Origin: a virus
Direction: 5' to 3' (one strand)
Virus record (IMG/VR): IMGVR_UViG_3300037961_005043
Span: 1-38,508 of that record
Length of the DNA: 38,508 nucleotides
In this document: positions 1-38,508 of the stretch, piece by piece
How positions within the stretch are numbered: position 1 is the first letter of the stretch
Layout of the letters: each line of letters starts with the position of its first letter
Translations under genes and position numbers: made by a program
The notes under the pieces: model-generated
Told to the model about the DNA's origin: nothing
The model's input: the letters and a program-made list of their open reading frames with translations, nothing else
Database searches by the model: none

Positions 1-87
1 GTACTTTGTATGACGACCTTTCCCTTGTCTTGTTTTTTTCTTACCGTTAGTATTTCTAACTTGTCTACCAAAAGAAGGTCTAGCCAT
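1..87 (-). CDS. Small basic protein, 3' end cut by window edge
   Basis: Twenty-nine residues are visible, beginning MARPSFGRQV and rich in Lys, Arg and Gly. The reading frame is still open at base 1, so the C-terminus lies outside the window. Its ATG shares bases with the stop of the upstream gene (TAATG), the coupling used throughout this arm. It is the last visible member of a cluster of tiny basic proteins downstream of the capsid genes. I recognise the general style from marine phages but know no function. Binding to nucleic acid or a structural role in the virion are guesses based only on charge. Confidence 0.6.
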   Translation of the reverse strand, partial: MARPSFGRQVRNTNGKKKTRQGKGRHTKY

Positions 88-371
88 TATCTTCTTTTCT
101 TACCATTTCTTTTTTTTGCAAATGTTTTTACATTTGTAGGTTTACCACCTACACCTTGTTTTTTAGCTCTTTTTCTACTAACAGCACTTCTTATTTGTGA
201 CTTAGTCATACGAGCAGCTTTAGCAGCAGGTACACACTTTGGATATTTTCTTTTTTTATCCGCTTTTAGTTTGGACCTTCCACATTTTTTATAGCCTCCA
301 CCTTTTTTTGGAGCACCAATATCTACCCAATTTTCACTAAACCATTTGGTTAAGCCACCTTTGTAAGCCAT
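87..371 (-). CDS. DUF5872-like small basic protein (94 aa)
   Basis: The N-terminal half carries the pattern GLTKWFSENWVDIGAPKK, then GGGYKKCGRSK and a KYPKC segment. I recognise this as the DUF5872 style of small protein shared by marine phages and some large eukaryotic viruses; its function is unknown. The two conserved cysteines (in KKCGRS and KYPKCVP) could bind a metal. The C-terminal third is almost entirely Lys, Arg, Ala and Gly, which suggests nucleic-acid contact (inference). Start and stop both overlap neighbours as TAATG, so it is translated as part of the late polycistron. The family call is from memory and was not tested. Confidence 0.75.
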   Translation of the reverse strand: MAYKGGLTKWFSENWVDIGAPKKGGGYKKCGRSKLKADKKRKYPKCVPAAKAARMTKSQIRSAVSRKRAKKQGVGGKPTNVKTFAKKRNGKKRR

Positions 372-550
372 TATCTATACCTACCACCACGTTTTTTGTA
401 TTCTCTTACTAACCAAGCATTAGCATACGCAGAAGGATATACATCAAACTTACGTTTAGCAGCTGATTTAACTCTAGAATACAGTGCTTTATTTGTAGGA
501 ACGGGTTTTTTTCCTGAGCTTCTTTTTGCTTTTCTTTTTTTTCTTGCCAT
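371..550 (-). CDS. Small basic marine-phage protein (59 aa)
   Basis: This gene starts at the ATG at 550 and ends in TAA overlapping the next ATG at 371. The protein begins MARKKRKAKR and contains the block FDVYPSAYANAWLVREYKK, ending GGRYR. The VYPSAYANAW segment is, from memory, a recurring hallmark of tiny basic proteins in marine phage and giant-virus genomes. No function is established. It lies between capsid-associated genes and the DUF5872-like protein, and the cluster has a strongly positive charge in common. No clear Shine-Dalgarno sits at ideal distance, so translation may be coupled to the gene upstream. Confidence 0.7.
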   Translation of the reverse strand: MARKKRKAKRSSGKKPVPTNKALYSRVKSAAKRKFDVYPSAYANAWLVREYKKRGGRYR

Positions 551-599
551 TAAAATTATACTTTCGTCTCTTGCCGTTTAATGAAACAGATTTAATCAT
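489..599 (-). CDS. Possible overlapping tiny basic ORF (36 aa)
   Basis: An ATG at 599 overlaps the TGA of the 28-codon gene upstream (ATGA). It opens a 36-codon frame, MIKSVSLNGKRRKYNFNG followed by a Lys-rich tail, ending at 489. It would fill the otherwise empty bases 551-595 but overlaps the 59-aa gene in another frame for about 60 bases. Its only support is the ATGA coupling and a Lys/Arg composition like its neighbours. It may be a chance frame in purine-rich sequence. Confidence 0.3.
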   Translation of the reverse strand: MIKSVSLNGKRRKYNFNGKKKKKSKKKLRKKTRSYK

Positions 600-682
600 C
601 TCTTTTTCTTTTTAACCACACGTTTTCTCGCTGGTCTTTTAGGCATTTTCATTTTTTTCTTTTTTTTCATACTACCGTACAT
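596..682 (-). CDS. Tiny Lys/Arg/Met-rich protein (28 aa)
   Basis: An excellent Shine-Dalgarno (GAGGAAATAAT before the ATG at 682) supports translation of a 28-residue peptide that starts MYGSMKKKKKMKMPKRPARK and ends in a run of lysines. More than half the residues are Lys or Arg. It belongs to the basic-protein cluster at the downstream end of the capsid operon. Peptides this small and basic cannot be assigned by family; DNA condensation in the head or a role in assembly is inference only. Confidence 0.6.
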   Translation of the reverse strand: MYGSMKKKKKMKMPKRPARKRVVKKKKR

Positions 683-683
683 A

Positions 684-932
684 TTATTTCCTCACTAGTT
701 TTTGCCACTTATCGTGGTTTCTTTGTTCGTTTTTCTTTTTTGTTTTTGCTAAATGGTCAGACATAGGTACTGTATTAAAGTCTATTAAGTCTTTCCTTAT
801 AGCACTTGCCATAGGAGTATCTCTAGCAATCATATTAGTAGACCATTTTGGAGGGTGTGCTCTTTTACCACAACAAGGGCAAAGAAACATACCTTCTGGA
901 TTTGGTGTACTACAATGTTGACACTTAGCCAT
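684..932 (-). CDS. Zinc-ribbon protein (82 aa)
   Basis: Two cysteine knuckles at the N-terminus (C4-x2-C7 and the CPCC pair at 18-21) form a plausible zinc ribbon. A Lys/Asn-rich tail with no other recognisable motif follows. The ATG shares bases with the TAA of the upstream 63-aa gene. It lies downstream of the capsid and decoration genes, so co-expression with structural proteins is likely. Zinc ribbons of this size often bind nucleic acid or protein partners, but nothing here specifies which. Hypothetical apart from the metal-site prediction. Confidence 0.65.
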   Translation of the reverse strand: MAKCQHCSTPNPEGMFLCPCCGKRAHPPKWSTNMIARDTPMASAIRKDLIDFNTVPMSDHLAKTKKKNEQRNHDKWQKLVRK

Positions 933-1123
933 TAATCTTTAGTAATTATAATTACAGCAACTCTAGTTCTATCTAACATTACTGCTTTTATATCTACAAG
1001 TTTAGCATCATCAATAGTTTCAATATAGTCATTTATCTCTTTTGCTAAAGAGCCAGCTACTGAATCATCTTTTACACTTACATCATTAATAATAACTTTA
1101 GTGCTTGTATTAAAATTTGCCAT
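932..1123 (-). CDS. Hypothetical late protein (63 aa)
   Basis: This is a small acidic to neutral protein with alternating strand-like segments (KVIINDVSV, VDIKAVMLDRTRVAVIIITK). It starts at 1123 behind a good ribosome site (TAGGAGAATAAA before the ATG) and ends overlapping the zinc-ribbon gene. It follows the decoration-like gene after a short gap that holds a hairpin. The size and beta-rich look would fit a small head-completion or decoration component, but no family is recognised. Confidence 0.6.
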   Translation of the reverse strand: MANFNTSTKVIINDVSVKDDSVAGSLAKEINDYIETIDDAKLVDIKAVMLDRTRVAVIIITKD

Positions 1124-1151
1124 TTTATTCTCCTATTATTTAAAATTCTTT

Positions 1152-1189
1152 ATGGCTTTCGGGGTGCAGTGAGCACCCCCAGTAGCCAT
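1152..1189 (-). other. Nested hairpin downstream of decoration gene (or 17-codon ORF)
   Basis: An outer stem ATGGCT/AGCCAT (1152-1157 with 1184-1189) encloses a perfect 7-bp inner stem GGGGTGC/GCACCCC (1161-1167 with 1173-1179) with loop AGTGA. It lies 10 bases after the stop of the decoration-like gene and before the next ribosome site. No T-run follows on either strand, so it is a poor intrinsic terminator. An RNA-processing or stability element is more likely. The same bases read on the minus strand as a 17-codon frame from 1189 to 1136 (MATGGAHCTPKAIKNFK) without a Shine-Dalgarno, so a coding origin of the symmetry cannot be excluded. Confidence 0.45.
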
Positions 1190-1199
1190 TTACTATTGT

Positions 1200-1667
1200 T
1201 TAGCTGTCGCTAAAAGCAGGTGTTGTTACTGATACAACTTGTCCGTTTAAGTACCATTTAGTACCGTCACAAACCATTGTAAATTCAGTTCCTGCTCCTG
1301 GTGTATCCACTTTCAGAATACGGTTTGAGTCTCCGTCTGATTCAACAAGTTCAACATTGTCGCCACTTGCATCTGAATCTAAGAAAACTACCCCACCTTT
1401 AATGAAGTTTGATGTTGAGCCAGTATCAACTGAAAAGTCGTGACCGTCTGCATCATCACCTACGTACCAGAACTTGTAGTTTAAACCACGTTCTAATGCA
1501 CTTGTAGGTAAAGAGTATACTCTATCTGCTGATACATCTTCAATAATCATCAATTTGCCAGAATCGGCTTTTGATAATGAAGCATCTGCATCAGGTAATA
1601 CTCTAAACTCCTGTGGAAAAGTACCAAACTTTCCACTATTAACTTCTAGTCTATTTGTCTTAGCCAT
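1200..1667 (-). CDS. Putative head decoration protein (155 aa)
   Basis: This small protein lies immediately downstream of the major capsid gene with its ATG overlapping the capsid stop (TAATG), and a strong GGAGGGTATATC site precedes it. It is rich in Asp, Ser, Gly and Val with beta-strand segments (LMIIEDVSADRVYSLPT, GGVVFLDSDASGDNVELVESD), ending in a TKWYLNGQVVSV stretch. Position, size and composition fit a capsid decoration or stabilisation protein. No family is recognised by sequence, so the call rests mainly on synteny. A short tail spike or head-fibre base is an alternative. Confidence 0.5.
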   Translation of the reverse strand: MAKTNRLEVNSGKFGTFPQEFRVLPDADASLSKADSGKLMIIEDVSADRVYSLPTSALERGLNYKFWYVGDDADGHDFSVDTGSTSNFIKGGVVFLDSDASGDNVELVESDGDSNRILKVDTPGAGTEFTMVCDGTKWYLNGQVVSVTTPAFSDS

Positions 1668-3058
1668 TATGATATACCCTCCAAGTTAATTAAGTAGTGA
1701 GATTCTGGTAAACATACTTCAAGACCTGCTTCTGTAAGAATCATATCCTTACGTAGGTCTTCGTCAGCACCTTGTACGTTGTCCATAACAACAGTATCAC
1801 GGTTAACTCCATTACCTACTAATGGTCTGTAGTATAATTTACTCATATCTGCCATTAACATTAAGCTCTTTGAGTGTCCTCTAAACAACGGCTCTTTTAC
1901 CATATATACAGACCCGTGGATAGTATTAACTTCCATAAGTTGATGACCGAAAGCACCATTGGCTTCGTTCATATTTAATCTGTACTGTGTACTTTCAGTT
2001 GATTTATCAAGGAAAGCACCGTCACCCATTTTGTTAAAAAATGTGATAACTGGTAAAGAACAAAGTGCTAGTCTTTCATCAGAGCCACCTCTTGCTGGGT
2101 CAAATAATACTTCAAAGTCTCCTAATAAAGCATCATAAGTTAGCTCGGACTGTTGGTATGTTTTAGCATAAGCTTGTTGTGCATTATAAGATAGAGAACT
2201 TGCTCCGTCTACAAATGTACTGTTTTTCAAGATATGTCCAACTAGACCTTCGGTGTACTGAATACCAGCATTATCTCTAGCTTTATGATTAAATAGCATA
2301 GCTCTTTCAATATCAATTTTGTGCTCTCTCATTTTTTGAGCTAACACTCTTTCAAATTCATTTGCTACACCTCTCATATTAATAGCTAGAGCTGTGTTTG
2401 TAATCTCAGCTGCTGTTTTGAAAATCTGGGTGTACCCATAATTATCATCAAAGCTGTCTGAAAAAACGTCTGGTGACCCAGAGCCTTCAGCATATGCTGA
2501 GCCGATGATTTGACATACATCGCCGTCTGCGATGTCATCTTCATCTGAGCCTGAAGCTGCTGTTGAGATACTAATTACTTTAGCAGTAAATGATGTATCT
2601 GCAGCATTAACTACAGGGTCATCTTCAACTCTTACAATAATATTAGCGTAACCGTTAGCATCATAGTCTGTTTGTATAGCAATAACCATACCTTTTACTA
2701 AGAAGTTAACCGCTGCACCGTCTCTTGTATCTACAGTAAGACTGTGAGTTGAATTAACTGTTGCATTTGAAACAGCTGTTCCGTCAATTAGGAACTCTCT
2801 ACTAGTGAAATCAATTTTTGTTCTATCTTCAAGATAACGGAACAAACTATCATCAGTAGGAAGTTTAGCTGTTTGAGACAAGTAAACAAAAAACGGACTT
2901 TCTTCTGGTGCTAATTCTGCAATTCTATCACCGAAGTTATAAATTCGTCTTTGGTCTGGTCTTGACCCGTAATCTGCAGCAGTTACTTGGTTGTTGAAAC
3001 TACCCAATGACTCACTTGCCACTGGTATAGCGTTCATAGTTCCTTTTGTAATTGCCAT
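1667..3058 (-). CDS. Major capsid protein, SU10/DUF5309-like
   Basis: A protein of 463 residues lies between scaffold and decoration genes, behind the best ribosome site of the arm (AGGAGGGATAATAAA before ATG 3058). The N-terminus has the FGDRIAELAPEESPFF block. The middle has a GYTQIFKTAAEITNTALA segment followed by a conserved charged helix (REHKIDIERAMLFNHKA). This is the layout I associate with the SU10/DUF5309 branch of HK97-fold capsid proteins. The length is somewhat above typical, consistent with an insertion at about residues 90-180 that is strand-rich and Asp/Thr/Ala-rich. The protein would form the icosahedral shell around the scaffold and portal. The family branch is from memory; the capsid role itself is well supported by context. 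Confidence 0.85.
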   Translation of the reverse strand: MAITKGTMNAIPVASESLGSFNNQVTAADYGSRPDQRRIYNFGDRIAELAPEESPFFVYLSQTAKLPTDDSLFRYLEDRTKIDFTSREFLIDGTAVSNATVNSTHSLTVDTRDGAAVNFLVKGMVIAIQTDYDANGYANIIVRVEDDPVVNAADTSFTAKVISISTAASGSDEDDIADGDVCQIIGSAYAEGSGSPDVFSDSFDDNYGYTQIFKTAAEITNTALAINMRGVANEFERVLAQKMREHKIDIERAMLFNHKARDNAGIQYTEGLVGHILKNSTFVDGASSLSYNAQQAYAKTYQQSELTYDALLGDFEVLFDPARGGSDERLALCSLPVITFFNKMGDGAFLDKSTESTQYRLNMNEANGAFGHQLMEVNTIHGSVYMVKEPLFRGHSKSLMLMADMSKLYYRPLVGNGVNRDTVVMDNVQGADEDLRKDMILTEAGLEVCLPESHYLINLEGIS

Positions 3059-3079
3059 TTTATTATCCCTCCTAAAGGA

Positions 3080-3790
3080 TTATTTTTTCAAGCGGCGTGT
3101 ATTACCTACAGCAAGTATACGTTTCCACATATCCTGGTCTGCATCTGGTTTAGGTGGCTCACCACCTTGTAATAAACCTGCTGACTTTGGATTTTGTTGA
3201 GTCTTTTTTACACTCTCAACATTAGCAGATACTCTACTTGGAGTATTACCTTTCCATACTTGAAAAAGTGTTTCTAGAGGAATATTATCTTTAGGTTTAG
3301 TTACAAAATCTACAAACTCGGCAGCTTCAGAGTTGTTCAATTTAAAATCATTTTGAACTTGAAAAGTTAATTTATCAACTTCTCTTTGTTGCTCTAATCT
3401 ACCCATATATGCTTGCATTTTTGAACTAACAGCATTATCAATCTCTCTCTGTCTTACTTTATAAGAATCAGAATTAGGATTTGTATATGCGTCCCAAGGA
3501 TTAAACTCCTCTTGTTTCATTGTTATTTGTTCTTTATCTTGTCCTTTACCCCCTGTTAAGTGGTTTCTAACAACGTCAACCAATTCAGGATTGTCCTGAA
3601 ATAGCTTTGCTACTGGTCTTAATTTGCCTAACTCAGCCTCAGCTTTGTCATACATAGACTGGAATTTACGCACTTCATCTGCGTCAGAACTCGAATCTGG
3701 TGTGACACTGGGCTCACTTAAACTATTATTTTCAGAAGTTTCAGAACTTTCTAAAGTTTCTTCCATTACGTTTTCTTGCACGTCTGCCAT
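3080..3790 (-). CDS. Capsid scaffolding protein
   Basis: This protein has 236 residues. An acidic Ser/Glu-rich N-terminus of about 40 residues is followed by a long predicted helix or coiled coil (KFQSMYDKAEAELGKLR) and a Gln/Glu/Lys-rich middle. A short strongly basic C-terminal helix ends in TRRLKK. That pattern (acidic, helical, basic tail) and the position between portal and major capsid are classic for internal scaffolding proteins, whose basic end contacts the capsid floor. The start at 3790 has a good AGGAGTTAAAA site. No protease domain is visible, so scaffold exit rather than cleavage is the simplest expectation (inference). Confidence 0.75.
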   Translation of the reverse strand: MADVQENVMEETLESSETSENNSLSEPSVTPDSSSDADEVRKFQSMYDKAEAELGKLRPVAKLFQDNPELVDVVRNHLTGGKGQDKEQITMKQEEFNPWDAYTNPNSDSYKVRQREIDNAVSSKMQAYMGRLEQQREVDKLTFQVQNDFKLNNSEAAEFVDFVTKPKDNIPLETLFQVWKGNTPSRVSANVESVKKTQQNPKSAGLLQGGEPPKPDADQDMWKRILAVGNTRRLKK

Positions 3791-3811
3791 TTTTAACTCC
3801 TATCGATGTCC

Positions 3812-5803
3812 CTAATCCTCGTCTATCAATGGTGATGTAAACGATTCTATTGTGGGCTGCACCTGTTGTTGTTGTTTTACCTTTTCAGCGTCAATCTTTA
3901 ACTGAGATTCAATACCTGATTTACTTGTGGTAAGTTTGCTTTTAAACTTCTCAACCTCAACACGTTTTCTATCTGATACAGATTCTCTTTGAGCAGTTTG
4001 TAAATCGCCGCTTAAAGTCTTCACTTGCTCTTGTAACTGTTGTATGATACCTTGTAATTGTTGTACCTCTCCAGTTCTAGATAACACTCCTTCTTTATCA
4101 TATATTTCTGTTTTCTTGAGTGCTTCTACTTTGTCAATCAATCCTAATTGATATGCTTCCATATACATTTGATACTCAGCATATTTATTATTAGGCATTG
4201 TAGAGCCAGCTACGATTCTTACATCAAATTGTCCAGATGTAATATCGTTTTTAATTTTTATTAATTCATTTGATTTATCATCATAAAGTCTATTGTTTAC
4301 AGTAAACTCTGTAATATCATTGTTAGGTTGTACTATTCTAAAACTTTTTTCAAATGTGTAATGTCCTCTAGACATTTGATATAATACTTTACCTAACTGT
4401 TGTAAAGACATTTCTATATCTCTTAATTTACTTGCACCTCTACCTTCACCCATTTGTGCTAATAACATAGTACCTCTAACACTATTAGGTGCTCCTTGTT
4501 TAAAACCTTGTAATAGTTCTGGTACACCAAAATTTAAATCAATATATCTTTCTACTTGATTTATCAATGCATAAAACTCTCCAGACAAAGGTTGTGGTTG
4601 TGCTAAATGTGGCTCACCATAAGTTGGGTCATATTCTATAACTGCATTAGGATTAGCCCAATCTTTTTCTATCTGTGATATATCTTCTACACTACCTTGT
4701 GGTATCATAAGTTTTAAACCAGCAGCTGTTTGTGCGTGTGCTAAAGCAAGACTAAATAATTTATTTAATAGTCTTTGCATATCTTTTACTTTATTTACAT
4801 CTGATTTAGGGTAAGGTGTATTAGTCCAAATATTTGGTATTGGTACAATAGGGTATGTATCAGTATCTAATATTGTTTCATATAATAATACTTGACCTAA
4901 TGATGCTGTAAGTTTAATTCTTGTTTGTGGTATTTCAACATATGTATATATGTTAGATTCAATTTTTTCTGCATTGTTTTCTAAAAATACTGCAAATGTT
5001 TCTGCGTCCATAATTTGTTCTGATTCTTCTACAGTATCTGCTACCCTAAAGAAAGGAACTTTAACTTTACTAAATCTTTCTAATATTCTATATCTTCTTG
5101 TTATAGACATATCATAATCTTTAGAATCTACTTCTGCTGGTGTAAAAACTTTATTTGTATTTTTATTAGCAGAATTAGGAAAGTCATCATACTGGTCTTG
5201 AACACTATATGTTTCTATATCTTTTAAAAAAGGCTCAACGTCTGGATATAAATTTAATACTTGTTCTTCTGTAAGTATTGTTGAAAGAATAATACTAGCA
5301 GCATCTTGAAAATATCTATCTCTAGAGGCTGGGTCTACATATACTCTAAAAGGATTTAGATGTGTAAACATAACTTCGCCTCGTCCATAGTCAGCTTCTG
5401 GCTCTATATACGCATAAAAATATCCTAACCCTGTAGTTGCGTAATCGTGCACAGCTTGTTTAAAATGATGCTGCCCGTCTGATATATCGAATATATATTC
5501 AAGAAGTGTTTTCCATACATTTGCTAATTTAGTATCTGAATCTTCTCTTGCTGTAATCCCGTATCGCACAGGTCTAGATGTCATTAATGATTTTAATTTA
5601 TCTATCGCTGCATATATTCTATCTATGGTAAAATCTGCTTGTCCTATTGATTGTAGTGCTTCTGATTCGTCTTGAGTGTAATGATTACCTAATGTAAAAT
5701 CTATTGCTTCTCTTGCGTTTATGTCCCAATCTTTTCTTGCGTCGGCATATTTTCTAAAAATAGTTCTATTTTCATTTGCCTTTTTATCTTCTCGTATTGC
5801 CAT
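3812..5803 (-). CDS. Portal protein, P22-type
   Basis: A 663-residue protein between lysozyme/TerL and scaffold. Early segments (residues 60-160) have the typical portal look: an IDRIYAAIDKLKSLMTSRP helix, then DYATTGLGYFYAYIEPE and LNPFRVYVDPASRDRYF. These resemble the conserved core of P22-like portals. A Gln-rich coiled coil near residues 560-600 (VQQLQGIIQQLQEQVKTL) suits the helical crown or barrel of podovirus portals. The dodecamer would form the DNA entry vertex, docking terminase and later the tail. The ATG at 5803 has a GAGGAATA site and overlaps the lysozyme stop as TAATG. Confidence 0.85.
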   Translation of the reverse strand: MAIREDKKANENRTIFRKYADARKDWDINAREAIDFTLGNHYTQDESEALQSIGQADFTIDRIYAAIDKLKSLMTSRPVRYGITAREDSDTKLANVWKTLLEYIFDISDGQHHFKQAVHDYATTGLGYFYAYIEPEADYGRGEVMFTHLNPFRVYVDPASRDRYFQDAASIILSTILTEEQVLNLYPDVEPFLKDIETYSVQDQYDDFPNSANKNTNKVFTPAEVDSKDYDMSITRRYRILERFSKVKVPFFRVADTVEESEQIMDAETFAVFLENNAEKIESNIYTYVEIPQTRIKLTASLGQVLLYETILDTDTYPIVPIPNIWTNTPYPKSDVNKVKDMQRLLNKLFSLALAHAQTAAGLKLMIPQGSVEDISQIEKDWANPNAVIEYDPTYGEPHLAQPQPLSGEFYALINQVERYIDLNFGVPELLQGFKQGAPNSVRGTMLLAQMGEGRGASKLRDIEMSLQQLGKVLYQMSRGHYTFEKSFRIVQPNNDITEFTVNNRLYDDKSNELIKIKNDITSGQFDVRIVAGSTMPNNKYAEYQMYMEAYQLGLIDKVEALKKTEIYDKEGVLSRTGEVQQLQGIIQQLQEQVKTLSGDLQTAQRESVSDRKRVEVEKFKSKLTTSKSGIESQLKIDAEKVKQQQQVQPTIESFTSPLIDED

Positions 5804-6363
5804 TATTCCTCTACGTATGGTTTTAAGAACTCTTTATAAAATATTTTATTACGTGCTAATGTTCTTCTAACACCGTGTTTATCTCTAAAAGTTCTTTCAT
5901 AATGTTTAAAACCAGTTCTACCTGGGTCATCTGCTATAGCACCTTGAACATTATTAGTTACTAATGATTTTGTTGTTGTTGGAAAATCTTTCAAACTACC
6001 TACATTAAAACATATATCTGCTAAAGCAAATCGTAGTCTAAGTTCTGTAGCTTCCCAATTATAATTTTTTTGCTCACAAAATTTTTTGGCTTTTTGGTAT
6101 GAGTGTTCTGCTTCCTCTAATAATAAGTCATCAACTTCCGTTGAGGAAAGTCCTGTCTTTTCCAAAGTATTCTGTTCTTCTAATGTTTTTATTTTATATC
6201 CATATCCTATAGTTTTTAATCCACCTTCTGGTGAATCATATGGATAAAACTTATCCCCTACTTTATTATCATACCCTTCTACCCTTTTTAAGTAGTCAAT
6301 GTATTCGTTTAAACTATACATAGCCCTGAAAAAGTTAATACCTTTTATTACCCGAAATCTCAT
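5803..6363 (-). CDS. Endolysin, GH24 lysozyme (T4-lysozyme-like)
   Basis: The catalytic triad of GH24 muramidases is visible: Glu29 in LKRVEGYDN, Asp43 in YPYDSPEGG and Thr51 in LKTIGYGYK. A downstream LRFALADICFNVG segment matches the family's substrate-binding helix. It would cut the glycan backbone of peptidoglycan at lysis. At 186 residues it is close to family size. There is no N-terminal signal or SAR segment, so it would depend on the holin encoded at 34.1-34.5 kb for export. The start at 6363 overlaps the TerL stop (ATGA); an internal Met at 6321 is an alternative. Placement inside the packaging/head operon rather than beside the holin is unusual but not unique. Confidence 0.85.
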   Translation of the reverse strand: MRFRVIKGINFFRAMYSLNEYIDYLKRVEGYDNKVGDKFYPYDSPEGGLKTIGYGYKIKTLEEQNTLEKTGLSSTEVDDLLLEEAEHSYQKAKKFCEQKNYNWEATELRLRFALADICFNVGSLKDFPTTTKSLVTNNVQGAIADDPGRTGFKHYERTFRDKHGVRRTLARNKIFYKEFLKPYVEE

Positions 6364-7913
6364 ATTTTAAGTCCTGTCACCCAATTTATTTGTTTTTTTG
6401 TTTGTCCTATAAAATCAGTTTCATTTACACTTTCTAAATTCATACTTCTACTTCTGGGTGGTTTAGCATAGAAGTCTGCATAATATAAACCGTCAAGTAA
6501 GTCGTCGTGTCTACCTTTTGGAAACTGAAATAATTCATCTACTAATTCAGTATGTTCTTTTTTAATAAATAGTTTCTTACTATTTACTATACTACCTAAA
6601 GACATTTCTAGTCTATCTTCTTTTTTAATACCGTGTGGTGGTCTTACACCTTTATTAATACCTGGTAGTAATCTTTTTTCTGATGTCGCCATACGTTCTA
6701 CCATATCTCTTACCATTTCTTGAGCACCAACTGTTTCTACTGCACATCTTTTAACTGGCATATATTTTTTTGCATATTCCATAATTTTTTTAGGCATATC
6801 AAATGCTGGTATCTTTGCGTGGTAATAATCTAAAACATATCTATTTTTATGTGCATCTATAGCCATAATCATAATTACTTGATAGTCAGATGTTTTTGAT
6901 GCTGTATGTGCTAAGTCAACACCCATATATAAATGTACAGGTATTAACCTGTCATCTCTTTTTAAACAACCAAAACCATTATTGTTTATATATTTATAGT
7001 TATGATATTGTATGTTTTCCATTTTAAATGTAGCACTTTCTACATCTCTAGCATCATTTAAATACTCTTGTGCAAACTTATCTATCTTACCTGCTTCAAT
7101 AAATTCTTTTCTTTTTTGGTCTAGTTTACTTAATGGAAACTGTTCTTTCCATACTGCTTTACCATTTTCTATAGCTCTAATAAATGTAACGTCCCAAGGA
7201 TATTTTTTATTATTCTTTTGTGCATCTAAAAAACCGTCGTGTACATTTTGTAAGAAAGCGTCATAGTGTACAATAGTACCTGACAACCATATCCAACCTT
7301 CTTTACCTGGTGATTCTTCTAATGCTGGGTATACTGTAGATACAATCCATTGTTTAATCTCATCACGTCTATCTGCTGTTTTAGTATTTAGTTCTGACTC
7401 AAAGTCATCAAGTATAATACCAGTATATCTAGAATCTACTTCAGAACGACCTCTTAGTCTTTGTGATGTACCTTTAGCTATTATTCTATGTCCTTTAGTT
7501 GTAACTAAATCTTTTTCAGTCCAACGTAGTTTTTCATCACCACCACATAGATTACCAAAGTAATATCTAATAGCATCATTGTTTTCTAAATGTGAACGTA
7601 TATATTTTAAATGGTCAATAGCCTGACCTTGTTCCTCTGCTACCCAAGCCATAAACTGTGCTTGGTCTTTAGGTGTAAAACAAAGCTTATGCATTATAGC
7701 TGCTTTCATTAATACTGATTTTCCAAAACCTCTTGGAAGCACATTACAAATACGTGCTCCAGGTTTTGTACTAATCAATTTTTTACCTAAATCATAATGA
7801 AAGGGTGGAGACTCTGACTTATGTAAAAAATCATTTGGTAAGAATAACTTACCAAACAGTATTAAATCTTGAGAAGCTTTATGTAATAGTATTTCTTTTT
7901 CTGATACAGTCAC
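6360..7913 (-). CDS. terL: Terminase large subunit
   Basis: A packaging motor ATPase-nuclease of 517 residues. The Walker A variant PRGFGKS is at residues 60-66, Walker B IILDDFES near 166-173, and the C-terminal RNase H-fold nuclease begins with GVDLAHTASKTSD (Asp333). The late acidic pair HDDLLDGLYY lies near 472. It would dock on the portal, translocate DNA into the prohead and cut concatemers. The start is GTG at 7913 overlapping the TGA of the upstream gene (GTGA), and the end overlaps the lysozyme ATG. The order TerS, small cysteine protein, TerL, lysozyme, portal is compact and tightly coupled. The packaging type (headful or cos) cannot be told from the sequence alone. Confidence 0.93.
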   Translation of the reverse strand: MTVSEKEILLHKASQDLILFGKLFLPNDFLHKSESPPFHYDLGKKLISTKPGARICNVLPRGFGKSVLMKAAIMHKLCFTPKDQAQFMAWVAEEQGQAIDHLKYIRSHLENNDAIRYYFGNLCGGDEKLRWTEKDLVTTKGHRIIAKGTSQRLRGRSEVDSRYTGIILDDFESELNTKTADRRDEIKQWIVSTVYPALEESPGKEGWIWLSGTIVHYDAFLQNVHDGFLDAQKNNKKYPWDVTFIRAIENGKAVWKEQFPLSKLDQKRKEFIEAGKIDKFAQEYLNDARDVESATFKMENIQYHNYKYINNNGFGCLKRDDRLIPVHLYMGVDLAHTASKTSDYQVIMIMAIDAHKNRYVLDYYHAKIPAFDMPKKIMEYAKKYMPVKRCAVETVGAQEMVRDMVERMATSEKRLLPGINKGVRPPHGIKKEDRLEMSLGSIVNSKKLFIKKEHTELVDELFQFPKGRHDDLLDGLYYADFYAKPPRSRSMNLESVNETDFIGQTKKQINWVTGLKI

Positions 7914-8146
7914 GCTTCACCTTGTGATTTTATAAAATGTTCGTTCATAGATATTAATTCTTGTTGAGAATTGTATACAGAAAAACAAGGACAATCCATA
8001 ACAACATAGTGTTCTTGTGGTATGTCGTGATGTTCTTTATACATTAAATCGTACAAAGCAAACCAACTTTCAGATTCTTTCTCACAATTAATCTTCTTCG
8101 GACACATCAGACACTGTACGCGTTTGTTCTGCAATTTTTTTGACAT
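7910..8146 (-). CDS. Cysteine-rich protein between terminase genes (78 aa)
   Basis: Cysteines at 12, 15, 21, 52 and 54 (VQCLMCPKKINC and DCPCFS) suggest one zinc site or small Fe-S binding. The ATG at 8146 has a textbook Shine-Dalgarno (CGGAGGAAATA), which decides the start even though the gene overlaps the end of TerS by 59 bases in another frame. It ends overlapping the GTG of TerL. The tight placement between the terminase subunits suggests a packaging accessory or regulator (inference). No family is recognised. Confidence 0.6.
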   Translation of the reverse strand: MSKKLQNKRVQCLMCPKKINCEKESESWFALYDLMYKEHHDIPQEHYVVMDCPCFSVYNSQQELISMNEHFIKSQGEA

Positions 8147-8849
8147 TATTTCCTCCGTCTAGTAACTTTAATTGTTCAGGTGTAAAACCTTGGAATAAAG
8201 CTAATGACTCTGTTTTTTGTTCTTTCTTACCTAGCAGACCTGATATTTCCATTAAAATTTTTATAGATGCAAGCTTGTCTGCGTCCCTAGCATCTTCTTT
8301 GTCAACGATTTCTTTAGTTTTTTCTAACAAATACTGAGGTGTAATGTCAGATTGTTCTAAATATTTTTCTACTTCTTTGTCTATCAATGTCTGTATCCTC
8401 TCAGTTTTCATCAAAGCTGTACTTCTGCTTTGAATATATTCTTCTGATTTTGCATCAGGAAATGCTTTCTTAAATGCATCTAGCACTCCTTCGCCTTTTA
8501 CCATATATTTTGCAAATAATAATTCTTGCTTAGTTGGATTTTTTCTTAGCTTTGTTCTTGTATTTATATTTAAACCAGAAAAATTATATATATTTTCTTT
8601 TGGCTCTCCTTCTATCTTTATAAAAGGAGCACACTTAAACATACCAATAGCTGTTCTTACGTATGATATATTGTTAATATTTCCTTTTTCTAGTATTTGA
8701 CAAACCTGCTCATCATCTGTCAATACCCAACTATCTAAAGGAGCTGTTCTCCAATCATCATATACTTTTATATTTGACATAGCCTGTCTGAGCTCAGCAA
8801 TATTTTTGTATATAATGTGCTCCTTTCCTTTTATAATTCTTTTAATCAC
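8088..8849 (-). CDS. terS: Terminase small subunit
   Basis: The middle of this 253-residue protein (about residues 100-135) has the small-terminase signature of an N-terminal DNA-binding helix set: NPTKQELLFAKYMVKGEG, then DAFKKAFPDAKSEEY. A helical oligomerisation segment follows (TPQYLLEKTKEIVD). The roughly 90-residue N-terminal extension is unusual and unrecognised. TerS rings recognise the phage genome and hand it to TerL, encoded one gene downstream. The start as drawn is a GTG at 8849 in a GTGA overlap; an ATG at 8780 would remove 23 residues and cannot be excluded. The tail is acidic (SDVSEED). Confidence 0.8.
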   Translation of the reverse strand: MIKRIIKGKEHIIYKNIAELRQAMSNIKVYDDWRTAPLDSWVLTDDEQVCQILEKGNINNISYVRTAIGMFKCAPFIKIEGEPKENIYNFSGLNINTRTKLRKNPTKQELLFAKYMVKGEGVLDAFKKAFPDAKSEEYIQSRSTALMKTERIQTLIDKEVEKYLEQSDITPQYLLEKTKEIVDKEDARDADKLASIKILMEISGLLGKKEQKTESLALFQGFTPEQLKLLDGGNNVKKIAEQTRTVSDVSEED

Positions 8850-9613
8850 TTACGATGTACTATATACTCTGGTTGTTTATCAGATAGTCTTACCTCTACC
8901 CAACCTTTTGTTTGTGGCTCTAGTATACCATATCGTGCATATTCAGCATATCCTATAAATGACCCACCTCTTACAAACCATTGTCGTTTTACTTCTTCAC
9001 TATCTTGCATTAACTCAAAAGAGTCTATAGGTTTAGCATATAGTTGATGATTATGTCCTAAATAGTACATATCTGCTTCTGGATATATGTTTCTAAGTCT
9101 TTGTAACTCCATATCTCCGTTTTTAGCACCACTTTTACCGTGTCCACTTGCAAAAGTAAACCTATTTTTACCATAATCTAGTACTGTATAGCCTGGATAA
9201 GGGTAGTAAGGTACTTCTAAGTCATCACATAGCACTCTAATTATGTCTATACCTGCTAATCTTATACTTCTTAGTGTATCGTGGTTACCTCCACGTAAAA
9301 AAATACACTTATTTAGTATAGGTCTTATCATTTTTACAAACTGAGCATACTGTTCGTTGTTATCAAAGGCTTGGTCACCCTCTGGTATATGATAATTAGG
9401 TGGTATGAACTCTAACATATCGCCGTTTCCAAACCATAAGGCATTTGGGTCTTTTTTAATTTTATCTATTGCTTTGAGAAATAGTAATCTATCGAATACT
9501 TTACTACCTACGTGTATATCTGTTAGACAATGTAAGTTTACTTTACTCTTTTTTACTTTTTTCTCTAGTACTTTACCTGGAACTATCATCAAATCCCTCA
9601 TAATCTTGTTCAT
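8846..9613 (-). CDS. Calcineurin-like metallophosphoesterase
   Basis: All five metal-binding blocks of the calcineurin-like phosphoesterase fold are present in order: TDIHVGS (Asp32, His34), GNGDM (Asp65), RGGNHDT (Asn110-His111-Asp112), FASGHGK and YLGHNHQ. The protein (255 aa) should be a two-metal phosphodiesterase or phosphatase. The substrate may be nucleic acid or a cyclic nucleotide, and sequence alone does not decide. Phage members next to terminase are common. In a defence context, degradation of nucleotide second messengers is a known phage strategy for other phosphodiesterase families, so this is worth testing. The start is uncertain among ATGs at 9613, 9601 and 9589, because the first overlaps the previous gene by 41 bases. 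Confidence 0.88.
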   Translation of the reverse strand: MNKIMRDLMIVPGKVLEKKVKKSKVNLHCLTDIHVGSKVFDRLLFLKAIDKIKKDPNALWFGNGDMLEFIPPNYHIPEGDQAFDNNEQYAQFVKMIRPILNKCIFLRGGNHDTLRSIRLAGIDIIRVLCDDLEVPYYPYPGYTVLDYGKNRFTFASGHGKSGAKNGDMELQRLRNIYPEADMYYLGHNHQLYAKPIDSFELMQDSEEVKRQWFVRGGSFIGYAEYARYGILEPQTKGWVEVRLSDKQPEYIVHRK

Positions 9614-9899
9614 ATATGTAGTAGCTCATAAGAATTACACTATAATTTATTAAATCTAACATAGTGTCTTCTACCTTTTCATCTTTTATTGCTGCTTTAC
9701 CGTTTCTTTCTAGTAAATTAGCTATTCTAGCAATCTTATCTGATATTCTTACTAGTATACCTGTGGTAGTAGGGCATATTTTAAGTGCTTCTACCATTTC
9801 AAAGTTAGAAAACGGCTCATCTTGTTGTGCATAGTCTATATTTTTGTTATCACAAAGAGATTTAGCTTTATTTATTATAGCATCATAGTTAGGAATCAT
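9573..9899 (-). CDS. DUF1599/Nmad1-type nucleotide-associated protein
   Basis: The start is set at 9899, where GGGAGGTAAAT precedes the ATG, giving 108 residues beginning MIPNYDAIINKAK. The block GILVRISDKIARIANLL followed by KDEKVEDTMLDLINYSVIL matches the DUF1599 family (nucleotide modification associated domain 1). That all-alpha family has the acidic E/D pattern of MazG-like NTP pyrophosphatases. It may handle modified or surplus nucleotides. It overlaps the metallopeptidase upstream by 11 bases. Family recognition is good from memory; the substrate is unknown. Its presence beside a phosphoesterase hints at nucleotide-pool or DNA-modification work, though no hypermodification genes are visible here. 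Confidence 0.78.
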   Translation of the reverse strand: MIPNYDAIINKAKSLCDNKNIDYAQQDEPFSNFEMVEALKICPTTTGILVRISDKIARIANLLERNGKAAIKDEKVEDTMLDLINYSVILMSYYIYEQDYEGFDDSSR

Positions 9900-10224
9900 A
9901 TTTACCTCCCATTTTTTCCCACAAATAGTGACCAAAGCCTAATCTAAATAGACTATTAGCCATTACTTGTACTTGAGTTTCAGTTAATCCTAGGCTTGTA
10001 CCGTATGTAATGCCGTGCATTACTTCGTGTATCAAGACCTCTAGTATCTTTGAATCAGCCATATCTCTCTCTATAATAATGTCACAATTACGCATAGATA
10101 TTGCACCTAGTATTTCTGATTCCTCTGTTCCATACTCTGCTTTTCGCCCCTCTATAAAACGAACGGTATAGATGTGATTATTGATTTCGAGGGTCATTTG
10201 TTTTTTTGGTATTTGTAATTTCAT
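9889..10224 (-). CDS. Small zinc metallopeptidase (HExxH)
   Basis: With the start at ATG 10224 the protein has 111 residues and a clear zincin motif HEVMH (His66, Glu67, His70), with Glu82 a possible third ligand. It begins with a beta segment (QMTLEINNHIYTVRF) as in small ImmA- or SprT-like zincins. It is the first gene of the leftward operon and directly abuts a promoter-like -10 box, so translation may be nearly leaderless. An alternative start is the Met at 10197. Possible roles include host-protein cleavage or repressor cleavage. A typical ImmA partner repressor is not seen next to it. Confidence 0.75.
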   Translation of the reverse strand: MKLQIPKKQMTLEINNHIYTVRFIEGRKAEYGTEESEILGAISMRNCDIIIERDMADSKILEVLIHEVMHGITYGTSLGLTETQVQVMANSLFRLGFGHYLWEKMGGKYDS

Positions 10225-10231
10225 ACTATAG

Positions 10232-10259
10232 TTTATAATAATAACGTAATGGAAGTCAA
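10232..10259 (-). promoter_or_regulatory. Leftward promoter for the left-arm operon
   Basis: On the minus strand TTGACT (10259-10254) is followed after 16 bases by TATAAA (10237-10232). The expected transcription start is around 10225, next to the ATG at 10224, so the first mRNA may have almost no leader. The match to sigma-70 elements is good, but spacing is one base short of ideal. Confidence 0.55.
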
Positions 10260-10304
10260 TAATTTTTTTTATAATATTTTGTAAGCTATATATATTGATA
10301 ACTC

Positions 10305-10333
10305 TTGACAACGCACGTTTTTTGTATTAAATT
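10305..10333 (+). promoter_or_regulatory. Rightward promoter candidate upstream of dyad cluster
   Basis: TTGACA at 10305-10310 is followed after 17 bases by TAAATT (10328-10333). The -10 matches the weaker TARAYT type seen at other promoters in the window (14085, 15553, 17114). The downstream dyads overlap the expected start site, as expected for an operator. No gene starts within 480 bases, so it would produce a long leader or a noncoding RNA. Confidence 0.45.
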
Positions 10334-10385
10334 CTAGTTAGAATAACTATACGGAGTTTACTAGCTAGTATAGTTAGTATAGTTA
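10332..10385. repeat. Operator-like dyads and tandem 9-mers
   Basis: Three overlapping symmetric elements: the palindrome TTCTA-GT-TAGAA at 10332-10343; TAACTATAC at 10344-10352, the perfect inverse of GTATAGTTA; and two tandem copies of GTATAGTTA at 10368-10376 and 10377-10385. They sit just downstream of a -35/-10 pair, the typical position for repressor binding. No recognisable repressor gene lies next to them, so a phage HTH protein elsewhere or a host regulator would bind. Confidence 0.6.
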
Positions 10386-10518
10386 TCAGATTCCCTATCT
10401 CAAGCAATATCTTAACTTAGAACTACTCTAGACACTCTACCCAAACTCAAAAAATAACGTAATTATGTGCGAGCTTCTTTTTTTGCGTCTAATACCCCCC
10501 CGCGTGCAAAAATAGGTT

Positions 10519-10582
10519 AGAAAAAACTAGTTGAGGGTGCTCGGGCTATCGTTAGCAATATCAACACTTAGCTAGTTTTCTC
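10519..10582 (+). other. Large stem-loop in the control region
   Basis: AGAAAAAACTAG at 10519-10530 pairs with CTAGTTTTCT at 10572-10581, with a two-A bulge. Inside, TTGA/TCAA (10531-10534 with 10561-10564) and a small hairpin GCTA-TCGT-TAGC (10545-10556) continue the fold. One GTGCTC motif lies in the loop. It could be a noncoding RNA fold, a replication-origin element or a weak terminator for the 10305 promoter. The sequence alone does not decide. Confidence 0.4.
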
Positions 10583-10710
10583 GTCGAAACGTGCTCAAAC
10601 CCCCGCTAGCCTGATATCCTTGAAATCGGCGAGCACTTTCGAAGCCTTGAGCACCTCGGAAGCTAGTGAAAAAACGGGGTACTATACCGACGACATAGGC
10701 AAAAAAGCTC

Positions 10711-10740
10711 TTGACACTTTCGAAAGCCTATACCTATATT
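10711..10740 (+). promoter_or_regulatory. Strong early promoter with palindromic operator
   Basis: TTGACA (10711-10716) and TATATT (10735-10740) are spaced 18 bases apart upstream of the acidic-protein gene. The spacer contains the perfect 10-base palindrome CTTTCGAAAG (10717-10726). An inverted pair ATAGGC (10695-10700) and GCCTAT (10726-10731) flanks the -35. A related ACTTTCGAAGCC occurs at about 10635. This looks like a regulated sigma-70 promoter for the GC-rich early operon. Confidence 0.7.
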
Positions 10741-10754
10741 TGTACCGTGCCCGA

Positions 10755-10773
10755 GGGGTGACCGAGACACCCC
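10755..10773 (+). other. 5'-leader hairpin of the early operon
   Basis: GGGGTG (10755-10760) pairs with CACCCC (10768-10773) around a 7-base loop, just after the predicted transcription start of the 10711 promoter. A 5'-end hairpin can protect early mRNA from decay (inference). Confidence 0.45.
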
Positions 10774-10819
10774 GACGACACTTATAAGATAAAGCTATCT
10801 CGGGAAATGTGAGAATAAA

Positions 10820-11332
10820 ATGAATACAAATAACGACGTTTACAACGTGTACTTTAAAGATGCTTTCGGTAAGACTATTACCGACGGTATAGCAATAATG
10901 AACGACCCTAAGCTCGACGAGTTTAGAGGTAAAGCGGTAACTAATACCGACGATATTAACTTAGCCGACGTATCGGCTTTCCTAGACATAACGGGGCTAC
11001 AATATGCCGAGTGTATATTCGGGGCAATTTCTGAGCTCTTGGACTTCCTCAGATTTGAGGACGACGAGCTTTATGCCTTCGTCAATAACGTCTATGAAAT
11101 CGAGTCTAATATCGAGGCTATTAGTTGTCAAGCCGAGTTAAATAGTGAATACCCCGAGGAATTTGTCGATGTCGGCGATGCTTACACCGACGAGGTAAGT
11201 TCCTTGAGTGCTCTATGTGCACAAATTGACCCCGACAAATGGGCTCAAGCCGTAGAGAGTGCCGAAAGTTATGAGCCTCAGAAGCTTATTACCGAGGACA
11301 ATAGTAACGAAAACAACGAGGGGTGCTCTTAG
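10820..11332 (+). CDS. Highly acidic early protein (170 aa), possible DNA mimic
   Basis: This is the first gene behind the strongest early promoter, with a GTGAGAATAAA site before the ATG. By count it has about 37 Asp/Glu against 8 Lys/Arg, a net charge near -29, spread along the whole protein. Helical stretches include ISELLDFLRFEDDELYAFV. No family is recognised. Small, uniformly acidic, first-expressed phage proteins include DNA mimics that block restriction enzymes, nucleases or RNA polymerase (Ocr, Arn and others). That analogy is inference from charge and position only. It is co-transcribed with the MoxR and vWA-like genes, so an adaptor for that ATPase system is the main alternative. 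Codon use is GAC/GAG/GTC-rich, unlike the flanking arms. Confidence 0.65.
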   Translation: MNTNNDVYNVYFKDAFGKTITDGIAIMNDPKLDEFRGKAVTNTDDINLADVSAFLDITGLQYAECIFGAISELLDFLRFEDDELYAFVNNVYEIESNIEAISCQAELNSEYPEEFVDVGDAYTDEVSSLSALCAQIDPDKWAQAVESAESYEPQKLITEDNSNENNEGCS

Positions 11333-11335
11333 AGC

Positions 11336-11364
11336 CCCCTCACAAATCCCTCTTTGTCGAGGGG
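11336..11364 (+). other. Intercistronic hairpin
   Basis: CCCCTC-ACAAA (11336-11346) pairs with TTTGT-C-GAGGGG (11353-11364), an 11-bp stem with one bulged C and loop TCCCTC. It lies between the acidic-protein stop and the ribosome site of the ATPase gene. No T-run follows, so it is more likely an mRNA-processing or stability element than a terminator. Confidence 0.5.
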
Positions 11365-11378
11365 AAAGTGAGAATAAA

Positions 11379-12824
11379 ATGCCGTTTAAAGTAACGAAAA
11401 AAACAACGGAAGCTAGTGTCGATACTACTAGCAAAAACAAAGACCTAGAGTCATACGGTTACTCGAGAGAGAATCTCGAGGCTATGCCTCTAAAAACCGA
11501 GCTTAGACCTATAGCTCGAGAGATGATTAACGATGCCCTAGACGAGGGTCTTATCGATAAACAAGAGGCTTCTTATTATCGAGAGAACGTCAAGAGAGCA
11601 AAAAAGTCTCAAGTTATGGACGACTATGAGAACTTACTCGAGATGCTCGTCGATAAAATCAAGGCTAAAAAGCAAGAGGTTATGGACGACCCCGACCTAG
11701 ACGACAACCCTAGTAGTGACGACACTAGCGAGAGCTCAGACTCTAGTAGTGACGATACTACCGAGGACAACGAGTCTAGTAGTGACGAGACTAGTCCGCC
11801 AAGTATGGACGACATCAAGAGGCTTATCGACGAAGCGGTCGCTAAGGGTGCTCAACCTAGTGCCGACGGTACTAGTGATGCCGAATCAGACGACGGGCTT
11901 ATCGAACATTGGCAAATGCCCGCGTTAATGAAGCTTCTCGAGGTAAACAACCAAGCTCTTATCGTCGGTGGGGCGGGTAGTGGTAAGACTACCGTCGCTA
12001 AACAATGTGCTCAGAAGCTAGGCTTTGACGTCGATAAAGAGTTCTTTTCGATTTCAATGTCGGCGGGTGTATCAGAAGCACACTTGACGGGACGTATGAC
12101 CCTAAACGGGGACTTTGTCGATACTAAGTTCCTCAACATCGTCGAGGACGGCGGGCTTATATTGCTCGACGAGTTCGACAATGCCGACCCCGACCCTATG
12201 GTCGCCTTAAATAGTATGCTCTCGGGGGACAATATGTCAGTCCCTCTACGTCGAGGACTAGAGCAAGCAATACGTAACCCTAAGGTCTACATCGTCGCTA
12301 CGGCGAACACCTGGGGCAACGGCTCGGGGGGCTCGGCGGGTTATGTCCGAAAGCAACTCGACTCGGCAACCCTAGACCGTTTTGTCGTCAGTAAAATGTA
12401 CTTTGGTACGGACCGACGTATTACGAATTTTGTCGGCGGTCGTTCAGTCGATAGGTGTAAAGTGCTCAAGAGAAAACTCGAGGACGGTACGGTCGGTTAT
12501 CCTCAACCGTATGCAACGTTCGACCCTAGTGCCGTCGAGCAAGAGGTCGACAAGTACTACGAGGCTCTTGACTATTTGCTCGAGCTTATGCGTAGTGACC
12601 GACGTAGTATTCGATACATACTAGGTAACCGTGCTTACAAGCAAGGCTCGAAGCTTATCAGACAAGCGAATTTCTCTTGCTGGTCGGTGCTCGAGTTGTT
12701 CCTCAGTAACTGGACCGATGCCGAGCTACGTAAGGTCAACATTACTCGACGTCTTGAGGTCGGTCTCGATTTCTATGTCTACGATTTCAACGCGTTCATC
12801 GAGGAAGGGGGACTCAATGCCTAA
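11379..12824 (+). CDS. MoxR/CobS-type AAA+ ATPase
   Basis: The start is placed at 11379 because the leader GAAAGTGAGAATAAA repeats the leader of the gene upstream, giving 481 residues. A helical N-terminal domain (1-105) is followed by an Asp/Ser-rich acidic linker at about 103-145. The AAA+ core comes next: Walker A GGAGSGKT (197-204), Walker B ILLDEFD (261-267), sensor 1 VATANTWG (307-313) and an arginine-finger region LDSATLDRF (327-335). The spacing and the ANTWG sequence match MoxR/CobS-type ATPases, which remodel partners together with vWA proteins. The next gene, overlapping by 8 bases, looks like such a partner. A metal-chelatase role is possible by CobS homology but no chelatase pathway is present. 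GC-rich codon use sets it apart from the rest of the genome. Confidence 0.85.
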   Translation: MPFKVTKKTTEASVDTTSKNKDLESYGYSRENLEAMPLKTELRPIAREMINDALDEGLIDKQEASYYRENVKRAKKSQVMDDYENLLEMLVDKIKAKKQEVMDDPDLDDNPSSDDTSESSDSSSDDTTEDNESSSDETSPPSMDDIKRLIDEAVAKGAQPSADGTSDAESDDGLIEHWQMPALMKLLEVNNQALIVGGAGSGKTTVAKQCAQKLGFDVDKEFFSISMSAGVSEAHLTGRMTLNGDFVDTKFLNIVEDGGLILLDEFDNADPDPMVALNSMLSGDNMSVPLRRGLEQAIRNPKVYIVATANTWGNGSGGSAGYVRKQLDSATLDRFVVSKMYFGTDRRITNFVGGRSVDRCKVLKRKLEDGTVGYPQPYATFDPSAVEQEVDKYYEALDYLLELMRSDRRSIRYILGNRAYKQGSKLIRQANFSCWSVLELFLSNWTDAELRKVNITRRLEVGLDFYVYDFNAFIEEGGLNA

Positions 12825-13836
12825 GGGTAAACGATTCACTTACGACGATAACAAAGTCGAGCTTCGTCAACGTGCTACGTCTAAACGTGGCGACGTGTTG
12901 AGCACTATCGTTAAAAAGTGCAAGCTCGACTTAGAGGGTATGAAGCTCACGGTATTTGATTTCGAGCAATTCGAGGACCTTCTCGAGTATGCTCAGAATT
13001 GTCAGACCTTAGAGGGCGACGACCCTATGAGGGGCTTCGAGGGCGACTACCGTAACGGGTGGACATACTCAGACAATATGAACGTTAAGTCCCGAGAACA
13101 CTTGCTCGAGGTTATCGATAGAGGTTTTACAACCGAGAGAGTGCTCGAGACTTACAACGCGATTAACGACCGACTATATGCCGACCCCGAGAACGTCGAG
13201 AGACTAGGCTCTATGGGTCAAGACACTCGACGTAAGAGACGTGCCGACATAGCGGGGTGCGAGTTCAACGTCGACAAAGCTATGTCGGGTCTATGGGCAA
13301 CCGAATCAGTGAGACGTCTGAACGCGTCCCGTACGGTCCGAGTGTTCATCGACATTGGTAGAAATTGTGACGTAAAACCCGAGGCTATACTCGAGACCGC
13401 TTGCTATGGTATTGCCGTAGCTAAGGTGCTCGAGACCAAAGGCTATGCCGTCGAGATAGATTTCGGCGAGACTTTGTATGCTCAGAAGGAATATAATTCC
13501 CGTATGGAACGAGCTTTGCCCGAGGAATTTATCGGCGACAAAGGGTCGGTCTTTGCTCTACGATACGGGGCTAAGGGTGGCGACGAAAAGGTCGACGAGG
13601 CTAAGCTCTTGACCTTCTCATCGGTGAGCACGTTTAGGGACGTTATGTTCTGCATCTTTGCCTTCGGCTACGGTATGGGTAAATACTCGGGGCTTGGTCA
13701 GTCATTGTATACGACTATACCCCCTTACTCTAACGAGGAATTCTACAAAGAATACCTCGACGTAGATGTCTATATCGGCGGACAAGATACACTCGACACC
13801 GTCATTACAAATGTCCAAGCGGTCATCGACGACTAA
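12817..13836 (+). CDS. Degenerate vWA-like partner of the MoxR ATPase
   Basis: The ATG at 12817 has a GGAAGGGGGACTC site and overlaps the ATPase stop by 8 bases, giving 339 residues. A charged N-terminal part includes a basic patch RRKRR near 138-142. A Rossmann-like segment beginning TVRVFIDIGRNCDV (173-186) follows, with alternating strands and helices to the end. The position of IDIGRN resembles strand 1 and the MIDAS loop of vWA domains, but the DxSxS pattern is not intact, so metal-dependent adhesion is doubtful. MoxR ATPases typically work with an adjacent vWA protein (for example RavA-ViaA, CobS-CobT), which is the main reason for this call. Function in the phage is unknown; particle maturation or host-complex remodelling are options. 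Confidence 0.55.
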   Translation: MPKGKRFTYDDNKVELRQRATSKRGDVLSTIVKKCKLDLEGMKLTVFDFEQFEDLLEYAQNCQTLEGDDPMRGFEGDYRNGWTYSDNMNVKSREHLLEVIDRGFTTERVLETYNAINDRLYADPENVERLGSMGQDTRRKRRADIAGCEFNVDKAMSGLWATESVRRLNASRTVRVFIDIGRNCDVKPEAILETACYGIAVAKVLETKGYAVEIDFGETLYAQKEYNSRMERALPEEFIGDKGSVFALRYGAKGGDEKVDEAKLLTFSSVSTFRDVMFCIFAFGYGMGKYSGLGQSLYTTIPPYSNEEFYKEYLDVDVYIGGQDTLDTVITNVQAVIDD

Positions 13837-13865
13837 AGTCGTCACGCGTAGGACTATCTAAGAGA

Positions 13866-13899
13866 AACCCTCTAGGACTAATATCCTAGAGGGTTTTTT
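13866..13899 (+). terminator. Strong intrinsic terminator of the early operon
   Basis: A perfect 12-bp stem (AACCCTCTAGGA at 13866-13877 with TCCTAGAGGGTT at 13884-13895) with loop CTAATA runs into a T-tract. It lies 30 bases after the vWA-like gene and should end the MoxR operon transcript. Confidence 0.9.
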
Positions 13900-14060
13900 G
13901 TTTTCGGCTCAACTTGAGCACCTCGATTTCATTTCTTTTGCTACGAAGCTATGCTTCGCTACAAAAGTAATGCCCTTGACAACACACACGCACATAATAA
14001 CGCATCATTAGCTATCGACCAATGCAAGCAAGTAATTTATTTACTACGTAAATTAATTTC
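13900..14060. other. Intergenic stretch with symmetric hairpin
   Basis: It holds a palindrome GCTCAA-C-TTGAGC (13907-13919) and a strikingly symmetric hairpin. In the hairpin CTTTTG (13935-13940) pairs with CAAAAG (13962-13967), CGAAGC (13944-13949) pairs with GCTTCG (13953-13958) around loop TAT, and a CTA/CTA internal loop separates the stems. A lone TTGACA at 13976 has no -10 at usable spacing. No coding frame is convincing. Confidence 0.5.
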
Positions 14061-14066
14061 TTGACA
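14029..14066 (+). repeat. Regulatory repeat, copy 1 (38 bp)
   Basis: This is a near-exact copy (one mismatch) of 15497-15534. Both end in the TTGACA -35 box and contain the inverted repeat ATTTAC-TAC-GTAAAT immediately upstream of it. The position suits an activator or repressor site controlling the promoter at 14061. Confidence 0.85.
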
Positions 14067-14090
14067 AGTACCGTTTTAAGTCCGTAGACT
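14061..14090 (+). promoter_or_regulatory. Promoter of first small-gene operon
   Basis: TTGACA (14061-14066), an 18-base spacer, then TAGACT (14085-14090). The 5' leader shares TAGCGAGA and AACAAAACGAGG with the sister promoter at 15529, supporting a common design in which the shared ACGAGG is the ribosome site. Confidence 0.7.
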
Positions 14091-14123
14091 ATTAGCGAGA
14101 TGAACAAAACGAGGTCAACACTT

Positions 14124-14336
14124 ATGAACGACAAATTCAAATCGATTAAAAAAGGTACTAAACTTATCACGGGTCAATTAGGTATTCCAACTAAAGCTAC
14201 CGCTTTAGAATCTATCAAACAAGGTAGAGGCTACAAGACTACTATACTAGTAGACGTTAAAGGTAGTGAGGTTGGATTTTTTGACGAGATAGGTAGTATA
14301 TATGTAACGGATATATTGGAGGTTATCAATGGTTAA
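14124..14336 (+). CDS. Hypothetical small protein (70 aa)
   Basis: The start is set at 14124, not the ATG at 14100, because ACGAGG (the ribosome site shared with the sister operon at 15.6 kb) lies between the two. The product begins MNDKFKSIKKGTKL. It is lysine-rich at the N-terminus with a strand-rich C-terminal half (KTTILVDVKGSEVGFFDE). It is first in an operon of five overlapping genes (14124-15503). No family is recognised. A small beta-barrel or regulator is compatible, but nothing more can be said. Confidence 0.6.
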   Translation: MNDKFKSIKKGTKLITGQLGIPTKATALESIKQGRGYKTTILVDVKGSEVGFFDEIGSIYVTDILEVING

Positions 14337-14760
14337 AGTTCCCGAGGGTATGAAAACAGTAATACAAAAATTCTACGAGAAGTTCCGTATGGCAAAAGAC
14401 TCAAGTAACATACAAGTCTTTGTAGCATCGGACAAAAAGACTAGAGAGGTCGGCTTCTATCTATGTTGGGTAGACAAAGAACAAAATGCGGTTATACCAA
14501 TAGCAAAATTCTTGAAAGAATACAAGACGACATCTACCGAGCCACTTAGAGAGTCGAGCACTATGGTCCAAGAGATTATGAAAACTTGTTTAGAACTTGA
14601 CCCTAGAACAGTCAAGGAGATGCAAGAGGACGACCCTAGAGTTAACTTGGTATTTGCTACAGTAGCCGACCAAGTAGACGACGTCATAATCCAAGAAAAT
14701 ATTAAACCCGAGCTAGATAATTTCATCGATGAAGTTATTAAAGAAAGGGGGAACAAATGA
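14329..14760 (+). CDS. Hypothetical protein (143 aa)
   Basis: It starts behind an ideal GGAGGTTATCA site and overlaps the previous stop by 8 bases. The mixed alpha/beta sequence contains VEVGFYLCWVDKEQNAV-like strands (residues 40-65) and a helical acidic C-terminal half (EIMKTCLELDPRTVKEMQEDD). No catalytic motif or family is recognised. It ends in an ATGA overlap with a small membrane protein, so the two are coupled. Its position in a regulated middle operon suggests a host-interaction or replication-support role, which is only inference. Confidence 0.6.
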   Translation: MVKVPEGMKTVIQKFYEKFRMAKDSSNIQVFVASDKKTREVGFYLCWVDKEQNAVIPIAKFLKEYKTTSTEPLRESSTMVQEIMKTCLELDPRTVKEMQEDDPRVNLVFATVADQVDDVIIQENIKPELDNFIDEVIKERGNK

Positions 14761-14930
14761 TTTTTTCTCACACAATAGACAAAGCGGTTATGCACATAAC
14801 TCAAGCGGAACTACTAGTTCTGCTTGGGTTATCATACGTAGTGCTAAGATTTTTTGAACACGTTATAAGGAAGGAAATCAATGACAACAAAAAAGCAAAC
14901 GAGCTCATCATTGAGCAAGTCGAAAACTAA
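14757..14930 (+). CDS. Small single-TM membrane protein (57 aa)
   Basis: The ATG at 14757 overlaps the TGA of the upstream gene (ATGA). The frame runs 57 residues. An N-terminal MIFSHTIDKAVMHIT is followed by a hydrophobic helix AELLVLLGLSYVVLRFF (about 18-34) and a charged C-terminus. It overlaps the next gene by 50 bases in a different frame. The hydrophobic span and clean coupling argue that it is real despite its size. Possible roles include an inner-membrane effector such as superinfection exclusion or an early membrane regulator (inference). Confidence 0.5.
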   Translation: MIFSHTIDKAVMHITQAELLVLLGLSYVVLRFFEHVIRKEINDNKKANELIIEQVEN

Positions 14931-15189
14931 AAAAGTTATCGACTTAGAACTAGCGGGTAATGGTGCTTGGGTGCTCGAGAGTATTCTCTTGAGAGAACTT
15001 TATCCAATAAAAGACTTTGGAAAAACAGAAACATACACACAAGACAAAATTATCTATCAGAAAAAAATTGCTTCTATGAACTACAACGACCTACTAGTCG
15101 AGTTCACAGAACGATTAGGTGCTCGATACAAGTTTAAAAACTTGACCAAAGAGCAACAGACGTACATAAAAACAAAGGACAACAAATGA
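14881..15189 (+). CDS. Hypothetical protein (102 aa)
   Basis: It begins MTTKKQTSSSLSKSKTKK, a Ser/Lys-rich disordered start, followed by a helical segment (AWVLESILLRELYPIKDF) and a basic C-terminus. An AAGGAAATCA site precedes the ATG, and the stop overlaps the next ATG (ATGA). No family is recognised. The gene contains two GTGCTC motifs in coding sequence. Confidence 0.55.
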   Translation: MTTKKQTSSSLSKSKTKKVIDLELAGNGAWVLESILLRELYPIKDFGKTETYTQDKIIYQKKIASMNYNDLLVEFTERLGARYKFKNLTKEQQTYIKTKDNK

Positions 15190-15503
15190 GATTCAAAAAT
15201 ATATACGGCGATAAACTAGACTTCGGTGCTATGAAAGTAGCGAAGTATTTACAAGTGAACAAGTTAGGTGCTCAAACTCTACAATGTTTTGAGGGCTTGA
15301 GGTTTAGCGAGGGTACATACTTATATGTACTTGAGCCTAAGAAAGAACTTAAGCTACCCGAAGGTATGCCTAACCCGCTTGAAACATTAGCACACGTTGC
15401 CGTCGATAACGGTACTGGTATGGCAGATTTATTTCCGCTAGCTAGTATTGATATAACTAGACACAACTTAGATGAACTTACAGACGTGGTAGATAACAAG
15501 TAA
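15186..15503 (+). CDS. Hypothetical protein (105 aa)
   Basis: This is the last gene of the 14.1-15.5 kb operon. It contains strand-like segments (TYLYVLEPKKELKLPEG) and ends LTDVVDNK. Its stop codon (15501-15503) lies inside the 38-bp regulatory repeat of the next operon, so the promoter element and the coding end have been fitted together. No family is recognised and no metal or nucleotide motif is visible. Confidence 0.55.
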   Translation: MRFKNIYGDKLDFGAMKVAKYLQVNKLGAQTLQCFEGLRFSEGTYLYVLEPKKELKLPEGMPNPLETLAHVAVDNGTGMADLFPLASIDITRHNLDELTDVVDNK

Positions 15504-15534
15504 TTTATTTACTACGTAAATTAATTCCTTGACA
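15497..15534 (+). repeat. Regulatory repeat, copy 2 (38 bp)
   Basis: This matches 14029-14066 with one substitution (T to C seven bases before the end). It again holds ATTTAC-TAC-GTAAAT directly upstream of TTGACA. It overlaps the end of the previous gene. The retention of 37 of 38 bases, including noncoding and partly coding positions, points to binding by one shared regulator. Confidence 0.85.
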
Positions 15535-15558
15535 TTTACAATTTTGATTTTGTAGATT
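15529..15558 (+). promoter_or_regulatory. Promoter of second small-gene operon
   Basis: TTGACA (15529-15534), an 18-base spacer, then TAGATT (15553-15558). Its architecture is the same as the 14061 promoter, and the leader carries the same TAGCGAGA and ACAAAACGAGG elements, placing the ribosome site before ATG 15589. Confidence 0.7.
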
Positions 15559-15588
15559 GATAGCGAGAAAAACAAAACGAGGACACAA

Positions 15589-16083
15589 ATGAACGACTCA
15601 CAAAGAAAAAAACTAAGCGAAAAATTACAAGAGCACAGAAGCCGAGCTCACGTTGAGTATGAAAAGCTAGTCAAAAAATATCCCGAGCACATATACAACT
15701 TGAGAATATTGTTAGCGGACCACACTGAAAGTGACCGTGACAAAAATCTTTTACTCAATGCTATAAAAACTCTTGAGCTTTCTATAGGTGCTTTGCCCGC
15801 AAGAGAAATGTCTCTAGTCTTTGAGACCTTAAATGAATCTATACTTCAATGGTCTCAAGAACTGATTAACAGAAGTCAAGACGGCGAGAAGGTTACTGAT
15901 GACGGCGATAGGTTTGCTATCAAATGTAATTTGACTTCACATCAAAAAGTTATTTTGCTTTTGAAAGCTATACTAGAGACAACATCTTTTGCTTTGAAAG
16001 TATTTGAAAAAGATTCACACGAACACGGCGACGATGAAGTCGACTTAATCAGACTACAGAAAGGGGTAGCATATGAAGCCTAA
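15589..16083 (+). CDS. Hypothetical helical protein (164 aa)
   Basis: First gene of the second duplicated-promoter operon, starting MNDSQRKKLSEKLQEH behind ACGAGGACACAA. The sequence is almost entirely helical and charged (Lys/Glu/Leu rich), with a segment HQKVILLLKAILETTSFALKVF. It looks like a helical bundle without catalytic residues. No family is recognised. The MND start resembles that of the 14124 gene, but the proteins are otherwise unlike. Confidence 0.6.
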   Translation: MNDSQRKKLSEKLQEHRSRAHVEYEKLVKKYPEHIYNLRILLADHTESDRDKNLLLNAIKTLELSIGALPAREMSLVFETLNESILQWSQELINRSQDGEKVTDDGDRFAIKCNLTSHQKVILLLKAILETTSFALKVFEKDSHEHGDDEVDLIRLQKGVAYEA

Positions 16084-16357
16084 CACTATCGGTAAAGAAG
16101 GACGTAAAGTAAACGTACCAAAACCCTCACAAAAAAACGTAGAGGAGGCACGTAAGTTTGCAAGCACACCAAGAGGTCAACTAATTCTTGGTCAAGCTTT
16201 AGCAGTAGCAAGCAAAGTGCTCAAGGATAAAGAGCCTAGCAATTCAGATGATATGAAATTTCTAGGAGAAAACTTATTCGGTATTTTCTTTCACATATAC
16301 ACTAACGAGGACGACGTTAAAAGTGTCCTCTTGGACGGAGGAGAAGTCAATGAGTAA
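16073..16357 (+). CDS. Hypothetical protein (94 aa)
   Basis: It overlaps the upstream gene by 11 bases and starts within the sequence AGGGGTAGCATATGAAGCC, which supplies a good ribosome site. A basic N-terminus (KEGRKVNVPKPSQKN) is followed by a helix (GQLILGQALAVASKVL) and an acidic C-terminus. No family is recognised. Confidence 0.55.
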   Translation: MKPNTIGKEGRKVNVPKPSQKNVEEARKFASTPRGQLILGQALAVASKVLKDKEPSNSDDMKFLGENLFGIFFHIYTNEDDVKSVLLDGGEVNE

Positions 16358-16487
16358 GAAACCTAAAAGCGAACAAGCTCTTGATATTCAAGAAAGAATA
16401 CAGATATTAATAGACAAACTTAACGAGCTTGGTTTTGAATTTATGCACTACAATATGATAACAAGCATAAGACGAAAACGTGACTAA
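16350..16487 (+). CDS. Tiny hypothetical protein (45 aa)
   Basis: The ATG at 16350 has a GGAGGAGAAGTCA site and overlaps the previous stop by 8 bases. The product MSKKPKSEQALDIQERI continues as a single amphipathic helix and ends RRKRD. Its own stop overlaps the GTG of the next gene by 8 bases. The double coupling and strong site support it as real. Confidence 0.55.
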   Translation: MSKKPKSEQALDIQERIQILIDKLNELGFEFMHYNMITSIRRKRD

Positions 16488-16728
16488 AAAGAAAAAGAAA
16501 TGGTTGGCTACCGAGCACACAGATACGGCTTGGGATATTAGAGTCGAAGGAAAGTTGAATAAAAATAATTTGATTTTCAAAGACAAAAAATATCTCGAGT
16601 TGTATCAAGTGCTCAAAAAAGAGAACGACCTACTCAAAAAGAATTTTGTAAAGCTATACGGTAAAGAGCCCGTTTATATGCCATTAGATGATGTTTTGAA
16701 AGAGATGAAAAAAAAATTAGAAGGCTAA
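16480..16728 (+). CDS. Hypothetical basic protein (82 aa)
   Basis: GTG start at 16480 inside the end of the 45-aa gene. It begins MTKKKKKWLATEHTD, then an alternating Lys/Asn/Leu sequence and a coiled-coil-like end (LKKENDLLKKNF, LKEMKKKLEG). Net charge is strongly positive. No family is recognised. It is the last gene before a noncoding structured stretch. Confidence 0.55.
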   Translation: MTKKKKKWLATEHTDTAWDIRVEGKLNKNNLIFKDKKYLELYQVLKKENDLLKKNFVKLYGKEPVYMPLDDVLKEMKKKLEG

Positions 16729-16730
16729 CG

Positions 16731-16808
16731 CGGGGTTACGAGACCTTACTCGGTTACCCGTTATTAAAACAAGCAAAGTTGGTTATTAATTTTTATTGCT
16801 TTGCTTGT
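16731..16808 (+). ncRNA. Two consecutive stem-loops between operons
   Basis: First stem-loop: CGGG-GTTA-CGAG (16731-16742) faces CTCG-GTTA-CCCG (16749-16760). This gives two 4-bp stems separated by an identical GTTA/GTTA internal loop, with loop ACCTTA. Second: ACAAGCAAAG (16769-16778) pairs perfectly with CTTTGCTTGT (16799-16808) around a 20-base AT-rich loop. The pair sits just after the 82-aa gene. It may be a weak terminator, an RNA-processing site or part of a small RNA. It is not a tRNA. Confidence 0.45.
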
Positions 16809-16820
16809 GCCTTCAAAGAT

Positions 16821-16849
16821 TTTACTTGAAATGATGAGCACTTTATAAC
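16821..16849 (+). promoter_or_regulatory. Weak promoter candidate for the 63-aa gene
   Basis: TTTACT (16821-16826), a 17-base spacer and TATAAC (16844-16849) lie ahead of the gene starting at 16896. The -35 is poor and the -10 fair. The spacer contains a GAGCAC motif. Confidence 0.35.
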
Positions 16850-16895
16850 TAACTTGAATAAAATGCTCGAAGTTTAACAATATATGAGGTTATGT

Positions 16896-17087
16896 ATGCT
16901 CGATACTAATACGTCAGATAAACACTTTACATTTATTGTAAAGGATAAAGGTAACCGATTCTTAAACGGTTATAAGTTTTGGTCTTGTATAGCACGTAAT
17001 ATACAACTTGCTACCGCAAGATTTAAACAAGAAAATGAAATAAAAGATGACGCGGAAGTTAAAGTTTTTGTAGATAAACAAAAATAA
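16896..17087 (+). CDS. Hypothetical protein (63 aa)
   Basis: The start is placed at 16896 because GAGG at 16886-16889 is correctly spaced from it, and the upstream in-frame ATG at 16884 precedes that site. The product begins MLDTNTSDKHFTF with a strand-helix-strand pattern (HFTFIVKDKG, FWSCIARNIQLATARF, EVKVFVDK). The pattern could be a small alpha/beta single-domain protein. No family is recognised. It stands alone between two structured noncoding segments. Confidence 0.55.
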   Translation: MLDTNTSDKHFTFIVKDKGNRFLNGYKFWSCIARNIQLATARFKQENEIKDDAEVKVFVDKQK

Positions 17088-17090
17088 TAC

Positions 17091-17119
17091 TTGACTTTTG
17101 CTAACATACTAGTTAAACT
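17091..17119 (+). promoter_or_regulatory. Promoter with dyad over the -10
   Basis: TTGACT (17091-17096), a 17-base spacer and TAAACT (17114-17119). The perfect inverted repeat ACTAGTT-A-AACTAGT (17108-17122) covers the -10 region, and CTAGTTAAAC recurs near 17159. A regulator binding there would block RNA polymerase directly. Confidence 0.6.
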
Positions 17120-17125
17120 AGTAAG

Positions 17126-17288
17126 CTAGCTAGATAACTCAAGCAAGAGCTATCAAAGCTAGTTAAACGACATAACGATTTTACAACGAAGTTTTGCTTT
17201 GTTTTGTTTATATCTCACATATCGACAAAAACAAGAAGGCAAGCTAGTCGGATAGGTTTGTGCCACGACAATATAGCTTGCCTTTTTT
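17126..17288 (+). ncRNA. Candidate phage small RNA or attenuated leader
   Basis: The interval runs from the predicted start of the 17091 promoter to an intrinsic terminator, about 163 bases, with no credible gene inside. Its 3' end is a strong hairpin: GGCAAGCTA-GTCG (17238-17250) with CGAC (17266-17269) and TAGCTTGCC (17274-17282), then six T. An upstream imperfect pair GATAACTC/GAGCTATC lies near 17130-17155. Either it is a free-standing sRNA or a leader whose terminator controls the nuclease operon starting at 17385. Confidence 0.5.
17238..17288 (+). terminator. Intrinsic terminator or attenuator before the nuclease gene
   Basis: A 9-bp outer stem (GGCAAGCTA/TAGCTTGCC) plus a 4-bp inner stem (GTCG/CGAC, with an AATA bulge) is followed by TTTTTT. 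It lies about 100 bases upstream of the ATG at 17385, with no second clear promoter in between, which makes read-through control plausible. Confidence 0.7.
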
Positions 17289-17384
17289 GTATCTATTTTG
17301 TAAATTCTATTGGTGAAAGTGCTCGAGAAACTTATCAGAGGGGTGCTCGAGCCCGCAGGAAACTCAACACAAAAGGTATGACAA

Positions 17385-18263
17385 ATGAGTGCAATAGGAT
17401 TTATATGTCCCGATAAAGAGACAACAACATTTAGTAATTGCTATGAACAATGCCGTATGTCCGAAAGATGTATGTCATTAGCCACATTAAAGGCGATAGC
17501 ACAACAAAGACCCGATGACCGACCACCTTCAACCACTGAGCTATTACAAGGCACGTGTGAAGCTTATCTAAAAAGAACTCAAGAATATTATATCAACCCG
17601 CAAGATAGAGCTTTTGCTCTAATGGGAACTTTTCATCACGAAAATCTTGAAATACAGGAGCTCGATGAGCACCATTTGATTGAAGAAAAATTAACAGGTC
17701 TGGGGATTACAGGTATATGTGATTACTTTGATACAAAAACTCAGACACTTATCGACTATAAAAACACGGGAAGTTATAAGGCGATGAAAGTTTTAGGATT
17801 AACTCACACTTTAATTCCAGACCCTAGCGGTGCTCGATATAAACGAAGTGGAAAGTGGGGACGTGCGGGACAAATCAAACAAGTCAAGAGTTGGTATCGA
17901 GATGAATCTCTTGCAGACTTTGGAGACTGGGCTATGCAAGTAAATATGTATCGATATTTATTAGAACAAAATGGATACAAAGTCAAAAAAATGAAACTTC
18001 AAATGAATATCAGGGACGCGAGCACTATGACTTCACGCGACCGTGGAATAGATAGAAACATTTATTTTGTAGATATACCTTTTATCGACGACGACATAAT
18101 CATTAAATATTATACGGAAAAAAGAGACCAACTTTTAGAAGCTTTGGAATCTGGCAGCCAGCCCCAGAAGTGCTCGGTGCTCGAGACTTGGGAGGGAAAA
18201 AAGTGTGAAAGTTATTGCGAAGTAAGAAACTTATGTCCTTATACAAAAGTCCTTGACTTTTAG
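17385..18263 (+). CDS. Cas4/RecB-type PD-(D/E)XK nuclease with cysteine cluster
   Basis: A protein of 292 residues with the nuclease core in order: GTFHHENLE (His84/85), Glu101, GICDYFD (Asp113) and LIDYKNTG (Asp124-Tyr-Lys126). That is the H-E-D-DxK layout of the RecB/Cas4 family. Cysteines at the N-terminus (FICPD and NCYEQCRMSERC) and the C-terminus (CESYCEVRNLCPY) suit a Cas4/AddB-like iron-sulphur cluster. The likely role is 5'-3' end resection generating single strands for the ERF protein encoded next. An AAAGG site precedes the ATG at 17385. The -35 of the ERF promoter lies inside the last codons. It is not accompanied by cas genes, so a recombination role is favoured over CRISPR adaptation. 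Confidence 0.82.
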   Translation: MSAIGFICPDKETTTFSNCYEQCRMSERCMSLATLKAIAQQRPDDRPPSTTELLQGTCEAYLKRTQEYYINPQDRAFALMGTFHHENLEIQELDEHHLIEEKLTGLGITGICDYFDTKTQTLIDYKNTGSYKAMKVLGLTHTLIPDPSGARYKRSGKWGRAGQIKQVKSWYRDESLADFGDWAMQVNMYRYLLEQNGYKVKKMKLQMNIRDASTMTSRDRGIDRNIYFVDIPFIDDDIIIKYYTEKRDQLLEALESGSQPQKCSVLETWEGKKCESYCEVRNLCPYTKVLDF

Positions 18264-18281
18264 TGGTAATGCCTATATAAT
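18253..18281 (+). promoter_or_regulatory. Promoter for ERF-SSB operon
   Basis: TTGACT (18253-18258), a 17-base spacer and a perfect TATAAT (18276-18281). The -35 overlaps the nuclease stop codon region. It is the best sigma-70 match in the replication module and would drive the ERF and SSB-like genes. Confidence 0.75.
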
Positions 18282-18314
18282 CATATAAAAGTAAACCTAA
18301 AATAAGGATATAAT

Positions 18315-18953
18315 ATGACGACAAAGAATAAAAATAACGAAGTGCCTACTATGCTTACAAGACCCGCACTTCACTTTGAAATGTCTAGCTCAATAGCAAA
18401 GCTTGCTTTAGCTCAGACAAAAGTTCAAAAAGAAATCAAAGACTTACCAAAAGAAAGCAAAGGTTTTGCACATAAGTACACCACCTTTGATAAGTTGGTA
18501 CAATATCTAAGACCTATTTTATCTAAACACGGATTATCATTTATTCAAATGCCTTGTGGAGATAATGAAAATGTAGGAGTCATTACTATATATATGCACA
18601 CAAGCGGAGAGTATATATCTAGTAAGATAGAAACTCAAATCATAGAAGCACAAAACAAATATCAATCAATGGGAAGTGCTATTACATACTTTAAAAGATA
18701 TAGCTTAGCTTCTTTTGTAGGTGTTGCAAGTGAGGAGGATACAGACGGTAATATCAAGAAACCAAAACCAAAACCAAAACTTACACCTTTAACTGATGAA
18801 CAAAGAAAAGAATTACTAAGTGCTCTACAAGATGCAGAAGCACCCGATGATGCACAAATGGCTATGATACAAGCGGTAGACGCAAGAAAAATCAATCAGG
18901 AAAACTTTGACGAAGTGCTCAAAGGAGTAACTGAGAAAGGAAAAACTAAATGA
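18315..18953 (+). CDS. erf: ERF-family single-strand annealing protein
   Basis: 212 residues with the ERF core: an N-terminal SSIAKLALAQTKVQKEIKD helix, a KYTTFDKLVQYLRPIL segment, LSFIQMPCGDNENVGVIT, and the diagnostic QSMGSAITYFKRYSLAS block, then an acidic/Lys-Pro linker after residue 145. ERF proteins anneal complementary single strands during phage recombination and genome circularisation. The gene sits between an exonuclease-like gene and an SSB-like gene, a classic recombination cassette. The Pro/Lys repeat (KPKPKPKL) marks a flexible linker to a helical C-terminal domain. The stop overlaps the ATG of the SSB gene. Confidence 0.9.
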   Translation: MTTKNKNNEVPTMLTRPALHFEMSSSIAKLALAQTKVQKEIKDLPKESKGFAHKYTTFDKLVQYLRPILSKHGLSFIQMPCGDNENVGVITIYMHTSGEYISSKIETQIIEAQNKYQSMGSAITYFKRYSLASFVGVASEEDTDGNIKKPKPKPKLTPLTDEQRKELLSALQDAEAPDDAQMAMIQAVDARKINQENFDEVLKGVTEKGKTK

Positions 18954-19492
18954 ACGACTGGAACGTAGACGATATACTTGGTGGCGATGATAGTTGGTAC
19001 GAAGTATCAGATAAAAAACCACAATCAACAATTAAAGAAGGTAAACACTTAGCAAAAGTTGTGGACCTAAACATCAAAGAGGATAAAGAAATACAAGGTA
19101 AATTCTTGGCAGATATATTTGAGCCAGTGTTTATGGTTGGTAATATTGAAGTAAAGCATAAGGGTTTATTTAGATTTAAAAAACCCGACCCCTCACTATA
19201 CCCTCACTTACAAGCAGATATGGGCTCTAATGCGGGATATTACGCGTTCTTGAACATACTAGGTTTAGTAGTAGAGAAAGACGGAAAGGTTTTATTACCG
19301 CCTTTGACTCTTGAAATGATTAAAGATAAAGAGTTTGAAGTAGAAGTTGTTGTTGAAAAATGGACTGGTAGAGAAGGTAATGAAATGCAAACACCTAGAG
19401 TAAAATCAGTTTATAAAACAAAACCATTAGAAGTAACAGATAAGAACACTGGAGACCAAGCATTAGTAAACGATGACGACTTACCCTTTTAG
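18950..19492 (+). CDS. SSB-like protein with acidic C-terminal tip
   Basis: 180 residues, beta-rich (GKHLAKVVDLNIKED, EFEVEVVVEKWTGREGNEM), ending in DDDLPF. This is nearly identical to the DDDIPF tip by which bacterial SSB recruits partner proteins. The body fits an OB-fold single-stranded DNA-binding protein similar to DUF669-type phage SSBs. It would coat single strands made by the nuclease and recruit host replication proteins through the tip, which fits a phage without its own polymerase. The ATGA overlap with erf means coupled translation. Confidence 0.8.
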   Translation: MNDWNVDDILGGDDSWYEVSDKKPQSTIKEGKHLAKVVDLNIKEDKEIQGKFLADIFEPVFMVGNIEVKHKGLFRFKKPDPSLYPHLQADMGSNAGYYAFLNILGLVVEKDGKVLLPPLTLEMIKDKEFEVEVVVEKWTGREGNEMQTPRVKSVYKTKPLEVTDKNTGDQALVNDDDLPF

Positions 19493-19530
19493 TATACGCA
19501 ACCCATACTAATTGGTGTCGTCATACCGAA

Positions 19531-19597
19531 GGCAAGTCGAAGTGTCCTTATGAGGTTTTCTCGTTACTTTACCTCTTTCTCATTACTTTGGCTTGCC
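19531..19597 (+). ncRNA. Long RNA hairpin between SSB gene and the 77-aa gene
   Basis: GGCAAGTCGAAGTG (19531-19544) pairs with the stretch ending GCTTGCC at 19597 over about 14 bp. Three G-U wobble pairs lie within the stem, which favours RNA over DNA function. Inside, GAGGT (19552-19556) pairs with ACCTC (19571-19575). The element ends 8 bases before the AGGAGG ribosome site of the next gene. It could control that gene or be a processed RNA. No T-run follows, so it is not a simple terminator. Confidence 0.5.
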
Positions 19598-19617
19598 TAT
19601 ATTTAGGAGGATAATAT

Positions 19618-19851
19618 ATGGCAAAATCACACCCAACATACGATAAAGCTAATATGAAAAAAGCGGAAGCTTTACAAAATGTAATTACACACGACGAAAA
19701 ATGGCGAGCACTTGCGGCAGCGGAGTTTGCTGAAAAATTTGGTAGAGGTTGGTGGTTATTCCAAGGCACACCAATCAGAAGCAACAGAAGAAAAACTTGG
19801 ATAGAACAATATAATAAGGAAGGAGAGAGCACCCGTGCCAGCAAAAAATAA
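19618..19851 (+). CDS. Hypothetical basic protein (77 aa)
   Basis: A strong AGGAGGATAATAT site precedes the ATG. The product MAKSHPTYDKANMKKAEALQ continues with Trp-rich and basic stretches (AEKFGRGWWLFQ, SNRRKTWIEQYN). The helix-rich, positively charged make-up could bind DNA, but no family is recognised. The end overlaps the GTG of the nuclease gene by 17 bases. It is the only gene directly downstream of the long RNA hairpin. Confidence 0.6.
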   Translation: MAKSHPTYDKANMKKAEALQNVITHDEKWRALAAAEFAEKFGRGWWLFQGTPIRSNRRKTWIEQYNKEGESTRASKK

Positions 19852-20155
19852 AAGAAGGGGAACTTTCTACGAAAGAAAATGTGTAGAACGTGCTCAAGAA
19901 TATGGATTGAAAGCAGAAAGAACTTGGGGCTCAGACGGTAGAAGTAGAGGATTACACCAAGAAGTTGATATGGTTATAGAGGACGACATATATGTCCAAT
20001 GTAAAAAAAGAAAAAGAATTGCCGAGCACTTCAAACCAATAGACGAGATACACGTTCAGTTTGTTGGAGAGGATAGAGGTGCTAACCTAGCAATAATGAC
20101 ACAAGAAAAGTTTTTCACTATGTTAAAAATACTCAAGGAGGTAGATAATGAGTAA
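19835..20155 (+). CDS. Holliday-junction-resolvase-like nuclease (106 aa)
   Basis: GTG start behind AAGGAGAGAGCACCC. The fold pattern is that of small PD-(D/E)XK resolvases: RGTFYERKCVERAQEYG (Glu13), then GLHQEVDMVI (Asp45) and the strand IYVQCKKRKR (Gln55-x-Lys57) in place of the usual ExK. A C-terminal strand-helix follows. Q-x-K is a known variant in this superfamily. Size and layout resemble Hjc-like or VRR-type nucleases that cut branched DNA, which would suit resolution of recombination intermediates before packaging. The stop overlaps the next gene by 8 bases. Confidence 0.75.
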   Translation: MPAKNKRRGTFYERKCVERAQEYGLKAERTWGSDGRSRGLHQEVDMVIEDDIYVQCKKRKRIAEHFKPIDEIHVQFVGEDRGANLAIMTQEKFFTMLKILKEVDNE

Positions 20156-20432
20156 AAATAAAAAAGATAATCTAGAAAAAGTTAATGAAACTGATATGAC
20201 AGTAACTAATTCTAGCGGAGAACAAAGTACTTTTGATTTAAACGACTTAGATGTCAACCAAAGGTATATGTTTGATAGAGCACTTGAACATAAAAGAGAA
20301 CAAGTTAAATTAGAAACTCGTTTGTTTGAGTCACAACTATTGCAAAACGAATACGTTGATAGACTATATGTTATGTTACAAGAAAAATCAAAAGGTAAAA
20401 AAGATGACAAAAAATCACAGTCCAAAAAATAA
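20148..20432 (+). CDS. Hypothetical protein (94 aa)
   Basis: An ideal GGAGGTAGATA site precedes the ATG. The protein is highly charged with an N-terminal Lys-rich stretch, a short Asn/Asp segment, then a long amphipathic helix (DRALEHKREQVKLETRLFE) and a Lys-rich end. It looks like a small coiled-coil protein. No family is recognised. It overlaps the next gene by 29 bases. Confidence 0.55.
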   Translation: MSKNKKDNLEKVNETDMTVTNSSGEQSTFDLNDLDVNQRYMFDRALEHKREQVKLETRLFESQLLQNEYVDRLYVMLQEKSKGKKDDKKSQSKK

Positions 20433-20604
20433 ATTAAACTATTGGAACGGTTGTATAGATGTTTTGATTAATGAAAGAGTTAAATTAAATAAAAATAATA
20501 TGATAGATAACGATGAATATTATCACAAAGTTTATTTAAAAATGACTCGAGCACTAGCAAAATTTTCTATGCTTGTTCATAAGGAGGAAAGTAAATTAGT
20601 ATGA
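20404..20604 (+). CDS. Hypothetical protein (66 aa)
   Basis: The start is placed at ATG 20404 (AAAAGG nine bases upstream); in-frame starts further upstream lie deep inside the previous gene. The product MTKNHSPKNKLNYWNG is helical and Asn/Lys-rich, with a segment DEYYHKVYLKMTRALAKF. No family is recognised. Its stop overlaps the ATG of the HTH gene. Confidence 0.5.
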   Translation: MTKNHSPKNKLNYWNGCIDVLINERVKLNKNNMIDNDEYYHKVYLKMTRALAKFSMLVHKEESKLV

Positions 20605-20807
20605 ATCAAAACGATATGATATTAGTAGCACTTAAAAATGGAGAAAGAGTTACACCTTTAAGTGCATTAGAAAAATTTGGTTGCTTTAGATTGAGTGCTC
20701 GCATTTGGGACTTAAGAGACCAGGGACACCCAATCAAAACTAAACACATTACAACACCACAAGGTAAAGTTGTAGCGGAGTATAGTTATGATACTGAAGC
20801 TAACTAA
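20601..20807 (+). CDS. Small winged-HTH protein (68 aa, HTH_39-like)
   Basis: The sequence runs ILVALKNGERVTPLSALEKF, then FRLSARIWDLRDQGHPIKT and a short wing (TTPQGKVVAEYSY). This matches the phage helix-turn-helix family HTH_39, in which the LSARIWDLRDQG helix is the recognition helix. It is likely a DNA-binding regulator and a candidate reader of the dyads at 10.3, 14.0, 15.5 or 17.1 kb (inference). GGAGGAAAG lies about ten bases before the ATG. It overlaps the next gene by 20 bases. Confidence 0.75.
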   Translation: MNQNDMILVALKNGERVTPLSALEKFGCFRLSARIWDLRDQGHPIKTKHITTPQGKVVAEYSYDTEAN

Positions 20808-20943
20808 ACAAGAAGTACAATTAATAATTAGTCTTGCACAGAAAATTATTATAGCTACAGAACAACAAGAGCAAAAAGAAAAAGCTCAAAAAGATATGCA
20901 ACTTTCAAAGGTTAATCCTAATTGTGAAGTTTGCGACGATTAA
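20788..20943 (+). CDS. Tiny hypothetical protein (51 aa)
   Basis: An ATG at 20788 behind GCGGAGTATAGTT opens a 51-codon frame beginning MILKLTKQEVQLIISLAQKI, a hydrophobic amphipathic helix. A Gln/Lys-rich helix follows, and the end is NCEVCDD. The C-x2-C end could bind a metal together with neighbouring chains. It overlaps both neighbours, as is usual in this dense cluster. Confidence 0.5.
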   Translation: MILKLTKQEVQLIISLAQKIIIATEQQEQKEKAQKDMQLSKVNPNCEVCDD

Positions 20944-21250
20944 ATTTTTAGAAAGAGCTTTCTTATATATATATGAAAGTGTATATTCTAAAGACACACT
21001 GAAACATTACTTTGATGACGAGTGGTTTGACGATGACTATATTGAAAGTGAACGACGTAAAAAAAACGAAGTAGCCTACAATAACAAATCTAAATTCCAA
21101 CCTTATCGATGTACTGATTGCGGTAAAGCTTGGAGGTACTACAGTATGCCTAGTGGTAAAGTACCTCTAAGAGAATTTTTTGGTAAGAGAGTACCAATGG
21201 AGGAAAAACGATGCCCAAAGAAATTAAATTGCCTATCAAGGAAAAAATAA
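20924..21250 (+). CDS. Zinc-binding hypothetical protein (108 aa)
   Basis: GTG start at 20924, inside the end of the 51-aa gene. An acidic, aromatic middle (YFDDEWFDDDYIESERRKK) is followed by a cysteine knuckle YRCTDCGKAW and a second KRCPKKLNC, together a probable four-Cys zinc site. The Trp/Tyr-rich surroundings resemble small nucleic-acid-binding ribbons. No family is recognised. Confidence 0.55.
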   Translation: MKFATIKFLERAFLYIYESVYSKDTLKHYFDDEWFDDDYIESERRKKNEVAYNNKSKFQPYRCTDCGKAWRYYSMPSGKVPLREFFGKRVPMEEKRCPKKLNCLSRKK

Positions 21251-21402
21251 ATTGCGAGGGTTGTAACGTAGAGGTAGACCATAAAGATATATTAGGTGGT
21301 ATACAACAATTAATGAAAGAACATTTGAATAAAAATTATTGTTACTTTTGTGCTGAGATACACCACGAGCACTTAGTCACCAAACATACGAGTAGATTTT
21401 GA
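21211..21402 (+). CDS. Zinc-binding hypothetical protein (63 aa)
   Basis: ATG at 21211, preceded by AATGGAGGAAAAACG (good ribosome site) inside the upstream gene. Cysteine pairs NCEGC and YCYFC plus a His cluster (EIHHEHLV) make a likely zinc site. Function is unknown. It overlaps the next gene, which begins with TTG sharing bases with this gene's TGA. Confidence 0.5.
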   Translation: MPKEIKLPIKEKINCEGCNVEVDHKDILGGIQQLMKEHLNKNYCYFCAEIHHEHLVTKHTSRF

Positions 21403-21740
21403 GATGCCCCGCTTGTGGTTGGTCTAACACATTAAAGAACTACCCTCGAAAAAATTTACAACTCTCAAAAAAATTAGATAAAGATGTATTAGAAAGTTTA
21501 ACTATAAACTTCTTAACTGGTTTAGACCCTTTGACAACATATACTTTATTAAAAGCTTGCACAGATGCAAAAGTTGAGGTGCTCAAGCACTCTTTAACTA
21601 TATGGACAAGAAGAAAGTTAGACCAAAAAGGTTATGACGTTTACTATTTTATAGGGATATTACGTAATGAAGGAAAAAGATACCAAGATAAAAGAGATAA
21701 AGAAAAAGACAGACTCGAACAACTACCCCCAACACAATGA
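21399..21740 (+). CDS. Hypothetical protein with CxxC start (113 aa)
   Basis: The start is a TTG in a TTGA overlap. The product begins MRCPACGWSN and continues as a helical basic protein (LSKKLDKDVLESLTINFL, LTIWTRRKLDQKGYDV). The N-terminal CxxC may pair with metal ligands elsewhere. The last 74 bases overlap the helicase frame. A helicase-loader role would be attractive given the position just upstream of the helicase, but no loader motif is seen. Confidence 0.5.
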   Translation: MRCPACGWSNTLKNYPRKNLQLSKKLDKDVLESLTINFLTGLDPLTTYTLLKACTDAKVEVLKHSLTIWTRRKLDQKGYDVYYFIGILRNEGKRYQDKRDKEKDRLEQLPPTQ

Positions 21741-23088
21741 AAGATTTAATCAAGAAACTACTAAAATGTTTAGCGGTATTTCTGAAAGAGAAGTTATTGG
21801 TTGTATACTACAAGATGATTCGATTATACCTAAGATATTAAAGTTCATACCTACGTCTCAAGTATTTTATCATAACGACCACGAGATTATTTGGAAAAGT
21901 ATTTATCACTTATATAAGACGAATAAAAAAATAGATTTACCTACAGTTTGTAATCATCTCGCAGCTAAAGGTTACAAGATGACTTTTTATCTCACTGGAA
22001 TACATATTGTGAGCACCGCAAATGTATCTAGTCACGCAAAAACAATTTATGATTTATACATAAGACGTAAGTTGTTTGATTCTATATTAAAATTTGAAAA
22101 AAGATTACGTAATGAATCTACTTATAAAGATATATCTACAGATATAAGTTATTTATCTAAGATTTCAGAAAAATTTACTGGAGTTGTATCAGTAGATGAT
22201 AAGAATATTGCGTCTCTAACTGATGATGTTGAGCAACAAATATATAAGAAAACAAACTTAGTACAGACTGGATTAGCTAAGATAGATAAAGCTATTGTTG
22301 GTATGACCAAAGGAGAAATATCTATTATAGCAGGTAGACCAGGTAATGGTAAGAGCACCTTGGCTTTGAACATTGTAAAAAATATGGTACTTGACGGTAA
22401 AAAAGTTATGTTAATATCTCGTGAAATGCCTAGTGTAGAGATTGTAAAGAAGCTTATTGCTATGCACACTAACGTAAAGAATAAAGAAATGCGTGGTAAT
22501 GCTCATCTACATAAGGAGGAGATACAAAAAGGTTTAGATTTTATACGAAAACATTACAAATCGCTTTATTTATTTGATAATTTAAGAACTCTAGATGATG
22601 CTCTTAATGAAGCAAAAAAGATACAACCCGATATAATTATCGATGACCACATAGGCTTTATAGAGTTTCCTCATTATGACAAACAAGATGTAAGACATCG
22701 TATTGCGGAGATAACACGTAGATATAAATGGCTTGCTAAAGATATTGATTGTGCGGTGCTACTCGTATCACAATTAAATAGAAACATCGAGCATAGAGTA
22801 GACAAGATTCCACGACTCAGCGACCTTGCTGAGTCTGGAAATCTAGAACAAGATGCCGAGATAGTTGTCTTTTGTTACTACCCTTATGTATATGAATATG
22901 ATAATTCTGAGCACGGTGAATATGGTACACAGATTATTGTTGCAAAAAATAGATATGGAACTACTTGTAAATTTGATATGGGTTACGACGGAGACAGTGC
23001 TATGATATTAGATTCTCCAGCAGAAGCTAAAGCTCACAGGGAAGACAGGGTGCTCACGAGCACCGAGCTCGCAGAAGAATTATTCTAG
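21667..23088 (+). CDS. Replicative DNA helicase, DnaB-type
   Basis: Up to 473 residues. The DnaB-like N-terminal domain starts at ISEREVIGCILQDDS (about 38-52), and the RecA-type core has Walker A AGRPGNGKST (222-231), Walker B IIIDDHIGF near 320-330 and the DnaB motif SQLNRNIEHR followed by RLSDLAESGNLEQDAE. It would unwind DNA at the phage fork as a hexamer. There is no fused primase and no primase gene in the window, so host primase is implied. The start is uncertain: 21667 overlaps the previous gene by 74 bases, while the ATG at 21766 would begin directly at the DnaB domain. The TAG stop is shared with the convergent late gene. Confidence 0.88.
   Translation: MKEKDTKIKEIKKKTDSNNYPQHNERFNQETTKMFSGISEREVIGCILQDDSIIPKILKFIPTSQVFYHNDHEIIWKSIYHLYKTNKKIDLPTVCNHLAAKGYKMTFYLTGIHIVSTANVSSHAKTIYDLYIRRKLFDSILKFEKRLRNESTYKDISTDISYLSKISEKFTGVVSVDDKNIASLTDDVEQQIYKKTNLVQTGLAKIDKAIVGMTKGEISIIAGRPGNGKSTLALNIVKNMVLDGKKVMLISREMPSVEIVKKLIAMHTNVKNKEMRGNAHLHKEEIQKGLDFIRKHYKSLYLFDNLRTLDDALNEAKKIQPDIIIDDHIGFIEFPHYDKQDVRHRIAEITRRYKWLAKDIDCAVLLVSQLNRNIEHRVDKIPRLSDLAESGNLEQDAEIVVFCYYPYVYEYDNSEHGEYGTQIIVAKNRYGTTCKFDMGYDGDSAMILDSPAEAKAHREDRVLTSTELAEELF
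23049..23064. repeat. Inverted pair of the GTGCTC motif at the convergence point
   Basis: GGTGCTC (23049-23055), AC, then GAGCACC (23058-23064) form a perfect dyad 21 bases before the shared stop codons of the converging transcription units. As RNA it folds as a 6-bp stem with a CACG loop on either strand. No T-run follows. It could mark or terminate transcription in both directions, or simply be two copies of the abundant motif. Confidence 0.45.
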
Positions 23089-26000
23089 AGGTCTCTCCAA
23101 TATTGCATTTCTTTTCTAAACTGTTGTTCATCTTGTCTAGATAGTTGTCTAGCTAATCCCATAACTTGACCTCTACGTTGTCTATAAAAAGAATTTAGTT
23201 GTTCATATCTCATCAAGAACTCTTTATTATCACGAGATAACTTACTATACCAGTCATCATAAGGACTGAACTCTCTATTACCTCTTTCTTTACTTAGTTT
23301 TAATGGGTCTAATTGGTCAACGTATTCTGTAACGTCATCAAAAGCTTGACGATATGCTCTTATTGGAGACATAGCTCTATTGTTTGCAAGTTGTAATTGA
23401 TGTGCTCGAGATACTACTGCTGCACGAAAAGCATTAGCAAATAATTGTGGAGGTGCATCACTATAAAAAGACTTCTTTAAATATTGATAATGAATATTCT
23501 TTTCATATCCAGCACCTTTAGCTGGTATCTTAAAACCTTGTTTTACACCGTGTATAGACTGATAGTTTCTTTGATTTTGTGTAATCTTTTCATACTCACT
23601 TTGTAATGATTGTGTTCTAGGAGTAACGATATTATAAATACTACTTGTTAGTGCTGTAATTTTAGATGCTTCTTCTATAAAAGCATATCTTTCTGCTTCA
23701 GGGTCATTAGATATATTGTCCTCATTAACCATATCTGCAACCTCTTTGTAAACTTGTTTACCAACTAAAAAAGGTAACCTAGCTAAAATATATCCTTGTC
23801 TTGCTACTGGAAATGTATCTACAAAATTATTTCTACCTTGAGTATCTGAACGTAAAGGTTGTATAAAGTCATTTATAATACCTATCGACCCCATAAACTC
23901 ACCGTAAGCTAAGTAGTCCCAAACTTTTTCAGGTGTTGACTTCCAATAATCTCTTTCTTGATTATAAGCCCAATGATAATACTCAGCAATAGCTGCACCG
24001 CCTAGAGCACTTGTAGCTATGTATCTTAACATAGGTGCTATGTCTCCTTCTCTTGCTGGTCTAACAACGTTATTGTAAACATTGTCTGTAACAATGGTAG
24101 CAATACGAGTAAATAGTGTAAAAGGTTTTACCATATCATTACTAAATAATCTTGGTAACATAGCAACATCTGTAATACCTTGTGTGATAGCTTGACCTCT
24201 AACCATAATTCTACTACGCATTAAGTCTGTAAACTCTCCACTATCTACGGCTTTAGCATAGTCATCTCCCATAGATACCGTTTCACGTAAAAATCTTGCT
24301 GCTTTAGTTTTAGCTTGAGCACTTGATTTAGGGTTACGTAATATTTTTAACGCATTTTCTGCACTTAAATCAAAAGCAGCTATAGCAATCAAACGATTTC
24401 TTTGTTCTACTAATGTCATACCAGTTGTTATAGCTCTTTTAAATTTAGAATAAGCACCAGTGCCTTCATAGTTAAATGCTGTATCAAGTAACTTCATACC
24501 ACTTTGACCTACTGCTAATTTATCATAGTCTACTAAATAAGTTTTCCTAAAATCACTACCTTGCATAGTTCTAGCAAAAGCTTTACTCCATTGTACTAAA
24601 CCTACTGTAGATATAGTTTGTACTTGTCCTAGTATAAAGTTTTTAAGAGGAGATATAACACCACTCAATCCAAAAGCTGCACTAGTTCCTACAAGTTCTC
24701 TCGTCACATCTAAACCCACACCTCTAGCTTCTGTTTTTACTATCTTAGCTAAATCATCTTCAAATAATTTAATAAGTTGAGATGCACTTACCTCTCCTTT
24801 TTCTGATACTTGTAATGCTATTTCATTTATTAGTGAGTTAATACCGTCAGTATACTCTTTCTTTTTACTACTTGTAGCACTTCCAAATTTATATATTCCG
24901 TCCCCAAAATGTTTAGTAAGTGTCATTATGTTTGATATTCTACCACCATATCTATCAATACTATTAATATAATTATAATCATAAGCATCAATACGTTTGG
25001 CAATCTTTTTGCCACCAATCAAGTCTCCTACTTTTTTATTATAGTCATCAGCAATACTAGGTATAAATCTATTGTTTTCATCTAAAAAATATACAGGGTC
25101 TAATTGTATACGTCTAGAATATTGAGCACCATAGATACCATTTTTAGTTGTATTGTTTGCAAATCTTTTATATAAAACTAATAATTCTTCTTCAGTTGCT
25201 CTTGGGTTGTCTCTTTTTAAACGTCTGAGCACCGCTGTCATTAATGAATTAGATTTGTTCATAGCATCTAATAATTCAAAATTAACAGTCAAAGGCATAA
25301 AGTTTTTAACTTCTTGTATCATACGTTTTTCAGGTCTACCATTTTTATAATAGGTTTCTTTTACAAATAACTTATTACCATTTTCATCTTTACCTAAGTT
25401 TTGTGCAACCTTAACAATTTTTTTCATAGTTTTTTTGTGAGCTTCTACCATAGGTTGAAACCTTTTCAAATAATTAGCATCATATCCAGCTAATAAATGT
25501 TTAAAATTAGGGTCAATTAAACCAACCATAACTTTATCAAAGTCTTTTAACATATCTTTGGCTAAACCTTGAGGTGCATTTTTTAGTAGTGTATCTTGTG
25601 CTCTACGCATAGTATATATATAACCAGAAAAAATTTGTTGGTCGAGCACCTTGTTTACTAATTTTTCTGATATTTTTTTAAATACTGTAGCACCAGTTTT
25701 TTTATACAAAAACTCATACGTTCTATACATAGGCATAAGTATACCGTTAGTAGCTGCACTTAATTCAACTCTATTTAAATCTCCTAAATGGTCATCAATA
25801 ACTTTAATACCAGTCTTTACATCTGCGTCTGCTAAACCAGTAAGAACTGCTTGATATGTTTTAGCTTGTTCTGCTGATAATCCTTTAGTCGAACGTGTAT
25901 TAAATAATAGTTCTTTTAAATCTCTATGTACACCTTGACCGTTTTTATTTCTAAATCCAGAATCTACATCTGCATTTATAACTTGTTGATGTAATCTTCT

Positions 26001-28088
26001 GAGCTCATCATCAGTTACTCTACCTCTAGTAGAGGCACTTTGTCCTCTAATAAATTCAACATCTCTTGCTCCTAAAATCTTTTTGGGTGTCTTAGTTTTT
26101 CTAGTAACACTACCATAAGCTATTTGATTTCCTACTGCAATAGTGTTTCCGTTCTGTAATGTTACAGAAAATATATCATTACCTTTAAATTTATCACCGT
26201 TGGTAGCACCATAGATACCATTACCAGTACCACTTTTTCTTTGTGGTTTACCTTTACTACCACGTTTTGGAAGTTCTACAACATTACCAGAAGCAGTACC
26301 ACCGCCGCCGAGCACCTTATGTTTTTTAGTAATCATACGTTTGCCCTGCTCCTCTGCTGCACCAGTAACTGTACTACCTGCAATCTTAGAGTGTAAAACT
26401 ACTTCTTCTAATTCTATGCCATTTTTCTTTTTACGTACAAGCTCGAGCACCCCTTTGTGTGTCATAATTCTATCGTGACCTGTTAACTGACCAACTTGTA
26501 TAGCATCAGATTCTTTCATATTCTTTATAATAAAAGTATTTTGATAACCATTATCTGCTTGTCTTTGCACTCGCATAATATCTTTTTCTTTATATCCACG
26601 TGCAAGTAAATCTCTTACTAAAGATTCTGTAGGACTTTCACCAGGTAAAACTTTTAAATTTTGTTTATGTGATGCTTTATCTACAGTAACAGCTACCCAT
26701 TTACCTGACTCCCAAAATCTTTTAGCATCTTTATCTGTTTTAAAAAATGATTTTACCACACCATTTACATCAACATTTTGCATAATTCTGGTTACATCTT
26801 CAGGTGTGCTAGTATATGTATTAACAAACTCATCTAAAGTTCTTTCTACATTTTTACTGTTCTTTCTAACATTACCGTTTTTATCTAATACATCATAGAT
26901 TACTACTGGTTTATCTACTCTACCTTTTGTTGTACCTTTACCAAACTGTTTTATACGTGCAGTAAATCCACTCTTACTAGTTAATTCTAATCCTTCAAAA
27001 AACTTAGGAACATTTTCTATTTCTTTTACTGCTTTTCTAACAGCAGCTTCTGTAATATCATTAACTAATGATTCAGGTAAATCAGGTGCTTCTTGTCTGA
27101 GCACCTTAGCTACATTATTTTTTGTACTTTTAAATTCTGTACCTCTAGATAAATTACCTAGAGCACCTACCATTAAACCATTTATCAATCTTTCTTGTGG
27201 GTTTAAGTCAGCACCATTTAGTCCACTAGATAATGCACCAGCAGAAAACATATATCCAGTTCCTTTGGTTAAGCTTTTAGATATTTTAAATCCAGCTAAA
27301 TTAAAATCATCAACATTTGTTGCTTTTAAAAAACCTCCTTTAGCAAATAGAGCACCACCAACTATATCACCAGGTAATGCAAGTATTTGTTTCTGTATAC
27401 TAAAAGCTTCATCAGATTGTATTTGAGTTGATGCTGTAGATACTTGACCATATAATCCAAAAAGCTTTGCTTCTTTGACCATACGTCCTCTTTTAAGAAA
27501 TGTTAATGCTTGATTAGGGTCTTTAGCTGCTAAGTTAAAAAATTTATCTGCAGCTGCTGATTTTGCTACTCTACTACCAAATAAATTATAAGTCTGTCCA
27601 AAACCAACAGAGCCTATAGCTTCTATTTTTTGTCCAGCTTGATATGCTTTACCTGCATCTTGAATTTTTTTTAGACCTTTTGCTGTTTGAGCACCTTTTA
27701 GTGACAACGCTGCCAAAGTGCTCGAGCCGCCAGTCATAGCACTAAGTATACCGTGAACACCAAACATACCTAAGACATTACCTGCTGCTCTTGCTGCCAT
27801 AAGAGAGCCACTTTCTAACTCCATAAATGGTATATCTGGTTGTATGAATAGAGCACCTGCTCCTAAACCTTCTTGAAATGCTGATGTTATAGTAGGTGGT
27901 ACACGTAGTTGTTCTTTTGCTTCTGGTACACGTACTGGTCTGAGCACCGCAGATATTGTATTATTATAGTCTACTTCTCGTTGATTAGAAAGAGACCCAA
28001 AGTCTGATAGAGTGATGCCTTGATTTTGAGATTGCTCACCGCTAACATTAAAGTCGTCTAACGAAATGTGTCCAGGTGTGTGTGGCAT
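23085..28088 (-). CDS. Very large internal virion/ejection protein (1667 aa)
   Basis: This is the last gene of the late tail/ejection operon and the largest in the window. It is helical overall, with Gly/Ala-rich hydrophobic segments near the N-terminus (GNVLGMFGVHGILSAMTGG), a Gly-rich basic middle near residues 600-650, and a C-terminal third with a putative membrane-active stretch (IATSALGGAAIAEYYHW). No catalytic motif is recognised. Size, position after a transglycosylase-bearing protein and lack of a tape-measure gene suggest a podovirus ejection protein that enters the host envelope with the DNA. It carries many GTGCTC motifs, often as Val-Leu codons (GTG CTC) that are otherwise rare in this AT-rich gene. 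The stop shares CTAG with the helicase gene. Confidence 0.65.
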   Translation of the reverse strand: MPHTPGHISLDDFNVSGEQSQNQGITLSDFGSLSNQREVDYNNTISAVLRPVRVPEAKEQLRVPPTITSAFQEGLGAGALFIQPDIPFMELESGSLMAARAAGNVLGMFGVHGILSAMTGGSSTLAALSLKGAQTAKGLKKIQDAGKAYQAGQKIEAIGSVGFGQTYNLFGSRVAKSAAADKFFNLAAKDPNQALTFLKRGRMVKEAKLFGLYGQVSTASTQIQSDEAFSIQKQILALPGDIVGGALFAKGGFLKATNVDDFNLAGFKISKSLTKGTGYMFSAGALSSGLNGADLNPQERLINGLMVGALGNLSRGTEFKSTKNNVAKVLRQEAPDLPESLVNDITEAAVRKAVKEIENVPKFFEGLELTSKSGFTARIKQFGKGTTKGRVDKPVVIYDVLDKNGNVRKNSKNVERTLDEFVNTYTSTPEDVTRIMQNVDVNGVVKSFFKTDKDAKRFWESGKWVAVTVDKASHKQNLKVLPGESPTESLVRDLLARGYKEKDIMRVQRQADNGYQNTFIIKNMKESDAIQVGQLTGHDRIMTHKGVLELVRKKKNGIELEEVVLHSKIAGSTVTGAAEEQGKRMITKKHKVLGGGGTASGNVVELPKRGSKGKPQRKSGTGNGIYGATNGDKFKGNDIFSVTLQNGNTIAVGNQIAYGSVTRKTKTPKKILGARDVEFIRGQSASTRGRVTDDELRRLHQQVINADVDSGFRNKNGQGVHRDLKELLFNTRSTKGLSAEQAKTYQAVLTGLADADVKTGIKVIDDHLGDLNRVELSAATNGILMPMYRTYEFLYKKTGATVFKKISEKLVNKVLDQQIFSGYIYTMRRAQDTLLKNAPQGLAKDMLKDFDKVMVGLIDPNFKHLLAGYDANYLKRFQPMVEAHKKTMKKIVKVAQNLGKDENGNKLFVKETYYKNGRPEKRMIQEVKNFMPLTVNFELLDAMNKSNSLMTAVLRRLKRDNPRATEEELLVLYKRFANNTTKNGIYGAQYSRRIQLDPVYFLDENNRFIPSIADDYNKKVGDLIGGKKIAKRIDAYDYNYINSIDRYGGRISNIMTLTKHFGDGIYKFGSATSSKKKEYTDGINSLINEIALQVSEKGEVSASQLIKLFEDDLAKIVKTEARGVGLDVTRELVGTSAAFGLSGVISPLKNFILGQVQTISTVGLVQWSKAFARTMQGSDFRKTYLVDYDKLAVGQSGMKLLDTAFNYEGTGAYSKFKRAITTGMTLVEQRNRLIAIAAFDLSAENALKILRNPKSSAQAKTKAARFLRETVSMGDDYAKAVDSGEFTDLMRSRIMVRGQAITQGITDVAMLPRLFSNDMVKPFTLFTRIATIVTDNVYNNVVRPAREGDIAPMLRYIATSALGGAAIAEYYHWAYNQERDYWKSTPEKVWDYLAYGEFMGSIGIINDFIQPLRSDTQGRNNFVDTFPVARQGYILARLPFLVGKQVYKEVADMVNEDNISNDPEAERYAFIEEASKITALTSSIYNIVTPRTQSLQSEYEKITQNQRNYQSIHGVKQGFKIPAKGAGYEKNIHYQYLKKSFYSDAPPQLFANAFRAAVVSRAHQLQLANNRAMSPIRAYRQAFDDVTEYVDQLDPLKLSKERGNREFSPYDDWYSKLSRDNKEFLMRYEQLNSFYRQRRGQVMGLARQLSRQDEQQFRKEMQYWRDL

Positions 28089-29278
28089 TATGAACTACCT
28101 AGTATTACGTCTTGCCCTGGTATTTGACCATATATAGTTATGTCATCTATAGTTAAAGAGTCTGCTGGGTTTACACTTCCGTCCCTTCTAAAACCTGCAA
28201 ACCTATATGTTCCAGTAGCTTTATCTTGATAAATTATGCCGTCTTCTCCTTTAAAATTAGTTCTCTTATATCTTGATGCGAAACCACCCTGTTCAACTAA
28301 AGATTTTACTTGGTCATCATTGTACTGTGTAGGGTCTTGGTCTTTTTTTACAATCATATTTAAAATATTTTGTCTCATTACGTCAGAAGCAACACTACTT
28401 AAATACTGTGGATTACCTGCTGAGTCATAAGCTATAGGTATTTTCCTACCAGTTTGTGGGTCAGTCTTATCTAATAGATAACTATTATCAATATCATCTA
28501 AACCTTTTAATATTTGAGATAAATTTTTAGCCATATCTGCATCTATTTCTGCTTGTGATATATCTTTTTCTCCAGCTCTTTTAATTGTTTGGTCAAATAT
28601 TTTTTGTGCAGCTTCTGCTGTAGGGGCTTGTGCTAATTGTTGCATAAGTATTTCTGTGTTAGCACCAGATAAACCAAAAGCTCTACCAAATACATCTGCA
28701 TTATCTACTAAATAATTTTTCATTTCACTATCTAATGTAAGTTGTAAAGTGTTTTTATATTTTTCACTTAGTGCTTTTACTTGTTGATTATTAGTATTCA
28801 TACCCGCTAAACCTTGATTAATAATCATTAATTGTTTTTTCTTGTCATCTAGGTCTGGCATATTTTCAAGTTCCATAAACATATTATTAATATTACCTAA
28901 TGCAGCTTTATCATCTTCATATATTTGTTGCATATTTTGTACAGTAGTTCTACCTACATCAGACTTAACATTTAACTGAGAAAAATCAAAATCTATATCA
29001 CCACGAGCACTGTTTTTTAATAAAGATTCAAAACCATTTATAATCAAAGTGTCTTCTTCTATCTGTAATTTTCTCTCTTGCAAAGCTTGCTGGTCATTAT
29101 ATCTTTCATCATTTTTTCTTTCTCTTTCTCTAGTTATTTGGTAGTTCATAGCATCTTGAGCACCTTGATTTAGAGATGAAAAAGCTATTCTTGCAAATTG
29201 ATTGAAGTCTATGTCGCTATCTTTTGCTGCTGCTTGTGAAACTAAAGCACTAAAATTATCTATTGTTTTAAAACTCAT
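28088..29278 (-). CDS. Putative internal virion protein (396 aa)
   Basis: A long helical protein rich in Gln, Asn and Asp, with a charged coiled coil near residues 45-75 (ITRERERKNDERYNDQQAL). The C-terminal region is beta-like (YKRTNFKGEDGIIYQDKATG). It lies between the 269-aa protein and the giant ejection protein with TAATG coupling to the latter, so it is likely another component of the ejected core. No family is recognised and no enzymatic motif is visible. Confidence 0.5.
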   Translation of the reverse strand: MSFKTIDNFSALVSQAAAKDSDIDFNQFARIAFSSLNQGAQDAMNYQITRERERKNDERYNDQQALQERKLQIEEDTLIINGFESLLKNSARGDIDFDFSQLNVKSDVGRTTVQNMQQIYEDDKAALGNINNMFMELENMPDLDDKKKQLMIINQGLAGMNTNNQQVKALSEKYKNTLQLTLDSEMKNYLVDNADVFGRAFGLSGANTEILMQQLAQAPTAEAAQKIFDQTIKRAGEKDISQAEIDADMAKNLSQILKGLDDIDNSYLLDKTDPQTGRKIPIAYDSAGNPQYLSSVASDVMRQNILNMIVKKDQDPTQYNDDQVKSLVEQGGFASRYKRTNFKGEDGIIYQDKATGTYRFAGFRRDGSVNPADSLTIDDITIYGQIPGQDVILGSS

Positions 29279-29280
29279 TT

Positions 29281-30090
29281 TTAACCGTCCTCGTAATCAT
29301 CTTGGTCTTGTTCATTATCGTTGTCTTCATTGTTGGTTGGGTCGTAGTCAAACAAATCTGCTAGGTCTGCAAGTCTTAACATATCACTTCTTTGATTTGC
29401 TTCTAATCCTGCTAAGTATCTTTGAGCACCTGTAATTCTATTAATAATATCTTCACTAATATTATACAATCCTCTACTAAAGTTTGATTGTATGCCTTCA
29501 AATCTCATAGCAGCTTGGTTGCTTATATTACCATAAACGTTTCTACCTAAAGCAAAACCACGGTTTCCTTCCATACCTCTAGCTTGTTCTAAGCTTTGAA
29601 ATAAACTACCTCTTAATCCTTGTTCTGCTTGACTTCTTTGTTCTTCTAACATACCTGTTCTTTCCTGACGCATTAATGAATACATTTCTGATTCTGGGTC
29701 TGCAGCTTCATAGATTTCTGACGGGATTACAGATACAAACTGTGTCAAACCTTCAAGTTCAGAAATATCTACGTCAGGAAAGAAAGATGTTAAAACTTCT
29801 AGTGGGTCTTGTCCAGGTGTGGAGGTTGGTGTTTCATTTCCAGTAGTAGTAGGGTCATCATCAATTATACCCCCATTAGTACCAGTTGCATCGTCATCTC
29901 CTATTTGGTCTGGACCTGTAAAATTATTTGTATTACCATTTATAAAAAAAGAAGGTGCAACACCTCTAGTTTCTTGTACAGGATTACCTGAGCCTAAACC
30001 TGTAGCATTACCAGGTGCTATTTGGTTTGGATTTAGTTGCTTTAGTAAAGCATCTACATCTGGTGTTCTATATGGGTCAAGCATTGACAT
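29281..30090 (-). CDS. Putative internal virion/tail protein (269 aa)
   Basis: The N-terminal half is low in structure, with Gly/Thr/Asn/Pro-rich sequence (residues 20-95). It is followed by a helical segment rich in Gln and Arg (EEQRSQAEQGLRGSLFQSL). The tail is strongly acidic (DNDNEQDQDDYEDG). It starts in a TAATG overlap with the transglycosylase-bearing gene behind GAGGATTTTA. Composition and position suggest a virion core protein. The acidic tail may contact basic partners. No family is recognised. Confidence 0.5.
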   Translation of the reverse strand: MSMLDPYRTPDVDALLKQLNPNQIAPGNATGLGSGNPVQETRGVAPSFFINGNTNNFTGPDQIGDDDATGTNGGIIDDDPTTTGNETPTSTPGQDPLEVLTSFFPDVDISELEGLTQFVSVIPSEIYEAADPESEMYSLMRQERTGMLEEQRSQAEQGLRGSLFQSLEQARGMEGNRGFALGRNVYGNISNQAAMRFEGIQSNFSRGLYNISEDIINRITGAQRYLAGLEANQRSDMLRLADLADLFDYDPTNNEDNDNEQDQDDYEDG

Positions 30091-31514
30091 TAAAATCCTC
30101 TTAATATTGGTTGTGTTCTTACATTTAATATGTTTTGAAAAGTTTGATAAACTTGGTCTGGTCTTTGGTCTATAGCACTTACAGCATAGTTTCTTCCAAC
30201 TTCATTTAAAAATCTTTCATTAATTTGATAAAGACCTAAATCAAATGTTCCGTCATTATTTAACCCAATAGCTAATGGATTGTTACTTGACTCAGCATCT
30301 GCTATGTATTTTTTAATTTGTTCCCAACTTACAGTATCTTTATCTACTGGACCAGTATATCCAGTAGCATCTTGAAATGCTTTAGTAACTTTATCTTTTG
30401 TTGCCCACTGGTTTATACCTCTTTTTTCATATAATTCTTTTGCTAATTGTTCATTAATAACTGGGTCTAATGCTTGTTTTTGATTTAATGAATCAGCATC
30501 TAATTGTTCTAATGGTGTGTTAAGTAAAATATTTCTTTTCTTTTTAATTTCATCACTTCTTCTTTGAGGAGCACTAGCTAAAAACTCTCTACCTGCTGCA
30601 CGTTTTTCTGCGGCAGTAGCATCAACACCAGGGAACGTATCAACACCAATACCTAACATTTCATTTACAGCATCTAATCCAGCTTGGTCCGCTAATCGTC
30701 TTTCTTTAACTAAACTATAAGGAGCATCGCCTACAACATCTACTCCTTCTATAAAAATAGGATTTACTTTTGTACCAGCTAATCCTTCTCCTTTTAAATC
30801 TGTAGCATATAATTTATTTTCTGTTTTTGTTGGCTCTAAACCAAAACTTAAATTAACAACATCTCTTAAATAATCTTTATATTTATAATCAATACTACCT
30901 GCTTTACCTAACTCTCTTAGCTCTCCTAATGTTTTCGCATTATCTCCAGTACCAATTTTTAAGTTATCATATTTTAGTAAAGCTAATCCAGATATAGCAT
31001 CAATACCAAAATCTATAACTGCTTGTTGTTTGTTCTGGTCATCTAAAACATCAATAGCATATTCTAAATCATCATAAGCATCTTCTAATTTTTTACCTTC
31101 ATCTTTAAAAAAAGTCATACCTTCTCTAAGTTCAGGGTCTATATCTCCTACACTAATATCTCTAAATCCACCAGCTGCTGCTTTACCAGCTGCTCCACCT
31201 ACTGCTGGTAGTAATACTTTAGCTGCTTTTGCTAATGCACCACCACCACCTGGTATAGCTAAAGATGCTAATATACCTAGACCAGTACCAAAAAACTTTC
31301 CAAGTCCTCCACGTTTTGCTCTACGACGAGCATCTCTTTGTGCTTTTGCTGCTGCTTCATTAAGTTTTTCTTGACCATATTCTAACTTTTCTTTGTCTTG
31401 TAAAGCTTGAATAGTTCTATCGAATTGTGCTTCTGAACGTGAGGATATAGCTTCGGCTTGTGCTAATCCGTAGTCTAGTTTTGCTGCTTGTGCTGGTGTA
31501 AACTTATATGCCAT
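30090..31514 (-). CDS. Internal virion protein with C-terminal lytic transglycosylase domain
   Basis: 474 residues. The C-terminal 71 residues begin IADAESSNNPLAIGLNNDG with the likely catalytic Glu408, and continue TFDLGLYQINERF. This is the ESxxNP...GLxQIN signature of SLT-type lytic transglycosylases. The N-terminus has a basic patch (RRRAKRGGLGKF) followed by a Gly/Ala hydrophobic segment (LGILASLAIPGGGGALA). This combination of membrane-active N-terminus and C-terminal murein cutter is expected for an ejection protein that opens the cell wall during DNA delivery. An upstream segment (INQWATKDKVTKAFQDATGY) links the parts. The ATG has an AAGGG site. Confidence 0.75.
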   Translation of the reverse strand: MAYKFTPAQAAKLDYGLAQAEAISSRSEAQFDRTIQALQDKEKLEYGQEKLNEAAAKAQRDARRRAKRGGLGKFFGTGLGILASLAIPGGGGALAKAAKVLLPAVGGAAGKAAAGGFRDISVGDIDPELREGMTFFKDEGKKLEDAYDDLEYAIDVLDDQNKQQAVIDFGIDAISGLALLKYDNLKIGTGDNAKTLGELRELGKAGSIDYKYKDYLRDVVNLSFGLEPTKTENKLYATDLKGEGLAGTKVNPIFIEGVDVVGDAPYSLVKERRLADQAGLDAVNEMLGIGVDTFPGVDATAAEKRAAGREFLASAPQRRSDEIKKKRNILLNTPLEQLDADSLNQKQALDPVINEQLAKELYEKRGINQWATKDKVTKAFQDATGYTGPVDKDTVSWEQIKKYIADAESSNNPLAIGLNNDGTFDLGLYQINERFLNEVGRNYAVSAIDQRPDQVYQTFQNILNVRTQPILRGF

Positions 31515-31559
31515 AATCCCTTAATAAATATATTAAATATTATATCCTCATTTCTACTA

Positions 31560-31925
31560 TTATTTTGGTACAATGTTACCACTATCTACTACTGCATCTC
31601 CTGTCACAGCTTGTGAATCTGTTGTATCTGGTAGTGTAGCAAATAACTTTTTGTCTTCTGCTACTCTTACACCGTCTTTAATTATCTTAATTGCTTTTCT
31701 TTGTGGTCTTTTTACGTCTGAAAATTTAGCAAAGGTTTCTAACTCTCTATGGTCAGCTCTTTTAAATTCCATTTCAAACATCTTACCAAATTCTTTTCGT
31801 ATTACTTTTAGTTTACCATTATGGTATTGTAATACTTCTTCACCGTTCTTCATATCTTTGGTGCTCACAGCACCTTTTTTGAGCACCTTACTTGAGCCCG
31901 ATACATCTGAAGCTTTAGTTCTCAC
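31560..31925 (-). CDS. Hypothetical late protein (121 aa)
   Basis: GTG start at 31925 overlapping the TAG of the upstream tail gene, with GGAGTTAGATA as ribosome site. The protein is basic and mixed, with strand-like segments (EVLQYHNGKLKVIRKEF, KAIKIIKDGVRVAEDK) and a Thr/Asp/Val-rich end. It sits between the nozzle-like tail protein and the transglycosylase, so a tail or head-tail completion role is possible. No family is recognised. Confidence 0.5.
   Translation of the reverse strand: MRTKASDVSGSSKVLKKGAVSTKDMKNGEEVLQYHNGKLKVIRKEFGKMFEMEFKRADHRELETFAKFSDVKRPQRKAIKIIKDGVRVAEDKKLFATLPDTTDSQAVTGDAVVDSGNIVPK
31860..31880 (+). terminator. Possible antisense terminator inside a late gene
   Basis: On the plus strand GGTGCT (31860-31865) pairs with AGCACC (31869-31874) around CAC, followed by six T. 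It is oriented against the late genes and could stop antisense transcription. The stem is short and is built from the abundant GTGCTC motif, so chance is possible. Confidence 0.3.
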
Positions 31926-34150
31926 TATCTAACTCCTTTAGTTCTTGCGATTATAGTTATATCTTCTAATTGAAAGTCTGCGTGTGTAGTTCCAACAATC
32001 TGTAGTTGTAATGATTTTTTAAATACTTGATTAGCATCTGTCAATATAAACTCTTGTGTTGTTATAGAAGAAGAATTTAAAAGATTAGACGATACAAACT
32101 TATCTGTAAAACTACTTTCATCATCGAATCTTGCTTTCAACTGTAATGAACTACCATTGTTTTTATATGTTACATATACAGAATAAAACTTTTTATCTAC
32201 TGAATTTAAACCTCCAGTATATTCTCTTGTCTGAATATCTACAACTTGAGCACTTGGAGTGTTTACATCAAACTTTAGTAGCTTAGAATCTGTACTACCT
32301 GACGATGCTTCGTCTCCTGATATACAACACAACTCATTATTGAGCACTATAAAGTTGCTAATAGGTCTATCATTAGCATCTACACCTATTTTGAGCACGT
32401 TGTTTTCATCTATTTTAACAATAGATTTAGTTAGTAAGTCATATAAGTATCCACCGTCAGACATATCACCAGAATCTTTTACAATAATTACTTGGTTTTT
32501 CTTAGGAATAAACCCTATCAATAGTTTTGATTCGTCTATATCTGCGTCATCATCGTTGTTTCTAGCCCAGGTGCTCTCTTTAATAGCATCAGTTAGTTTT
32601 GTAATCCCGTTTGCAAAAGCAAATAAACCGTGCTGATTAACCCACATCAAACCTAAATCTGTTTTTACTACAGCACCTGGGCTTTGTACTCCTCTATTAA
32701 CAAACTCTCCCTCTAAATACCAACCAGCATCTGTGGTTGATGAAATGTTTATTACAAATAATTTATTCTTTTTATATACAAATAATCTATCACGAAACTC
32801 TACAAGCTTAACAATTTCGTCACCGTCATTTGCACCTATATCTATAAAGTATGTTTGTGGAAAAGTATCATACTTTAATGGAGGAGAATACTGTATTCTA
32901 TCTCCCATAACTTTAGTTTTCCCCACGTTATCCACATATCTTACGTTACCTACAAATGCTCTTTGGTTTGCTACAGTAGCAGTCTTATAACCAAATGCTG
33001 TATTATAAAAATCTATTGCGTGCTCACTAGGTGCGTAACCATTTATAGTAGAATATGTTTCTATGTTAGGTTGTTTTACTTCATAAGCTGTAACTGCTGC
33101 AGTATTTTTAGCATCATTGGTAACAAGAAAGCCAGTGCCTGTATCATCAAAAGCATCAAAGTCGTCAAGCAAAGATATTCTTGAGCCTTGTTCTAAATCT
33201 ACATCTAATAACAAAACATATTCTTCATCTCCTGCTTCTACATTTCTAAGATATACTCTTACTCCTTGTATAAATTTATTTTGTCCTGATACATCTATCT
33301 CACTTTCTCCTATTGACATTTGAACTACAGGGTATTGTCCTTCTGTTATAGCTTGCATACTTGTAAAGTTTGTAATTTTAGATTCTTGATTATTATGATA
33401 TACATAAGATAATCCAATAGCATAATTACCTGGTTGCCATAAACCGTCAGTACCGTCTGCTTTTAATCCTAATCTAAAAAATTTATCACCGTCTGGGTCA
33501 GCACCTGCTGAGCCTGAGGGTGGTGTAACTGGGTCTTGTTTTTCAAAATCAGATGCAGTTGGTGCTACTAAACCACTATTAAACATTTGCATAGAATCTG
33601 TTACATCTGCACTATAAGCAGTAGCTGATGATTGAGTTCTTGATAATCTAATCAATGAAGTTTTTCTAGCATTAGTAGTTGTACTTGTATCATCTACTAC
33701 ACTTTGATTAATACGTAATCCACCGTCTGCATAGTAGTATACAGGTTTAACTCCTGTTCCTGTGCTCACATCTGCACTTTGAAAAGCTATCATAGTAGCA
33801 CTACCAGACGATGAAGCAGAGTCATTTATAAAAACACTACCGTCATCGTCTGTAAATACAATATGTTCCCCCGCTGTTTTACCAGATATAGGAGCTACAT
33901 CTGATTTAAATGTAAACAAACCAAAACCAGATTGTATATTTATATCACTATCATTTATAGTTGTACCACCACTACCTTCAGTAAGAGTTGCACCAGCAGC
34001 ACTAAAAGTTCCTAAGTTTGATATTTGTCCTACTTCAGCTACATTAACATTTAATGCTTCTGCTAAATTACCTTCAAGTAAATCCCTTTTAGATACTTTA
34101 TCAGTAAAACCTTTATCAAATCTTTCTATTTTTATTGCTGCTTTAGGCAC
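31925..34150 (-). CDS. Tail nozzle/tubular-type protein (741 aa)
   Basis: It begins MPKAAIKIERFDKGFTDKVS, followed by a LLEGNLAEALNVNVAEVGQI segment. That opening resembles podovirus tail proteins of the nozzle or stabilisation type, which start with a similar motif for assigning points along the tail. The rest is beta-rich with repeated aromatic/Asp patterns (DGDEIVKLVEFRDRLFVYKK, GGYLYDLLTKSIVKID) suggestive of a propeller. Length is near the roughly 700-800 residues of such proteins. GTG start at 34150, overlapping the holin stop by 8 bases. Assignment rests on fold-like patterns and synteny, not on a firm family match. Confidence 0.55.
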   Translation of the reverse strand: MPKAAIKIERFDKGFTDKVSKRDLLEGNLAEALNVNVAEVGQISNLGTFSAAGATLTEGSGGTTINDSDINIQSGFGLFTFKSDVAPISGKTAGEHIVFTDDDGSVFINDSASSSGSATMIAFQSADVSTGTGVKPVYYYADGGLRINQSVVDDTSTTTNARKTSLIRLSRTQSSATAYSADVTDSMQMFNSGLVAPTASDFEKQDPVTPPSGSAGADPDGDKFFRLGLKADGTDGLWQPGNYAIGLSYVYHNNQESKITNFTSMQAITEGQYPVVQMSIGESEIDVSGQNKFIQGVRVYLRNVEAGDEEYVLLLDVDLEQGSRISLLDDFDAFDDTGTGFLVTNDAKNTAAVTAYEVKQPNIETYSTINGYAPSEHAIDFYNTAFGYKTATVANQRAFVGNVRYVDNVGKTKVMGDRIQYSPPLKYDTFPQTYFIDIGANDGDEIVKLVEFRDRLFVYKKNKLFVINISSTTDAGWYLEGEFVNRGVQSPGAVVKTDLGLMWVNQHGLFAFANGITKLTDAIKESTWARNNDDDADIDESKLLIGFIPKKNQVIIVKDSGDMSDGGYLYDLLTKSIVKIDENNVLKIGVDANDRPISNFIVLNNELCCISGDEASSGSTDSKLLKFDVNTPSAQVVDIQTREYTGGLNSVDKKFYSVYVTYKNNGSSLQLKARFDDESSFTDKFVSSNLLNSSSITTQEFILTDANQVFKKSLQLQIVGTTHADFQLEDITIIARTKGVR

Positions 34151-34511
34151 GACCTTTTACCTTCTCATAGCTACGTAAACCCCCAAGCCCGAGCATACCC
34201 ATTAAGACAGTTGTCATTGTGGTCATATCAAACTCAGGTAGTTGTACATTTACTCCTCCTGCAGCAAATGCAAACAATAAAAAAGGTTGCACAACAAAGT
34301 GATATGCAAAAGCTAAACTGAGCACCCAGCCTAAAAAGGGTCTCCAACGAACTAATAGTCCGCCTTGTCCTGCTTCTACTTTATTTACTTCAAGTTGTGC
34401 TTTATTAATCTCTTGCATTAGCTGAGCTTTTTCTGCTTTGTCTAAAGTAAAATCATCTACTTTATCTACAACTTTTTCTATTAGACTACCTACAACACTT
34501 AGTTTAGGCAT
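34143..34511 (-). CDS. Holin, 3-TM GTA-type
   Basis: Start chosen at ATG 34511, the first Met after the leader ORF, giving 122 residues beginning MPKLSVVGSLIEKVVDKVDD. An amphipathic helical N-terminus is followed by RWRPFLGWVLSLAFAYHFVV and LLFAFAAGG (membrane spans) and a third short span MTTVLMGMLGLGGL near the basic C-terminus. This matches the 3TM holin family known from gene-transfer agents and marine phages. The protein would form the inner-membrane lesion releasing the lysozyme encoded at 5.8-6.4 kb. The only good Shine-Dalgarno serves a 12-residue leader frame, so translation may be coupled; starts at ATG 34520 or TTG 34526 are alternatives. Confidence 0.75.
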   Translation of the reverse strand: MPKLSVVGSLIEKVVDKVDDFTLDKAEKAQLMQEINKAQLEVNKVEAGQGGLLVRWRPFLGWVLSLAFAYHFVVQPFLLFAFAAGGVNVQLPEFDMTTMTTVLMGMLGLGGLRSYEKVKGRA

Positions 34512-34537
34512 AGTCCACATACACAATTACAGTTCAT
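34499..34537 (-). CDS. Cysteine-rich leader peptide before holin (12 aa)
   Basis: AGGAGG lies six bases before the ATG at 34537, the best-placed Shine-Dalgarno for this locus. The frame reads MNCNCVCGLCLN and stops at 34499, overlapping the holin ATG in another frame. Holin genes are often controlled by upstream or dual starts. A coupled leader could set the lysis time. Its four cysteines in twelve residues are unusual. It may also be a fortuitous frame. Confidence 0.4.
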   Translation of the reverse strand: MNCNCVCGLCLN

Positions 34538-34547
34538 AATTGTCCTC

Positions 34548-34850
34548 CTACCATTTTACTTTGTTAGCCCAGTAAGCTGCACTCATCTTACCTTTGGCTA
34601 TGTTTTTTCTATGTCTTGCTTTAAAACTTTTACGTTTCATTTTAGTTCTTCGAGACTCTCCTGCTTTTGGTTTACCTGCAGTTTTTGCTCCTTGTTGTCC
34701 AAAACGTATGGTTTTAATCTTATCGCCCTCTTTTGCTACAACTATATGAGACTTCTTAGGGTGATTAGGTGTACGTTTAGGTTTATTAAAACCTGATACA
34801 CCAGCTCTTTTTAATCTTGGGTCTCTTTTACTTTTTCTTTTTGCGGGCAT
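34548..34850 (-). CDS. DUF6321-like basic protein (100 aa)
   Basis: The sequence contains GVSGFNKPKRTPNHPKKSHI, then KTIRFGQQGA and a C-terminal FKARHRKNIAKGKMSAAYW. I recognise this as the DUF6321 family found in marine phages and other aquatic viruses; its function is unknown. It is strongly basic throughout. The ATG at 34850 follows AGGAAAGCAA and lies inside the end of the previous basic gene (23-base overlap). It is part of a second cluster of basic proteins upstream of the holin, mirroring the cluster at 0.1-0.7 kb. Confidence 0.75.
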   Translation of the reverse strand: MPAKRKSKRDPRLKRAGVSGFNKPKRTPNHPKKSHIVVAKEGDKIKTIRFGQQGAKTAGKPKAGESRRTKMKRKSFKARHRKNIAKGKMSAAYWANKVKW

Positions 34851-35127
34851 TTGCTTTCCTTATACTTTCTTTACCTTTTTTAAAAATACTAGCTACAGTT
34901 CTTTTACCCATAACTCTAGCTCTTTGCTCACCTACTGTAAGTATCTGTATTTTTCTTGCAAAAGGTTTTTTAATTCTTTTAACTTTAGCTACTGTAGCTC
35001 TTGCGTCTGCTGGTGTAGCAAACTTTATACTAACTGTATCTCTAGGGTTTTCATCAGTATATAATCTTCTACCACTACCTTTTGGTTTTTTACCAGTTCC
35101 GACTTTAGGGTCTCTTTTTTTAGCCAC
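34828..35127 (-). CDS. Conserved basic marine-phage protein (99 aa)
   Basis: GTG start at 35127 in a TAGTG overlap with the gene upstream. The product runs MAKKRDPKVGTGKKPKGSGR, then DENPRDTVSIKFATPADAR and KKPFARKIQILTVGEQRARV. From memory this kind of sequence recurs in cyanophages and other marine phages without a known role. Strands and helices alternate with Lys/Arg patches, so nucleic-acid binding is plausible. Confidence 0.65.
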   Translation of the reverse strand: MAKKRDPKVGTGKKPKGSGRRLYTDENPRDTVSIKFATPADARATVAKVKRIKKPFARKIQILTVGEQRARVMGKRTVASIFKKGKESIRKANARKKKK

Positions 35128-35234
35128 TATCTTTTCTTTTTTTTCTTACTAGCTACAATTTTTTTCTGTAAAAATTTAGGTAAAGTTTTTTGTTTTTTAG
35201 TTAAACCATTTTTCTTTTTAGTGTGTTTAGGCAT
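35127..35234 (-). CDS. Tiny basic protein (35 aa)
   Basis: The ATG at 35234 overlaps the stop of the thioredoxin-like gene (TAATG), and the TAG at 35127-35129 overlaps the next GTG. The product MPKHTKKKNGLTKKQKTLPK ends in a Lys-rich tail. Both junctions are tightly coupled, which supports it as a gene. It resembles the 28-aa basic peptide at the other end of the window in style. Confidence 0.6.
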   Translation of the reverse strand: MPKHTKKKNGLTKKQKTLPKFLQKKIVASKKKKKR

Positions 35235-35617
35235 TATCGTATCTCCTTTTTTATTTTATCAAACACTTCTTTTTCATCAAACCTCATACTGATACCAGGC
35301 TCATACCTCATAACTTCAGTACCTTCTTTTAAAATTATAATAGTAGGAACTACTTTTATTTTCCACTCCTTTTGTACTACAGCACCTATAGTTTTATTAC
35401 TTAAATCTATTTCTGCTACATAACAAAGGTCAGCAAGTTTTTCTATTTTTACTCTATTTTTAAAATTCCAAGCTGCATTAACTTGTACTACAGCACACTC
35501 TTGTATATTTAATGATTGTATTTTCTGAAAGCTATCCAAGTTGACTGATTGTGAGTGCAGCCAAGATAGCGATGAGAAAAGCATTAATACCAAGTATGAT
35601 ATAAATTTGTTGTTCAT
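35234..35617 (-). CDS. Secreted thioredoxin-fold protein lacking the CxxC
   Basis: An N-terminal signal peptide (MNNKFISYLVLMLFSSLSWL, then HSQS) is followed by a thioredoxin-like body. The strand VVQVNAAW leads to W50-N-F-K-N where WCxxC would be, and the cis-proline motif VVPTIIIL (Pro91) is intact. The active-site cysteines are replaced, so disulphide exchange there is unlikely; a binding or chaperone role in the periplasm is more probable. Cys41 and Cys65 remain and could form a structural disulphide. A GAGGTTTACAG site precedes the ATG. Position between holin-region and tail-fibre genes suggests a late envelope function. Confidence 0.65.
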   Translation of the reverse strand: MNNKFISYLVLMLFSSLSWLHSQSVNLDSFQKIQSLNIQECAVVQVNAAWNFKNRVKIEKLADLCYVAEIDLSNKTIGAVVQKEWKIKVVPTIIILKEGTEVMRYEPGISMRFDEKEVFDKIKKEIR

Positions 35618-35629
35618 CTGTAAACCTCA

Positions 35630-35926
35630 TTATTTGTTATTCATATCAATAAGTGTTTGAGTAATAGCTTTTGTATCTTCTTTAATATCATCTACTTTTT
35701 CCTCTAACTTATCGACTTTCCCTTCAGTATTTAATATTGAATCACGTATCATTTGGTCTTTTAAATCATACTCCATACGTGAAACTTCTGGCTCAGGCAG
35801 TCTTTTAGCTTCTTCTATATCAGCTTGTAAAGAATACCATAAACCAATTATCATACCTATAGTTACAGCAATACTGACAGCTGTTTCTATAGACAATGTA
35901 AATTTACTATCTTTACCTATTTCCAT
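35630..35926 (-). CDS. Membrane-anchored coiled-coil protein (98 aa)
   Basis: One hydrophobic span near residues 13-33 (IETAVSIAVTIGMIIGLWYS) is followed by a long heptad-like coiled coil (ILNTEGKVDKLEEKVDDIKE). This topology fits an inner-membrane lysis accessory such as an i-spanin or antiholin-like protein, but no lipoprotein partner is visible next to it. It lies just downstream of the Hint-domain tail gene. Function is inferred from topology only. Confidence 0.5.
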   Translation of the reverse strand: MEIGKDSKFTLSIETAVSIAVTIGMIIGLWYSLQADIEEAKRLPEPEVSRMEYDLKDQMIRDSILNTEGKVDKLEEKVDDIKEDTKAITQTLIDMNNK

Positions 35927-35928
35927 AT

Positions 35929-37032
35929 TTAGTCCCCTATTTCTGAGTGTACTAATACGCCATTTGCGTAAAAGTTTTTATTTTTTGTTAATATAGTGTA
36001 TGTCCAATGTTTCTTTGGAAATCCTTCTAATCTGTGTACTTGTGCATAATACTTACCGTCTAATATTTTTAGTAAATCATTAGGTTGTATAGCAGCTGAA
36101 TCTAAATTATAATTATCTTTAGCTTTATCTGGGTCATCAGATACCATAGTACCGTCTTGTTTATATACTGGGTGGTCTTGTGTAAGTATTAATTCTTTTA
36201 GTTCTTCTCCCTCTGTTTCATCATTAGGGTCTGATAACATAATTTTATACAAGTTATCGTGTAATCTTTTTTCTATTTGTAGTATCTCAACTTCTTCTTC
36301 TTGTCCAGTCTCCCAGTTATAAGACATAATCATATCACCAATATTTAATTCGTGTATGTTTGCAGTGCCTTCTTTTAAATTAACTGGTATGTTTTCATAA
36401 ATACAAAAACCAAATTGACCACCAGCAAAATTAATATCTCCTGTAATAGTAGCTCCTACACCATTATTAGTCAGTGTCAATGTATATGCTCCTGTACCGT
36501 CTTTATTAGAAGGCGAGTGTGCCCACCTAGTTCTAATAAATCTTGTACCTGAATTATGACCAGTAAATAAACTATTACTATTAGATGATGATACACTTAT
36601 AAAACCTGTACCACTATTACCTGTACCATTAAAACCTGGGTCGCCACTGCTTGATGTAGCCATTGTAAATGTACCAAATGGTCCACCAGTAGTAGATAAA
36701 GATAAACTTGTTCCACCACTACCATTAGATACAGTCATCTGTGCATCTTTATTAGATTCGTCAGTCTGACCAGGTAATTCTTGTAAATCTAATCCAGTGT
36801 TATCTACAACACTCCAAGATGTACCAGCTAAGTCGTGGTCATAACTATAGAACTCAGATATGGCGTGAGGTGCACTACCGTCTGGTCTGTCTGCACTATC
36901 ATTTTGTGTGTTAATAGTAGCCACAGTACCGTCAGATAAATCTTCTAATGAAGTATCGCCAGTAGTAGAAGTTCTACCAAACTCAGTATTTATATCACTA
37001 AATTTAATTTGTCCTGATGCAGTCAAACTCAT
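35929..37032 (-). CDS. Tail protein with C-terminal Hint (intein-like) domain
   Basis: The N-terminal half (1-209) begins GQIKFSDINTEFGRTS, a common start of small phage tail proteins, and is Gly/Ser/Thr-rich and beta-like. From Cys210 the last 158 residues read as a Hint domain. The splice-type start is CIYENIPVNL with ELNIGDMIMSYN. A block-B-like LILTQDHPVY follows, and the end is FYANGVLVHSEIGD, matching the NGVLVHN end of inteins and BIL domains but with Ser for the terminal Asn. No C-extein follows, so thioester cleavage or ester transfer, as in Hedgehog or BIL domains, is more likely than splicing. The ATG overlaps the fibre stop (ATGA). Confidence 0.75.
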   Translation of the reverse strand: MSLTASGQIKFSDINTEFGRTSTTGDTSLEDLSDGTVATINTQNDSADRPDGSAPHAISEFYSYDHDLAGTSWSVVDNTGLDLQELPGQTDESNKDAQMTVSNGSGGTSLSLSTTGGPFGTFTMATSSSGDPGFNGTGNSGTGFISVSSSNSNSLFTGHNSGTRFIRTRWAHSPSNKDGTGAYTLTLTNNGVGATITGDINFAGGQFGFCIYENIPVNLKEGTANIHELNIGDMIMSYNWETGQEEEVEILQIEKRLHDNLYKIMLSDPNDETEGEELKELILTQDHPVYKQDGTMVSDDPDKAKDNYNLDSAAIQPNDLLKILDGKYYAQVHRLEGFPKKHWTYTILTKNKNFYANGVLVHSEIGD

Positions 37033-38508
37033 TTTTTAAGTTCCTCTATTTCAGCTTTTAATTCTTGTATTGCATTAATCAACACTGGTACTAACTTAGA
37101 ATAATCAACTGCTTTGAAGTTATCTTTACCTTGTAGTCCTTCATATTCTTTTACTACTTCTGGTATTACTTCTTCCATTTCTTGAGCAATAACTCCAATG
37201 TCGTGACCTCTTTCTTTACCATTTGCTTTGTCTTTTTTCCAATCAAACTCTACAGCTCTCATTTTCATAACATCATCTAAGCCATATGGTAAAGCTTCAA
37301 CATTTTCTTTTAAGTTTTTATCAGAAGCTGTTGTACTTGAGAAAGCAACAATATCTGCGTCTGCGTGAAACTCTCCACCAGCAACAAATCTAAATTCATC
37401 TTGTACACCATTTACTTCTACCTTGATTGCATTGTCTGTAGAGAAATGAATACCATTATCAGCATCTCTACCAACTACAAGAGAAGTATTTAAAAGAGAA
37501 GTAATAGTTGTAAAAGTTGTTGGTATTCGTGCAGCAGCAAGAGTTCCAGATACCACTTTACTTGCAGCAATATCATCTGCTAATGCTAAATCACCTAAAC
37601 CTAAATCACTTCTTACTTCAGATACACTTCTACCCTCTAATCCATTTGCTGTAAATTTAGCATAATCATTATCTGCTACAGAAGAACTATCTATTTCTAC
37701 TAAATTATCATTTGCAATACCGATTGTTTGTTGTGCTAAAACATTAGTACCAATTACAAGTCCTAAATCACTTCTTGTTTCAGATGCACTTCTACCTTCA
37801 ATAGTATTAGAATCAGTAAATTTAGCAAAGTCATTGTCTACAGGACTACCACTTGTATCTACTGTACCAGTATTAGCTGTTGCTCCACTTGCTATTCCGT
37901 CTAACTTACTATGGTCAGAACTTGTAAACGCAACAGATGTTGTTCCACCAATAGTTAGAGCATCAGTTTCTAATGTACCGTCTACATCTACATCTCCACT
38001 AATATCTAAATCTGCAGCTACTAATGTTGAAACACCTTCTATTTTACCAGATGTATGTAGTTTTAAACTATCAGCATCATTTGTTCCGTGAATAGAAACA
38101 TAATCTCCGTCTGCATTATCGTCTGACGGACAAATGTGGATTACTCCCTCATTTGCTTCACCACTTCTAGTTTCGTGCATAATGTAACCAGGGTCATTAC
38201 TACTATTGTTTATTTGAAAATCAATGTATGATTGGTCTGTGTTGCCAGAAAAAGTATCTCCTATATTAGAAGCATTACTTACTGTTCTTAATCTAATGTT
38301 ATTATTAGAAGCTCCTGCTGTAACAGTACCAGTTGTTGTAAATCCACCAGCAGTTATAGTACCACTTGTAGTATCATCAGCATCATTTTTTAAGAAAGCA
38401 TCATCAACATTTAAAGTATCTCCACTGAGAGAAATGTTTGTTCCAGCACTTAGGTTAGTCTTAGATGAAATATCAATAGTTGGTAATCTTGCAGCATCAA
38501 CAGTACCA
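37029..38508 (-). CDS. Tail fibre with S74 self-cleaving chaperone, 5' end cut
   Basis: 492 residues are visible and the frame is still open at 38508, so the N-terminus is outside the window. The body is a beta-rich repeat region (KFTDSNTIEGRSASETRSDL and a second copy KFTANGLEGRSVSEVRSDL). The last 98 residues, starting SDKNLKENVEALPYGL and including HDIGVIAQEMEEVIPEVV, are a peptidase S74 intramolecular chaperone. That domain trimerises fibres and cuts itself off at the SD(K) site. It likely serves as host-receptor fibre. The first in-frame Met visible (38180) is not the true start. Confidence 0.85.
   Translation of the reverse strand, partial: GTVDAARLPTIDISSKTNLSAGTNISLSGDTLNVDDAFLKNDADDTTSGTITAGGFTTTGTVTAGASNNNIRLRTVSNASNIGDTFSGNTDQSYIDFQINNSSNDPGYIMHETRSGEANEGVIHICPSDDNADGDYVSIHGTNDADSLKLHTSGKIEGVSTLVAADLDISGDVDVDGTLETDALTIGGTTSVAFTSSDHSKLDGIASGATANTGTVDTSGSPVDNDFAKFTDSNTIEGRSASETRSDLGLVIGTNVLAQQTIGIANDNLVEIDSSSVADNDYAKFTANGLEGRSVSEVRSDLGLGDLALADDIAASKVVSGTLAAARIPTTFTTITSLLNTSLVVGRDADNGIHFSTDNAIKVEVNGVQDEFRFVAGGEFHADADIVAFSSTTASDKNLKENVEALPYGLDDVMKMRAVEFDWKKDKANGKERGHDIGVIAQEMEEVIPEVVKEYEGLQGKDNFKAVDYSKLVPVLINAIQELKAEIEELKK

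Follow-up and report, generated by a model that had tools for sequence, protein, structure and literature searches.

A phage AAA+ ATPase of the MoxR/CobS type and its DUF7192 neighbour, a predicted vWA protein devoid of MIDAS: a probable remodelling machine built like NorQ-NorD

Pairs made of a MoxR-class AAA+ ATPase and a vWA partner are documented in both cellular and viral genomes. In NorQ-NorD, known from cryo-EM (9qh6, 9qhd; PMC13036017), the target of the partner NorD is nitric oxide reductase; NorD carries a separate N-terminal domain, and its MIDAS is intact. The C-terminal end of NorD contacts NorQ (PMC13036017), and NorQ is still bound when the MIDAS is mutated, but the target is no longer activated (PMC9976466). 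Therefore, coupling to the motor can outlast the loss of the MIDAS. Among viruses, cobST clusters have been published in tailed viruses (PMC8651126), MoxR-vWA/CobST pairs in haloarchaeal viruses (PMC7911831) and, in jumbo phages, a MoxR protein with a peptidase-fused vWA (PMC7824862). Because such pairs are already published, the label of 'undescribed phage system', given by a first-pass annotation to the operon analysed here, is too strong.

This operon is carried by an IMG/VR virus record of 50,937 bases, of which the window, i.e. the stretch of 38,508 nucleotides used here for all operon coordinates, is the first part. The proposed organisation was confirmed: positions 10820-13836 carry three genes, all on the + strand, encoding an acidic protein, an AAA+ ATPase and a third protein (Table 1). 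The start codons of the acidic and ATPase genes are both carried by an identical stretch, GTGAGAATAAAATG, and the ATG of the third gene sits within the final codons of the ATPase gene; starts at 10820, 11379 and 12817 are likely, and the overlap suggests that the last two genes are translationally coupled. The strong terminator announced downstream is indeed present, none of 200 shuffled sequences being equally stable. It was overlooked by a consensus terminator scanner, probably because its U-run pairs inside the stem. The 'strongest early promoter' said to drive the operon corresponds to a site matching 11 of 12 consensus bases, but the same scan found another 11/12 site at 18253, and promoter-like sites in the region are no more frequent than in shuffled DNA (30 versus 27 +/- 6). 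The strength of the promoter and its early timing are therefore plausible. No RNA family or tRNA was found in the window, and the region used as a nucleotide query had no match in the phage collection.

Table 1. Features of the three-gene operon (window coordinates)
Feature	Position	Strand	Basis or remark
Candidate sigma-70-type promoter, TTGACA-18-TATATT	10711..10740	+	Consensus scan, 11/12 bases matched
Acidic protein, 170 aa, net charge -29	10820..11332	+	ORF; homologues in L003-L006 and L029
AAA+ ATPase, MoxR/CobS type (AAA_5; phrog_249), 481 aa	11379..12824	+	Pfam, PHROG, motifs
DUF7192/phrog_1909 protein, 339 aa	12817..13836	+	Likely vWA-like domain about 171-339; conserved segment 131-170
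ATPase stop/third-gene start overlap, 8 nt (ATGCCTAA)	12817..12824	+	Sequence
Intrinsic terminator hairpin	13862..13899	+	RNA fold -24.2 kcal/mol, z -5.46

The ATPase matches AAA_5 (Pfam, 4.6e-16) and phrog_249 (1.8e-29), a phage family labelled 'porphyrin biosynthesis'. It comprises an N-terminal region, an acidic Ser/Asp-rich linker and an AAA+ core that displays Walker A (GGAGSGKT), Walker B (LLLDEFD), sensor 1 (N310), an LDRF motif and a sensor-2-like R418, while a stretch of the form GR..L.G.F..T.F occupies the place expected for the helix-2 beta-hairpin insert. Among close relatives, Walker A, Walker B, sensor 1 and LDRF do not vary, and distant phages largely retain them. In a profile search against solved structures, CobS (4.4e-5) and NorQ (6.9e-5) were matched, which, together with the two family assignments, bears out the earlier MoxR/CobS-type call. 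The ATPase also shows the traits of MoxR-like (clade 7) AAA+ proteins, namely an AAA_5-type core with Walker A and B, sensor 1 and an arginine-finger region, and a neighbouring gene for a vWA partner, here a DUF7192 gene whose product has a predicted vWA fold.

Indeed, the third protein belongs to DUF7192 (PF23822; 9.9e-9, 35.4 bits versus a Pfam gathering cut-off of 27), an unnamed Pfam family without assigned function, and also matches phrog_1909. Two AlphaFold models, a first one built from 7 sequences (pLDDT 57.7, pTM 0.66) and a deeper one built from 15 (pLDDT 67.8, pTM 0.72), both display a C-terminal alpha/beta domain starting at about residue 171. After realignment, the first model is closest to Rea1-MIDAS (Z 6.8), NorD (6.7) and MDN1 (6.3) and the deeper one to NorD (6.5), Rea1 (6.0) and MDN1 (5.6); behind these three (Z 5.5-6.8) come other vWA-type proteins such as Ku, integrins and complement. 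Foldseek also places NorD at the top of the PDB for both models, weakly (E 0.04 and 0.0086). In BFVD, a library of viral structures, the first 12 ranks are taken by DUF7192 or unnamed entries (down to 3.6e-10), and phage CobT and vWA proteins come next (4.6e-6 to 9e-4). At the sequence level, the profile search suggested by the first-pass annotation did not link the third protein to any vWA family (Pfam, PDB profile search, hhalign), and neither Pfam nor NCBIfam gave a CobT match; one Thermus phage vWA protein, compared by hhalign with two DUF7192 alignments, gave nothing, a weak test given the single sequence on one side. Integrin I-domain matches to the third-protein profile in the PDB sequence search were rejected, being limited to the N-terminus and insignificant (E 0.09 and worse). 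Globally, the domain covering residues 171-339 or so is likely a vWA fold, as judged from models of moderate confidence with all Z below 8. This reading is the best one because modest scores agree and because the vWA domains of AAA+ partners are preferred. Structure prediction thus yielded no unrelated fold, and the vWA-like nature proposed for the third gene holds at this level.

The MIDAS motif had been described as not intact, and it is lost well beyond this phage. The DxSxS signature is absent from the third protein and, at the aligned position, from 27 of 27 distinct sequences, three of which (L044, L047 and L048) are not DUF7192-positive by profile; absence was judged on DxSxS, the T and D positions not being placeable. 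The position reads FIDIGRN in the window protein; close relatives have FIDLAR or FIDYAQS there, and in other phages the residues are unrelated. MIDAS loss across the 27 sequences is therefore a family trait and not decay within a single phage. Invariant residues cluster in segment 131-170 (16/40 versus 34/299 elsewhere, p = 2e-5; p = 0.0012 when the variable N-terminus is left out), which directly precedes the first vWA strand and is modelled partly at pLDDT < 50. By position alone, the models suggest that this segment may be the finger equivalent. Furthermore, both models align through the last residue (638) of Paracoccus NorD. By analogy with the NorQD mutants, the natural reading would be that the phage protein retained motor coupling and lost metal-dependent target binding.

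The phage pair thus resembles NorQ-NorD in its MoxR-class AAA+ ATPase and in a vWA partner whose best structural match is NorD, but this partner is MIDAS-less and about half the size of NorD. With CobS-CobT and the viral cobST clusters (PMC8651126), it shares a phrog_249 ATPase with a CobS-like AAA+ core, a two-gene organisation in tailed viruses and the phage CobT models that trail DUF7192 in BFVD. However, the sequence of the third protein is not that of a CobT, and the protein has neither the MIDAS nor the large N-terminal part. Like the jumbo-phage pair (PMC7824862), it would be a phage-encoded AAA+/vWA chaperone-cochaperone, whereas the vWA is there fused to a metallopeptidase.

The two genes are tightly associated. 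Among the IMG/VR loci fetched by DUF7192 queries, the ATPase gene lies just upstream in 16/16. Conversely, the IMG/VR loci fetched for the ATPase include 16 contigs with a profile-positive third gene, three distant ones with a right-sized downstream ORF devoid of DUF7192 match, an incomplete one and two of other ATPase branches. No isolate phage protein was matched when searched directly with the third protein, and the link to isolates came via the families and the ATPase neighbour: a DUF7192 gene is found just downstream of the ATPase gene in all eight non-cyanophage isolates sampled (Lactobacillus 3-521, Acinetobacter AM24, Listeria P100plus and LP-114, crAss-like cr10_1, Staphylococcus 515A1, and Mycobacterium LeBron and Loadrie), a 66-aa ORF being intercalated in Lactobacillus 3-521. 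Among Staphylococcus phage records, 236 match the ATPase and 236 the DUF7192 protein. In two close pairs, dN/dS is 0.2-0.4 for both genes, which are therefore under purifying selection. The coupling of the ATPase and third genes is thus borne out by synteny. As for the possibility, raised at the outset, that the ATPase occurs elsewhere without these neighbours, it does occur without the acidic gene but keeps the third gene. In cyanophage S-RIM8, the 'CobS' has a CobT-like 'peptidase' nearby in place of DUF7192. This 'peptidase' of Synechococcus phage S-RIM8 (L016 357-2474) shows a weak CobT-like match (phrog_5298, 1.7e-7), and cyanophage cobT is usually annotated as peptidase (PMC8651126). A relative of the ATPase was also observed on a Flavobacteriales MAG contig (CAIQQJ010000155.1; L052 1745-3145 and 3635-4723), two genes downstream of a gene of known antiviral type, whose product resembles viperin-kinase proteins (pVip-kinase, 2.2e-136). 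This contig breaks off inside the ATPase gene, which hides any partner.

The first gene does encode a highly acidic protein, as announced, but it is not a fixed member of the system. Its product has no match at a useful E-value in Pfam or PHROG and none among isolate phage proteins. Five further IMG/VR contigs (L003, L004, L005, L006 and L029) have the three genes in the identical order, including a homologue of the acidic gene, and outside these close relatives and the window, unrelated ORFs occupy the position upstream of the ATPase. The acidic gene is outside the conserved ATPase-DUF7192 unit. In a second lineage, the slot is taken by a different small gene (L007 5501-5986, L034 2261-2731, L035 2908-3381), with a motif like RSYIERTMVREDEPRNP, which overlaps the ATPase start by 1-4 nt.

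These data make an AAA+/vWA protein-remodelling machine on the NorQ-NorD pattern the probable product of the operon. The ATPase would form the ring motor, and the third protein, as a small stand-alone vWA, would be its dedicated partner, engaging the ring by segment 131-170 and its C-terminus, possibly by finger-in-pore docking. ATP hydrolysis would then move or twist the vWA and so remodel a bound target complex. As the MIDAS site is lost, the grip on the target would fall to a metal-independent surface or to a different element, such as the variable N-terminus, the N-terminal region of the ATPase or a lineage-specific operon mate, e.g. the acidic protein. The machine would act during early infection on a replication, recombination or host complex. 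In the window, the operon belongs to a + strand cluster that includes genes for an exonuclease, an Erf-like annealing protein and a DnaB-like helicase, and the opposite strand carries the head and packaging genes; in isolate phages, genes for helicase, primase, clamp loader and nucleotide metabolism are among those nearby. An early, replication-phase target is therefore weakly favoured over virion assembly. Passages found in the main texts of the Kayvirus 515A1 paper and of a Listeria phage multi-omics paper give no expression timing for these genes.

A role in virion assembly deserves the most attention among the alternatives. The pair would then be a chaperone comparable to the jumbo-phage MoxR-vWA pair, for which this function was proposed (PMC7824862), or to the archaeal p618/p892 pair of Acidianus two-tailed virus, a precedent cited in PMC7824862 and PMC7911831, and the homologue of the ATPase in Kayvirus 515A1 is annotated 'structural protein'. 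The replication/recombination setting just described, away from the head genes, and the isolate neighbours argue against this role, as does the metallopeptidase fusion of the jumbo-phage vWA, so that assembly is possible but unlikely. The first-pass annotation had rather imagined a counter-defence or host-takeover device with the acidic protein as adaptor, substrate or mimic. Such a device would fit an acidic gene that leads the operon and is conserved in five relatives, and operon mates that differ between lineages as swappable adaptors would; it is nevertheless rather improbable, given that most family members lack the acidic gene, that conservation of the pair across distant phages points to a core function and that the defence-gene library of known defence proteins returned only generic P-loop matches.

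Two further alternatives concern the nature of the pair itself. If the third protein had another alpha/beta fold, the pair would be a different type of AAA+ machine. The failure to connect it by sequence to any vWA family and the middling structural scores are compatible with this, but two models of unequal depth put vWA first, and specifically partners of AAA+ rings, and the BFVD list runs from DUF7192 on to CobT/vWA; another fold is thus quite improbable. Still less credible, and indeed very improbable, is a viral cobaltochelatase module, in which phage CobS and CobT would borrow host CobN and provide more vitamin B12 for nucleotide synthesis. This hijack of CobN by viral CobST has been proposed (PMC8651126), the ATPase falls in the 'porphyrin biosynthesis' family and CobS is its best structure match. 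However, the CobS equivalog model gives the ATPase 17.4 bits and does not reach its cut-off of 558.55, the third protein has no CobT match and no MIDAS, and neither CobN nor ribonucleotide reductase was found in the record, which may be incomplete and whose CobN could be host-supplied.

The AAA+/MIDAS-less-vWA reading, preferred here, concerns many phages. Hundreds of sequenced ones, e.g. Kayviruses and Listeria P100-type phages, have an ATPase often labelled 'CobS / porphyrin biosynthesis' beside a 'hypothetical' protein, and the pair recurs, in adjacent positions and misleadingly labelled, in many unrelated phages. This reading provides a testable mechanism for both genes and speaks against vitamin B12 as a label for this branch of ATPases. 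DUF7192 is not mentioned in the literature searched, and the publications found do not state a vWA fold, MIDAS loss or AAA+ partnership for DUF7192/phrog_1909; the apparent novelty lies in recognising a likely MIDAS-less vWA in the 'hypothetical' protein encoded next to phage 'CobS' ATPases in several phage families. The metal site lost here is the one by which related partners grip their targets. The pair also provides a natural experiment on the abilities of a MoxR-vWA machine deprived of its MIDAS. It is conceivable, though unlikely too, that DUF7192 constitutes a phage-wide class of MIDAS-less vWA cochaperones with their own AAA+ motor and metal-free recognition, re-aimed from one phage lineage to another by swapping the small upstream mate, here the acidic protein, possibly against host defence or replication complexes.

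Two observations concern the rest of the record. Beside the replication genes, the - strand of the window (23085-34150) encodes large proteins of 1667, 396, 474 and 741 aa for which PHROG gave no match at E 0.01. At its right end (about 45.3-50.9 kb; L051 7265-12927), the record carries a diverged second copy, with 66-75% nucleotide identity, of the head block found at 89-5737 of the window, including the major head protein, a scaffold-like gene and the portal; this second block stems either from a duplication or from the chimeric joining of two related phages during assembly.
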